From assembly GCF_009192725.1 (NCBI RefSeq), contig NZ_VOHR01000003.1, positions 1 through 46,114 of the forward strand: DNA of 46,114 nt, read 5' to 3'. Positions 1 through 46,114 of this stretch are shown piece after piece (the first letter of the stretch is position 1; each line of letters starts with the position of its first letter). This DNA comes from Segeticoccus rhizosphaerae. Its GTDB lineage: Bacteria; Actinomycetota; Actinomycetes; Actinomycetales; Dermatophilaceae. The position numbers were made by a program, and so were the translations under genes. Under the pieces are notes generated by a model. That model had not been told where the DNA came from, made no database searches, and was given only the letters and a program-made list of their open reading frames with translations.

Positions 1-2
1 CA

Positions 3-407
3 CTGCCGGCCCGCGACGTCGTCTACGACACCGGTCAGCCGCCGGTCGTGCCCGCGCGCTCCGGCCCGATCCGGCTCGCGGTCAGCCGAAGCCGCCCGCC
101 GGAGTTCGTCACCGCGCTGGCCGAGAAGCTGGATGCGGTGCTCGTGCCGATGGGCTCGGCCGGCGTCAAGGGTATGGCGGTCGTCACCGGCGAGGCCGAC
201 GCCTACGTCCACGCGGGTGGCCAGTTCGAGTGGGACTCGGCCGCCCCGGTCGTGGTGGCCCGGGCCGCCGGGCTGCACACCAGCCGGATCGACGGGTCAC
301 CGCTCGAGTACAACCGTGAGGACCCCAAGCTGCCCGACCTCGTGATCGCTCACCCGGACGTGGCGGAGGAGGTCCTGGCCGCGATCGGCACGCTTCAGCA
401 GGGTTAG
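3..407 (+). CDS. cysQ: 3'(2'),5'-bisphosphate nucleotidase, CysQ-like (5' truncated by window edge)
   Basis: The open frame runs in from the left edge, so only the C-terminal ~134 residues are present. The FEWDSAAP motif is the conserved W-D-x-A metal/substrate-binding segment of the inositol-monophosphatase fold. It is followed by an AAGLHTSRIDGSPLEYN stretch and a PDLV segment typical of actinobacterial CysQ. CysQ removes the 3'-phosphate of PAP, the inhibitory by-product of PAPS-dependent sulfotransferases, and can act on inositol phosphates. Five sulfotransferase domains lie downstream, so a PAP-recycling role fits; that link is inference. The alternative is a generic inositol monophosphatase, but the tail resembles CysQ more. 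No terminator directly follows the stop. Confidence 0.8.
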   Translation: MPARDVVYDTGQPPVVPARSGPIRLAVSRSRPPEFVTALAEKLDAVLVPMGSAGVKGMAVVTGEADAYVHAGGQFEWDSAAPVVVARAAGLHTSRIDGSPLEYNREDPKLPDLVIAHPDVAEEVLAAIGTLQQG

Positions 408-481
408 GCGCCGGCGACGTGTCGCCACCCAGCATGCCGGGCTGTGATGAGCCTGATTTCCGTATGGCGGGCGCGGTCGCC

Positions 482-710
482 TAGGATTGGCAAGTTGCCT
501 CGGCGAGGGAGACTGCACGGGCCGGACGGTCTGGCAGATCCGTGATCGACGCGGTGGCGCAGGACCGGTGTCCTGCGCGTCCGCACGTGTGATCACTCCC
601 GTGCCGGCCCCCGCGTCGAGGCCCCATGCACCATCTTTCGTGAACCTTTCGTGAACGCAGACCTGGTGTCGGCCGAAATCGGCGGACGCCCGAATCGTAG
701 GAGAGCCACC
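482..710 (+). promoter_or_regulatory. Putative promoter -10 and structured leader of rplY
   Basis: A -10-like TAGGAT lies at 482-487 with no convincing -35. If used, it gives an untranslated leader of about 215 nt before rplY. Two hairpins are visible in it: one with arms 521-526 and 530-535 (one G-T pair), and a perfect 9-bp stem, 557-565 with 570-578, closing a CGGT tetraloop. The second has no T-run after it, so it is not a standard intrinsic terminator for cysQ. A structured leader on a ribosomal protein gene could serve autoregulation; that is inference only. No RNA family was recognised. Confidence 0.35.
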
Positions 711-1388
711 GTGCCTGAGTACACCAAGCTGACCGCCGAGCTCCGCACCGAGTTCGGCAAGGGCGCCGCCCGCCGCATCCGCCGGGCCGACAAGGTCCCC
801 GCCGTCATCTACGGCCACGGGGCCGCGCCGCTGCACGTGACCCTCCCCGGCCACGAGACCATGCTGGCGCTCAAGCAGTCCAACGCCCTGCTGCAGATCG
901 TCGTGGACGGCAAGGAGCAGCTCGCCCTGGCCAAGGACGTCCAGCGCGACGTCATCAGGCGCTTCATCGAGCACGTCGACTTCGTGACCGTCAAGAAGGG
1001 CGAGAAGGTCAACGTCGAGATCGCCGTGCACATCGAGGGCGAGGCTGCTCCGGACACCCTGGTCAACGTCGACCTCCAGGAGATCGAGCTGGCCGTGGAC
1101 GCGACCAACATCCCGGAGCGGATCGTGGTCAGTGTCGAGGGTCTCGGGGTGGGCGCCCGCATCCTGGCCGGCGACCTGGCCCTGCCCGCTGGCGCGGAGC
1201 TGCTGACCGACCCGGAGTACCTCGTGGTCGGCATCTCCCAGACCATCTCCGAGGAGGCCCTGGAGGCCGAGCTGGAGGAGGCCGAGGCCGAGGCCGGCAT
1301 CGAGCACGAGGAGCCGGAGGCGGAGGCCGAGGGCGACGAGAAGCCCGCCGAGGGCGACGAGAAGCCTGCCGAGGGCGACGAGTCCTGA
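711..1388 (+). CDS. rplY: 50S ribosomal protein L25 / general stress protein Ctc
   Basis: A 225-residue CTC-type L25 that binds 5S rRNA in the large subunit. The N-terminal L25 domain (about 1-95, opening [20 protein letters not shown]) is followed by the TL5/CTC beta domain (about 100-185). An acidic tail rich in EAEAEA and GDEKPAE repeats follows, with a tandem EGDEKPA unit. The GTG at 711 is chosen because GTAGGAG lies 7-10 nt upstream and homologues begin at this point; the frame stays open further upstream but looks non-coding. Gene order rplY-pth is a common actinobacterial housekeeping arrangement. Codon use is strongly GC3-biased, as expected for a highly expressed gene. Confidence 0.95.
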
Positions 1389-1410
1389 TCCCTTCGCACC
1401 CTGCACTGCC

Positions 1411-1444
1411 CGAAGGGCCCCGTCCGCGCGGACGGGGCCCTTCG
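1411..1444 (+). terminator. Perfect GC-rich hairpin, terminator of rplY
   Basis: A perfect 16-bp inverted repeat (1411-1426 with 1429-1444) with a 2-nt centre sits 22 nt after the rplY stop and 17 nt before pth. It lacks a clear T-tract, as is common for actinobacterial terminators. The strong stem suggests that rplY and pth are at least partly transcriptionally separated. Confidence 0.75.
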
Positions 1445-1461
1445 GCATACTGACGAGCACC

Positions 1462-2055
1462 ATGGACAGCTGGCTCATCGTCGGGCTCGGGAACCCCGGG
1501 CCGACCTACGCGGGCAACCGCCACAACATCGGTGCGATGGTCGTCGACGAGCTGGCCGCGCGGGCCGGGGCGTCGCTGCGTGCGCACAAGGCTCGGGCAC
1601 AGGTCGCGGAGGTGCGACTGGGGACGTTGCCCGGCGGGGCGCCGGGACCCCGCGCGGTCCTCGCCCGTCCACTCTCCTACATGAACGAGTCCGGCGGACC
1701 GGTGGCCGGGCTCGTGCAGTTCTTCAAGATCCCGCTGGAGCGGATCATCGTCGTGCACGACGAGATCGACATACCGTTCGCCTCGGTGCGGCTCAAGCGC
1801 GGAGGCGGTGAGGGCGGACACAACGGCCTGCGCTCCGTCAGCAAGTCGCTGGGGAGCAAGGACTACCTGCGGGTGCGACTGGGGGTTGGCCGGCCGCCGG
1901 GTCGGATGGACGCCGCAGCCTATGTGCTCAAAGACTTCTCGGGCAGCGAGCGCAAGGAGCTGCCCTTCCTGATCGGCGATGGGGTCGACGCGGTGGACGA
2001 CCTGGTCGCGCTCGGTCTCGAGACGACGCAGCAGCGCTTCCACTCCCGTCCCTAG
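1462..2055 (+). CDS. pth: Peptidyl-tRNA hydrolase
   Basis: A 197-residue Pth that hydrolyses peptidyl-tRNAs released from stalled ribosomes. It shows the family signature [17 protein letters not shown] at the N-terminus with the catalytic His (H22 region) and the conserved Asn. The [17 protein letters not shown] segment carries the catalytic Asp, followed by GGHNGLRS and the [11 protein letters not shown] substrate-binding stretch. Length is normal for the family. In many actinobacteria pth is directly followed by mfd; here about 44 kb of polysaccharide genes separate the two. Confidence 0.97.
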
Positions 2056-2179
2056 CACCCGTCGTCGCTATTGTCGCTCGGCCGAACGGACTAGGTTGAC
2101 CAGATCTTTACTGTTTGGCTGCGAACCCATGACCATCACGGCTAGCGTCTCCTCAGGCCTTCAACCAGGGGAGCTGAGC

Positions 2180-3760
2180 ATGACAGACACCGTCGACGTG
2201 GGAGCGCAGGTGCCCCACGTGACGAGCCTGCCCGGGCAGCCGGCCGAGATGGTCTCCAGCACCGCCAGCACGGGGCTCCTGTCGCTGTCGCGGCCGCCGT
2301 CGCCCCCTCGGCGCACGTGGGCCGTGTCCTATCAACGCACCGCCGTGGTCCTCGACGTCACAGCCGCGGCGCTGTCTGCCGTCCTGGCTGCTCTGCTGTC
2401 GGGGGTGCTGTCCGGGCTGTTCGGCGAAGGCCATGAGGCCACCGCGCGCCTGTTCTCCCCGACCTACCTGACCATCACCGTCGTCGCCCCCTTCGCCTGG
2501 GTCGCGGGAGTGGCCCTGAGCCGTGGTTACGAGCGCCGGTTCATGGGTGTGGGGACCGAGGAGTTCCGGGCCCTGGCACGGGCGGCAGTGCGGTTGCTGG
2601 CAATCACCGGCTTCATGTCGTATGCCGTGTACAGCCAACGCCCGTTCCTCTCCCGCTGGTTCGTGGTCGTGTTCTTCCCGATCCTGCTGGGCGTGGCGCT
2701 GCTGCTGCGGTTCGCGCTGCGCAAGCACCTGCATCGACGCCGAAGCCAGGGCAAGTCCCTCCAGCGGACCGTCGTGGTCGGACGTGCGGACTCGGTCATC
2801 GGTCTCATCCACGAGCTGCGCCGAGTCCCGAGCCACGGTCTCGAGGTCGTGGCGGCCTGCACGTCGAGCCTCGACCTGGACGCGGAGGAGCCCTCGTCGG
2901 TGATCGGTGTCCAGATGTTGGGGAGTGTGCGGACCGCGCTGGACGCAGTCGACCTGGTGGATGCCGAAGTGGTGGTGGTGGCCAGTCACTCCGAGATGAC
3001 GGGACCGGAGCTCCGTCGGCTGTCGTGGGGCCTGGAATCCCGCAATGTCGATCTCGTCGTGTCGCCGGGCATCATCGAGGTCGCCGGTCCGCGCCTGTCG
3101 ATCCGTCCGGCCGCAGGCCTTTCCCTCCTCCACGTCGAGCGGCCCACGGTGGACGGCGGGCGGCTGCTGGGCAAGATCATCTTCGACCGCGTGATGTCGG
3201 TGCTCATCTCGCTGCTCATCCTCCCCGTCGCCCTCGTCGTGGCCCTGGCCATCAAGGTCGACTCTCGAGGCCCGGTCTTCTTCCGGCAGGACCGGATCGG
3301 TGCTCGGGGCGAACCCTTCGAGATGTTCAAGTTCCGGTCCATGGTGGTCGACGCGGAGGCTCGGCTGGCGGACGTGTCTGCACAGGGCAACGATGGCAAC
3401 GGAGTGCTCTTCAAGCAGCGCAACGACCCCCGGGTCACGCGGGTGGGTCAGTTCATCCGGCGCTACTCGCTGGACGAGTTGCCCCAGCTCATCAACGTGC
3501 TCAAGGGCGACATGTCGCTGGTCGGCCCCCGTCCGCCGCTGCGCTCCGAGGTGGAGGGCTACGAGCCGGACGCGGTGCGGCGACTGCGGGTTCGGCCCGG
3601 GCTGACCGGTCTGTGGCAGGTCAGCGGCCGCAGCGACCTGTCCTGGGACGAGTCTCTCCGCCTGGACCTGCGGTATGTCGACAACTGGTCGATGATTCTC
3701 GACCTGCAGATCCTGTGGCGGACCGCGCGAGCTGTCCTCCGCGGATCGGGCGCGTACTGA
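2180..3760 (+). CDS. Polyprenyl-phosphate glycosyl-1-phosphate transferase (WbaP/CpsE type)
   Basis: A 526-residue initiating enzyme that transfers a sugar-1-phosphate from a UDP-sugar to undecaprenyl phosphate at the inner membrane, starting repeat-unit synthesis. Four hydrophobic segments (about 50-175) precede a Rossmann-like cytoplasmic domain (about 190-320). A re-entrant helix and the catalytic domain follow (about 335-526). Catalytic-domain signatures visible are FRQDRIG, FKFRSM, the DPRVTRVG-IRRYSLDELPQL block, GDMSLVGPRPP, PGLTGLWQVSGR and LDLRYVDNWS. The ATG at 2180 is chosen for the AGGGGAG site 7 nt upstream; the longer frame overlaps pth and is not plausible. It is the first gene of the locus. 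The sugar cannot be assigned from sequence. Confidence 0.95.
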   Translation: MTDTVDVGAQVPHVTSLPGQPAEMVSSTASTGLLSLSRPPSPPRRTWAVSYQRTAVVLDVTAAALSAVLAALLSGVLSGLFGEGHEATARLFSPTYLTITVVAPFAWVAGVALSRGYERRFMGVGTEEFRALARAAVRLLAITGFMSYAVYSQRPFLSRWFVVVFFPILLGVALLLRFALRKHLHRRRSQGKSLQRTVVVGRADSVIGLIHELRRVPSHGLEVVAACTSSLDLDAEEPSSVIGVQMLGSVRTALDAVDLVDAEVVVVASHSEMTGPELRRLSWGLESRNVDLVVSPGIIEVAGPRLSIRPAAGLSLLHVERPTVDGGRLLGKIIFDRVMSVLISLLILPVALVVALAIKVDSRGPVFFRQDRIGARGEPFEMFKFRSMVVDAEARLADVSAQGNDGNGVLFKQRNDPRVTRVGQFIRRYSLDELPQLINVLKGDMSLVGPRPPLRSEVEGYEPDAVRRLRVRPGLTGLWQVSGRSDLSWDESLRLDLRYVDNWSMILDLQILWRTARAVLRGSGAY

Positions 3761-4067
3761 CAGCCGAAAGGGCGACCCCTGTCTCACATTGTGGTCATCC
3801 TTGGTGTGTCGTAAGAGACATTTCAGCTTTTCTGGCAACCGGCAGGACCACCCGGTAAGTACGTGCACCCCGGGCGAGTCGAATTGATGCGCACCGCTTC
3901 TGGCGCGGCCCTGGCCTGCGGCTCTGTGGCAAAAGAGGAGAATCTTCCGAACTGAGGTTCGGCTAGCAGAAGTTGAGTCGGTTTGGGTCAAAGTGCAGGT
4001 ATGGACTTGGCAAATGTGATTTTCGCCACACTCCGTTACCGTCTTGTGATGTGTACTGTGCTCCTCC
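3761..4067. other. Intergenic region with hairpin, no gene
   Basis: No coding frame with a credible start was seen in these 307 bases. The base composition is clearly lower in GC than the flanking genes. A perfect 6-bp hairpin (3947-3952 with 3957-3962, loop TGAG) lies in the middle. The right third holds the possible regulatory site and promoter of the next gene, listed separately. No known riboswitch or small RNA was recognised. Confidence 0.5.
4015..4059 (+). promoter_or_regulatory. CRP/GlxR-like operator and possible leaderless promoter
   Basis: Positions 4015-4030 read TGTGATTTTCGCCACA, one mismatch from the TGTGA-N6-TCACA palindrome bound by CRP-family regulators (GlxR/Crp in actinobacteria). 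A -10-like TACTGT lies at 4054-4059, about 8 nt before the ATG of the next gene. That gene lacks a Shine-Dalgarno sequence (CTCCTCC precedes the ATG), so a leaderless transcript is plausible. Both calls are from motif reading alone. Confidence 0.35.
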
Positions 4068-5063
4068 ATGACCGAATTGAGCCGCCGAAGCGTGATCAAA
4101 CTGGCGTCCGTGGCAGCAGTCGGAGCGGCGGTTTCGTCCCCGCTCCAGGCCCACGCCGCAACACGCGCCACAACCCAAGCAACCGCAACAAACACAGCGT
4201 CAGGAGCGCGCTGGCCGGGACATCGACCCGGCAAGATCGTCCTTGGTCTGTCGTGCCAGGGAACCCTGGAGGACACCATGCGGCGGACCGGGCCCGTCGG
4301 CCTCTACCGGACCTACTACAACTGGGACGGTGGCCGAGGTGAGAACAACCGGATTCGCAGCGACTACGCGGCCGGACGGCTGTCCTGGATCTCGTTCAAG
4401 CCGCCGTCGTCCGCACCAGGTGGCTGGAACCAGGTGTCGTCGGGGCGCTTTGACGCGGATCTGCGCGCCCGGGCTCGCCGTTACGCGAGCCTGCCCGGGC
4501 CCATCGTCGTCACGTTCAACCACGAACCGGAGAACGACCGGACGGGCACCGGTGCGGAGTTCGCGCGGGCGTGGTGTCATGTCTACGATGTGATGAAGAA
4601 GGAGACCGGGCTCAAGAACGTCGCATCGGTTCCCATCATCGGTGAGTGGACCTTCAACCCGCAGAACCGGCGTCAGGACCCCGCCGACTGGGTCACCGGC
4701 CCGATGCTGGATCGCTGCGACTTCCTGGGGCTCGACATCTACCAGAACGCGGGCGGTGCTGGGTACGACGAACGACTGGGCCGCATCCTCGACTGGATGG
4801 CGGCGCGCGGCCACAGCGACAAGATGGTCGGCGTCGCCGAGACCGGGACGACGGACGCGTACCGCTACGACCAGCCGGGCGAGTGGTGGACCCAGCAGTG
4901 GAAGTGGTCCATCGCCAACACGGACAAGCTCGGCGTCATCTCCTACTTCAACAGCCTGCGGCACAACAACTCGGGCAATAACTGGCTGCTGTGGCAGTCC
5001 CAGGCCAAGCTCAACGCCTTCAAGGCATCGCTGCAGTCATCGATGTCCGTCGGCCTCGTGTGA
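4068..5063 (+). CDS. Tat-exported GH26-like glycoside hydrolase
   Basis: A 331-residue secreted protein. The N-terminus carries a twin-arginine signal, SRRSVIKLASVAAVGAAV, ending near QAHA-A (about residue 30). The body resembles (beta/alpha)8-barrel glycosidases of the GH26 type. NHEPEND (about 144-150) would hold the acid/base Glu, and GVAETGT (about 262-268) the nucleophile Glu. LGLDIYQN, TGPMLDRCDF and aromatic WWTQQWKW segments fit a glycan cleft. It probably trims or releases the polymer made by this locus. A possible CRP-type site precedes it. It shares the fold logic of the lipoprotein at 25180-26214. Its 3' end overlaps the convergent flippase gene by 27 nt. Confidence 0.7.
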   Translation: MTELSRRSVIKLASVAAVGAAVSSPLQAHAATRATTQATATNTASGARWPGHRPGKIVLGLSCQGTLEDTMRRTGPVGLYRTYYNWDGGRGENNRIRSDYAAGRLSWISFKPPSSAPGGWNQVSSGRFDADLRARARRYASLPGPIVVTFNHEPENDRTGTGAEFARAWCHVYDVMKKETGLKNVASVPIIGEWTFNPQNRRQDPADWVTGPMLDRCDFLGLDIYQNAGGAGYDERLGRILDWMAARGHSDKMVGVAETGTTDAYRYDQPGEWWTQQWKWSIANTDKLGVISYFNSLRHNNSGNNWLLWQSQAKLNAFKASLQSSMSVGLV

Positions 5064-6707
5064 CCTTCGTTCCTCGCCCGGCCTCCGCCTGCTTGCTGCG
5101 GCCGGGCGAGGACGGCCCCTCCCGCGCAGGGCGAGCAGCTCGTGGAGCCGCAGGACCTTTCGGCACCACCGCAAGCCGACCAGGTAGGCGACGAACCCGA
5201 CCGCTACGCTGAGGAAGAGGGACCACCAGCCGGTGCCGATCAGTGCCCGTCCGACGACGGGAACTGCGCCGAAGCAGACCGAGGCCAGCACGAGCGCCGT
5301 GATCGTGCCGGGTCCGAAGGGATGCAGCCGAAGGAAGACCCCCACCTGCAGGAGCGGTATGACGTTCGCCGCCACGATCGCGACGGCCCACCCGATCGCC
5401 GCGCCGGTGATCCCGTGTGAGGGGATGAGCAGCAGGTCCAGGCCGAGGTTGATGGCAAACGCGATCAGGACGTTGACAAGGTTCCAGCTGGTGCGTCCCG
5501 CCATGGTCAGGACCATGTCGACCATCCCGCAGGCGGTGCCGAGCAGCATCGAGCTGCAGAGAATGATGACGACCATGGAGCCGGCGTCGTACTGGCTCCC
5601 GAAGATGTCAAGGACAGTCGGGGCAAAGACGATCAGCAGCAGGTAGATCGGCCAGGTCAGGCACACGAGCCACGCCGTCGACACCTGGTAGAGCTCGGAC
5701 GCGGCGCCGACATCCTTGCGGGCCAGCGTCTCGCCGAGGTGCGGCTGGACGCTCTGGGAGACCGCGCCACCGGCCATCTGGCCCAGGGCCAGGAATCGGG
5801 TTGCCGCGGCATACAACGCCGCTTCGGGGATGCCGGCCAAGGCGCCCACCAAGACGACGTCGAGACGCTGCATCGCGACCTGGGCCACGCTCGCGAGGGC
5901 ACGCGGCACACTGAACCGCCAGAAGTCCTTCGTCGGCCGGAACTCGTGGTCCACGGTGGCTCCGCCGGCGCGGACCCTCATCGTGGTCCAGATCCGCCAC
6001 CCCACCCCCGCGAGGATGACGTACGGGACGGCCCAACCCACCGCGAGGACCGCAGACCTGCCGCCGAACACGATGGCCAACAGCACGAGGCCGACTTGCA
6101 GGACCGGCCTGCTCATCTGGTCCAGCAGCGCGTTGATGCGCATGGTGCCGAGCCCGCGGGTGCCGGACACGGCCAGGTTGAGCAGCCCGGCGCATGGGAT
6201 GAAGATGGCGACCGCACGGAGGTAGCTCGTGAACTCGGCCTCGTGTCCGGAGGCCAGTACGCGTGCCAGGGGTCCGGCGAAGACGAACATGGCCACGGCC
6301 ATCACCACGCCGACGACTAGCACCGGACGGAGCGCAACCCGCATGTAGGAGGCGTAGCGGTGCAGCTCACCTCGTGCCCGCGCCCCCGAGAGGAAATACA
6401 CCAGGCCCGTGTTCGTCCCCAGCTGCCCGAGGCTGGTGGCGAGCAGGAACAGCGACGTGACGGAGAAGAAGATACCGGCGGTCGACTGTGACGTGAGCCG
6501 GGTCACCAGCACTGTCAGGCCGAAGTTCGCCATGGCCGCCACGACTGCCCCGGCCAGGTTGATGGTGCTTCCCCGCGCGACGCGACTCAAGTCGCGAGGG
6601 GGCGGGTGCGATGTGCCGTGCGCGGGTGTCTCGGCGGCGGCACGGGAGGCGACGCCGGACGACCTGTGCTTTGGGGAGCGCGTCGGGGGCGGTTTGATGG
6701 GGTTCAT
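5037..6707 (-). CDS. Polysaccharide flippase (Wzx/MATE-like), first copy
   Basis: A 556-residue polytopic membrane protein of the oligosaccharide-flippase superfamily. It would move the undecaprenyl-PP-linked repeat unit across the membrane. A basic, Pro-rich cytoplasmic tail (1-45) leads into the first helix (STINLAGAVVAAMANFGLTV). About 12-14 hydrophobic helices follow, with family-typical segments such as LVTRLTSQSTAGIFF and a C-terminal Arg-rich tail. The ATG at 6707 overlaps the stop of the upstream kinase gene (ATGA), so the two are translationally coupled. A second, diverged flippase lies at 32766-34088, suggesting two lipid-linked substrates. Its 3' end overlaps the convergent GH26-like gene. 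Confidence 0.88.
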   Translation of the reverse strand: MNPIKPPPTRSPKHRSSGVASRAAAETPAHGTSHPPPRDLSRVARGSTINLAGAVVAAMANFGLTVLVTRLTSQSTAGIFFSVTSLFLLATSLGQLGTNTGLVYFLSGARARGELHRYASYMRVALRPVLVVGVVMAVAMFVFAGPLARVLASGHEAEFTSYLRAVAIFIPCAGLLNLAVSGTRGLGTMRINALLDQMSRPVLQVGLVLLAIVFGGRSAVLAVGWAVPYVILAGVGWRIWTTMRVRAGGATVDHEFRPTKDFWRFSVPRALASVAQVAMQRLDVVLVGALAGIPEAALYAAATRFLALGQMAGGAVSQSVQPHLGETLARKDVGAASELYQVSTAWLVCLTWPIYLLLIVFAPTVLDIFGSQYDAGSMVVIILCSSMLLGTACGMVDMVLTMAGRTSWNLVNVLIAFAINLGLDLLLIPSHGITGAAIGWAVAIVAANVIPLLQVGVFLRLHPFGPGTITALVLASVCFGAVPVVGRALIGTGWWSLFLSVAVGFVAYLVGLRWCRKVLRLHELLALRGRGRPRPAAASRRRPGEERRSHEADGHR

Positions 6708-7966
6708 GGCTGGCCAGGATCGACGGACGGGGCGGTCCGGCTGGATGGGGGACCGGGAAGGTCGACCAGGGACGAGACCAGTTCATCCAGCTCCGAGAGC
6801 AGCCAGGTCACCAGCGGCCCCTTCTTGGCGCCGGCCTCCTCCTGGCCGTCACGAACGTGACGATGTCCGAGGTGCAACAGGTAGAGCACCACGACCGCGG
6901 GCGCCTCTGCCGTGGCGACGCGGAACGGCTCCAGGAGCTCGGGCGCTCGCACCGCCAGCTGCCTGATGGCCTCGCTGGGGGTGAGACCGTCTCGTCGGAC
7001 GGCGTGGTGGAAGGTGAAGTGCAGGGCGTCGAAGCCGATGGGCACGTCACACTCGAATCGCTCCCAGTCCCACACCACGGCGGTGTCGCCCTGGGTCGTC
7101 ATGTTCCACGGCGTCCAGTCGCCGTGCCAGGCACTCGGGATGATGCGGATCCGGTCTGCGGCGGCGTCGACGCGTTCGGCGAATCCCCACAGCCGGGCGC
7201 CGCCTGCACCACTGAGCGACTGCAACGAGGAGAGGAGCCGGCTCCAGTACGGAGACTCGGAGAGGGCCACGGCACGGCCCTCGAAGGTCCGAGCCAGTTC
7301 GAGCATGGCGGCCCGCCGGGTCCTGACGCCGGGGTCTCCCGACGCAACGGTGTCCACGGGGCTCAAGAGGAGGTACTCCAGACCGTCCCAAGTTCCGTTC
7401 GCGAGGACGCGGGGACTGACCAGATGGTGCAGGTGACGAGCCTCGAGCATGCGCAGCGCCTCGGCCTCCTGGCGGACGAGGCGAGCGGTGAGCTCGTTCC
7501 ATCCGACCTTGGCGAAGGCGATGGTGCGACCACGGCGATCGAGGAGCTCGAGCACCGGCTTGCGGTTGGCGCGGGGTGGACCAAACCGTGCGGAGGCCGT
7601 CAATGGCAGGCGCAAGGAGGTGCTGAGGTGTTGGAGGAGGGAGCCTCTCGCGCCGGGATCCTCGACCGTCACCTGGTGGGGCCACAGTCGGAGTGCCCCG
7701 GACTGTCCCGCGATCGCGGCGACGACACCACGAACGGTCGTCGGCAACGAGGACAGGCGCGGCAGGCCACGGAGTGCCGCGGTGGTGACCCGCCGAGGTC
7801 CCAGTGGAACGAGGAAGGCCGGGCGCTGGGCCGATGGGAGCGCGGCGTAGCGCGTCGTCTCCCCGGTCCACAAGAGGGCGGAGACGGAGGTCAGGCCGTC
7901 CGGGAAAGTGGCGCCGGTCAGATTGCCACTCGGCGCGACGTCCTCCGAGGAGGAGGCCCCCCTCAT
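6704..7966 (-). CDS. APH-fold (aminoglycoside phosphotransferase-like) small-molecule kinase
   Basis: A 420-residue protein whose C-terminal part (about 145-400) has the APH/choline-kinase fold. It shows the catalytic loop HGDWTPWN (281-288), a metal-binding WDWERF (299-304), and FAKVGW (151-156) with a candidate ATP-binding lysine. The first ~140 residues are an extension without a recognised domain. Such kinases phosphorylate sugars or amino alcohols; the substrate here is unknown. It sits between the chain-length gene and the flippase, overlapping each by 4 nt (ATGA at both ends). That points to a role in assembly or precursor supply rather than drug resistance. A second APH-like kinase occurs at 30267-31304. 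Confidence 0.75.
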   Translation of the reverse strand: MRGASSSEDVAPSGNLTGATFPDGLTSVSALLWTGETTRYAALPSAQRPAFLVPLGPRRVTTAALRGLPRLSSLPTTVRGVVAAIAGQSGALRLWPHQVTVEDPGARGSLLQHLSTSLRLPLTASARFGPPRANRKPVLELLDRRGRTIAFAKVGWNELTARLVRQEAEALRMLEARHLHHLVSPRVLANGTWDGLEYLLLSPVDTVASGDPGVRTRRAAMLELARTFEGRAVALSESPYWSRLLSSLQSLSGAGGARLWGFAERVDAAADRIRIIPSAWHGDWTPWNMTTQGDTAVVWDWERFECDVPIGFDALHFTFHHAVRRDGLTPSEAIRQLAVRAPELLEPFRVATAEAPAVVVLYLLHLGHRHVRDGQEEAGAKKGPLVTWLLSELDELVSSLVDLPGPPSSRTAPSVDPGQP

Positions 7967-9552
7967 CCCGCCGTCGGATCGACCGCTCGCGCGGTGACTC
8001 GGGCCTCGGCCGAGAGCCCTGTCGGCTCGGCCACCACCGTGTCACCTGCCTCGCCCGAATGGTGGGAGTCGGAACGCCGCCGCCGGCGAGGCGCGGCCGG
8101 CGCCACGGCGGCGCCGATCACCGAGGCGCCGAGCCGATCGAATCGGCCGAGGGCGTTGGACACCTGACCATGGGTGGTTCGTCCTTCGGTGACGATCATG
8201 AGGGTGTTGTCGCAAGCCGTCGCGGCAGCGTCCCCGTCGGCACTACTGGCCGAGGCCGAGGAGACGATGACGTAGTCGTGGCCCGTGGTGAGCTCCTCGA
8301 TCACCGTACGCAGGCGGGGGCCTGCGTACAGCTCGCGGGAGGACACCGGCTTGAGGCCTCCTCGCAGGATGGTGAGGCCTCTGGCCTGCGTGAGCACCGC
8401 ACCGATCGGTGCGTCATCTCCGAGCACGTCGGACAGCCCAGGTCCGGCGGGAATGCCCAGCTCACGCTCGATCGCGTCGTCGCCGGGATCGGCCGCGACG
8501 AGCGCGACCTGGAAGTCGGACTTGCGCAGTGCGAGCGCCAGTTGGCTGGCTACCGTTGCGGCGCTCTCGTCCGCGGAGACGCAGGTGACTGCAAGTGAGC
8601 CGGGTGCTTGGGCGTTGGCCACCACGCCGGCGCGTAGCCTGCGGTAGGCCTCGAACTCCTGCTCTTCCTTCGCCTCGCTTCCGTGGCGACGCCTCGGTTG
8701 GCGACGCAACCGGGCGAAGACGGGGATCCCGGCCATCTCGGGACCGTCCTCGGCGCGCACCAGGTCGCGGCGGCGTTCGCGTGTCACGGCCAGCACGGCT
8801 CCCATCAGGCCGCCGAGCAGTGTGGTGACGAGGATGATCAACCACGGGTTCAGTCCGTCGCGGTTGGTCGGCGTCGAGGGTTCGGTGATCACCGAACCCG
8901 GGTCGGACGCAACTGCCTGTGCGCCGCTCAGGTCATCGTTGAGGGAAGCCAGCCGGTCGGCATACAGCTGGACCTGCTGGGAGGCATAGGAGCGGGTGTC
9001 GGTGCTCTTGACCGCCTCGCTCGAAGCGGTCTTGAGGTCGGCCTGCGCGGCGTCGATCTGCTTCTTCAGGCTGTCGATCTCGGTCTTCTGGGTCGTCGCG
9101 GCCCGCTCACTGCGGTACTTCAGGTACGTGTCGGCGAATCCCTGCGCACCCTCCCGGGCCCGGTCTGCCGTGGTGCTGGTGAATTCGATCTGGATGATCT
9201 GGGCACCGGTCGGGACCTTCACGTTCAGCTGCTCACCCGGTCCGGGGACCGTGCGGCCCAGCTGTTTGCTGAGCTGGGTCGTGACCGCAGGGATGTCCAC
9301 CAGGCCCGACTCCGTCGCCATGGCGACGGTCAGCTGGGCGCCGTTGGACGTTGCCGTGTCCTGGGACAACGGGTTGCCCGGCAGCGGCTTGATCAGGATC
9401 GCCGATCTCGCGGTGTAGCTCGCTGCTTGGGATCCCGTGTAAGCGACCCCGGCCGCTGCCCCGATGACCAGCATGACCAGAAGCAGTAGCACGTTACGGC
9501 GCAGGGCCCCCACGATGAGTGGAGAGCGCGTCTCAACCTCGGATGTATCCAC
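7963..9552 (-). CDS. Wzz-type chain-length protein with degenerate BY-kinase domain
   Basis: A 529-residue polysaccharide co-polymerase. TM1 is about 17-38, the extracytoplasmic Wzz domain 40-235 (coiled coil about 150-210) and TM2 about 237-256. A cytoplasmic CpsD/BY-kinase-like domain (290-485) keeps the EAYRRLRAGV entry motif. The Walker A is lost (TCVSADESAATVAS has no GK-S/T). The Walker B aspartate is replaced (YVIVSSASASS). The Arg-rich tail has no tyrosine cluster, so it should not be an active tyrosine kinase. I chose the GTG at 9552, preceded by GGGGAAGG. The frame stays open to 9669, but those 39 residues look like leader DNA. It is first in an operon with a kinase and a flippase. 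Confidence 0.85.
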   Translation of the reverse strand: MDTSEVETRSPLIVGALRRNVLLLLVMLVIGAAAGVAYTGSQAASYTARSAILIKPLPGNPLSQDTATSNGAQLTVAMATESGLVDIPAVTTQLSKQLGRTVPGPGEQLNVKVPTGAQIIQIEFTSTTADRAREGAQGFADTYLKYRSERAATTQKTEIDSLKKQIDAAQADLKTASSEAVKSTDTRSYASQQVQLYADRLASLNDDLSGAQAVASDPGSVITEPSTPTNRDGLNPWLIILVTTLLGGLMGAVLAVTRERRRDLVRAEDGPEMAGIPVFARLRRQPRRRHGSEAKEEQEFEAYRRLRAGVVANAQAPGSLAVTCVSADESAATVASQLALALRKSDFQVALVAADPGDDAIERELGIPAGPGLSDVLGDDAPIGAVLTQARGLTILRGGLKPVSSRELYAGPRLRTVIEELTTGHDYVIVSSASASSADGDAAATACDNTLMIVTEGRTTHGQVSNALGRFDRLGASVIGAAVAPAAPRRRRRSDSHHSGEAGDTVVAEPTGLSAEARVTARAVDPTAG

Positions 9553-9574
9553 AGACTCGGTAGCCTTCCCCAGT

Positions 9575-9604
9575 GATCCCGTCAGGATTGATCCCGTCAG
9601 GATT
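9575..9604. repeat. 15-bp perfect tandem duplication in the wzz leader
   Basis: The unit GATCCCGTCAGGATT is repeated twice without a gap (9575-9589 and 9590-9604). On the minus strand it lies between a -10-like TACGCT (complement of 9607-9612) and the Shine-Dalgarno of the gene starting at 9552, so it would sit at the transcript start or leader. If translation began further upstream it would encode ILTGSILTGS. Confidence 0.8.
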
Positions 9605-9728
9605 TCAGCGTAGAGCGCCGACTGATGCCTTGTGGCCGCTTTCGGCAATCCCGGGCGACGCTTGAACACGGCACGCGCGCAGACGGTTACGATGCTGCTG
9701 CCTTCACTACATCGACGATGGGAACACC

Positions 9729-10229
9729 ATGCCCGACCGGGAACTCGGCGGCCCTGTGTCGAGCCCGTCGGCGGCGGGCCGACGCGTCCTCTTGGTGAGC
9801 TCGAGCGGGGGACACCTGGCCCAGCTGCTCACCCTGAAGCCGTGGTGGGAGACCCTGGAGAGGTCGTTCGTGACCTTCAGCACCCCGGACGCGGTGTCGC
9901 AGCTCGGGGACGAGCAGGTCGACTTCGCCTTTCACCCCACGACTCGTAACATCCCCAACCTGATCCGCAACTTCGGTGTCGCGGCGAAGGTGCTCCGGAA
10001 GCGGCGGCCGGACCTGATCGTCTCCACCGGCGCCGCTGTCGCCGTGCCGTTCTTCGTGTTCGGGAGAATCCTCGGGATCCCCACCGCCTACATCGAGGTC
10101 TTCGATCGCCTGGACTCCAGGACGTTGACCGGCCGGCTCTGTCGCCCGCTCAGTTCCCTGTTCTGTGTCCAGTGGGAGCGGCAGCAGCGCCTCTATCCCG
10201 GGTCGACGCTGATCGGACGGTTGCTGTGA
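9729..10229 (+). CDS. Alg14/PssD-like glycosyltransferase subunit
   Basis: A 166-residue protein of the Alg14/PssD/Cps14F family, the membrane-anchoring, acceptor-binding half of a split GT-B glycosyltransferase. VLLVSSSGGHLAQLL (about 21-35) is the family's glycine-rich start. RRPDLIVSTGAAVAVPF and the GIPTAYIEVFDR segment are also diagnostic. It forms one enzyme with the next gene, whose GTG overlaps its TGA by 4 nt. PssD/PssE and Cps14F/G pairs add the second sugar (GlcA or Gal) to lipid-linked hexose; the sugar here is not assignable. A weak promoter-like pair, TTGAAC (9662-9667) and TACGAT (9688-9693), precedes it, but the spacing is 20 bp. Confidence 0.88.
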   Translation: MPDRELGGPVSSPSAAGRRVLLVSSSGGHLAQLLTLKPWWETLERSFVTFSTPDAVSQLGDEQVDFAFHPTTRNIPNLIRNFGVAAKVLRKRRPDLIVSTGAAVAVPFFVFGRILGIPTAYIEVFDRLDSRTLTGRLCRPLSSLFCVQWERQQRLYPGSTLIGRLL

Positions 10230-10765
10230 GCTTGTCGATTCTGGTGACCGTGGGCTCCGACTACCACCCGTTCAACCGGTTGGTGGGCGGCGTCGAACGC
10301 TGGCTGGGACAGCCGTCCGCCGCGGGACTGGAGGTCTTGTTCCAGTACGGCACGGCCGATCGTCCGGGGCGGGGGGAATGTCACGACTACCTTGCGCACG
10401 ACGAGCTGATCGACCGACTGAGCTCGAGTGACATCGTCGTGACGCAGGGCGGCCCGATGGGCATCCTCGAAGTGCGGCGGTGCGGACGCATCCCGATCGT
10501 CATGCCGCGACTGCATGACTTGGGTGAGGTGGTCGACGACCACCAGGTGGCCTTCTGCCGCCAGTTGGCCAGCACTGGTGACATCGTGCTCGTGGAGAAC
10601 GAGGACGAGCTGGTCGAGGCGCTGGACAAGGCGGTCGCCGATCCGACCCGCCTGGTGCTGACGGGTTCCACGGGTGATACCGACGCCCGGCCGGCCGTGG
10701 AGGCGTTCGCCCGAGCAGTGGAGCTGCTGCCGCCTCGGCGTCGCAACCGGTGGCGCCGCCGCTGA
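10226..10765 (+). CDS. Alg13/PssE-like glycosyltransferase catalytic subunit
   Basis: A 179-residue GT28 C-terminal-domain protein, the nucleotide-sugar-binding partner of the preceding Alg14-like subunit. It begins SLSILVTVGSDYHPFNRLV. It shows the donor-binding TQGGPMGILEVRRCGRIPIVMPRL block (about residues 72-95) and DDHQVAFCRQL, typical of the MurG/Alg13 fold. The GTG at 10226 is inside the ATG-less GTGA overlap with the upstream stop, the usual coupled arrangement. A basic C-terminal tail (PPRRRNRWRRR) may contact the membrane. The gene ends 13 nt before the convergent deacetylase gene. Confidence 0.88.
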   Translation: MSLSILVTVGSDYHPFNRLVGGVERWLGQPSAAGLEVLFQYGTADRPGRGECHDYLAHDELIDRLSSSDIVVTQGGPMGILEVRRCGRIPIVMPRLHDLGEVVDDHQVAFCRQLASTGDIVLVENEDELVEALDKAVADPTRLVLTGSTGDTDARPAVEAFARAVELLPPRRRNRWRRR

Positions 10766-10778
10766 CGGCTGTGTGTGC

Positions 10779-11621
10779 TCAGGCCGAGGTGGGTGCCCAC
10801 CAGTCGTGCCGTGACGGATGCGTGCCACGCTTCTTGAGGCCAGCCCTGCGTAGCCCGCGGGACGCCACGGCCCGTGCCGAAGAGGTCAGCTCCTGCCGGG
10901 CGGTCCGCGCCGACTGCAACATGGAGGCGAGATCCGCCGCCATCACGTCCTGTGTCACCGTGAGCCGGGGAATGGCGTACGCGTCGTCGGCTGGGGTGCT
11001 AACGAGATCGCGCACGGCGCACGCGTTCGAGAAACCCAGCTGTTCCACCAGACGCCGGACCGTCGCGTTGGCATACCCGAAGGGGTAGGCGAACGACGTC
11101 ACTGCTCTCCCGAGGTGATCCTCGAGCAGGGCCTTGGACAGGCCGATCTCGCGGGTCATCGCGCGGCGGTCCAGCAGGTCCATCTGCGGGTGGGAGTGGC
11201 TGTGCGCCCCGCACTCCACCCCGTGCCCCGAGATCTCGCGCAGCTGGGACCACGACAGCAGCGACCGGTGGTCCTCCGCCTCGTCGGCCAACCAGGCGCT
11301 GCGCCCGCCGACGTAACCTGTGGGCACGTACAGCGTGGCCACCATGCCGTGGCTCGCCAGAGCGGGCAGGGCCGCGTCGGCGAAGTCGGCGAAGGCGTCG
11401 TCGACGGTGATCGCCACGAGACGCTCAGGCAAGGGTGTCCCCTGCGCGCGCATCTGCGCCAGGGCGGTGATTGTCGTCGTGGAGTAGCCGAGCGAGTGCA
11501 GCGCCGCCAGGTGCTCCGCGAACAGGCGGGGAGGGACGACGAACTCACGGAAGGCGTCCGTCGCCTCCGAGCTCACGCTGTGGTACATCAGCACGGGTAC
11601 GTGCTGGGGGGAGCCGGTCAC
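10779..11621 (-). CDS. Polysaccharide deacetylase (NodB homology, CE4)
   Basis: A 280-residue enzyme with the NodB fold. It opens VPVLMYHSVS, then motif 1 TVDDAFADF (the Asp pair binds the metal; the usual Gly after DD is Ala), motif 2 HSHSHPQMD (metal-binding His) and motif 3 FAYPFGYAN. It would remove N- or O-acetyl groups from amino sugars. No signal peptide or TM is seen, so it may act on a cytoplasmic lipid-linked precursor; an N-deacetylated amino sugar would be a substrate for N-sulfation by the operon's sulfotransferases, which is inference. The GTG at 11621 overlaps the stop of the polymerase fusion (GTGA). It is the last gene of the 17854-10779 operon. Confidence 0.88.
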   Translation of the reverse strand: MTGSPQHVPVLMYHSVSSEATDAFREFVVPPRLFAEHLAALHSLGYSTTTITALAQMRAQGTPLPERLVAITVDDAFADFADAALPALASHGMVATLYVPTGYVGGRSAWLADEAEDHRSLLSWSQLREISGHGVECGAHSHSHPQMDLLDRRAMTREIGLSKALLEDHLGRAVTSFAYPFGYANATVRRLVEQLGFSNACAVRDLVSTPADDAYAIPRLTVTQDVMAADLASMLQSARTARQELTSSARAVASRGLRRAGLKKRGTHPSRHDWWAPTSA

Positions 11622-14137
11622 CGCACGATCACCACGCCCACCGGCTCCAGGTCCAGCCGGCGCAGGTCGCGCCGCATCCGGGCCAGGTCGTCAGCCCTGG
11701 TCCGGGGGGACGCAACGATGACCGCGTGCGAGAAGCCGGTGGACAACGTGGCGAACTCTCGATTGAGCGCCGACGCCGCGCGACAGGCTTCCCGATCACG
11801 GTCATCGCCCCAGAACGTGGAGATCGGGCTGTGGTGGGCGAGCGGCTCCGCCAGCGAGGAAACACGGGAACAGTCCTCCACCGATGTGTCCGTTCGCCGC
11901 AGGTCCACCCGCCCGATCACGGGCAGGCCGCCGAGGGCGACCGCAGACCCGCGCCGTCCCAGCCGCCGCTTGGACCCACCGGCGTAGAAGGCCCACGTCA
12001 TCCCGACGAGGAGCCCGAGCATCAGGCCGCTCCCCGCCTTCTTGAGGTATCCATCCCTGGGACGGGCGACCTGGACGCCGCTGGTCACCTCACCGGCGAC
12101 CGGACGAGTGGCCTGGATCCGGGCGATCGTCGCAGCGGCCTTGCGCTCCTGGAAGACGAGGCCGGCCAGCCGCTTGCGCAGCACCGGGTTGACGTTGCTC
12201 CCGGCGTCCGCGACGACCTGCCGAGTGGTGCGGACCTGCTCGGTCAGGGCAGCGTCCTTCTGCTGCATGACCTTCAGGTAGGCGCCACTGCTCGCCTTGA
12301 TCGACTTGTTCCGGCTTTCGAGAACCGCCGCGACGGCGGCCTCGACCCCCGCCGTCGCACGAACGGCGTCCGTGTCCTGGTAGCGGATGTTGAGGATGCG
12401 CGTGTTTGTCTGGGCAGTGATCCTGATCCGTTCCCTGATCTGGGAAGAAGGTTCGTCGCTGCCGATCGCTGAGGCGACCGCCTCCACCACGGGGTCGGAG
12501 GTGGCGAGCTGGGCTTCGCTGTCCATGGACAGCGAGCGCACGCCAGGGAGGGCGCGTGCCTCGCCGGGGAGGAACACGGACTGCCGGGCGAAGACCGGCG
12601 GACCCTGCCAGGCCTGCAGGCCCGCACCAGCGGCCCCGCCGATCGCCGCGAGCAGCACGATGGGCACGAGACGTCTGTTGATGGGGTTGGTGAGCTCACT
12701 GAGCGGGCGGTCGATCGGAGCCGCTGGCCGGCGGTTGCGCAGCCGCGGCGCGCGCAACCATGCACCATGGCGCTCGGCGCGTTCTCGCCACAGCAGCCCG
12801 ACCGCGATCATGCCGAGGAACAGTCCGGGCCCGACGGCGCCGTAGACGGGCATGGTCACGAACTGACAGACGAGGACGCACAGTCCGGCGATCGCCGTCG
12901 GCGACGTGAGCCGGATGTGGGCCCAGGCCTGGATGAGCATGAATCCCAGGTAGAGGAGGGTGCCGACCAAGCCGGTCGCGAAGAGCAGGAGCCACAGCTG
13001 GCCCTGGGTACCGAGTGGGGGAGGCGAACACTTCGGGCACTGGGCCGTCGCCCCGGCGGCGATCGAGACGAAGTTGCCCTGCACGTCACGGGTGCTGCCG
13101 AAACCGATCACCGGGGACCCGCTCAGGGCGCTCTCCGCGGTAAGGGTCCCGAGGTTGGTCCGGCCCTGGTTGCTGTGTGGGGTGTGGATCCGGTCGGTGA
13201 TCAAGGACCCGAGCGGTGACACCGCGACGAGGCCACCGCCGAGCGCGAGACACACCAGCAGTGTCAACAGGGCGCGCCCACGTCCGATCAGCGCCAGTCG
13301 AACTGCCACGAACAGGCCGCTCGCGATCAGGGCCAGCCACATGCCGCGGTTGAGCGAGGACACGATGGGGATCGCGGCCAGCGCCAGGACCGCGGGCGCG
13401 GCCCAGCGACGCCAGCCGGCGTCACGGCGGAACCACTCTAGGACCAGGAACGGCATGGTGCAGGCGATTGCCAGGCCCCACTCATTGGTGAAGGTGAAGG
13501 GCGCGCTCGGGCGCGGTTCGGCGTAGCCCAGGAAGTCCTGGATCTGTGCGGTCGCCGGATGGATGAGGCTCCTGACGAATCCGTTCGAGGCCAGACCGTG
13601 GGGCAGGAGCATCTCCAGCACAGACGGGAACTGCAGGTGGGGCAGGAACACCCCCAGCAGACCGCCGCCCACCAGCACGAGGAACAGGTAGCTCAGAGCC
13701 CGGGTGATCCGACGAGTGGGAAGCGTCTTGCGTGTGTTGCCGACGTAGAGCAACGCGACCGTCGCGCACAGGTACCAGAGGGCGCGATAGGCGAACGTCA
13801 CGTAGCGAGCGCTGCTGTTGCCGGGCACCGCACCCGGTGCGTCCACCTGCAGCACGAAGACGCCACTCACCAGCCAGACGAGGAAGAGCAGCCACGTGCC
13901 GAAGCCCTGGGGCACCCGGATCTGCCGCTGCCGCACCAGGTGCAGCAACATCGGGACGCTGAAGATGAGGAACGCGAACTCCTGCAGGCCAAGCAGCCAC
14001 CACAGCGGCATACCGGCGAACAGGGCGACCAATGGCCAACCGGGCCGGAAGAACTTGAAGCTCGCCCGCACGGGTCGGCTTCTCTGTGGCACCAGGCGCG
14101 GGCGTGGCGGCGCCGTGGCCAGCTCGGACGCAGTCAT
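11618..14137 (-). CDS. O-antigen polymerase/ligase (Wzy_C) fused to a Wzz chain-length module
   Basis: An 839-residue protein with two membrane modules. Residues about 35-452 form a polytopic Wzy/O-antigen ligase unit with the SSLNRGMWLAL signature (260-270) and a long extracytoplasmic loop (305-385). Residues about 490-510 are a TM, 511-695 a Wzz-like extracytoplasmic domain with a coiled coil (about 605-675), and 701-721 the closing TM. A cytoplasmic tail (722-839) retains BY-kinase-like pieces (CRAASALNREFATL, HAVIVASPRTRADD) without a Walker A. So the polymerase and its length regulator are one chain. The frame is uninterrupted, with composition uniform through the junction. The ATG at 14137 shares 1 nt with the upstream sulfotransferase stop (TGATG). 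Confidence 0.85.
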   Translation of the reverse strand: MTASELATAPPRPRLVPQRSRPVRASFKFFRPGWPLVALFAGMPLWWLLGLQEFAFLIFSVPMLLHLVRQRQIRVPQGFGTWLLFLVWLVSGVFVLQVDAPGAVPGNSSARYVTFAYRALWYLCATVALLYVGNTRKTLPTRRITRALSYLFLVLVGGGLLGVFLPHLQFPSVLEMLLPHGLASNGFVRSLIHPATAQIQDFLGYAEPRPSAPFTFTNEWGLAIACTMPFLVLEWFRRDAGWRRWAAPAVLALAAIPIVSSLNRGMWLALIASGLFVAVRLALIGRGRALLTLLVCLALGGGLVAVSPLGSLITDRIHTPHSNQGRTNLGTLTAESALSGSPVIGFGSTRDVQGNFVSIAAGATAQCPKCSPPPLGTQGQLWLLLFATGLVGTLLYLGFMLIQAWAHIRLTSPTAIAGLCVLVCQFVTMPVYGAVGPGLFLGMIAVGLLWRERAERHGAWLRAPRLRNRRPAAPIDRPLSELTNPINRRLVPIVLLAAIGGAAGAGLQAWQGPPVFARQSVFLPGEARALPGVRSLSMDSEAQLATSDPVVEAVASAIGSDEPSSQIRERIRITAQTNTRILNIRYQDTDAVRATAGVEAAVAAVLESRNKSIKASSGAYLKVMQQKDAALTEQVRTTRQVVADAGSNVNPVLRKRLAGLVFQERKAAATIARIQATRPVAGEVTSGVQVARPRDGYLKKAGSGLMLGLLVGMTWAFYAGGSKRRLGRRGSAVALGGLPVIGRVDLRRTDTSVEDCSRVSSLAEPLAHHSPISTFWGDDRDREACRAASALNREFATLSTGFSHAVIVASPRTRADDLARMRRDLRRLDLEPVGVVIVR

Positions 14138-15024
14138 CAGGCCGCCGGCTCGCGCGTGAGGCTCCAGGGCGGCGTCTCGTGCAGCAGCTCCGCGAGGCGC
14201 TCGTTGGCTTGCCGAAAGTGGTCCGCGAGCCTCGCGCGTGCGCTTGCGCTCATGTCCTGCACCGCCGGCCGCGCGTTGTAGCGGTCGAACCGCTGCGGGG
14301 ACACGCTGCCCAGGCCAAGGAACGCGCCAAGCGCGGCGAACTCCTGCCCCGGTTGCTCGAAGAACCGCTCGCTGTACATGATGTGCAGTTGCTCGCGCGG
14401 GAAGAGCTGCAGAATCCGCTCGAGCTGGTCCGCGTAGTCACCGCGGCGGCGGTAGGCATGGTGCCGATGGGTGAAGCTCTCGTATGTCGGGTCGCGCCGC
14501 ATCCGGTCGTACTCACCCAGGAGCCGCTCGTCCTCGAGGGCCAGCGCGGTGTCGAAGTCCTCGCGCTCGAACCCCCGGGCGCTCTCGTGCTTCCACGCGG
14601 AGTAGGCCCGCTCCACGGGGTCCCTGAGCATGGCGACCAGCTTGACGTCCGGCATCTCGCGCGCCAGCCTCTCCATCGCAAAGGGATGGAACATGTAATA
14701 GCCGCTCGCCTCGAAGACGACGGGGTGACCGTGTTGCCGGGTCCGCAGCCGGGCCGAGGCCCGCAAGGGGAAATGTCCGCGGTACCAGTCGAACCCGCGG
14801 TCGTAGTTGACGTCGAAGTAGTTGATGCCCTTGTGGAAGGTCGGCCGCACCACCTGCGGGTGCTCCATCAGCGCCCGGAACAGGGAGGTGGTGCCGCACC
14901 GCTGGCCACCGATCATGATGAAGTCGGGCAGCACCCGCGCGCCGGCCGTGGCGCCCCCGAGAGCGACGTATCCCCGGCGGCCGAGTCGTTGCAGCGGTTC
15001 GGGGACCGCCTTGCGCACGCTCAT
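14137..15024 (-). CDS. PAPS-dependent sulfotransferase (heparan sulfotransferase-like)
   Basis: A 295-residue cytosolic sulfotransferase. The 5'-phosphosulfate loop is FIMIGGQRCGTTSLF (about 35-49). The 3'-phosphate-binding segment is MLRDPVERAYSAWKHE. GINYFD and FEASGYYMFHP follow the order seen in heparan N-/O-sulfotransferases that act on polysaccharides. It would transfer sulfate from PAPS to the polymer or its lipid-linked precursor. The ATG at 15024 is chosen because it overlaps the upstream TGA (ATGA) and has GGGGTGGAG 6 nt ahead; an ATG at 15042 is the alternative. It is followed with 1-nt overlap by the polymerase fusion, tying sulfation to polymer assembly. Confidence 0.88.
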   Translation of the reverse strand: MSVRKAVPEPLQRLGRRGYVALGGATAGARVLPDFIMIGGQRCGTTSLFRALMEHPQVVRPTFHKGINYFDVNYDRGFDWYRGHFPLRASARLRTRQHGHPVVFEASGYYMFHPFAMERLAREMPDVKLVAMLRDPVERAYSAWKHESARGFEREDFDTALALEDERLLGEYDRMRRDPTYESFTHRHHAYRRRGDYADQLERILQLFPREQLHIMYSERFFEQPGQEFAALGAFLGLGSVSPQRFDRYNARPAVQDMSASARARLADHFRQANERLAELLHETPPWSLTREPAA

Positions 15025-15875
15025 GATCCGCTCCACCCCCATCGTTCCATCACCGGGATGCCGAAGTCGGTCTCGAGTCTGCGGACCTCGGAGTCGAGCT
15101 GCTCGCGCACGTACATCGCGTCCTCGGCCGACAGCCGCGGGGCCCGGTCACCCAGTTGTTTGTAGAGCAGCCGATGGGTCAGCGGTGACCCCTTGACCTT
15201 GCCGACCAGCTTGGCGCCGTCGTGGTCGCGCACCACTCTTGCGGCAGTGCGGATCGCTCGGGCAAGAGGCACGAAACGTGCGCCGCTGGCGGGCAGTCTG
15301 CTCTCGAGCGCCGACTCGTCCAGCGTCATGGGGGTCAGGCCGAGCCAGCGGACGACCTGGTTCGTGAAGGCCTGTGGGTCAGCCTTGAGGTCATCGAACA
15401 GGGCGATGAGCAGTTGGTCGCGGTCCAGGTGTTCCAGGAAGCGAGACAGCTGGGTTGCGTAGCGACCGTGTTCGAGCAGCTCGGGACGGGTCTGCAGGGT
15501 GGCCCGGAACGTCGTCTCACCCTCGCCGTGCTTGAGCATGTAGAGGTAGGACGAAAAGGCCCGTTCGGCCGGCTCCCGCAGGGTCACCATCACACGAGGC
15601 CGACCAAGGTCCGCGGTGATGCGTTTCGGAGCGTCCGGGCAGGCCAGGTAATCGGGGCACACCTCGCCGACGACCCGATGCTGCGGGGTGGCGCCGCGGA
15701 ACTGGGACGCGTACCAGCTCACCCCGCGGTCGTAGTAGCGGTCGAAGTAGTAGAGGTCCTTCGCGGGGGAGAGGAAGATCTGGGGGTGTTGTGCGAGCGC
15801 CATGTGCAGCCACGAGGAGCCCGCCTTGTCGGGACCCACGTAGAGGAAGTTGGGCAAGGTGGCCGAATGTGCCAT
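15021..15875 (-). CDS. PAPS-dependent sulfotransferase, second in operon
   Basis: A 284-residue sulfotransferase. The PAPS loop FLYVGPDKAGSSWLH (about 10-24) has GSS in place of the common GTT. The 3'-phosphate site is TLREPAERAFSSYLYM. DLYYFDRYYDRGVSWY and VVGEVCPDYL match the polysaccharide/tyrosylprotein sulfotransferase style. It is clearly paralogous to the next gene downstream but diverged in the middle third, suggesting a different position or sugar. The ATG at 15875 shares 1 nt with the upstream stop (TGATG); the longer open frame lies inside the upstream gene. Its stop overlaps the next start by 4 nt. Confidence 0.87.
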   Translation of the reverse strand: MAHSATLPNFLYVGPDKAGSSWLHMALAQHPQIFLSPAKDLYYFDRYYDRGVSWYASQFRGATPQHRVVGEVCPDYLACPDAPKRITADLGRPRVMVTLREPAERAFSSYLYMLKHGEGETTFRATLQTRPELLEHGRYATQLSRFLEHLDRDQLLIALFDDLKADPQAFTNQVVRWLGLTPMTLDESALESRLPASGARFVPLARAIRTAARVVRDHDGAKLVGKVKGSPLTHRLLYKQLGDRAPRLSAEDAMYVREQLDSEVRRLETDFGIPVMERWGWSGS

Positions 15876-17854
15876 CAGGACAGGCCCCTTCCCGTGAGGC
15901 GCGCAGCCTTGAGAGCGATGACCGGCTCCAGGCCGGTCGCCGCCTGCGCCACGGCGAGGTAGGCGTGGGGAGCGAGCGGATAGCGAACCAGGGCCTTCGA
16001 TGCCGTCCGCAGCGCTGCCCGGCGCCGCCCCAGCGAGGACTGGGCGAACGCTATCTGCCCGAGGATGCGGGCGTGACCTCGGCGGCTCGCGCGCAGTTCC
16101 GGGTGGATCGTCAGGAGGTACTCGAGGGCCTGGATGTTGTTGTCCTGACGCGCCAGGAACCACGACTGGACGTTCTTGCGAATGTCGGCCAGCGGCTCCT
16201 TGACCACCCCGATCTGGCCAACTCTGGCGACGCGAAGCACGAATTCGTAGTCCTCCCCGTACGCGTGCGGCAGCGTCTCGTCGTAACGTCCGGCCTTGGC
16301 GAAAGTGTCCCGCCGCATCATCAACGTGGAGGAGTGCAGCTCCTTCACGCGGTTGTGGACGAGAGTGGACAAGGGGATCCGGGCGGCACGCGCCGGCCAG
16401 TCCCTGACCCGGTCGGGGAAGAGCAGTCGGATGCCGGAGCCCACCACCAGCAGGTCGGGCTGCTCGCGCAGCAGCTGCACCTGCCTGGTCACCTTGTCGG
16501 TGTGCCAGAGGTCGTCGTCGTCGCAGGTGGCGATGAACTCCCCCTTGGCCACCTCGAGTCCGCTGTTGCGCGAGCCGGCAAGGCCGGGCAGGTGCCTGTT
16601 GCTCAGGACCTTGATCTCACGGTCGACCGTTCCCCGCGCCGTCAGCGACTGGTCCTCCGGCTCCTGGTCGTGGATGACAAGGATCTCGATGGGACCGGCA
16701 TAGTCCTGCGCGACGATCGTGTCCAAGGTCTCGCGGACGAGCTCCGGCCGACCGCGGGTGGAGACCACCACGGAGACCATGCCGGTGATACCGCCGGAGT
16801 CAGCTGTTGGCGATTCGGCACCTGCGGCCGGTTCGAGACGACTGTTCACAGTGATCAAGGGTTCCGTTCTCTGGGCAGAATTCGGCGTAGCGCTCGGCGT
16901 GGACGGCGACGGGTCACGGCGACTGCCGAAAGGCAGGCCGATCGTCGAGGCGATGAGCCGGTCGCGGCGGGAGAGGTGGTTGCGCCAGGCCTCGTCGAGG
17001 CGAAGCTGCACCGTGCCCTCGACGAATCTCGAAGGATTGCCGGACAGTCCGTGGCTGGACCCGAGACTGACCTCACCGTCCCGGACGTGGTCGAGCCAAC
17101 CGGGCTGAGGTGGGAGGCCGACCTCGGCCAGCACACGGCTGACGTGACCCGGCGCGTCCCGCACGAGGTCCTCGTAGTGGACCAGAGCCGTCGGGATCCG
17201 CCTGGTCCGGAGCAGGCCGGTCTCGGCGTGGTTGACCGACCAGCGAGCAGCCGTGATGGCGATGCTCCGGCGTTCCATCTTCTCGACCTCGTGTGTGGCC
17301 TGGGGCCGCTCGACATCCTTCTGCATGGAATAGGCCACACCGCGGACGTCACGCACGACGTGGACCACCCGAAGGTTGATCTCGGATCCGCAGAGTGCGA
17401 GCGCCTGGGCCGGCCACTTGCTGGCGTCCACCACATGGCTTGCCCCTGCCGTCGCCAGGACGGCGGAGTACAGCGTGGCGTACAGACCGCGGTACTCCGC
17501 AGCGCGCGCGCGGAAGCCCGCGGCCCGGATCGGGCTCAGCAGCTGGGCGATGTGCCGCTGCCGCGCCACCCCTGCCTGCAGCGCCCCCATGTGGTCGAGG
17601 ACGTCGGTGCTCCAGCCGCCGAAGGCACGCTCGCCGACGGAGACCCAGAACGGACACTCCGAGAAGTGCTCGCCGCAGCCGCACCGCTCGTCGCCACGCG
17701 CCACCCGGCGGGGTATGTCGATCAGCTCGCCGACGTTGACGAACCCGGGCACGCTGCCCAGCACCCGCTCGAGCAGGGTGCTGCCGGACCGGCTGGCCCC
17801 AGCAAGGTAAACGACACTCGGCGGGGCGGTTGCCCCGACGCCCTCCACGCTCAT
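15875..17854 (-). CDS. Sulfotransferase-GT2 glycosyltransferase fusion
   Basis: A 659-residue two-domain enzyme. Residues 13-308 form a sulfotransferase with PAPS loop YLAGASRSGSTLLE (16-29), a CGCGEHFSECPFW cysteine motif (58-70) and 3'-phosphate site HVVRDVRGVAYSM (165-177). A Ser/Pro/Thr-rich linker (309-355) leads to a GT2 domain (357-575) with VSVVVSTRGRPELV, AGSRNSGLEVAKGEF and the CDDDDLW metal motif (444-450). HAYGEDYEFVLR follows. The tail (580-659) is helical, TPR-like. It could add a sugar and sulfate in sequence. The ATG at 17854 has GGGGAAGGA upstream. It heads the operon running to 10779. There is no frameshift or stop at the junction. Confidence 0.87.
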   Translation of the reverse strand: MSVEGVGATAPPSVVYLAGASRSGSTLLERVLGSVPGFVNVGELIDIPRRVARGDERCGCGEHFSECPFWVSVGERAFGGWSTDVLDHMGALQAGVARQRHIAQLLSPIRAAGFRARAAEYRGLYATLYSAVLATAGASHVVDASKWPAQALALCGSEINLRVVHVVRDVRGVAYSMQKDVERPQATHEVEKMERRSIAITAARWSVNHAETGLLRTRRIPTALVHYEDLVRDAPGHVSRVLAEVGLPPQPGWLDHVRDGEVSLGSSHGLSGNPSRFVEGTVQLRLDEAWRNHLSRRDRLIASTIGLPFGSRRDPSPSTPSATPNSAQRTEPLITVNSRLEPAAGAESPTADSGGITGMVSVVVSTRGRPELVRETLDTIVAQDYAGPIEILVIHDQEPEDQSLTARGTVDREIKVLSNRHLPGLAGSRNSGLEVAKGEFIATCDDDDLWHTDKVTRQVQLLREQPDLLVVGSGIRLLFPDRVRDWPARAARIPLSTLVHNRVKELHSSTLMMRRDTFAKAGRYDETLPHAYGEDYEFVLRVARVGQIGVVKEPLADIRKNVQSWFLARQDNNIQALEYLLTIHPELRASRRGHARILGQIAFAQSSLGRRRAALRTASKALVRYPLAPHAYLAVAQAATGLEPVIALKAARLTGRGLS

Positions 17855-18147
17855 GCCGATCCTTCCCCTCAATGACCCGCCCAGCGTAGGTCGGTCCGGG
17901 GGAATTCGAAGGGCGATTCGGCAAAGTGGCACGGACCCCCTGGAAGGGGCCCTCGGGTGACTAGTCAATTCGGGCCATTTTGGGCTGATGGTCGTCTGAC
18001 TTCCTCGTTTTCCTGACGCGGGGCCCTCCGAGGAGGTTCTCTGGCACCCGTACCGCCATAGGCGGTGGCCGTTGTGGCCCGAAGGGGAAGAGCGGACAAA
18101 TCAGGGGCTCATGTCGATGAGCCGCTCATGGTGATGAGGTGACTGCC
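17855..18147. promoter_or_regulatory. Divergent intergenic region with a hairpin before the PKD protein gene
   Basis: About 290 bases separate the minus-strand sulfotransferase operon from the plus-strand secreted protein, so both promoters should be here. No clear -35/-10 pair was found. AT-richer stretches occur around 17960-18015. A perfect hairpin, GGCTCAT-GTCG-ATGAGCC (18106-18123), lies just upstream of the AGGTGA ribosome-binding site (18137-18142) of the next gene. It could affect its translation. No gene was seen. Confidence 0.4.
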
Positions 18148-21100
18148 TTGCGCAAGACACGGCTGGCTTTCCTTTCGGTCCTCGCCCTTGTCGCCGCGCT
18201 GTTGGGGGTGGTGGCTCCAGTGGCCGTCCCCGCTGCAAGCGCGGCCACAGTGAACGACGTCCCCGGAGCGGTTCCCGTGTCCGGCACTCCGGCGATCGAC
18301 GACGGCCAGGTGCTGGCCATCACGCAGGTGGGTGACACGGCCTTCGTAGGGGGCAACTTCACGACGATCAGCCAAACGCCCAGCAGTACCACCATCAACC
18401 AGCCGTACATCATGGCGTTCGATGCCAACACCGGAGCCCTCCGGACGACCTTCCGCCCACAACTCAATGGTCTGGTGCAGGCACTACTGCCGGGTCCGAC
18501 CGCGGACACCGTCTACGTCGGCGGCGCCTTCACCCAGGTGAACGGCCGATCAGAGTCTCGTCTGGCCCTGCTCGACGTGAACACCGGTGAGCCGATCACC
18601 TCGTTCAACGGACCAAACATGAACGCGGGTGTGCAGGCGCTGGGTCGGCGCGGTGACCGTCTCTACGTCGGGGGCTACTTCGACCAGGTCGGCGGCGACC
18701 CGGCGGGTGGCCTCACCTCGGTCAACGCCACCACCGGCGGCGTGGATGGCTTCCTGAACGTGCAGCTCACCGAGCACCACAACACCTCGCCCGGCGGGAA
18801 GCAGGAGCCGATCGGGGTGCGGGACATGGACCTCAGCTCGGACGGTTCCCGCCTCGTCGTCGTCGGGAACTTCCGCAAGGCGGACGGCCTCGACCGCGAC
18901 CAGGTGGTCCTGATCAACACCGCCGGCACGCAGGCAACCGTTCAGCCGGACTGGAACACCAACCGCTACCAGCCACTGTGCTTCTCGTGGGCGTTCGACG
19001 CCACGGTCCGTGGCGTCCGCTTCGCGCCCAGCGGCAACTGGTTCGCGATCACCGCAACCGGCGGTCACAACACGGGAACCCTCTGCGACGGTGTCGCACG
19101 GTTCGAGACCGCGGCCACGGGCACCGACATCCAGCCGACCTGGTTCTCGGCCACCGGTGGTGACACCCTTCGTGGCATCGCAGTCACCGACAAGGTCGTC
19201 TTCGTCGGCGGGCACATGCGCTGGATGAACAACACCTTCGGCAGTGACTACGCGGCGCAGGGTGCCGTCCCGCGGCCTGGACTGGCGGCGGTGGATGCAC
19301 AGAACGGTGTCCCGGTGGCCTGGAACCCCGGCCGCAACCCACGTGGCGCAGGCGCCTTCGCCCTCTACGCCGGTCCCGACGGGATCTACGTCGGCAGTGA
19401 CACCGAGTGGATCGGAAACCGGGATTACCGGCGCAACCGGATCGCCTATTTCAAGTTCGACGAGGGCAAGCAGCTGGCATCGACGACGTCCCCCGCGCTG
19501 CCCGGCAACGTGATGATCGGTGGTTCCCAGGGCAGCACGGCGAACAGCAACGTGCTCTACCGCGTCAACGCCGCGGGTCCGGCACTGCAAGCGGTGGACT
19601 CCGGTCCCAACTGGGCAGTGGACGACAACCCGCAGAGCCCCTACCACAACAGCGGAAACAACGCTGCCACCTATGACCCGGTGCCTTCGGTGGACGGCAC
19701 GGTGCCGGCGTCGACACCGCGCTCGGTCTTCGACTCCGAGCGGTGGGACGGCGGCGGCGACCCGGAGATGGCCTGGAACTTCCCCGTGCCAGCTGGACAA
19801 CAGGTCTCGGTGCGGCTCTACTTCGCCAATCGGTGCAGCTGCACCGGCACCGCCGGCCAGCGTGTGTTCAACGTCGACATCGACGGCCAGCGCGTTCTGT
19901 CGAACTTCGACATCGTTGCCTCCGCTGGTGACCAGACCGGCACCATGCGACAGTTCAACGTCACCAGTGACGGTTCGGTCGACATCCAGTTCGGACACGT
20001 CACCGAGAACCCGCTGATCAACGGCATCGAGATCGTCAAGGCCGGCGGTGGCGGCGCGACGCCGCCTCCGCCGGGTACCCTCAGCCAGGTCACCTTCGAC
20101 GGCCAGACGGCCGGGACCCTGCAGCCAGTGAACGCGGGCGACCTCGACTGGAGCAAGACGCGCGGCGCCTTCATGCTCGGCTCCACGCTCTACTACGCAG
20201 ACGTCAGCGGCGCCCTCTACCAGCGGGTGTGGTCGAACGGTTCCTTCGGGGCGGCGACCAAGCTCGACCCCTATCACGACCCCAAGTGGGACGGGGTGCG
20301 CACCGGGAGCGGTGACAGCGTCTACGACGGCGTGACGGTCGCCTTCTACGGGCAGTTGAGCAACCTGACCAGCATGTTCTACTGGAACGGGCGCATCTAC
20401 TACACGCTGTTCGGCCAGAGCACCTTGCGCTACCGCTACTTCACGCCTGACGCGGGCATCGTCGGCCCGGACGAGTTCACGGCGTCGACCGACCCGATGT
20501 GGTCGGACGTCGGCGGGGCCTTCCGCGACGGCAACACGCTCTACTTCGTCAAGCAGTCGACGGGAGCTCTCTGGAAGATCTCCCTGGCGAACGGTACCGT
20601 CACGGGCTCGGCGACCAAGGTCAACGACCCTGCGTCCGGCGGGATCGACTGGCGCGGCAGGTCCGTCTTCATCGGGCCGCAGGCGCCGGTGAACAAGCCT
20701 CCGGTGGCGGCATTCACGTCTGGTTGCACAGCGTTGGACTGCACGTTCGACGGCACCGGGTCCTCTGACCCGGACGGCAGCGTGGCCTCGTGGTCGTGGA
20801 ACTTCGGTGACGGCACGACCGCCACCGGGTCGAGGCCCTCCCACAGCTACACCAGCCCCGGCAGCTACCCGGTCACGCTCACCGTGACCGACAACAACGG
20901 CGCGACGGGCCGGGTGCAGAAGACCGTGCAGGTGTCCGCGCCGCCGAACCAGGCTCCGCTGGCGTCGTTCTCGGTGGATTGTCAGGGTCTGTCGTGTTCG
21001 TTCGATGGGTCGGGGTCGTCGGATCCGGATGGCAGCATCGCGTCGTATGCGTGGTCGTTCGGTGATGGTGGGACGTCGACGGAGGTCAAGCCGAGCCATG

Positions 21101-22731
21101 TGTATGCCGGGGATGGTCAGTTCACGGTGAAACTGACGGTGACCGACAACGGTGGTGCCACGGGTGTGGTGTCCAAGTCGGTGTCGGTGTCGTCGGCTCC
21201 GGTGGGTGCCGGGATCGCGTTCGTGGCTGGCCAGAGTGTCACGGTCAGCTCGCGAACGCCGTCGGTGCCGGTGCCGGACGGGGTGTCGGCTGGTGACGTG
21301 TTGGTGTTGGCGGTTGACGCGAACAACACGGCGGTGGACATGGACGCTCCGGCGGGGTGGACCGCGGTGGACACGGTGTCGATCGACGGGATGTCCTCGA
21401 AGGTGTGGTGGAAGGTCGCCGACGCCGGTGATGCCGGTTCTCCGGTGCAGGTGTCGCTGAGCAAGTGGTCGAAGTCGGGTCTGCAGGTGATGGCGTACTC
21501 GGGTGTGGACGCGTCCAACCCGGTGGGTGCGTTTGCCAGCGCGTCGGACACCACTCGGACCAACAGCCACACGGCGCCGGCGGTGTCGTTGTCGCCGGGT
21601 GACGTGGCGCTGCGCTTGTGGAGCGACAAGTCGACCAACACGACCTCGTGGTCGGTGCCGGCCGGTCAGTCGGTCCGGGGCGAGGCGTATGACGATGGCA
21701 GTGGCTCGATGAGCGTGCTGGCGGCGGACGGCGGCCCGGAGGCGGGCACCACGGCAGGTGCCGTGACCGCCACTGCCAACTCGCGCGGCTCCCAGGCCAT
21801 CATGTGGACCGTCCCCCTGCGGGAGGCTTCAGCTGGTGGCGGCAACGCCACACCCCTGGCGTCGTTCTCGGTGGATTGTCAGGGTCTGTCGTGTTCGTTC
21901 GATGGGTCGGGGTCGTCGGATCCGGATGGCAGCATCGCGTCGTATGCGTGGTCGTTCGGTGATGGTGGGACGTCGACGGAGGTCAAGCCGAGCCATGTGT
22001 ATGCCGGGGATGGTCAGTTCACGGTGAAACTGACGGTGACCGACAACGGTGGTGCCACGGGTGTGGTGTCCAAGTCGGTGTCGGTGTCGTCGGCTCCGGT
22101 GGGTGCCGGGATCGCGTTCGTGGCTGGCCAGAGTGTCACGGTCAGCTCGCGAACGCCGTCGGTGCCGGTGCCGGACGGGGTGTCGGCTGGTGACGTGTTG
22201 GTGTTGGCGGTTGACGCGAACAACACGGCGGTGGACATGGACGCTCCGGCGGGGTGGACCGCGGTGGACACGGTGTCGATCGACGGGATGTCCTCGAAGG
22301 TGTGGTGGAAGGTCGCCGACGCCGGTGATGCCGGTTCTCCGGTGCAGGTGTCGCTGAGCAAGTGGTCGAAGTCGGGTCTGCAGGTGATGGCGTACTCGGG
22401 TGTGGACGCGTCCAACCCGGTGGGTGCGTTTGCCAGCGCGTCGGACACCACTCGGACCAACAGCCACACGGCGCCGGCGGTGTCGTTGTCGCCGGGTGAC
22501 GTGGCGCTGCGCTTGTGGAGCGACAAGTCGACCAACACGACCTCGTGGTCGGTGCCGGCCGGTCAGTCGGTCCGGGGCGAGGCGTATGACGATGGCAGTG
22601 GCTCGATGAGCGTGCTGGCGGCGGACGGCGGCCCGGAGGCGGGCACCACGGCAGGTGCCGTGACCGCCACTGCCAACTCGCGCGGCTCCCAGGCCATCAT
22701 GTGGACCATCCCCCTCCGCGTCTCCCAGTAA
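18148..22731 (+). CDS. Giant secreted beta-propeller / malectin-like / PKD repeat protein
   Basis: A secreted protein of about 1527 residues. A Sec signal (RKTRLAFLSVLALVAALL, cleavage near ASA-A) is followed by a propeller (about 40-480) built from repeats such as TAFVGGNFTTI, VYVGGAFTQVNG and LYVGGYFDQVGG. A malectin-like carbohydrate-binding domain (about 525-632) and a PPPPG linker come next, then a second repeat region (about 650-845). Three PKD domains follow (each with a Cys-x5-Cys pair and SSDPDGS). The last two are each followed by a ~200-residue beta module starting GVSAGDVLVLAVD. TTG 18148 has AGGTGA 5 nt upstream; GTG 18139 is the alternative. It probably binds or organises the polymer at the surface. 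Confidence 0.82.
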   Translation: MRKTRLAFLSVLALVAALLGVVAPVAVPAASAATVNDVPGAVPVSGTPAIDDGQVLAITQVGDTAFVGGNFTTISQTPSSTTINQPYIMAFDANTGALRTTFRPQLNGLVQALLPGPTADTVYVGGAFTQVNGRSESRLALLDVNTGEPITSFNGPNMNAGVQALGRRGDRLYVGGYFDQVGGDPAGGLTSVNATTGGVDGFLNVQLTEHHNTSPGGKQEPIGVRDMDLSSDGSRLVVVGNFRKADGLDRDQVVLINTAGTQATVQPDWNTNRYQPLCFSWAFDATVRGVRFAPSGNWFAITATGGHNTGTLCDGVARFETAATGTDIQPTWFSATGGDTLRGIAVTDKVVFVGGHMRWMNNTFGSDYAAQGAVPRPGLAAVDAQNGVPVAWNPGRNPRGAGAFALYAGPDGIYVGSDTEWIGNRDYRRNRIAYFKFDEGKQLASTTSPALPGNVMIGGSQGSTANSNVLYRVNAAGPALQAVDSGPNWAVDDNPQSPYHNSGNNAATYDPVPSVDGTVPASTPRSVFDSERWDGGGDPEMAWNFPVPAGQQVSVRLYFANRCSCTGTAGQRVFNVDIDGQRVLSNFDIVASAGDQTGTMRQFNVTSDGSVDIQFGHVTENPLINGIEIVKAGGGGATPPPPGTLSQVTFDGQTAGTLQPVNAGDLDWSKTRGAFMLGSTLYYADVSGALYQRVWSNGSFGAATKLDPYHDPKWDGVRTGSGDSVYDGVTVAFYGQLSNLTSMFYWNGRIYYTLFGQSTLRYRYFTPDAGIVGPDEFTASTDPMWSDVGGAFRDGNTLYFVKQSTGALWKISLANGTVTGSATKVNDPASGGIDWRGRSVFIGPQAPVNKPPVAAFTSGCTALDCTFDGTGSSDPDGSVASWSWNFGDGTTATGSRPSHSYTSPGSYPVTLTVTDNNGATGRVQKTVQVSAPPNQAPLASFSVDCQGLSCSFDGSGSSDPDGSIASYAWSFGDGGTSTEVKPSHVYAGDGQFTVKLTVTDNGGATGVVSKSVSVSSAPVGAGIAFVAGQSVTVSSRTPSVPVPDGVSAGDVLVLAVDANNTAVDMDAPAGWTAVDTVSIDGMSSKVWWKVADAGDAGSPVQVSLSKWSKSGLQVMAYSGVDASNPVGAFASASDTTRTNSHTAPAVSLSPGDVALRLWSDKSTNTTSWSVPAGQSVRGEAYDDGSGSMSVLAADGGPEAGTTAGAVTATANSRGSQAIMWTVPLREASAGGGNATPLASFSVDCQGLSCSFDGSGSSDPDGSIASYAWSFGDGGTSTEVKPSHVYAGDGQFTVKLTVTDNGGATGVVSKSVSVSSAPVGAGIAFVAGQSVTVSSRTPSVPVPDGVSAGDVLVLAVDANNTAVDMDAPAGWTAVDTVSIDGMSSKVWWKVADAGDAGSPVQVSLSKWSKSGLQVMAYSGVDASNPVGAFASASDTTRTNSHTAPAVSLSPGDVALRLWSDKSTNTTSWSVPAGQSVRGEAYDDGSGSMSVLAADGGPEAGTTAGAVTATANSRGSQAIMWTIPLRVSQ
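20959..22707 (+). repeat. 852-bp perfect direct repeat (PKD plus module) inside the secreted protein
   Basis: Bases 20959-21810 and 21856-22707 appear identical by eye and give identical translations in more than one frame, so silent differences are unlikely. The period is 897 bp (299 codons), with a 45-bp unique spacer. The repeats use GAT, TGT, TAT and GGT where the neighbouring PKD copy uses GAC, TGC and GGC for the same residues. Confidence 0.9.
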
Positions 22732-22741
22732 AGGAAGTGTC

Positions 22742-23461
22742 ATGACCAGGCGATCTTCTGCAGTCATTCTCGGATGCGTGGTGCTGACGGCCGTCGCGGG
22801 CTGCAGCAGCACTGCTTCGGACTCGGCGAGCCCTGGTCAGTCCGCCGGCGCTGGCGCGAGTGCGCACTCGACTGCGCCGGCGGCCGTGAGCTCCCCGAGC
22901 GCCGGCAACAGCACCAAGCCCACCGTGTCGTCGAAGGGGTCCGCCAAGGCCAAGACCTCCGGCAGCGCCACGCACGGCACGCCGCAGGACCAGGGCGAGA
23001 CCCACGCGGCCAAGGACGATAGCGCGGTGGGGTCGACCAAGCCCGGTGGGGAGCCCTCGCTCACCGCCGCCTCGGTGCTCAACCGCCTGCCCAACCCGGC
23101 CGGATCCTGCCCGGCTGTGGGCGGCGGGCGAGACGTGCGCTCCGGCAGCATGGCGGCGGGGCCCTTCGACACGGCCAAGAAGCAGTTCGCGACGAGCCGT
23201 TCGACCTCGCCGGAGCCGACCAAGGTCCGTCTCTACTGGATCCCGAAGTCGGGCAAGGCGGTCTCGGGCGGACTGGTGCTGAAGGTCACCAAGGTGGCCG
23301 CCGGAGCCAAGACCAACACCGTGCGGGACGGGGTCGTGTCGGACGCTGCCGGGGTCAGCTTCTACGACAGCCAGGTCCCGATCGCGGGACCTGGGACCTG
23401 GCAGATCAAGGCGACGTCCGGTCAGGACACCGGCTGCTTCCGCGTCACTTTCAAGCGGTAG
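22742..23461 (+). CDS. Secreted lipoprotein, function unknown
   Basis: A 239-residue lipoprotein. The signal peptide ends with lipobox LTAVAGC (lipid-modified Cys about residue 20). A ~90-residue low-complexity Ser/Ala/Gly/Thr/Lys linker follows, then a compact C-terminal domain (about 110-239). That domain holds two cysteines (AGSCPAV and DTGCFRVTF) that could form a disulfide, and strands such as TKVRLYWIPKSG. It starts 10 nt after the PKD protein stop with AAAGGAAG as ribosome-binding site, so the two are probably co-transcribed. The linker would let the domain reach through the wall, perhaps as a partner of the PKD protein. No family recognised. Confidence 0.75.
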   Translation: MTRRSSAVILGCVVLTAVAGCSSTASDSASPGQSAGAGASAHSTAPAAVSSPSAGNSTKPTVSSKGSAKAKTSGSATHGTPQDQGETHAAKDDSAVGSTKPGGEPSLTAASVLNRLPNPAGSCPAVGGGRDVRSGSMAAGPFDTAKKQFATSRSTSPEPTKVRLYWIPKSGKAVSGGLVLKVTKVAAGAKTNTVRDGVVSDAAGVSFYDSQVPIAGPGTWQIKATSGQDTGCFRVTFKR

Positions 23462-23496
23462 CCGACAACCAGATTCGGGCGGTAGCCGACAACCAG
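23455..23496. repeat. 18-bp direct repeat at the lipoprotein 3' end
   Basis: GCGGTAGCCGACAACCAG occurs at 23455-23472 and 23479-23496 (24-bp period). The first copy contains the TAG stop of the lipoprotein gene; the second lies in the short gap before the convergent sulfotransferase. It looks like a small local duplication. Confidence 0.8.
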
Positions 23497-23501
23497 CTCG
23501 C

Positions 23502-24362
23502 TCAAGTGAGGAGCCGGAACCGCCGCCGGTTGAGCTCCTCGAGCACGTCCCCGGCGCCCGCTTCCAGCACCGCGACGTCGCCGGCGTCCACCTTGGCGCG
23601 CCAGGCGTTCGCGACCACGGCGGGCGAGCGGTCGAGATTGTGCAGGGCAGAGGAGTTCTCGGCCGAGGCGGCCCCACCGCCGAAGAACCGTGCGGCACTG
23701 TCGCTCCAGGTCAGTGAGACTGCTGCGAAGAGTGCCTTGGCGGCCGATTCGCCCCCGGTGGCCAACTCCTCGTGCGACACGACCATCGCCGCCGGCAGGC
23801 TGGACAGGTCCTCGAGTGCCATCCGGTAGAGCGCGGCCCACGTGGCCCCCAGATTGCCCACCTCGTCGGCCGGCCAGCGCGTGGCGCCGCCCCCGTGCGT
23901 GGACGGAATCCGTTCGAGCTGTTGGAGCTCAACGGGGTTCGCCGCCCAACCGACGCGGCGGAAGCTCGCCAACATGGCCCCCGGGTGGCGATAGACGATC
24001 ACCGGCAGGGCACCCGTCACGGAGGTCAGCATGGGCAGGGACAACAGCGCGAAGGGATCCTTGACGATCATGCGCGTCGAGGGCAGGGGGGCTGCCCACT
24101 GCCGGTTGCCGTAGCGGCTGTAGACTAGGGGGTTCAACCCCCGGTATGCCGTGTTCAGCCGGCGACGTTGCTGCCTCGACGGCTCGCGGAGCCGGGTCCA
24201 GCCGTCGAGGGTGCCACCGAGTGCGTACTGGGAGCCGCGGGGGTTCATCGGCTCCCGTCCCGCCAGTGCGGTCCCCGCCGCGCAGGAGAGCAGGCGCGCC
24301 AACCACGTGGTGCCCGAGCGCGGCATACCCGTGACCAGCAAGGGAGCCGGGCGCGGGCACAT
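23502..24362 (-). CDS. PAPS-dependent sulfotransferase, last in the TauE operon
   Basis: A sulfotransferase of about 286 residues. The PAPS loop is LLVTGMPRSGTTWLARLL near the N-terminus, and YRHPGAMLASFRRVGW is the 3'-phosphate-binding segment. MIVKDPFALLSLP and HEELATGG fit the Sulfotransfer_3 style. The C-terminus (VLEELNRRRFRLL) is helical. The ATG at 24362 makes a TGATG junction with the upstream stop; an ATG at 24377 is also possible. No good Shine-Dalgarno precedes either, so coupling to upstream translation is likely. It is the fourth gene of the operon TauE-like, GH26-like lipoprotein, sulfotransferase, sulfotransferase. Confidence 0.85.
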   Translation of the reverse strand: MCPRPAPLLVTGMPRSGTTWLARLLSCAAGTALAGREPMNPRGSQYALGGTLDGWTRLREPSRQQRRRLNTAYRGLNPLVYSRYGNRQWAAPLPSTRMIVKDPFALLSLPMLTSVTGALPVIVYRHPGAMLASFRRVGWAANPVELQQLERIPSTHGGGATRWPADEVGNLGATWAALYRMALEDLSSLPAAMVVSHEELATGGESAAKALFAAVSLTWSDSAARFFGGGAASAENSSALHNLDRSPAVVANAWRAKVDAGDVAVLEAGAGDVLEELNRRRFRLLT

Positions 24363-25183
24363 CAGTCCCACGTCCATCTGGCGCGGGCGGTGAGGTCGTG
24401 CACGTCGTAGCCGTAGTCGGCCATGGCGTCCCCGAACTTGTCCTCGATGATGCGGCGGGAGCGGCGCTGCAGCGGGTTACCGGTGGCCATGCTGTCCCAT
24501 CGCCGCAGGTAGGGCAACGAGCGTGCCGGGTCGAGGCGATGGTGCGGGATGTCACCAGTCAACCCCAGGAACAGCCGTAGTCGTTCCAAGGTCTCGTGCG
24601 GCTCGTGCACCAGGTCCTCGTAGCGAAGGACCAACAGGCGGTCGAGGTGCCGTGCGTCCGCCCGCAGGACCTCGTGGGCCACGACCCAGTGCCGCACGAG
24701 CTTGGGCAGGCTCGTCCAGCGAGCCCACTTCTTGGTCGAGAGCGCGACGACGACGGGGTTGCGGATCACCACGACGAGGCAACTGCCCGGGAAGACGCTC
24801 TGGAGGAAGCGGCCCATGACCAGGTTGGGCGGCGACTTCTCGACCAGCAGGTCGCGCTCGACGTCCCAGAAGGGCGTCCACGAGCGGAGCAGGTCCGCGC
24901 TCGTCGATGCGACGCGAAGGGGAGACTCCTCGGTCACGTGGGCTCGGGGGTCGAAGGCGAACACACCGGCACCGCCGTAGGACCGGGCGATCGGGTAAAC
25001 GGACTGCAGGTGCTGTCCCTCGTCCTCCTCCACCCCGGTCGCCGTCAGACCAGCCACCTGAGGGTGTTCGGCCAGCATCCTCGTCAGCGGCGTCGTGCCG
25101 CTGCGGTGCAGACCACCGACGAAGACGAGTCGGCGCGGATCGATGCTCAGGTCGAGCCTCTGGGAAGCGGTGTCAGAACTCAT
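24362..25183 (-). CDS. PAPS-dependent sulfotransferase
   Basis: A 273-residue sulfotransferase. The PAPS loop is LVFVGGLHRSGTTPLTRML (about 19-37) and the 3'-phosphate site VVIRNPVVVALSTKKW. LLVEKSPPNLVMGRFLQ is the central substrate-proximal stretch seen in this family. LVLRYEDLVHEP and YGYDVHDL close the domain. The ATG at 25183 overlaps the upstream TGA (ATGA); the 15 extra codons of the longer frame lie in the upstream gene. It is diverged from the other four sulfotransferase domains of the locus, suggesting a distinct acceptor site. Confidence 0.87.
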   Translation of the reverse strand: MSSDTASQRLDLSIDPRRLVFVGGLHRSGTTPLTRMLAEHPQVAGLTATGVEEDEGQHLQSVYPIARSYGGAGVFAFDPRAHVTEESPLRVASTSADLLRSWTPFWDVERDLLVEKSPPNLVMGRFLQSVFPGSCLVVVIRNPVVVALSTKKWARWTSLPKLVRHWVVAHEVLRADARHLDRLLVLRYEDLVHEPHETLERLRLFLGLTGDIPHHRLDPARSLPYLRRWDSMATGNPLQRRSRRIIEDKFGDAMADYGYDVHDLTARARWTWD

Positions 25184-26214
25184 CGTGTTTCGCCATCCTG
25201 GAGGGTCGAGGTGTTGACGTTGAGCCACGGACTGGCCCCGGCGTCGATGACGCCTTGGAGGACCGCACGGTTTCGGCCGAAGCGGTAGTCGCAGGTGTCG
25301 CTTGTCTTGCTGTCCCAGAGCGTGATGGCTTTGACCTGCGGGTACTTGCGGAGGACGGAAGGGATGGAGCGATACCAGTTCGCGGTGCGCTGAGCATCGT
25401 CCGGATAGAGCACCGAGCCGGACTCGCTGATCATCGCCGGCTTGTCCGGATCGATGCCCAGCGCGGGGCCATGCTCGTGGACCCAGTCATAGAAGGGCTT
25501 GAGCCGCTCTTCGAAGGAGCGGTAGGCGTCGTCCTTGATACGACCCGACTTGCAGCCGGACTGGTTGTAGACGTTCCAGCTGATCCAGTCGACGTAGCGG
25601 TTGCCCGGCCAGATCGATCCGGCGCGGGAGAGGTTCTGCTCACGGCCGGTCATGACCCAGACCCAGACGGCGTTCGTTGCCCCCGCGCTCTCGTAGACCT
25701 GGTGCACGTGTCGCCAGGCCGCCTTGTAGTCAGCTGCGCTGCCACGGGTGCCGAGCTTGCGCTGTTGGTTCCCCTCCTGCTCGAAGGTCAGGAAGACGGG
25801 AGTCTTCAGGCTTGCGATCCCCTCGGCCTGGCGTCGCAGCGAGTCGTCGTAGTCGCCCCGGGCGATCGACACATACGAGATCTGCTGGCTGTCGCCATAC
25901 ACGCGCGCCGCGATGCTCAGGTGCAGGATCATGCCCTTGGCCACCATCTGGCGCTCGGCGTCGGTCGGGATCGGTTGCTCGAGGTCGTGGTAGTTGTAGA
26001 CGAGATCGAAGGGTCGTTTGACCTGCTGCTCCAAAGTCGCGAGCGCCGACTCGGACTTGGGTTGGGTGGAGACGCCCCACAGCGCGCCGCACGACGGCAC
26101 GAGATCCTTGGAAAGAGTGCACTCGTTGCTGACCGGTGCCGACTGGTCGGAGGAGCAGGCCGCCGCACCCATCAGGACGAGCACGGCCAGCGCTGCCCGC
26201 CAGGATCTCTTCAC
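25180..26214 (-). CDS. GH26-like glycoside hydrolase lipoprotein
   Basis: A 344-residue lipoprotein with signal peptide KRSWRAALAVLVLMGAAAC, the lipobox Cys near residue 20. The barrel domain resembles GH26: FLTFEQEGN carries the candidate acid/base Glu and PAMISESGS the candidate nucleophile Glu. YVDWISWNVYNQSGC and AITLWDSKTSDTCDYRF line the expected cleft. It parallels the Tat-secreted homologue at 4068-5063 but is membrane-anchored. The GTG at 26214 overlaps the upstream TGA by 4 nt; the longer frame runs antisense-like through the exporter gene and is rejected. Co-translation with an exporter and sulfotransferases suggests it edits the sulfated polymer. Substrate unknown. Confidence 0.75.
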   Translation of the reverse strand: MKRSWRAALAVLVLMGAAACSSDQSAPVSNECTLSKDLVPSCGALWGVSTQPKSESALATLEQQVKRPFDLVYNYHDLEQPIPTDAERQMVAKGMILHLSIAARVYGDSQQISYVSIARGDYDDSLRRQAEGIASLKTPVFLTFEQEGNQQRKLGTRGSAADYKAAWRHVHQVYESAGATNAVWVWVMTGREQNLSRAGSIWPGNRYVDWISWNVYNQSGCKSGRIKDDAYRSFEERLKPFYDWVHEHGPALGIDPDKPAMISESGSVLYPDDAQRTANWYRSIPSVLRKYPQVKAITLWDSKTSDTCDYRFGRNRAVLQGVIDAGASPWLNVNTSTLQDGETR

Positions 26215-27155
26215 CGCTGCGCCGCCACGGCCTGCTTGGCCTTCACCCGGTGGTGCGCCAGGGCTGGGAAGCCGTAGTGGCGGCGCACCAGCATCCACAG
26301 CAGAGGAGCGATGCACAGCACGCCCCCGAGTGCCATCGCCGTGGTCACGGTGGGGAGCCCGAGCATCTTCAGCGACGAGGCCAGCAGCACGAAGGCCAGT
26401 GCGCGGCGCACCAGGCCACCGGGGGCCCGGGAGGAGAGGTGTGCGCCGACCCACACACCCGGAATGGACCCCACGAGCAACGACACGGTCACGCCCAGGT
26501 GCAGGTCGCCGAAGAAGATGTGGCCCAGGGCCGCCGCCATCACGAGGGGGACCGCCTGGACCAGGTCGGTGCCCACGAGCTGGCTCGCCTTGAGGCCGGG
26601 GTAGAGCGCCATGAGGGCGATGATGATCAGCGAGCCGGCTCCCACGGAGGTCAGGCCGACGACCACGCCACCCACGATGCCGACGGCGACGGTGGACAGG
26701 ATGCGGACCTTGATCACCGGCGGCCCACCGGGGAGTGCCTCGCCCTTGCCGTCCCGACGTCTGGCCCGCTCCAGCAGTCGGAGGTAGGCGCGGATCGTCA
26801 AGCCGGTCGCCGCCACGAGCAGCGCCCCACCGAGGGCGACCTGGATGACGTGCTGGACATGCTTTCCGTCTCCGAGGGCCCGCGCGATCAGCACGCCGCC
26901 GAACGCAGCGGGGACCGAGCCCACGACGAGCCACTTCACGAGGTTGAGGTTCACCGTGCCGTGGCGGAGGTGGACGAACGAGCCCACCGGCTTCATGAAC
27001 GCACTGGCAACGAGGTCGCTCGAGACGGCCGCGAGCGGCGGGACACCGAAGATCAGGACGAGGGCCGGCGTCATGAGCGCCCCACCCCCCATGCCGGTCA
27101 GGCCCACGATGATGCCGATCCCGAACGACGTCACCGTCATCACTGGATCGATCAC
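26211..27155 (-). CDS. TauE/SafE family sulfur-anion exporter
   Basis: A 314-residue membrane protein of the TauE/SafE (DUF81) family with about 8 helices in two halves. Each half carries the Gly-rich signature: GLTGMGGGALMTPALVLIFG in the first (about 18-37) and GLTSVGAGSLIIIALMALYPG in the second. Family members export sulfite, sulfoacetate or related anions; some may import sulfate-type substrates. Here it is the first gene of an operon with two sulfotransferases, so a link to sulfate/sulfite balance is likely but inferred. A GTG at 27155 is used; ATG 27140 is possible. A weak minus-strand promoter (TTGGAC, 15 bp, TACGAC; plus coordinates 27221-27247) precedes it. Confidence 0.88.
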   Translation of the reverse strand: MIDPVMTVTSFGIGIIVGLTGMGGGALMTPALVLIFGVPPLAAVSSDLVASAFMKPVGSFVHLRHGTVNLNLVKWLVVGSVPAAFGGVLIARALGDGKHVQHVIQVALGGALLVAATGLTIRAYLRLLERARRRDGKGEALPGGPPVIKVRILSTVAVGIVGGVVVGLTSVGAGSLIIIALMALYPGLKASQLVGTDLVQAVPLVMAAALGHIFFGDLHLGVTVSLLVGSIPGVWVGAHLSSRAPGGLVRRALAFVLLASSLKMLGLPTVTTAMALGGVLCIAPLLWMLVRRHYGFPALAHHRVKAKQAVAAQR

Positions 27156-27394
27156 TTCACGTCCCTGCCTCCCGACCGAGGCTACGCACCGTCACACGCG
27201 GCGCACGCCTTCTCACCACCGTCGTAGAGCACCCCCGGCTCGTCCAAGCTGGCTGTCGGCGCCGTGCTGCCCCACGCAATGACGTTAACGAAATGTTGCG
27301 TGAGCGGTGTGGTGAATGCAGAAATCGCCGCAACTTCGCGTGCACGACCGGAGCGCAACCCAGGTAGGGCGTGGGGCCGGGGCCGGTCGAGCAG

Positions 27395-28762
27395 CTACGA
27401 AGGGTCCGTGTGTGTGGCAGAGCGTTCCGCGCGTCGGATGGCTCGTCGCGAACGGAGGTAAGCCCACGGACCCCTGATGATGCCCCTGAGTTCGGTGCGA
27501 GTCAGGTCTGCGGGAAAAAACGGGGACTTGCCGGCGTTCTTCTCCGAGCGGGGCGACAAGAGCACACGTATCGATGCCGGTGCCCGCGTGAGGAGATGGG
27601 GCAACCGAGCAGGCCGGGTCACGACCAGTTTGGTCATGTGCGCTGTCAGCCCGGTCCCGTAGGCGTAGACCTGCTGACGCAAGTGGCCGTAATCGCGCCG
27701 GTGGTGGTGACGCACCACCGCGCCTGGTTGGTAGACCATCGTGCCTCCGGAGAGGTAGATGGCTCGGAACACGTCCAGGTCCTCGCCGGCGCACGTTGAT
27801 GTGCCCGGGCCCAGAGCGGGGTCGAATCCGCCGATCGCACGAAGGGCTGAGGTGCGGAAGGCCATGGAATTGCCGGAACCGAACTCGGCCGCGGTATAAG
27901 GAAATGCCACCCCGCGCCGACCAGTGACGGCAGGGCTGGGGGATCCCGCCTCATGTGCCAGGGTGCTCAATCGATCCTGAAGCGCCACATCGAGTCTGTC
28001 GGGAGACCACACTGCCAGCCTGTAACCCTTTTCGAAGCCGTTGAACTCCTCGAACCAGACCTGTTCCACCGTCTCGAGCGACAGGGGCACGACGAGACCG
28101 GTGACGCACTGGATTCGCTCATCACAGTCGAACACTTCTGTGATGCGCCGAGCCCAGTCGAGATCCGGGACCGCGTCGTCGTCGACAAAGGCGACGAGTG
28201 GCGTCCGGACGTTGGCCAACCCCGTGTTGCGCGCATGCGAGGCACCCAGCCGTGGCTCGGGCAGGATGCGCAGTCTGGTGTCGTCGATCCCCGCCAGCCG
28301 TTGTGAGACACCGTGCGACGTCGGGTCGTTGTCCACGACGATGAGCTCGTCGAGCGGCTGGTCCTGGTTCAGCAGCGAGGTCACGGCCTGGCGCAACTGT
28401 GGGCTGACCCCGAGCGTGGCCACGACGACCGACAGCCGGCGCGCCGCGGGACCCCCGCTCGTGGTGGTGGCAGCCGGCTCGGACAACGAAGCGGCGTGAC
28501 TCGGCGGAGCCGAGGTGAGGACGTCAGGGGCCACGCGCCGTACAGCTTCGATCCAGTCGGCGTGGCTTGCCATTGCGCAGAGGCCGGAGACCCGCGCCTG
28601 ACCCAGAGGCCAGCCATGATGGCGCAACAGCAGGTGCGCCTGGCCGCTCCGGGCCTCAGGCAGCGGTGCGGTCTCGTCGGCGACCTCGAGATCCTGCACC
28701 ACAAGTGGAACGAATCCATCAGCCGGGCCTCGCGCGTCTGCGTGATGACCTCTGGCGCCCAT
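27395..28762 (-). CDS. GT2 family glycosyltransferase with N-terminal extension
   Basis: A 455-residue glycosyltransferase. Residues about 1-115 form an extension with FVPLVVQDLEVADETAPLP and the RHHGWPLGQARV motif found in many actinobacterial GT2 proteins. The GT-A domain (about 118-380) shows LSVVVATLGVSPQLRQAV, LIVVDNDP, LGASHARNTGLANV and the FVDDDAVPD metal motif, then GSGNSMAFR and CAGEDLDVFRAI. The C-terminus is basic and may associate with the membrane. The ATG at 28762 is chosen because ACGAGGAG precedes it by about 7 nt; a GTG 30 nt upstream is weaker. It is monocistronic and divergent from the glycerophosphotransferase-like gene. Confidence 0.88.
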   Translation of the reverse strand: MGARGHHADARGPADGFVPLVVQDLEVADETAPLPEARSGQAHLLLRHHGWPLGQARVSGLCAMASHADWIEAVRRVAPDVLTSAPPSHAASLSEPAATTTSGGPAARRLSVVVATLGVSPQLRQAVTSLLNQDQPLDELIVVDNDPTSHGVSQRLAGIDDTRLRILPEPRLGASHARNTGLANVRTPLVAFVDDDAVPDLDWARRITEVFDCDERIQCVTGLVVPLSLETVEQVWFEEFNGFEKGYRLAVWSPDRLDVALQDRLSTLAHEAGSPSPAVTGRRGVAFPYTAAEFGSGNSMAFRTSALRAIGGFDPALGPGTSTCAGEDLDVFRAIYLSGGTMVYQPGAVVRHHHRRDYGHLRQQVYAYGTGLTAHMTKLVVTRPARLPHLLTRAPASIRVLLSPRSEKNAGKSPFFPADLTRTELRGIIRGPWAYLRSRRAIRRAERSATHTDPS

Positions 28763-29012
28763 TGCGTCTCCTCGTAAAGGTGATGTCACCACCCTGTCAG
28801 GGCGGAGCCGCCGATGACCTCCAACTACTTCCGATACTAACGTCGCGAGATCCTACGTCGACCGCTCGCGCTTGGCCGCAGTACTCGCTTGTGCTGCATT
28901 CACGAAAGCGCGGAAATGTGCAGATGCGTCATGGGACACTCCCTCTGGTCTGCTTGGCATGTCCTCCATGCAGCGGCTCGTGGATCTGACACTGGTGAGG
29001 AGGTCCTGGCTG

Positions 29013-30296
29013 ATGCTGTCGCGCTTGCGGCGGTTGCGCGCGATCCGGTCCCTGGTGCGGCGAATCGGCGTGCATCGGGTGGTTACGCTCGCCGCGATCC
29101 TCCAGTGGCCGGTCCACCTGGCGTCGCGACGCCTCCTGGCCACGGTGCCACGCGACCCGCGACTGGTGGTCATGGGCTCGCCACTGGACAGGTTTGCCGA
29201 CAACGCGGCATACCTTTTCCTACACATGTCGGAGCACGCTGACGGGCTGGAGACGGTGTGGATCAGCGGGTCCTCCGATGTGGTGGGTCGTCTTCGTTCG
29301 CAGGGCTACCGCGCGGAGCGACGTTGGTCGAGACGAGGTGTGCTGGCCACGGTGCGTGCAGGAACCTTCGTCTACGCCGGCTATCGCTCTGACATCAACG
29401 CCTGGTTGTCTCACGGCGCGAGGACGGTGTCACTGTGGCACGGGCTCCCGATCAAGCGCGTCGAGTCCAGTATCGGGAGCCCAGGAGAGTCACAGAGCCG
29501 TCTGGCCGCGCGGGTCGCTCGGATCGGGCGAGAGGCCCCGCCCGACTTCTTGCTGTCCTCCAGCGACTTCGTCACCGAGTGCTTCTCCGACTGGTTCAAC
29601 GTGCCTGCCGACCACTGCTGGGAGCTGGGCTATCCGCGCAGCGATCACCTGGTGGCGGCTCCCGATAGGCCGCCCGCTGCCCTGGTCTGGCACGACGAGG
29701 TGTGGGAGCGGCTCACCGCGGGGACGCGAGTGGTCGGCCTCTTTCTTACCTGGCGTGACGACCTCGTCGACGACGTCGTCGACGAGGCCTTGGTGCGTCG
29801 TCTGGTGGACACCTGCGAACGCGAGGGAGCCGTGCTCGTCTACAAGGCGCACTACAACGTCGCTCCCACGGCCGTCCCTCAGAAGTGCGTACTGATACCC
29901 GGAGACGCCGATCTGCATGCCTATCTCGGCTTGTGCGACGTGCTGATCACCGATTACTCCTCGATCGCGCTCGACTTCCTGCTCATGCGCCGACCTGTCG
30001 TCTACTACATGCCCGACCTCGAGCACTACGCGAAGCATCGTGGCCTCGCCATCGATCCCGAAACCCTCCCGGGGATCTTGACCCGCGACCAGTCGTCGCT
30101 GCTCAAGGCGGTCGAGTCGGTGGTCCGCAATCCGGACAGTGTGCCTTGGACCGCGGCTGACGAGGGGCTCCTGACCAAGATGTGGGGTGCCTATGACGGG
30201 CACGGGTCAGTGGCGATCGTCGAGCAACTCGAGCAAACCATCGCGCCCGGGTCGGCGAACACGTCTTCAGCGATGGGCGGCTGGCCAACTCGGTGA
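29013..30296 (+). CDS. CDP-glycerol glycerophosphotransferase-like (TagB/TagF family)
   Basis: A 427-residue protein of the teichoic-acid polymerase family, which transfers glycerol-phosphate (or another polyol-phosphate) from a CDP-donor. It shows SLWHGLPIKRVES (catalytic His about 143), LVYKAHYN (about 275-282, replacing the usual K-x-H-P) and ITDYSSIALDFLLMRRPVVYYMPD (about 312-335). The first ~40 residues are basic and amphipathic, fitting peripheral membrane attachment. The ATG at 29013 is chosen for GAGGAGG 9 nt upstream; the frame is open to a TTG at 28872 without a good site. It should work with the cytidylyltransferase and G1P dehydrogenase at 41996-43890. The last 30 nt overlap the convergent kinase gene. 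Confidence 0.88.
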   Translation: MLSRLRRLRAIRSLVRRIGVHRVVTLAAILQWPVHLASRRLLATVPRDPRLVVMGSPLDRFADNAAYLFLHMSEHADGLETVWISGSSDVVGRLRSQGYRAERRWSRRGVLATVRAGTFVYAGYRSDINAWLSHGARTVSLWHGLPIKRVESSIGSPGESQSRLAARVARIGREAPPDFLLSSSDFVTECFSDWFNVPADHCWELGYPRSDHLVAAPDRPPAALVWHDEVWERLTAGTRVVGLFLTWRDDLVDDVVDEALVRRLVDTCEREGAVLVYKAHYNVAPTAVPQKCVLIPGDADLHAYLGLCDVLITDYSSIALDFLLMRRPVVYYMPDLEHYAKHRGLAIDPETLPGILTRDQSSLLKAVESVVRNPDSVPWTAADEGLLTKMWGAYDGHGSVAIVEQLEQTIAPGSANTSSAMGGWPTR

Positions 30297-31304
30297 CGCC
30301 ACCTCATCGAGGAGGCTCATGAAGTGACGTCTGACCAGAAGTCTGCGACCAACCGCAAGGCGGGGCGCCCGCTCTGTGATGCCGGCGTCCCGAGTCGCCC
30401 ACCGGGTGATCAGGCTCAGCACCATGAGCGGTCGCAGGGCGCCCGACCATGGAGCGCCACCGTAGTAGGCATCCAGGAACGTCGCAGTGGCCCGGCGCCG
30501 TAGCCATTGGGCCTGACGCAGGCCCCCACCCGCCACGAACAGTGGTGCGTCAAAGAGCATCAGGAGGAAGCGCACCACATCAAGCTCGGCCCAGTCCTCC
30601 TGTGTGAGGTCTGGGTCAAGGCAGTACACGGTGGCCGAAGACAGAACTACGTTCTCCGGAGCGAAGTCGCCGTGCAGTAGAACCCGAGACCCCGCCGATA
30701 TCGGGGTGAGTTCATGCGTCCTGGCGAACCACTGCCCATGTCCGGGCAGTCCGGCCGACTCCAGCAACCGAGCGCCACGGGCCAGCGCACGACGCTCCAG
30801 ATCAGGCAGGTCCAAGTGGCTGGACTGCGGTGCCTGGATGGAATGCACCGCCCGGAGGGCCCCTGCCGCTGCACCGACTGCACGAAGCAGAGTGTCGTCG
30901 TCCAGGAGTGCGCGCGGCCCCATGAGCTCGGTGATCGCGTGGCCCGGAACGTACTCCATGGCGAAGGCCTCGATCTCGGCGAGATACGCCAGCGGGCGGG
31001 GGGCCCGGACCGCTCCACCCGCACGAGCGAGGCCATCGTGCAGACGTCGTAGGCCCTCATATTGGGCGGTTGCGTGCAGGGGTGATGCGAGGTCATCCTG
31101 TCGGATGGTGACGTTGGGCCGCTTGACGACCCAGCGACAGCTGGTCGGATCGCTGGCGAGGCCGACAAAGTACAGCACGGACCGTCGCCTCGAGCTGGTG
31201 CGGATGACCACGAGGCGCTCAAGATCGCCGTGTTTGACCTCCTCCGACAAGGCCGTCTGCAGGGAGCCAAGGACGACATCCTCGGCCACGGTGTCAGTGA
31301 TCAT
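30267..31304 (-). CDS. APH-fold kinase, second copy
   Basis: A 345-residue protein with the aminoglycoside/choline-kinase fold. It shows a candidate ATP lysine in CRWVVKRPN (about 56-64), catalytic loop HGDFAPENV (211-219) and metal-binding YCLDPDLTQ (about 227-235). MEYVPGHAI (about 116-124) matches the hinge region. It is only distantly similar to the kinase at 6704-7966, which has a different N-terminus. The substrate is unknown; a sugar, amino alcohol or lipid is plausible. The ATG at 31304 overlaps the upstream gene by 11 nt and lacks a good ribosome-binding site. It is the last gene of the operon that starts with the secreted PKD protein at 37210. Confidence 0.75.
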   Translation of the reverse strand: MITDTVAEDVVLGSLQTALSEEVKHGDLERLVVIRTSSRRRSVLYFVGLASDPTSCRWVVKRPNVTIRQDDLASPLHATAQYEGLRRLHDGLARAGGAVRAPRPLAYLAEIEAFAMEYVPGHAITELMGPRALLDDDTLLRAVGAAAGALRAVHSIQAPQSSHLDLPDLERRALARGARLLESAGLPGHGQWFARTHELTPISAGSRVLLHGDFAPENVVLSSATVYCLDPDLTQEDWAELDVVRFLLMLFDAPLFVAGGGLRQAQWLRRRATATFLDAYYGGAPWSGALRPLMVLSLITRWATRDAGITERAPRLAVGRRLLVRRHFMSLLDEVASPSWPAAHR

Positions 31305-32769
31305 CGAGGGCCGACCGGACCCGGGCCCGGACCAGCCCGGCGATCTCGTCGCTCGGTTGGTGCGCATCCAGCGTCACCACGGGGAAGGCCCCGGCGGCGA
31401 GGTGGTCGTAGAACTGTGCCTGCCTGGACAATTGGGCGACAGACCATTGTTCCGGCTTGCGCGCATAGGCGACCTCGGGATCAACCCGCAGGAGGAACTC
31501 GACGTCGGGTGCTGGCGCGATCAGGCCGACCACGCGGGACAGCCATGCCGCAGGCACGTCCGCGTACCAGAACTGGAGTTTCACGATCGTGTCGAGGCGA
31601 TACCGGTCGAGCACGAGGAACTCCGCCTGGCTGCCCGCTGCCCGCCGGCGCAGGCTCAATCCAGCAGAGACGGCAGACAAGGTGGCCACGGTGGTCCACA
31701 CGACGGACTTCACGACCTGGTGGCGCCTGCTCGCGCCCACCGCCTCAGCTCTTTCCCCTGATGCTGCCGTCCTGCGTTTGGGCCCCAGCCTGCTGCGGAA
31801 GTTGGCCGGCAGGCGGTTCAACAGCGGCTCCGGCCAGATCTTGAAGGGGATCCACAACACTTCGACAGAGTGGTCCTCTCCGACTGTGGCGACAAGCGAG
31901 TCAATCTGTCGGGTCTTCCCTGCGCCGTCGAGCCCCGAGAACGACACCCGCACCTGCCTCCTGGGAGATCCGGCGGCCGACCTGCCGACGCCTCTCATCC
32001 GTGCCGCGCCCGCCGTACTCGCCCTTTGCCAGCCCTCATACGATCGTCGGTGCGCGCGCCACAGCGCGGGGTAGATCGACCTGGCTGCCGCCCGTACCGG
32101 TTGAGCTGGTGCCGCCCTGAGCCACTCCCGACGGCGGGTCGTTCCGGCGGGTGCAGCCGATGGGGCCAGCTGCTGCCCGAGCCGGTTGAGCGCGTCCCAA
32201 TCCTCGCGGCCTACCGCCTCAAGGACTCGCTCGGCGGACCAATTTGCGGGGCAGAGTCCCTCGAAGACCAGTTCACCGAGGCGGCCGCGGCTCACCTCAT
32301 CGACGACCGCGACCAATTCCGCACGTCGACGGTCGTTCACGTGCTGCTTGTCGAACACACAATGCAGCAGCACCGTCCAGAACATGTCGGTGGGATCGAG
32401 GACGTTGATGCCATCGCGGCTCCTACGTCGGTCGAGGCAGGCGTCTTCCAGTCCAGTATGGATCGGTCCATTGCGTCGGTAGATGAGCTTGGTCACGACG
32501 TCGAGCTTCACGCCACGCCCGGGACGCATGCTTCCCAGGACGTAGAAGCGGTGCCAAGGGTGCATCATCCCGGGCAGCGCCACGGCGCCGAGACTATAAA
32601 TGATCTTCTCCATGGAGCCGAGGTCATCTGCGCTGACAAGGAGGTCGATGTCTCGTCCCTCCTCGCCGAGCCCCGTCAGACCCCGGAGCAGCGCCCACCG
32701 GATCCCTGCCTCGTCGAGCGCCCCAAAGACCTCGGCAACCTTCGATGAGTTGGGGTTCGTCACAGTCAT
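31294..32769 (-). CDS. Nucleotidyltransferase-like / thymidylate-kinase-like fusion
   Basis: A 491-residue two-domain protein. Residues 1-200 resemble a Pol-beta-type nucleotidyltransferase: LLRGL...GRDIDLLV (27-45, with the D-x-D pair) and KLDVVTKL (about 88-95) with the third acidic residue. Residues about 272-491 are a P-loop kinase: SGLDGAGKTRQ (278-288), LDRYRLDT (387-394) and an FLLRVDPEVAYARKP stretch as in thymidylate kinases. A basic linker (about 205-270) connects them. It may modify a sugar, polyol or nucleotide precursor; the function is unknown. The ATG at 32769 overlaps the flippase stop (ATGA). The longer open frame upstream lies inside the flippase and is rejected. Confidence 0.78.
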   Translation of the reverse strand: MTVTNPNSSKVAEVFGALDEAGIRWALLRGLTGLGEEGRDIDLLVSADDLGSMEKIIYSLGAVALPGMMHPWHRFYVLGSMRPGRGVKLDVVTKLIYRRNGPIHTGLEDACLDRRRSRDGINVLDPTDMFWTVLLHCVFDKQHVNDRRRAELVAVVDEVSRGRLGELVFEGLCPANWSAERVLEAVGREDWDALNRLGQQLAPSAAPAGTTRRREWLRAAPAQPVRAAARSIYPALWRAHRRSYEGWQRASTAGAARMRGVGRSAAGSPRRQVRVSFSGLDGAGKTRQIDSLVATVGEDHSVEVLWIPFKIWPEPLLNRLPANFRSRLGPKRRTAASGERAEAVGASRRHQVVKSVVWTTVATLSAVSAGLSLRRRAAGSQAEFLVLDRYRLDTIVKLQFWYADVPAAWLSRVVGLIAPAPDVEFLLRVDPEVAYARKPEQWSVAQLSRQAQFYDHLAAGAFPVVTLDAHQPSDEIAGLVRARVRSALDDH

Positions 32770-34088
32770 GAGGTGGCTCCGATCGCCGTCACGGTTTTGC
32801 GCCAGACCAACAACAGTGCCGCGGCCGCGCCGGCGACCTGAGCGACCAGCCAGGCGATCGCCATACCCTCGACACCAAGGCGCGGAGTCAGCAAGAGGCA
32901 CAAGCCGATGGTCAAGGCGGCATTCTGCGCCCGGAGCCAGACGATGATCCCAATGCGGCGATGTGCCCGCGACTCGGCGATCGCAAAGGTGACCACCGCT
33001 CGCGGCACGCTGGCCAGCAGCAAGATCTGCAGTGTGAGCACTCCCTGAGCGGCGTAGCCCGAGCCGTACAACTTCAGGATGAGGGGGGCCGAGACGAGTC
33101 CGAGCAGGACCACAACACCGACAAACGGCACAACGCTGCGCAACAGCGTGCGTCGCAGCGCAGCGGGATCTCCACCGTATGACGTCTCCACAGTCAGTGC
33201 CGTGCCGACGTTGTTGGCGAGCAGGTCCATCGTGGAGGAGACCAGCCACGCTACCGCGAAGACGGATGCACGAACCGGGCCCAGGAGCCCGAGCGCCAGA
33301 ACCGGCAGCAGCAGGGTCGATGACGCCTGGAAGAGATAGCCGAAGTAGTCCAGAGCCAGCTTGCGTGATGACTCCCCCCTGAGCGGGGCCGTTGCTTGTG
33401 TGCGGGGCCGGCGCCCCTGGTTGCGGAAGATGAAGCAGGAGACCACCGGCACGATGAGGAGCAAGGGAATCAACCAACTCCCGAAGATCCCGACCTCGGG
33501 CAGGCTCGCCGCAAGCAGCACCAGCAGGCCGATCTTCAGGATGCCGAAGACTGCGTTCTCGATGGGAACGGCGACTCCCCACCCGGTTGAAGCCAGGACG
33601 GCGTCTTGTAGGGCGAACATGTTGAAGGCCAACACCGCAAGGGCGAACAGCAGCATCCGGTTCGTGGTCCCCAGGATGTCCGACAGCCCGCTCAGGTGTG
33701 GAAGCACGAAGGTCAAGAACACACTCAAGATGGCGAGGGAGTACACCGTCACGACTGCGTAGATCCGCAGAACCACTCGGCGACCGTGTTCACCGGCGCG
33801 CGGCACCAGCACACTGATGCTTGGTCCCAGATTGAGCTGGGCGAAGCCTGAGAGCGTCGTCATCAGGGCGATCAGTGCGGTGTTGGTTCCGACTGCTTCC
33901 TGGTCGTAGGCGCGGGCCGCGACCACCCAGTAGGCGATGCCCAGGAAACCGTTCACGCCGGTGTTCACCACGAGGGGAAGCGAGGTCCGGACCAGGCCAT
34001 CTCGCCTGAGTCGCACGGCTTGAGAGCGGAGCCGTTCGGTGGTGCTGATCTGCGTCAAAGGAGGCTCCTCCGAGGTCCTCGATGTCAC
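32766..34088 (-). CDS. Polysaccharide flippase (Wzx-like), second copy
   Basis: A 440-residue polytopic protein of the oligosaccharide-flippase superfamily with about 12 helices and no large soluble domain. SLPLVVNTGVNGFLGIAYWV is the first helix and GTNTALIALMTTLSGFAQLNLG a typical family segment. The protein ends in a short tail after LLLVWRKTV. It differs widely from the flippase at 5037-6707. The GTG at 34088 overlaps the stop of the PKD protein (GTGA); a TTG at 34058, 5 nt after GGAGGAG, is a good alternative start. Its position within the PKD/kinase operon suggests that it exports a second type of lipid-linked unit. Confidence 0.86.
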   Translation of the reverse strand: MTSRTSEEPPLTQISTTERLRSQAVRLRRDGLVRTSLPLVVNTGVNGFLGIAYWVVAARAYDQEAVGTNTALIALMTTLSGFAQLNLGPSISVLVPRAGEHGRRVVLRIYAVVTVYSLAILSVFLTFVLPHLSGLSDILGTTNRMLLFALAVLAFNMFALQDAVLASTGWGVAVPIENAVFGILKIGLLVLLAASLPEVGIFGSWLIPLLLIVPVVSCFIFRNQGRRPRTQATAPLRGESSRKLALDYFGYLFQASSTLLLPVLALGLLGPVRASVFAVAWLVSSTMDLLANNVGTALTVETSYGGDPAALRRTLLRSVVPFVGVVVLLGLVSAPLILKLYGSGYAAQGVLTLQILLLASVPRAVVTFAIAESRAHRRIGIIVWLRAQNAALTIGLCLLLTPRLGVEGMAIAWLVAQVAGAAAALLLVWRKTVTAIGATS

Positions 34089-37000
34089 AACGGTCGTATG
34101 GCGGTGAGCCAACCGGCCCACTCACGGCTTTGTGAGAATTGCCAGGTCCGGGGGCCGGTTGGTCCGGCTTGGGACAGTGGGGCGTCGTCGAACTCCTGCC
34201 GTTTCCCGTCCAGGTCCCACACCTGGGTCATCTCTTGCGGTGCCGTGATCGTGATCGATGTCGCCCCGGTGTTCAGGCCCATGCAGCCGAGGAGGACATC
34301 GTCGGCAGCGGTGGTGGTGATGCCGGGCAGGGTGGCTGTGTTTGCCGATGGGCCGGACGCGATGGACACCTCGGTCTCCGGCGCCGACGCTCCGGTGTAT
34401 CGGGCGATGCCGCCCGAGCTCGTGACACTCTTGGAGTAGCCCCAGTGGTAGCTGCTGGGTTCCGAGGCACCGGCGATCTTGTAGTAGCCGTAGACGCGTG
34501 GGTTGGACTGGCTGGTCCCGGTGGTGGTGGCGATGCGAGTCCACCCGTCGGGCACGCCGGTGCCGCTGACCGAGGTGCCGTTGAGGGCCAGGCACGCCAC
34601 GAGCACGTCACCGGCGGAGGTCCCGGCCGGTGGGTCGATCGTGAGTCCGTCGGCTGCTGTCGTGGCCACAGCGGTGCTGTCGCTCCCGCGGATGATCCCG
34701 GTCGATGCGGGTGGTTGGTCCACGGTCACCGTGGTGCTGGCCGGCGTGGCACCGGTCCCCGCAGCGTTGGTCGCGCTCATCTGGACGGTGTAGACACCCC
34801 CGGCCTCATAAGTCACGGACGGGTTCTGCTTGTTCGAGGTCTCACCGTTGCCGAAGTCCCACGCCCACGAAGTCGGACTCCCCGTCGAGGTGTCTGTGAA
34901 CGTCACGGTCAACGGGGCGGTCCCCGACGTGGGCGACGCAGTGAAGCTCGCGACGGGGGGCGCCACGGGCTGACTCGGCAACGTCTGGTCGGCGGGTCGT
35001 ATGGCGGTGAGCCAACCGGCCCACTCACGGCTTTGTGAGAATTGCCAGGTCCGGGGGCCGGTTGGTCCGGCTTGGGACAGTGGGGCGTCGTCGAACTCCT
35101 GCCGTTTCCCGTCCAGGTCCCACACCTGGGTCATCTCTTGCGGTGCCGTGATCGTGATCGATGTCGCCCCGGTGTTCAGGCCCATGCAGCCGAGGAGGAC
35201 ATCGTCGGCAGCGGTGGTGGTGATGCCGGGCAGGGTGGCTGTGTTTGCCGATGGGCCGGACGCGATGGACACCTCGGTCTCCGGCGCCGACGCTCCGGTG
35301 TATCGGGCGATGCCGCCCGAGCTCGTGACACTCTTGGAGTAGCCCCAGTGGTAGCTGCTGGGTTCCGAGGCACCGGCGATCTTGTAGTAGCCGTAGACGC
35401 GTGGGTTGGACTGGCTGGTCCCGGTGGTGGTGGCGATGCGAGTCCACCCGTCGGGCACGCCGGTGCCGCTGACCGAGGTGCCGTTGAGGGCCAGGCACGC
35501 CACGAGCACGTCACCGGCGGAGGTCCCGGCCGGTGGGTCGATCGTGAGTCCGTCGGCTGCTGTCGTGGCCACAGCGGTGCTGTCGCTCCCGCGGATGATC
35601 CCGGTCGATGCGGGTGGTTGGTCCACGGTCACCGTGGTGCTGGCCGGCGTGGCACCGGTCCCCGCAGCGTTGGTCGCGCTCATCTGGACGGTGTAGACAC
35701 CCCCGGCCTCATAAGTCACGGACGGGTTCTGCTTGTTCGAGGTCTCACCGTTGCCGAAGTCCCACGCCCACGAAGTCGGACTCCCCGTCGAGGTGTCTGT
35801 GAACGTCACGGTCAACGGGGCGGTCCCCGACGTGGGCGACGCAGTGAAGCTCGCGACGGGGGGCGCCACGGGCTGACTCGGCAACGTCAGGTCGGCGTGC
35901 CAGTACCGGTCCGTTGACGTGTTGCTCGCGAGGATCACCAACCCGGTGGCGCTGTTGACGCTCTGCTTGGTGGAGGTCACGTTGTTCATGCCCGCCGAAT
36001 CCGCGTCCCGGATGACTGGCGTGCCTCGGCCCGGAGGGAACACCGGGTTGTCCATGGAGGCGACCTTCTCGTAGATCGTTCCCGGGGCGCCGGCGTAGGG
36101 GCACCCAGACGCCGTGGGAGCCGTAGCGAACATCCGGACCTGGTCGTCCTCACCGTCGAGCATCACGATCGGGCGGGTGTGGCAGTCGGCCACCGTGCCG
36201 AAGGTGGTGCTCGTCCAGGCGCCCGTGCCGGGCTTGAAGACGAGCAGGTTGAGCTGAGGGCTCGAAGTGGGCGCGCCGGCCGCCTCGTCGAGACTTGTCT
36301 TCACGGCAGCGTAGACCCGCCCCGACTGGTCAGCCTGGAGGGTTTTCAGATTGATGTGGTCGTCGGCCTGGTGTGACCCGCGGACCGCGATGCTACCCGA
36401 CCAGTTGGTGACTGGTGAGCTGTCGGGACGAACGGCCCAGTACATCGTGTCATCGAGCTGGTTGCTCCACATCACCCCGACCTTCCCGTTGAACGCGACC
36501 ACGGCAGAGATGTCATCTGGCGAGGGATGCGCACCCGTGACGGGGAGGACCGTTGGTGCGACCCAGGCTGCACCGCCCATCGAGTAGTTGACGTAGACGG
36601 CGGTCGTGTAACCCGTCAGGGCGGAGCCGCTGACCTGTGTCCAGGTCGCCCAGATTCGGCCAACCGAGTCCTCGTCGATGGTGAGGGACTCGCTGGAGCT
36701 GCCGTTGATCTGTGACGGGAATCCGTAGTCCAGGGTGTAGGCCTTCGTGGCAGCGTTGTAGGAGTAGCGGTAGAGAAGCGTTGGCTTGCCGCTGATCGAC
36801 GCCTTTGCGGTCGTCTGGCTGCTGGTGGTCACCCAGTGGGATGCGATGTACAGGTGCTGTCCGTCCCACAGAGCGTCCGAGAGGGTTTGCGGACGGTCAT
36901 CGACGGGAGTGCCCGTGTCGATCCATGTCTCACTCGTGCGGTCCAGACGGTAGATGCGCCACGTCAAGCTCACGGTGTCGAACATGACGGCCCACCACGC

Positions 37001-37210
37001 GCTGTCGTTGAACCACAACTTGCTCTGCGGCTTGTCGGAGGTCGGCGGGTTGGTGACCCCGCTGAAGCTCTGGTCCTGGATGCCAATGTCCCCGGTGTCG
37101 GCGCTGGCTGGCTGAGGCACGGCAGTGACCACCAGCGCCAAGGCGATCACCAAAACCCCGGTGATTCCTCGATGTACCCACTGGCGGAAGATCATTTCAA
37201 CCGACTTCAT
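34085..37210 (-). CDS. Secreted PKD repeat protein with N-terminal propeller-like domain
   Basis: A 1041-residue secreted protein. A signal peptide (helix GITGVLVIALALVVTAV, cleavage near ASA-D) precedes a ~390-residue region (45-435). That region has SWWAVMFDT-, GRIWATWTQV- and GRVYAAVKTS-like blades, suggesting a sialidase/BNR-type propeller, though no catalytic set is clear. Two units follow (441-738 and 742-1039), each a PKD domain (TFTDTSTGSPTSWAWDFGNG) plus a ~200-residue beta module with SAGDVLVACLALNG and PDGWTRIAT. The module type matches that of the 18148-22731 protein. It heads the operon with the second flippase. The ATG at 37210 has AGGCGAGG upstream. It is likely a surface glycan-binding or structural protein. 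Confidence 0.82.
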   Translation of the reverse strand: MKSVEMIFRQWVHRGITGVLVIALALVVTAVPQPASADTGDIGIQDQSFSGVTNPPTSDKPQSKLWFNDSAWWAVMFDTVSLTWRIYRLDRTSETWIDTGTPVDDRPQTLSDALWDGQHLYIASHWVTTSSQTTAKASISGKPTLLYRYSYNAATKAYTLDYGFPSQINGSSSESLTIDEDSVGRIWATWTQVSGSALTGYTTAVYVNYSMGGAAWVAPTVLPVTGAHPSPDDISAVVAFNGKVGVMWSNQLDDTMYWAVRPDSSPVTNWSGSIAVRGSHQADDHINLKTLQADQSGRVYAAVKTSLDEAAGAPTSSPQLNLLVFKPGTGAWTSTTFGTVADCHTRPIVMLDGEDDQVRMFATAPTASGCPYAGAPGTIYEKVASMDNPVFPPGRGTPVIRDADSAGMNNVTSTKQSVNSATGLVILASNTSTDRYWHADLTLPSQPVAPPVASFTASPTSGTAPLTVTFTDTSTGSPTSWAWDFGNGETSNKQNPSVTYEAGGVYTVQMSATNAAGTGATPASTTVTVDQPPASTGIIRGSDSTAVATTAADGLTIDPPAGTSAGDVLVACLALNGTSVSGTGVPDGWTRIATTTGTSQSNPRVYGYYKIAGASEPSSYHWGYSKSVTSSGGIARYTGASAPETEVSIASGPSANTATLPGITTTAADDVLLGCMGLNTGATSITITAPQEMTQVWDLDGKRQEFDDAPLSQAGPTGPRTWQFSQSREWAGWLTAIRPADQTLPSQPVAPPVASFTASPTSGTAPLTVTFTDTSTGSPTSWAWDFGNGETSNKQNPSVTYEAGGVYTVQMSATNAAGTGATPASTTVTVDQPPASTGIIRGSDSTAVATTAADGLTIDPPAGTSAGDVLVACLALNGTSVSGTGVPDGWTRIATTTGTSQSNPRVYGYYKIAGASEPSSYHWGYSKSVTSSGGIARYTGASAPETEVSIASGPSANTATLPGITTTAADDVLLGCMGLNTGATSITITAPQEMTQVWDLDGKRQEFDDAPLSQAGPTGPRTWQFSQSREWAGWLTAIRPL
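34092..35888 (-). repeat. 894-bp perfect tandem repeat (PKD plus module)
   Basis: Bases 34092-34985 and 34995-35888 appear identical by eye, with a 903-bp period and a 9-bp gap. Translations of several frames on both strands match exactly, so silent changes are unlikely. The duplication is in frame (301 codons) and covers one full PKD domain plus the following beta module. Confidence 0.92.
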
Positions 37211-37414
37211 CGCGGACCTCGCCTGTAGTGCATCAGGACGACAACAAGCATCACGCCGATCGGCATGCTCCGTTTCGTGACGCTACGCCGACACGGCCCG
37301 GCACGGGACCGTTTCGGGAATGTTCTGCCAAACCGCCGCGCTCGACGCGCGGTTCGCGTTAGCCTCACCCTGCGACCGATTGGTACGACCTGGCAGTCAA
37401 AGGGGGACGCCTGT

Positions 37415-39244
37415 ATGCCCTCGAACGGCACCACCGGGGATGGCCGCCAAGCGGTCATGGAGCGCGCGCTGCCCCAGACCAGCCGCACCGACCGCTCTGC
37501 TGTGCCCCTCCTGTGGCCACTGCTCCCCCGCTTGGTCCTCCCGATGCTGATGGTCGTCGTGAGCTGTGTTGCAGCCAGCCGTGGTGACCAGGGGCGGATC
37601 GGTGACTGGGGCCTGATCCAGGCACTCCCACCGCTCTACTTCGTCGGCGCGGCCGGGCTCAGCGTGTCCTTCGTGCTCGAAGCGTTCCGCCGGGCCCGGC
37701 GGAACACGGCGGTGCTCTTCGCCCACGTCCTCGGCGCGGTGATAGTGCTCCATGGTGCTCCAGCGTTCGTCGAGCAGGAGCCACGTTTCGCGACCGCGTG
37801 GCTCCACGCCGGCTTCACGAACCAGATCCTGGACCACGGCGTCGCCGTGCCCGGGTTCGACGCCAGGTTCAACTGGCCAGGATTCTTCGGTGCGGCAGCG
37901 GCAGTGACCGGCTCGGGCGGGCTCGAGAGCGCGGTCTCGTTGCTGCGGTGGGCCCCGGTCGTCATGGTGCTCCTGACGCTGCCACCGCTGTACCTGATCG
38001 GTCGGCAGTTGACCGGCTCGGTCAGGGCGGCGTGGCTCGGGCTGTGGTTGTACCTGACCGTCAACTGGGTGGGCCAGACCTATTTCGCTCCCCAGTCGAT
38101 TGGCTATGTGCTCTACCTCGTCGCGATCGCGATCCTGGTGACCTTCTTCAGGCAGGGCACTCCCCACTGGCTTCGTCCGCGCCGACCGCGCCATGAGGCG
38201 GAATCAGTCGAGGGGTTTCCGGACGTAGGCGTCCAGCCGGGCACCCGGGTGGCCTTGGCAGTCCTCCTCGTGGCGCTGAGCGCCGCCTTGGCGATGACCC
38301 ATCAACTCTCACCCGTCATGCTCGTGCTCGCCACGGCGGCGCTCGTCGTCGTCGGGCGGTGTCGGCTGATCGCGTTTCCCGTCGTGGCGGCGATCCTGAC
38401 GCTCGGGTGGATCAGTGTCGGTGCGACGGCATACTGGAGCGGGCACCTGGACGTCATCTTCGGCAACCTCGGGCATATCACGAGTGTCTTGGAGACGTCG
38501 GTGGGTGACCGGGTGGGGGGCTCGCCGACGCACCTCACGATCGTGAGCATTCGCCTCGTCTTCACCGCGGCCGTCTGGGCCGCGATGGCCCTGTCCGCAG
38601 TCGTCCTGTGGTTCCGCGGCCAACGGCCTATCACGCTGTTCGTCCTCGCCGTGGCACCGCTCGGTCTGGTCGCGCAGAACTACGGCACCGAAGGGGTGCT
38701 GCGCATCTTCCTGTTCTCTTCCCCCTTCGCGGCAATGCTCGTCGCCCAGTTGCTGGCCAGCATCAGGATCGGCCACCCGATGCGGCTCTTCGTGACAGTC
38801 CTCGCTCTGGCCCTGATCCCGACCTTCCTCATCACCCGCTACGGAAACGAGTCGTACGAACAGACACGCGTCAACGAGGTTCAGGCCGCGGAGGCGCTGA
38901 ACAAGATCGCACCGAAGGGCTCCAAGCTGATCAGTGCCACGACGCAGGTGCCGTGGGGCTTCGAGTTCCTGGTGGACTACAGGTACGTCCGACCGACCCA
39001 CCAGCGGGCCTTCCGCGACGGGAACCTGCATGCCGTTCGCTATCCCGTCAACGCGGCGGCCCACCCCGACCGGGCGAACTACTTGATGATCACCACCGGA
39101 CAGGTCGTGTACGCCAGCCAGGCCGAGGGAGATCCACCTGACTGGTTCGCCCGGCTCAGAGCAGAGCTCACGCCGACAAACGGCTACCGGCTCGTCTACA
39201 GCAACCCGGACGCGTGGATCTATGAGTACGAGGCCCCGAGATGA
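37415..39244 (+). CDS. Polytopic GT-C-like membrane glycosyltransferase or polymerase
   Basis: A 609-residue membrane protein with about 12 hydrophobic helices (about 30-495) and a C-terminal extracytoplasmic-type domain (about 500-609). The early loop TNQILDHG...GFDARFNWPGFF contains acidic residues placed as in GT-C enzymes that use polyprenyl-phosphate sugars. Long loops such as THQLSPVM and RYGNESYEQTRVNEV lie between helices. It could add side-chain sugars outside the membrane, or be a second polymerase. The DPM-like GT2 at 40115 could make its lipid-linked donor. The ATG at 37415 is chosen for AAAGGGGGA about 8 nt upstream; the frame is open 150 nt further. Exact family not recognised. 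Confidence 0.72.
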   Translation: MPSNGTTGDGRQAVMERALPQTSRTDRSAVPLLWPLLPRLVLPMLMVVVSCVAASRGDQGRIGDWGLIQALPPLYFVGAAGLSVSFVLEAFRRARRNTAVLFAHVLGAVIVLHGAPAFVEQEPRFATAWLHAGFTNQILDHGVAVPGFDARFNWPGFFGAAAAVTGSGGLESAVSLLRWAPVVMVLLTLPPLYLIGRQLTGSVRAAWLGLWLYLTVNWVGQTYFAPQSIGYVLYLVAIAILVTFFRQGTPHWLRPRRPRHEAESVEGFPDVGVQPGTRVALAVLLVALSAALAMTHQLSPVMLVLATAALVVVGRCRLIAFPVVAAILTLGWISVGATAYWSGHLDVIFGNLGHITSVLETSVGDRVGGSPTHLTIVSIRLVFTAAVWAAMALSAVVLWFRGQRPITLFVLAVAPLGLVAQNYGTEGVLRIFLFSSPFAAMLVAQLLASIRIGHPMRLFVTVLALALIPTFLITRYGNESYEQTRVNEVQAAEALNKIAPKGSKLISATTQVPWGFEFLVDYRYVRPTHQRAFRDGNLHAVRYPVNAAAHPDRANYLMITTGQVVYASQAEGDPPDWFARLRAELTPTNGYRLVYSNPDAWIYEYEAPR

Positions 39245-39597
39245 TCCTGATGAGACTTCGGCTGCCACAGCTGGCCCTGCTCGGGTGGACTCTGGCGAGC
39301 CTGGCGCTGTCGCTCTTGCCGGCCGGGGCTCTGGGGCCACCCCGCGCTGTCAATGCCGTCGTATTCGTCGGGTTCGGTCCGGGGTGCGCCCTGATGGTTC
39401 GCCTGGTGGGCTCGTGGTCTGTCTCCGTCTGCAGCGTCCTTGCGATCGCGGTATCGCTCACCGTGCTGATCCTGAGCAGTCAACTGCTACTGATCATCGG
39501 TGCTTGGTCGGTGCCGGGCGTCGCCGCGTTGGTTGCGCTGGTCACGGTGGTGCTGACGGTGACTCCGTCCCGGAGCAGGGAAGGGGTGCTCGACTAG
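39241..39597 (+). CDS. Small four-helix membrane protein, unknown
   Basis: A 118-residue protein that is nearly all hydrophobic, with about four helices (LALLGWTLASLALSLLPAG, AVVFVGFGPGCALMVRLV, VLAIAVSLTVLILSSQLLLI, VAALVALVTVVLTV). The ATG overlaps the stop of the polytopic upstream gene (ATGA), so it is coupled to it. It may be an accessory subunit of that enzyme. No family recognised. Confidence 0.65.
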   Translation: MILMRLRLPQLALLGWTLASLALSLLPAGALGPPRAVNAVVFVGFGPGCALMVRLVGSWSVSVCSVLAIAVSLTVLILSSQLLLIIGAWSVPGVAALVALVTVVLTVTPSRSREGVLD

Positions 39598-39598
39598 C

Positions 39599-39841
39599 AT
39601 GCGCGAGACGATCCTCGATCTGGTCTCCACCGTCGCTGCGGTGGTCCTCGTCGGCGTGGCCTGCATCGCACTCCTTCTGTACGGCGACCTTGGTCGCGAG
39701 CTGGGCCGCCGGACTGACCGCTCGGATGTCCGGGGGAGCGACCGTCACGGTCGCTCAGCCATGAGGGCGCGGATCGCGACATTTGCCCTGACAGCGATCT
39801 TCGTCGTCTTCGTCGTCGTGCGCTTCACCGTGAGGGGTTGA
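39599..39841 (+). CDS. Small two-helix membrane protein, unknown
   Basis: An 80-residue protein with helix 1 at about 8-28 (STVAAVVLVGVACIALLLYG), a charged middle (GRELGRRTDRSDVRGSDRHGR) and helix 2 at about 58-76 (ATFALTAIFVVFVVVRF). It follows the previous stop by 1 nt, with AGGGAAGGGG as ribosome-binding site. It ends the small cluster begun at 37415. No family recognised. Confidence 0.6.
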   Translation: MRETILDLVSTVAAVVLVGVACIALLLYGDLGRELGRRTDRSDVRGSDRHGRSAMRARIATFALTAIFVVFVVVRFTVRG

Positions 39842-40058
39842 GGGCTGACTCTTGCGGCTGAACGCGCGCTCGTCGGCTCACGACGGTCAGCGCCCATCCC
39901 GAGGTCGAATGTTTACCCTCTGGGAACCTCAATTTTACTGTTTTGGGGTTGCGGTGCTTGCCAACGTGACACGCTACGTGCATTGAGCGGGTGTCCCGGC
40001 CTCCCGGTCACGACCGTAGACGCTCCACTCACTCACCGAGCGCTGTGAAGGAGCCATC

Positions 40059-40118
40059 GTGAGTCCTGACAACCGTGCCGAGAGTTTTGCTGCGCCGCGA
40101 AGGGAGGTCAACCCATGA
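40059..40118 (+). CDS. 19-residue leader ORF coupled to the GT2 gene
   Basis: GTG at 40059 preceded by a strong GAAGGAG (40047-40053, 5-nt spacing) opens a 19-residue frame (MSPDNRAESFAAPRREVNP). Its TGA overlaps the ATG of the next GT2 gene (ATGA). The region upstream (39842-40058) has no gene but an AT-rich island at 39908-39945. The peptide has no recognised domain. It may serve translational coupling or attenuation; it could also be fortuitous. Confidence 0.4.
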   Translation: MSPDNRAESFAAPRREVNP

Positions 40119-40993
40119 CCTCCACCATCTCCTTTGCCCCGGGCTACTCGGAGCAGGAAGACGATCAACCCGTCGAGGTCGCGCACGCCGCTGTCGACAT
40201 CGTGGCAATGGCGCCGAAGTCTCCACCTCGGGTCAGCCTGGTGATCCCGACGAAGAATGAAGCGCGCAACCTGGCTTGGGTGTTGAACCAGGTGCCTGCA
40301 TGTGTTGACGAAGTTGTCCTCGTTGACGCTTCCACGGATGCGACGAGAACCACCGCCTTCGCATGTCGACCGGATATCCGGGTCGTCGACCAAGCGCGTC
40401 CGGGTAAGGGCAATGCCCTACGAGCTGGCTTCGCCGCTGTACGCGGCGAGCTTGTCGTGATGATGGATGCTGACGGGAGTATGTCGCCCTCCGAGATCAG
40501 TCGCTTCGTCTACTTCTTGGACAATGGGTTCGACTTCGTGAAGGGGTCGAGGTTCATGAGTGGGGGAGGATCGCTGGACATCACGCGATTCCGCCGGGCC
40601 GGCAATCGCGCTCTCCTTTGGGCCGTCAATTCGATGTATGACTCGAACATGACGGATCTTTGTTATGGCTTCTGTGCCTTCAACCGCAGATACCTGGACC
40701 ACTTGGACTTGAGCGCCGACGGTTTCGACATCGAGGCACAGATGGTGGTCCACGCGATACAGGCGGGGCTCAGGATCGCGGAGGTGCCCAGCCTGGAGAC
40801 ACAACGGCTCAGCGGTCGCTCGAACCTGAGAGCGGTGTCCGACGGGACGCTCGTCCTCAGAGCCGTGCTGCGTGACCATCACCGTGGGATTTCGGGGCGC
40901 GTCGTGCAGAGCGTGCGCCGACTTGAACGGAGTCACCGTGCCGTGAGGGCAACATCCCCGCTCGAGGCTGACGTGGTATCGAGAAGTGACTGA
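40115..40993 (+). CDS. GT2 glycosyltransferase, dolichol-phosphate-mannose-synthase-like
   Basis: A 292-residue enzyme of the DPM1/polyprenyl-phosphate glycosyltransferase type. VSLVIPTKNEARNLAWVL (about 40-57), VLVDASTD, the GKGNALRAGFAAVRG block and MMDADGSMSP (metal motif about 116-125) are diagnostic. FVKGSRFMSGG follows. No C-terminal membrane helices are present, so it probably acts peripherally. It would charge polyprenyl phosphate with a sugar for the GT-C-like protein at 37415-39244. AGGGAGG lies 7 nt before the ATG. It is the first full gene of a four-gene overlapping run to 43890. Confidence 0.88.
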   Translation: MTSTISFAPGYSEQEDDQPVEVAHAAVDIVAMAPKSPPRVSLVIPTKNEARNLAWVLNQVPACVDEVVLVDASTDATRTTAFACRPDIRVVDQARPGKGNALRAGFAAVRGELVVMMDADGSMSPSEISRFVYFLDNGFDFVKGSRFMSGGGSLDITRFRRAGNRALLWAVNSMYDSNMTDLCYGFCAFNRRYLDHLDLSADGFDIEAQMVVHAIQAGLRIAEVPSLETQRLSGRSNLRAVSDGTLVLRAVLRDHHRGISGRVVQSVRRLERSHRAVRATSPLEADVVSRSD

Positions 40994-41999
40994 CTCAGTC
41001 CTGCACCCGACTGCCACAGAGCCGCAGTCGGGCACGGCCTCCATGGTGCTGTCGGTCGTGATCTGTGCCTTCACGACCCGGCGATGGGAGATGCTCCAGT
41101 CCGCGGTCCAGTCCGTCGTGGAACAGAAGCCGGCACCTTACGAGACCATTGTGGTGATCGACCATTGTGGGGAGCTCGAGGAGGCTGCGATCGGCGTCTT
41201 CCCGCCGATGGGTGTGCGGGTGGTGACGAACGAGGGCATGCGGGGCCTCTCCGGCGCGCGGAACACCGGCGTTACCCATGCCAGAGGGGACGTGATCGTC
41301 TTCCTCGACGACGATGCAGTGGCGGCCCCCGGCTGGCTGGCCGCCCACGCGAAGCACTATGCGAACCCGGATGTCCTTGGCGTCGGTGGACGGGTCATCG
41401 CCGATTGGGAAGATCGGGCCCCAGCCTGGTTTCCGACCGAGTTCGGGTGGGTCGTCGGCTGCTCATATCTGGGCCAGCCGACCACTGTCTCACCGGTTCG
41501 CAATCCGATCGGCGCCAACATGTCGTTTCGACGTCCCGTCATCTCGTCTGTCGGCGGGTTCTCCCAGTCGTTGGGAAGGGTGGGCGCGACGCCGATGGGT
41601 TGTGAGGAGACCGAGTTGTCCATCCGGGCGACCGCTGCCTACCCCTCAGGCTCGATCCTTCACGATCCGAGATCTTCGGTGCGCCACCGAGTTCCAGCCA
41701 GCCGCGGCACATGGTCATACTTTCGTCGGCGCTGCTGGGAAGAAGGACGAAGCAAAGCAAGGGTGACCGGGCTGGCGCGGACCAGCGCCGTCCTGTCGTC
41801 CGAGCGAGTCTATGTGCGCAAGACGCTTGCGCAAGGCGTACGGCGCAACCTTGCGGAGGCTCAACGGGAACGGAGCTGGGAGGCGGTGCTGCGCGCCTCG
41901 GCGATCTGCGTAGGCCTGGCGATCACGACCGCCGGCTACGGCGCAGGCCAGCTGTCCCGATCGCTGCGTGGTGATGAAGGGTTGGTGCGGACCGGATGA
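40986..41999 (+). CDS. GT2 family glycosyltransferase
   Basis: A 337-residue GT-A glycosyltransferase. LSVVICAFTTRRWEML (about 22-37), TIVVIDHCGEL, GLSGARNTGVTHARGDVIVFLDDDAV (about 86-112, with the DDD metal motif) and GCEETELSIR (acceptor/base region) are visible. The protein ends in a hydrophobic stretch (LRASAICVGLAITTAGYGAG), a possible membrane anchor. The GTG at 40986 overlaps the upstream gene by 8 nt, and the stop overlaps the next start (ATGA). The sugar transferred is unknown. Confidence 0.88.
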   Translation: MTDSVLHPTATEPQSGTASMVLSVVICAFTTRRWEMLQSAVQSVVEQKPAPYETIVVIDHCGELEEAAIGVFPPMGVRVVTNEGMRGLSGARNTGVTHARGDVIVFLDDDAVAAPGWLAAHAKHYANPDVLGVGGRVIADWEDRAPAWFPTEFGWVVGCSYLGQPTTVSPVRNPIGANMSFRRPVISSVGGFSQSLGRVGATPMGCEETELSIRATAAYPSGSILHDPRSSVRHRVPASRGTWSYFRRRCWEEGRSKARVTGLARTSAVLSSERVYVRKTLAQGVRRNLAEAQRERSWEAVLRASAICVGLAITTAGYGAGQLSRSLRGDEGLVRTG

Positions 42000-42730
42000 T
42001 CGGCATGATTCTGGCAGCGGGCATGGGCCGCCGCCTTCGACCCCACACCGACGCCTTGCCCAAGGCATTGATCCCGGTGGACGGTGACAACACGATCCTG
42101 GACATCTCCTTGGCCAATCTCTCCAAGGTGGGCATCACCGATGTTGTCCTCGTCCTGGGGCACGCGGCGGAGGCCGTGCACTGCCAGCGGGACGACTTGG
42201 AGCGGCGACATGGCGTAGACCTCACCCTGGTGCACAACGACAAGGCCGACGAGTGGAACAACGCATACTCGCTGTGGACCGCTCGTGAGCACCTTTGCAC
42301 GGATGTCTTGTTGCTGAACGGCGACACGGTGCACCCGGTGTCCGTAGAGGAGACGCTGTTGTCGAGGCGCGAACCTGGCGTGTTGCTGGCCGTCGAGCTG
42401 TCTGACAGCCTCGGCGAAGAGCAGATGAAGGTCACCGTCGACGGCCACGGTGCCTTGGTCCAGATCACCAAGTTGATGCCCCCCGCCACCGCTGACGGAG
42501 AGTACATCGGCGCATGCGTGATCGGAGCGGGCGCAGGTCCTCGTCTGGTCGAGGCGCTTGAAGTGACGTGGCGTCGCGACCCTGACTTGTACTACGAGGA
42601 CGCATACCAAGCGCTGGTCGACGGGGGAGATCCGGTTTGGACCACGGCCATTGCCCAGGGGACCCCATGGGTTGAGGTCGACGACCACCGGGATCTGGCA
42701 AAGGCACGGGAGATCGCATGCCTCTATTGA
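41996..42730 (+). CDS. LicC-like cytidylyltransferase (sugar/polyol/choline-phosphate NTase)
   Basis: A 244-residue nucleotidyltransferase. MILAAGMGRRLRPHTDALPKALIPVDG is the NTP-binding signature. HNDKADEWNNAYSLWTA and LLLNGDTVHP match LicC-type CTP:phosphocholine cytidylyltransferases. The late DPDLYYEDAYQALV and WVEVDDHRDLAKARE segments give the metal-binding acids. It probably makes a CDP-activated polyol or amino alcohol. Because the next gene encodes a G1P-dehydrogenase-like enzyme, CDP-glycerol from sn-glycerol-1-phosphate is a candidate product. The ATG overlaps the GT2 stop; its stop overlaps the next gene by 13 nt. Choline-phosphate remains an alternative substrate. Confidence 0.82.
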   Translation: MIGMILAAGMGRRLRPHTDALPKALIPVDGDNTILDISLANLSKVGITDVVLVLGHAAEAVHCQRDDLERRHGVDLTLVHNDKADEWNNAYSLWTAREHLCTDVLLLNGDTVHPVSVEETLLSRREPGVLLAVELSDSLGEEQMKVTVDGHGALVQITKLMPPATADGEYIGACVIGAGAGPRLVEALEVTWRRDPDLYYEDAYQALVDGGDPVWTTAIAQGTPWVEVDDHRDLAKAREIACLY

Positions 42731-43890
42731 CCCGCATGTTGGCCAGCCCGCTCTTCGTCGAAGTGCGTAGGGGGGCGCTGGATGGGTTGGCAAGGCTTCT
42801 GACCGAGCGTCACGTGTCCGCCAACGGCACCGTGATGGTTGCACTGGGCCCTGATCAGGGCCAGCAGATTTGGGGCGCTCTTGCTCCGTCCCTTCCACAC
42901 TCCGACGCCTTCGTCGTACGACGACCCAGCCTCGAGGTCGCGTGGGACCTCCAGGAGCAGTTGCTGCGACACGACTATGACGCTGTGGTCGGGATCGGCG
43001 GCGGTCGAACCATCGACGTTGCGAAGTACGCCGCGACGCGCGCGGGAGTGCCGATGGTGGCGGTCGCGACGAATCTTGCCCACGACGGCATCTGCTCTCC
43101 TGTGGCGTCGTTGGAGAGCGAGGTGGGTAAGGGCTCTTATGGGGTTGCCATGCCTCTCGCTGTGATCATCGACCTTGATCGCGTGCACCAGGCACCTCCC
43201 GTGATGGTGCGAGCGGGGATTGGCGACGCGGTCAGCAACCTGTCAGCCATCGACGACTGGAAACTGGCACACCGCCAACGGGGCGATCCCATAGATGGGC
43301 TGGCAGTGGCGTTCGCCAGTACTGCCGCCCACTCGATTCTCCATTCCGAAGGCGGGATTGGTGAGGACGACTTCCTCCAGACGCTCGCCGAGGCACTGAT
43401 CCTCTCGGGGATGGCCATGTCGGTAGCTGGGACGTCGCAGCCGTGCAGCGGAGCGTGCCATGAAATTGTTCACGCTGTGGACGCTCTCTACCCTGGCGTG
43501 TCCAACCACGGTGAGTTGGCCGGCTTGGGCGCACTCTTCGCCATCCACCTCCGGGGCGACTCCCTTCGCTTCCAGGAGGTGCTGCGCTGCCTGCGTCGGC
43601 ATCACCTCCCAGCCGCACCCGCTGAGATCGGCCTCGACGAGGAACAGTTTGTTGCGGCGTTGATGCACGCGCCGTCCACCCGACCCGATCGATACACCAT
43701 CCTGGAGCACCTGGACCTGAACCAGGGCGAGATGCGCACCCGTCTGGCGGAGTTCAATGCCCTTGTGGGGTGTGCCCGCTCCAGCACCCACCCTGCGCGT
43801 GTTGCCGCTGACATTTCGCCCGAACCATGGAGGCCGGCGCCACAGCGCCTCGGACTCGGGGCTGGTGCGGGTCTCGTAGCCGAAGTGTGA
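42718..43890 (+). CDS. sn-glycerol-1-phosphate dehydrogenase-like (AraM/EgsA family)
   Basis: A 390-residue member of the iron-containing alcohol dehydrogenase superfamily, closest in style to AraM/EgsA. VVGIGGGRTIDVAKYAA (NAD-binding), VAVATNLAHDGICSPVAS (the T-x2-S/D-G-x2-S-P family mark) and metal-site histidines in GACHEIVHAVD and GVSNHGEL are present. It would reduce dihydroxyacetone phosphate to sn-glycerol-1-phosphate, the enantiomer normal in archaea. The last ~40 residues (SSTHPARVAADI...) extend beyond the fold. It overlaps the cytidylyltransferase gene by 13 nt and ends the operon. A glycerol dehydrogenase or 3-dehydroquinate-synthase-like role is less likely. Confidence 0.82.
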   Translation: MPLLTRMLASPLFVEVRRGALDGLARLLTERHVSANGTVMVALGPDQGQQIWGALAPSLPHSDAFVVRRPSLEVAWDLQEQLLRHDYDAVVGIGGGRTIDVAKYAATRAGVPMVAVATNLAHDGICSPVASLESEVGKGSYGVAMPLAVIIDLDRVHQAPPVMVRAGIGDAVSNLSAIDDWKLAHRQRGDPIDGLAVAFASTAAHSILHSEGGIGEDDFLQTLAEALILSGMAMSVAGTSQPCSGACHEIVHAVDALYPGVSNHGELAGLGALFAIHLRGDSLRFQEVLRCLRRHHLPAAPAEIGLDEEQFVAALMHAPSTRPDRYTILEHLDLNQGEMRTRLAEFNALVGCARSSTHPARVAADISPEPWRPAPQRLGLGAGAGLVAEV

Positions 43891-44048
43891 CCTGGGCAAG
43901 TCTCTGCTGTGGAATGGTTCCGTGGGTGACCCACAACCTTGTCGTTCGACGCGAGCCCCACCTGCGGTCGAATCAACCACTGTTGGAGCCCTTCTTGGCC
44001 GGCCAGCCCAACGTCAATCCATCGCCCGCCAACGGGACAATCCGTTCC

Positions 44049-44077
44049 CTGACAGAAGTTCGCGGGTCCGCTAGGCT
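44049..44077 (+). promoter_or_regulatory. Predicted sigma-A-type promoter for the LamG protein
   Basis: CTGACA (44049-44054) and TAGGCT (44072-44077) are separated by exactly 17 bp, a good housekeeping-type promoter. Transcription would start near 44084, 45 nt before the ATG at 44129. The rest of the 43891-44128 gap shows no gene. Confidence 0.5.
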
Positions 44078-44128
44078 CCCTCAGGCGGAGGGCCGGCAGA
44101 CGACTCGGCCTTGCTTCAGGAGGCCGAG

Positions 44129-44899
44129 ATGACTAGGAAGTTCCTCTGTGCCCTGGGTCTGGCGGCGACGCTGCCTCTCTCGCTCGCACTCGTCGGCCCC
44201 GCCGTGGCAGCGCCCTCCATGGCAGCTGCTGACCAGGCGGCACCGTATGCCCTCCGTTTCACCTTTGACAACGGTGAGACGCTCAGTGCCGGCAGTCGGG
44301 TGATCGATTCGTCCGGGCTGGGGAACAACGGCACGGTGCGGGGAGTCAACGGCGGTCGGCTCAGGTCGGTCAAAGGCTACAGCGGGCGCTCTGCCCAGTT
44401 TCCCACTCCGTGCCGCGAGTCGACCTGTCCCAGGGCCGTGATTTCGGTCCCCAACGGGTCCGGGCTCAACCCTGGACTGGCCGACTTCTCTTTCGGGGTC
44501 GCGGTGCGGGTCACCCGGAGCCAGGTGGCGAAGGGGTACGACTCGAACCTCATCCAGAAAGGTTTGTGGTCCAGCCCCTCGCAGTGGAAGCTGCAGCTCG
44601 ACGGCGCGCGCGCTTGGCCGGTGTGCGTCTTCGCCGGGATGCGCGACGGTGCCTTTCGTCGGGTCTCGCTCATGTCTGGCTCCGGCATCGCGGACGGCGA
44701 GTGGCACAAGTTGAGCTGCGAACGGACGGCCACGACCGTCCGCCTCGTCGTGGACGCGAAGGTCACGGTCCGCGTCTCCTTCAGGGCGGTACGGCTCAGC
44801 GACAGCAGCGCGGTCACCATCGGCGGCCGGGCGCCGGTCAAGAGCGACAATGACCAGTTCTTCGGCACCATGGACCGCGTCTTCGTAAGCCGAGGGTGA
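44129..44899 (+). CDS. Secreted LamG/concanavalin A-like domain protein
   Basis: A 256-residue secreted protein. A signal peptide (TRKFLCALGLAATLPLSLALVG) is followed by one LamG-type beta-sandwich (about 45-255). It shows RVIDSSGLGNNGTVRG (the usual D-S-S-G-x-G-N-x-G start), DFSFGVAVRV, GEWHKLSCERT and SSAVTIGGRAP. Cysteine pairs (TPCRESTCP, PVCVF, LSCER) are probably disulfides. Such domains bind glycans. The ATG at 44129 has CAGGAGG 5 nt upstream. It is paralogous to the next gene but with its own promoter. It probably binds the surface polymer of the locus. Confidence 0.82.
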   Translation: MTRKFLCALGLAATLPLSLALVGPAVAAPSMAAADQAAPYALRFTFDNGETLSAGSRVIDSSGLGNNGTVRGVNGGRLRSVKGYSGRSAQFPTPCRESTCPRAVISVPNGSGLNPGLADFSFGVAVRVTRSQVAKGYDSNLIQKGLWSSPSQWKLQLDGARAWPVCVFAGMRDGAFRRVSLMSGSGIADGEWHKLSCERTATTVRLVVDAKVTVRVSFRAVRLSDSSAVTIGGRAPVKSDNDQFFGTMDRVFVSRG

Positions 44900-45058
44900 G
44901 TAGTTCGACAAGGTCGACGCTCGCGATCGGCCGCGCGGTGTCCGGGCCGGCGATACGGTCCGACGGTTTTCGCATTTCTGCCAAAGAGGCACCGTCGGGG
45001 CGCTGGGAGGCCTACCCTCTCTGGGAAGTGGCTTGTGCCGGCCGGAAGGAACAGGACG

Positions 45059-45784
45059 ATGAAGACACGCAAACTCCTCCCTCCGCTGTTGCTGGCTCCG
45101 CTGGTCGTCGCGGGCCTGACGCCGACCGTGGCACAAGCGGCCAGTGAGCCGTTGTCTTCCGTGGCCACGTGGGAGATGAACGAGGCGCCGGGTGCGTCGA
45201 CGATGCTCGACTCGAGCGGGCACGGTGTCACCGGCGAGATCGGCAGCGTGGTCAAGACCGGCGTCAGGGTCCACGGCGCGGTGGCCTACCGGTTCCCCTA
45301 CGGCGCTCCCAACAAGACGCCGGCGGACACTCCCCGGCTCGTGACGGTGAACAGCTCCGCCCTGAACCCTGGGGGGCGCGACTTCTCGGTCACGATTCGC
45401 TACCGCACGACGCACGACTTCGGCAACATCATGCAGAAGGGGCAACACGGCGCCAAGGGCGGCTACTGGAAGCTCGAAGCACCGCACGGCAAGCTCACCT
45501 GTCTGTTCCGGGGCCTGGTCAACGGCAAGCTCGTGGGCAAGACGGTCAACTCGGGCGTGGCACTCAATGATGGAAACTGGCACACCGTCACCTGCCTGCG
45601 CACCGCGACCAGGATCACCATGACCATCGACGGCACCAAGACCCGTCGCGCCTACGGCACGACCGGCACGATCAGCAACAGGGTGCCCATGACCATCGGT
45701 GGCAAGGTCAACTGCGACCAGGTCAAGATCACCTGCGACTTCTTCACAGGAGACATCGACCGGATCTCCGTCGACGCCGGCTGA
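45059..45784 (+). CDS. Secreted LamG-like protein, paralogue
   Basis: A 241-residue secreted protein. A signal peptide (KTRKLLPPLLLAPLVVAGL, cleavage near AQA-A) is followed by a LamG-like domain: TMLDSSGHGVTGEIG, GRDFSVTIRYRTT, GNWHTVTCLRT and VPMTIGGKVNCDQ. It matches the 44129 protein in fold order but is diverged, with different cysteines (LTCLF, VTCLR, VNCDQVKITC). ATG 45059 has AAGGAACAGGA upstream; TACCCT at 45013-45018 may be its -10, though no -35 is clear. The two genes look like an old duplication at the edge of the locus. Confidence 0.82.
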   Translation: MKTRKLLPPLLLAPLVVAGLTPTVAQAASEPLSSVATWEMNEAPGASTMLDSSGHGVTGEIGSVVKTGVRVHGAVAYRFPYGAPNKTPADTPRLVTVNSSALNPGGRDFSVTIRYRTTHDFGNIMQKGQHGAKGGYWKLEAPHGKLTCLFRGLVNGKLVGKTVNSGVALNDGNWHTVTCLRTATRITMTIDGTKTRRAYGTTGTISNRVPMTIGGKVNCDQVKITCDFFTGDIDRISVDAG

Positions 45785-45866
45785 ACGGAGCCGCCGTGCC
45801 GGAGTCGCCCACGCCGTAGACAGCTGGCCGGCCGGGCTCCCCCGCAGGCGTATCCTTGGGCGCGGA

Positions 45867-45891
45867 CCCCTGCCGATTCGTCGGACAGGGG
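45867..45891 (+). terminator. UUCG-loop hairpin upstream of mfd
   Basis: CCCCTG-CCGA-TTCG-TCGG-A-CAGGGG forms a strong stem with a UUCG tetraloop and a single bulge, followed by CTTTCG. It may terminate the LamG transcript. A -10-like TATCCT at 45851-45856 would place it in the mfd 5' leader instead. Confidence 0.6.
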
Positions 45892-45936
45892 CTTTCGTGC
45901 TGTCCATCGCCGTGAAGTCACAGGAGCGCCTTCCGC

Positions 45937-46114
45937 ATGAGTCTCACCCCGCTGCTCGACGTCCTCGCGCAGGACCCGGATGTCCGCTCGACCCTGGAGG
46001 CGGCCGAGGCCGGCCTGCCCCTGGTCGACGTCGCCGTCGCCCCGGGCGCGCGCGGACCTCTGGTGGCGGCGCTGGCCGGCGCGCAGGACCACGTCAAGGG
46101 CCATCCCGTGCTGG
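45937..46114 (+). CDS. mfd: Transcription-repair coupling factor Mfd (N-terminus, cut by window edge)
   Basis: Only the first 59 residues are present: MSLTPLLDVLAQDPDV..., then GLPLVDVAVAPGARGPLVAAL and GHPVL. This matches the start of actinobacterial Mfd (the UvrB-like domain 1, MSL-x-LL...). Mfd removes stalled RNA polymerase and recruits UvrA. CAGGAG precedes the ATG by about 10 nt. The usual pth-mfd neighbour relation supports the call despite the short fragment. Confidence 0.8.
   Translation, partial: MSLTPLLDVLAQDPDVRSTLEAAEAGLPLVDVAVAPGARGPLVAALAGAQDHVKGHPVL

Follow-up and report, generated by a model that had tools for sequence, protein, structure and literature searches.

A conserved single-chain fusion of a Wzy-type module with a PCP (Wzz) unit in Segeticoccus rhizosphaerae and related actinomycetes

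In the 46,114-nucleotide stretch of Segeticoccus rhizosphaerae DNA analysed here (the window), one gene almost certainly encodes a Wzy-PCP fusion, in which a polymerase-type membrane module and a PCP (polysaccharide co-polymerase, Wzz) unit are carried on the same chain. Taken as a whole, the explanation that we favor, with a probability of about 0.55, is a natural fusion of a polymerase with a short-type PCP, by which the polymerase would be held at a length-setting, likely mixed, ring. The frame runs on the minus strand from an ATG at 14137 to a stop codon at 11618-11620 (839 codons), and the plus-strand translation of the same region is interrupted by stops. The gene, its parts and its neighbors are the following:

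11618..14137, minus strand: fused Wzy-PCP gene, a single open frame of 839 residues, conserved in 24 genomes counting this one
12764..14059, minus strand: putative polymerase module of Wzy_C/WaaL fold, residues 27-458, with about 12 TM helices (WaaL 7tpg fold match; Wzy_C in family members)
12671..12763, minus strand: linker rich in Arg, on the cytoplasmic side, with a juxtamembrane helix, residues 459-489 (from the model and the linker sequences across fusions)
11972..12670, minus strand: predicted PCP (Wzz) unit, residues 490-722, made of TM1, a periplasmic alpha/beta domain with two long helices, and TM2 (from the model, structure matches and Wzz in family members)
11621..11971, minus strand: kinase-like tail in the cytoplasm, residues 723-839, without Walker A; its alignment to Wzc reaches Wzc residue 697
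10779..11621, minus strand: polysaccharide deacetylase, the next gene downstream, common to the loci of split relatives (PF01522, 3.6e-23; synteny)
9729..10765, plus strand: Alg14/Alg13-like glycosyltransferase pair (PF08660, PF04101)
7963..9669, minus strand: free long PCP, Wzz plus pseudokinase domain (Pfam Wzz 1.5e-5; kinase-family matches below cut-off)
5037..6707, minus strand: Wzx-type flippase (PF01943, 4.5e-11)
1979..3760, plus strand: initiating sugar-phosphate transferase (PF02397, 1.6e-70)
14137..17968, minus strand: three sulfotransferase genes, of which the third also encodes a fused family-2 glycosyltransferase (PF00685/PF13469/PF00535)

Both modules are seen in the predicted model of the full chain (pLDDT 75, pTM 0.70), which places the last Wzy helix at residues 437-462, TM1 at 490-511, the periplasmic part at 512-694 and TM2 at 695-722, followed by an alpha/beta tail. 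These boundaries agree within a few residues with the initial annotation, which had proposed a Wzy_C membrane module and a full Wzz unit in one 839-residue frame. The N module is predicted to adopt a WaaL-like membrane fold, with about 12 helices and a large external loop, and its best match among solved structures is the WaaL O-antigen ligase (7tpg; Z 21.5, 357 residues, rmsd 4.7), the next ones being FtsW/RodA. Few Wzy structures exist for comparison with this module, and a sequence search of the polymerase-module profile against solved structures gave no match. The Wzy_C family (PF04932) is found at residues 250-397 with an E value of 5.9e-5 and 23.3 bits against a cut-off of 31.7 in the whole-protein search, and the genome scan scores it at 33.3 bits, which exceeds this cut-off; it is matched in 9 of 14 full-length family members. 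Moreover, a module with about 12 helices would end in the cytoplasm, where the PCP begins, a topology that agrees with the fusion, as does the Arg-rich linker of the model.

For the C module, the model predicts the PCP architecture, in which a periplasmic alpha/beta domain with long helices lies between two TMs. When predicted alone, this module keeps an intact fold (pLDDT 83.8) and gives the same structure matches as when taken from the full chain, the best being Wzc, WzzB, WzzE and KpsE. Wzz similarity had been expected over residues 480-720, and this is borne out by those structures and by Wzz (PF02706) matches in the C modules of 8 of 16 members (best 1.8e-5), but not by a Pfam Wzz match in the window copy, which is too divergent to match alone. 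Also, one family member matches the CspC chain-length family (5.6e-9). At TM2, PCPs carry a Pro/Gly-rich motif, SPx11GXMXG; the window protein has P-x10-GLMLG, a spacing one residue short of that motif, and the family consensus SGLMLG. The tail was described from the outset as kinase-like, which is correct for its fold, but no P-loop or Walker A was found in it, and a degenerate fold of this kind gives no ground for assigning a kinase function. Wzc (PCP-2a), the best fold match of the C module, likewise has a PCP unit followed by a kinase-fold domain; however, it lacks a polymerase module and has an active P-loop kinase and a Tyr tail, both absent in the window fusion.

A profile search for both domains in one protein across actinomycetes, as proposed in the initial annotation, recovered the same fused frame in 23 other genomes, giving 24 with the window, from 11 genera, four families and two orders. 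These counts come from ORF-level profile searches of 19-kb loci with both modules in one frame and are lower bounds. Within the family, 15 of 186 genomes have the fused frame, the window included, and searches of the order and the class brought in G502 and G505 as well as seven genomes from a further family. The wider phylum search returned no fusion, the class and phylum searches having scored two candidates per genome, by which some may be missed. A scan of genome contigs found two relatives and a plasmid search one match, in Nonomuraea, all three unfused.

This distribution bears on the trivial reading, that a frameshift or an assembly artefact joined two genes. The window genome is a 95%-complete draft of 761 contigs, and in one relative (G151, locus L099) a frameshift does break the PCP half, by sequencing error or decay. 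Nonetheless, the single frame recurs in the 23 other genomes (in G151 it is broken within the PCP half), several of the fusion genomes consist of one or few contigs, and the linkers differ among members, so that the fused frame is neither chance nor assembly error; an artefact or lost stop is ruled out for the family, and for the window gene it has next to no probability. Also, dN/dS is well below 1 in both modules in the two pairs compared, being 0.11 and 0.32 for the PCP part. For the linker, one pair gives 0.04 and the other 0.59, from 20 and 30 codons, and these values therefore say little about the linker itself.

The closest unfused comparison is given by G016 and G132 (L110 and L111), where the two modules are neighboring genes with 4-bp overlaps, GTGA and ATGA, instead of the one chain of the window. 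Their loci share the window gene order: polymerase plus PCP, deacetylase, Alg13/Alg14 on the opposite strand, long PCP, an APH-like gene and Wzx. In other relatives, the polymerase, a short PCP and a long PCP are all separate. In the PCP tree, the fused C modules cluster with free short PCPs (support 96), and the long PCPs form a group apart (support 96) that includes the free PCP of the window. Judged from this tree, the fusion is one of a short PCP to a polymerase, in a lineage many of whose unfused relatives already have both a short and a long PCP. The suggestion that the fused protein is an additional co-polymerase is thus only partly right: there is a second, free PCP in the locus, but many unfused relatives already have two, so the fused one is not simply additional.

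The polymerase tree resolves the fused proteins into group A, with the window, 14 fused rows and the split pair, and group B, with 10 fused rows, both with a support of 99. Members of group A have retained a cytoplasmic tail, about 100-150 residues long, and in group B the chain ends right after TM2; the linkers vary, some being as short as 4-7 residues. A single clade of all 24 fused rows alone is rejected by the AU test (p 0.0003). However, a clade of the fused rows plus the two split rows is not rejected (p 0.195), nor is clade A without the split rows (p 0.45). Both histories stay compatible with these values, and the family may have arisen by at least two fusions, or by one fusion with a later fission.

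A separate Wzz had been placed at 7963-9552; the gene is there, but with its GTG start the upper end lies at 9669. This free long PCP is the only other such gene found by the genome search of the window genome. All fusions, that of the window included, have a gene for a free long PCP nearby; unfused relatives have one as well, and its presence alone is thus no argument for mixed rings. At the place of Walker A, its kinase-like domain reads SADESAATVAS (by reading), and the long PCPs of related loci likewise showed no Walker A. From their sequences, the long PCPs make up a group in which PCP and pseudokinase share one chain. A likeness is offered in Myxococcus xanthus by EcpK/EpsV (PMC12004946), a PCP that works with a kinase-like domain without Walker motifs, and both kinase-like domains of the window lack the P-loop as the pseudokinase EcpK does; there, however, the pseudokinase is a separate protein and no polymerase is fused. 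In a mirror-tree comparison, the correlation between the fused PCP and the free long PCP is no stronger than among other genes of the locus, which gives no specific sign of contact between them. An internal translation start that would release a free short PCP from the fused gene was rejected as a candidate: no conserved start with a Shine-Dalgarno match is found at the PCP start, only 4 of the 24 having any start codon with such a match, which makes this product unlikely. Proteolysis may separate the halves after translation.

The window holds an initiating transferase, Wzx, glycosyltransferases, a deacetylase and sulfotransferases, a gene set that points to a Wzx/Wzy-type, probably sulfated, exopolysaccharide as the likely product. 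Five sulfotransferase genes lie within 14137-25228. One of them (15875-17968), a 697-residue frame with a sulfotransferase domain at 53-286 and a family-2 glycosyltransferase at 399-513, is another possible fusion. Between 18139 and 22731, a 1530-residue protein has malectin and PKD domains, and its last two blocks, of about 300 residues each, are near-copies of one another. Sulfotransferase homologues adjoin most related polymerase loci, which points to sulfated polysaccharide in actinomycetes. By its published domain calls, the wps-1 cluster of Actinoplanes missouriensis resembles this locus in gene content, with Wzx, an O-antigen-ligase-like Wzy (WpsJ), Wzz (WpsK), a protein-kinase-like protein, GH26 and two sulfotransferases, and its deletion distorts sporangia (PMC13390465); however, its Wzy and Wzz are separate.

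The proposed mechanism has the N module joining Wzx-flipped lipid-linked repeat units at the outer face of the membrane, whereas the tethered PCP unit would hold this polymerase at the PCP ring that sets the chain length. We infer polymerase rather than ligase activity, chain-length control and a mixed ring from the family, the fold and the gene context. Regarding the activity, the N module could instead be a WaaL-like ligase that moves the finished polymer to an acceptor, with the PCP half presenting the polymer and another protein polymerizing it. Its best fold match is WaaL (at the Z score given above), and its Pfam family is named for the O-antigen ligase. In ligases, the external loop usually has a His in an HN motif before GLLG, but the window protein and most members have Gln at that place (Gln 378; alignment by eye). 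Moreover, no second Wzy_C protein was found besides the fusion in the 95%-complete genome, so that under the ligase reading the polymerase would be undetected or missing. We regard a ligase as quite improbable. As no other Wzy_C protein was found, this sulfotransferase-rich exopolysaccharide locus probably has the fusion as its polymerase, even though the solved structure closest to it in fold is a ligase.

As for the ring, the polymerase and the PCP have been described as separate, interacting proteins (PMC10030265, PMC12004945). In the WzyE-WzzE system of the enterobacterial common antigen they act as a complex, as proposed here, but with about eight WzzE to one WzyE, the Wzy in the ring lumen and no covalent link (PMC10030265), in contrast to the single chain of the window. 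The 1:1 ratio that the initial annotation read from the fusion is right for the chain but need not hold for the complex, where a free PCP could dilute the ring. A chain with one of each module cannot by itself give 8:1, and other PCP subunits would have to join. Given about eight PCPs per polymerase in the published system, and the gene for a free long PCP that accompanies each fusion, a mixed ring of one or a few fused protomers plus the free long PCP would be the likeliest arrangement, although we hold it tentatively, at slightly less than even odds. Alternatively, the fused PCP halves would form a ring of their own, each with its polymerase on the outside, as in the older outer-scaffold model. 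Each chain has one of each module, some linkers are as short as noted above, and the two PCPs belong to separate lineages, so each could form its own ring; by our own arithmetic from a published 57 Å cavity and a Wzy of about 50 Å, there would be just enough room for eight polymerases around the ring, but not within it. However, in the WzzE:WzyE complex one Wzy lies in the lumen, and the authors of that work, done outside the actinomycetes, regard the scaffold model as invalidated (PMC10030265). We see this alternative as unlikely, and likewise the reading that in these actinomycetes several polymerases are fixed to one PCP ring, with stoichiometry and layout unlike the 8:1 lumen model. It could also be that the fused PCP half has lost its part in length control and serves as a mere anchor in the membrane or a scaffold, with regulation left to the free long PCP. 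The C modules diverge faster than the N modules, the chains of group B end right after TM2, and the fusions of L010 and L011 have lost most of the long periplasmic PCP helices, keeping the base domain and both TMs. Against this, the dN/dS of the PCP part is still low in both pairs and the predicted fold is intact in the window copy, and an anchor-only role seems doubtful, to much the same degree as a ligase.

No Wzy-Wzz fusion was found described in the searched literature, subscription papers and domain-architecture databases lying outside the search. By what means a PCP controls the length of a Wzy-made polymer has long been asked, and the published picture comes from separate Gram-negative proteins. 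A single-chain polymerase-PCP fusion does not fit simply with one enzyme per eight-subunit ring, and it is a ready-made construct for asking on which side of the ring wall the polymerase lies, what number of polymerases is required and whether one ring can combine two PCP types. The finding also helps the annotation of sulfotransferase-rich exopolysaccharide loci in actinomycetes. Above all, the coupling of Wzy and Wzz that the initial annotation had read from one gene gains from its conservation in 24 genomes: a natural fusion in two orders, beside lineages with separate genes, is strong evidence that both proteins act together.

Follow-up and report, generated by a model that had tools for sequence, protein, structure and literature searches.

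A Wzx/Wzy-type gene cluster with five sulfotransferases in Segeticoccus rhizosphaerae, a candidate for sulfated polysaccharide synthesis

What would an actinomycete make with five separate sulfotransferase (ST) domains in one polysaccharide locus? A sequence-only reading of the DNA studied here had proposed a sulfated-exopolysaccharide system, of a sort little described in actinobacteria. Recent papers (PMC13390465, PMC8205485) still treat sulfated bacterial polysaccharides as essentially cyanobacterial, apart from those of a small number of marine Gram-negatives, and we found no chemical evidence in the literature that any such actinomycete polymer bears sulfate. The window, that is, the whole stretch of DNA that was analysed (46,114 nucleotides; contig C223, 1-46114), belongs to an assembly of 4.4 Mb in 761 contigs that is 95% complete. 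Judging from its genes, the window likely carries a Wzx/Wzy-dependent cluster for a sulfated surface polysaccharide or exopolysaccharide. The proposal stands on operon coupling, conservation of the five STs, PAPS genes at homologous clusters and the fusion of an ST to a glycosyltransferase, while sulfate on the polymer itself is predicted from these genes.

Gene content and operons of the locus

Wzx, Wzy and Wzz lie together in a single locus (Table 1), which also unites a heparan-type ST, a kinase-like gene, the polymerase and the flippase, and holds a GH26 enzyme; all of these are features of the wps-1-type cluster discussed below. Also counted with the set, besides this kinase-like gene, are a PKD gene and two genes for GH26-like proteins.

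Table 1. Features of the window and the evidence for their assignment
Feature	Position	Strand	Evidence
cysQ (PAP phosphatase), 3' part, cut by contig edge	3..407	+	PF00459, E 3.4e-10
WbaP-type priming sugar-phosphate transferase (start codon estimated)	2180..3760	+	PF02397, 1e-70
Secreted GH26-like protein a (weak assignment)	4068..5063	+	signal-like N-terminus
Wzx flippase	5037..6707	-	PF01943, 4.5e-11; 13 TM segments
Kinase-like protein, WpsI counterpart	6704..7966	-	motif HGDxxxxN...DWE; APH fold by motif
Wzz-type co-polymerase	7963..9669	-	PF02706, 1.5e-5; 2 TM segments
Alg14/Alg13-type two-part glycosyltransferase	9729..10765 (9729-10229, 10172-10765)	+	PF08660, 1e-9; PF04101, 3e-8
Polysaccharide deacetylase	10779..11621	-	PF01522, 3.6e-23
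Wzy polymerase fused to Wzz-like C-terminal part	11618..14137	-	PF04932, 5.9e-5, below Pfam cut-off
S1, heparan-sulfate-type ST (WpsH counterpart)	14137..15024	-	PF00685, 6e-14
S2, heparan-sulfate-type ST	15021..15875	-	PF13469, 1e-10
S3, N-terminal ST domain + GT2 glycosyltransferase	15875..17854	-	PF13469, 1.4e-11; GT2, 6.8e-18
Malectin/PKD-repeat surface protein, secreted	18139..22731	+	PF18911, PF11721
S4, Sulfotransfer_3-type	23502..24362	-	PF13469, 8.5e-12
S5, tyrosylprotein-ST-like	24362..25183	-	PF13469, 6e-25
GH26-family lipoprotein (WpsE counterpart)	25180..26214	-	profile match, 4e-17, to GH26 enzyme labelled Endoglucanase H
TauE/SafE (TSUP) transporter	26211..27155	-	PF01925, 2.6e-40
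Glyphos_transf (CDP-glycerol) gene	28872-30296		
Second flippase-like protein	32766-34121		

Overlaps of 1-4 bases between gene ends run through S3-S2-S1-wzy-deacetylase, TauE-GH26-S5-S4 (with the GH26 start set at GTG 26214) and wzz-kinase-wzx; hence, polymer genes and STs share common operons, and the five STs are divided between two that are translationally coupled. S1 abuts wzy, which in turn overlaps the deacetylase gene by 4 bp, and the kinase and wzx genes lie 6-10 kb off in the same cluster, in a separate operon. The Wzy and Wzz-like parts that are fused here are encoded by two separate genes in Humibacillus. GH26-like protein a has no Pfam match and shows 29% identity to a protein of the Humibacillus cluster. 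A CysQ-like gene does lie next to the locus, as had been claimed: the remainder of the truncated gene is found on contig C545, which continues it, and the fragment is 70% identical to the Humibacillus CysQ adjoining cysD-cysN.

The five sulfotransferases

All five ST domains predicted by the sequence-only reading were found at the positions it gave, to exceed Pfam thresholds and to keep the PAPS-binding motifs, with the 5'-PSB loop as RCGTT (S1), KAGSS (S2), RSGST (S3), RSGTT (S4) and RSGTT (S5), and the Arg...Ser of the 3'-PB, read from the sequence, present in each. Their expected grouping with heparan or carbohydrate STs holds for S1 and S2, but not for S3, S4 and S5, which match tyrosylprotein (TPST) or curacin-type STs.

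S1 and S2 match heparan sulfate 3-O-sulfotransferases (3-OSTs) and NDST over most of the catalytic domain, NDST scoring lower in both cases (S1, with a profile: 3-OST-3, E 2e-39, NDST, 3.5e-29; S2: 5e-16 and 6e-12). With both PAPS motifs present, they are, as judged by sequence, members of the heparan-sulfate ST family. Among 83 S1-type proteins, the PAPS residues R42, T45, R134 and S142 are invariant or nearly so. In 3-OSTs, the catalytic Glu serves as the base. This Glu, which precedes x-H-F-F-D, was found in neither S1 nor S2: the aligned position is Gly in 79 of the 83 S1 proteins and an invariant Asp in S2. Because Gly replaces the catalytic Glu so regularly, the mechanism or acceptor of S1 is probably unlike that of 3-OSTs, and the alignment marks S1 as related to the heparan STs but changed at its catalytic site.

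Single-sequence phmmer searches gave nothing useful for S3 and S4, for which profiles and predicted folds were required. The ST domain of S3 (AlphaFold mean pLDDT 88.5) has STs as its top Foldseek matches, TPST and curacin ST first, and S4 (pLDDT 78.9) likewise has TPST first. The TM-scores of both are moderate (about 0.3-0.6) and so support the fold class, not the subfamily. A Stf-type grouping, which had been named in advance as counting against the proposal, is not what the lists give, since Stf0 and Stf1 rank below TPST or curacin-type STs for both S3 and S4. S5 matches a TPST2 profile (E 3e-14) and, over a short stretch only, the Nod-factor ST NoeE. Thus, S3, S4 and S5 are tyrosylprotein/Sulfotransfer_3-type enzymes without heparan likeness. 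PF13469-type STs also use proteins, lipids and polyketides as substrates, and for this reason we only infer that these three act on carbohydrate; for S3, the fusion to a glycosyltransferase points to a glycan as the probable acceptor.

No hydrophobic segment of transmembrane strength was seen in S1, S2, S3 or the deacetylase, and the sole hydrophobic segment of S4 and S5 is an internal core. Signal peptides are absent from all five STs, and none was seen in the deacetylase. Hence, all six would be cytoplasmic, at the site of PAPS synthesis; in this, and in the lack of a membrane anchor, S1 and S2 differ from heparan 3-OSTs and NDST, as S1 does in its Gly.

Conservation and sulfate supply among relatives

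The family of the window's organism includes Humibacillus sp. DSM 29435 and Nostocoides sp. Soil756, and both carry a version of the cluster beside pth, the region in which a search of other genomes had been suggested. In Humibacillus, all five STs are kept at 52-62% identity, in the order pth, cysQ, cysD, cysN, GH26-like, wzy, wzz-like, deacetylase, Alg13/14, followed by wzz, kinase, wzx, S1, S2, S3, S4, GH26, PKD proteins and S5. In Nostocoides, the cluster contains S1, S3 and S4. The pth-mfd setting given for the locus is that of Nostocoides, where the two genes flank the cluster; mfd is absent from the window, which ends at 46114.

A genome scan with the S1 alignment returned 80 loci, nearly all actinomycete, in genera including Nocardioides, Janibacter, Serinicoccus, Actinomadura, Micromonospora, Nocardiopsis and Geodermatophilus. 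Their partners are wzy (77/80), the kinase-like gene and wzx (74/80 each), wzz (58/80), GH26 (50/80), Alg13/14 (47/80) and relatives of the PKD/malectin protein (26/80), while the core partners were found in none of 20 random 20-kb stretches of relatives. In 64 loci, no more than 600 bp separate the kinase-like gene from S1, and the exact order wzy-kinase-S1 recurs in 60. The Wzx/Wzy-type assignment is upheld, with Wzx and Wzz confirmed, as well as Wzy at a score below the Pfam cut-off. The ST part of S3 is present in 54 of the 80; in six of these it is fused to its glycosyltransferase, and in many others the two are separate adjoining genes, as is expected if ST and glycosyltransferase act on one sugar. 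Within 10 kb flanks, S2 (10 loci), S4 (9), S5 (13) and the deacetylase (2) are rarer partners. The deacetylase had been thought to expose amino groups for N-sulfation; it is indeed co-operonic, but with its rarity and the higher scores of 3-OST over NDST for S1 and S2, that role is left unsupported. At E <= 1e-30, 71 of 395 genomes of the class have an S1 relative, as do 37 of 138 genera; these counts are not independent, the compared genomes being relatives. By these figures, the kind of cluster represented here with five STs appears widespread in the class and tied to PAPS supply.

The latter tie was seen in the neighbouring genes. Sulfate-activation genes accompany 32 of the 80 S1 loci versus 1 of 20 random stretches, and the single control match, to cysN, is a 29%-identical GTPase that was not counted as CysN. 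Of 13 cluster-free relatives possessing CysD as well as CysH, 11 have the two side by side; in those with the cluster, this is so in 1 of 8, and CysD lies less than 20 kb from an S1-type ST in 6 of 8 (Fisher p 0.002 for the CysD-CysH neighbourhood, a value in which kinship of the genomes overstates independence). This suggests that, in cluster-bearing relatives, the ATP-sulfurylase genes have moved from the assimilatory CysH to the cluster.

In the window, cysQ at the edge is the only gene related to sulfate activation, unlike in Humibacillus and other relatives, where adjacent sulfate-activation genes are present. The genome's only CysD belongs to a series of genes on contig C445, CysC-TauE-CysD-CysN, which is adjoined by another two STs and lies among Glyphos-type genes. 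This contig, with its APS kinase, CysD and second TauE, was considered as the window's missing neighbour and rejected: C545 continues cysQ, and C445 is a separate locus.

The TauE/SafE protein was rightly placed at the head of an ST operon, but the earlier view of it as an exporter is less likely than sulfate import. Copies 66-71% identical to it adjoin APS kinase in three relatives and, in a fourth, cysD-cysN and an S1-type ST, and the TSUP family includes CysZ, the sulfate importer of Corynebacterium glutamicum (PMC5840216); both observations favour import.

Alternatives, proposed pathway and known systems

The STs could instead act on a wall-linked glycopolymer or a glycolipid, resembling teichoic acids or the sulfolipids of mycobacteria, with the Wzx/Wzy product ligated to the wall and no free exopolysaccharide. 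The Glyphos_transf gene and second flippase-like protein adjoining the cluster, the setting of the second ST locus on C445 and the presence of Stf0 and Stf1 lower in the Foldseek lists would all fit. However, the ST genes here are coupled to Wzy rather than to Glyphos genes, relatives of which are found in only 2 of the 80 S1 loci, and we regard this as unlikely. Given that TPST1/2 and curacin-type STs are the closest solved relatives of S3, S4 and S5, these three might be tyrosylprotein-type enzymes sulfating secreted proteins (e.g., the PKD/malectin protein) or a small molecule, and not a glycan. This is very improbable: S3 is fused to or adjoins a GT2 enzyme across genera, S5 has its short match to NoeE, and secreted proteins would need to be sulfated before export by STs that have no signal peptide.

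There is also scant probability that CysQ, TauE and the Cys genes are near the STs only by accident, with ordinary sulfur assimilation as their actual task. CysQ and CysDN do generally function in assimilation as well, but cluster-bearing relatives have CysD away from CysH and at the ST cluster, and a search of the genome to which the window belongs gave no match for CysH or sulfite reductase (95% complete; one missing contig could explain this).

For the sulfated polysaccharide that we favour, the genes present comprise a priming transferase, glycosyltransferases, flippase, polymerase, co-polymerase, five STs, a GH26 lipoprotein, a TSUP transporter and CysQ. Sulfate would be taken up via the TSUP transporter and converted to PAPS by CysD/CysN/CysC, which are encoded elsewhere in this genome and, in relatives, within the cluster or adjoining it. 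From PAPS, the five STs would transfer sulfate in the cytoplasm to distinct positions of the undecaprenyl-linked repeat unit, S3 acting in concert with its fused glycosyltransferase, and the by-product PAP would be removed by CysQ. The repeat unit would be flipped by Wzx and polymerised by Wzy/Wzz; outside the cell, the GH26 and malectin/PKD proteins may trim and bind the polymer. We put forward only tentatively, as a possibility with the odds against it, that the product is a heparin-like, multiply sulfated Gram-positive polysaccharide, each repeat unit of which could be sulfated at as many as five positions, made by a cell that, without CysH and sulfite reductase, uses activated sulfate solely for sulfation.

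The view that such systems are little described in actinobacteria is overtaken by the wps-1 cluster of Actinoplanes missouriensis (AMIS_7280-7380), in which Wzx, an HS-type ST, a kinase-like protein, Wzy and Wzz are encoded in one run, together with GH26 and a second ST (PMC13390465). Deletion of wpsG, wpsH, wpsI, wpsJ or wpsK gives squashed sporangia, and the phenotype of delta-wpsH (HS-type ST) is the one seen when the whole cluster is deleted. Severe defects follow from deleting AMIS_7390, the neighbouring APS-forming gene; the authors, in a report dated June 2026, propose a sulfated polysaccharide, with verification awaited (PMC13390465). Hence, the kind itself is not new, having been proposed for one actinomycete, and the present locus is a larger variant with five STs rather than two. 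Both have Wzx, Wzy, Wzz, the HS-type ST (WpsH), the kinase-like WpsI and GH26 (WpsE). The published order wzz-wzy-kinase-ST-wzx, compared via the paper's text, is that of many S1 loci, and another large-genome genus of the class has cysC, GH26, wzz, wzy, kinase, S1, wzx and an ST in a row. The adjacent sulfate-activation gene of wps-1 also has counterparts at the clusters of relatives. Unlike wps-1, the window has a deacetylase, ST-glycosyltransferase and Wzy-Wzz fusions, TauE, Alg13/14 and a PKD protein, and its kinase-wzx part forms a separate operon. If the reading is true, actinomycetes would be a source of heparin-like polymers and cytoplasmic carbohydrate STs, and cultured strains are at hand for a direct test (Humibacillus sp. 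DSM 29435 and type strains of Micromonospora and Nocardiopsis).

Outside the actinomycetes, synechan, the product of the Synechocystis xss cluster, has been shown chemically to be sulfated (PMC8205485). According to the accessible part of that paper, xss resembles the window in being a Wzx/Wzy cluster whose STs fall into distinct subfamilies, but is cyanobacterial and has two STs and eight glycosyltransferases; dedicated PAPS genes are not described in that part. Sulfated capsule structures have also been solved for Cobetia marina KMM 1449 and Vibrio sp. KMM 8419 (PMC11766843, PMC11641403). These are ABC-transporter capsules of Gram-negative marine bacteria, unlike the system in the window, but their PAPS-synthesis genes (cysN/C, cysD) are clustered with STs, as in relatives of the window's organism, a pairing that the Vibrio authors call a hallmark. 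The Cobetia locus also holds cysQ and a sulfate permease.

Sulfate activation and sulfotransferases in the genome

Searches of the whole Segeticoccus rhizosphaerae genome (a 95% complete assembly) returned no match to CysH or to sulfite reductase, both of which are present in most of its relatives. Nevertheless, the PAPS-synthesis genes CysC, CysD and CysN are all present. A second sulfation locus was also observed on another contig of this genome, C445, where two sulfotransferases lie amid glycosyltransferase, aminotransferase and Glyphos-type genes, together with a CysC-TauE-CysD-CysN run. The genome's top Sulfotransfer_1 match (113 bits) is outside the window, on a short contig (C747:8944-9720).

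Among the 83 aligned proteins of the S1 type (S1 being the heparan-sulfate-type sulfotransferase of the window), 79 carry Gly at the position of the catalytic Glu of heparan sulfate 3-O-sulfotransferase, while the PAPS motifs are intact.

Organization of the window

The Wzy and Wzz-like domains, fused in one gene of the window, are encoded by two separate genes in Humibacillus sp. DSM 29435. In the adjoining glycopolymer genes, the Fe-ADH_2 member of the nucleotidyltransferase/Fe-ADH_2 pair is glycerol-1-phosphate-dehydrogenase-like; of the 80 loci with S1 relatives, 14, mostly from Micromonospora, likewise have relatives of this pair flanking the S1 cluster.

Coordinates of the features discussed
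Feature	Location	Detail
Wzy fused to Wzz-like domain	window 11618-14137	
S1 segment with Gly-for-Glu position	window 14812-14832	S1 residues 65-71
Tandem duplication, first PKD-type gene	window 20959-21810	repeat at +897
Adjoining glycopolymer genes	window 28872-43890	Glyphos_transf, second flippase-like gene, glycosyltransferases, nucleotidyltransferase + Fe-ADH_2 pair
Tandem duplication, second PKD-type gene	window 34092-34985	repeat at +903
Second sulfation locus	contig C445, positions in sequence L073: 2056-3288, 4258-5166, 9203-13711	

Duplications and contig join

Two different PKD-type surface-protein genes of the window each contain one perfect tandem duplication of ~850-890 bp; these may have arisen very recently, reflect gene conversion or be artefacts of the assembly. 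Finally, the overlap between contig C545 and the start of the window's contig, C223, falls within cysQ, and hence the gene order is glmU-prs-cysQ-rplY-pth.
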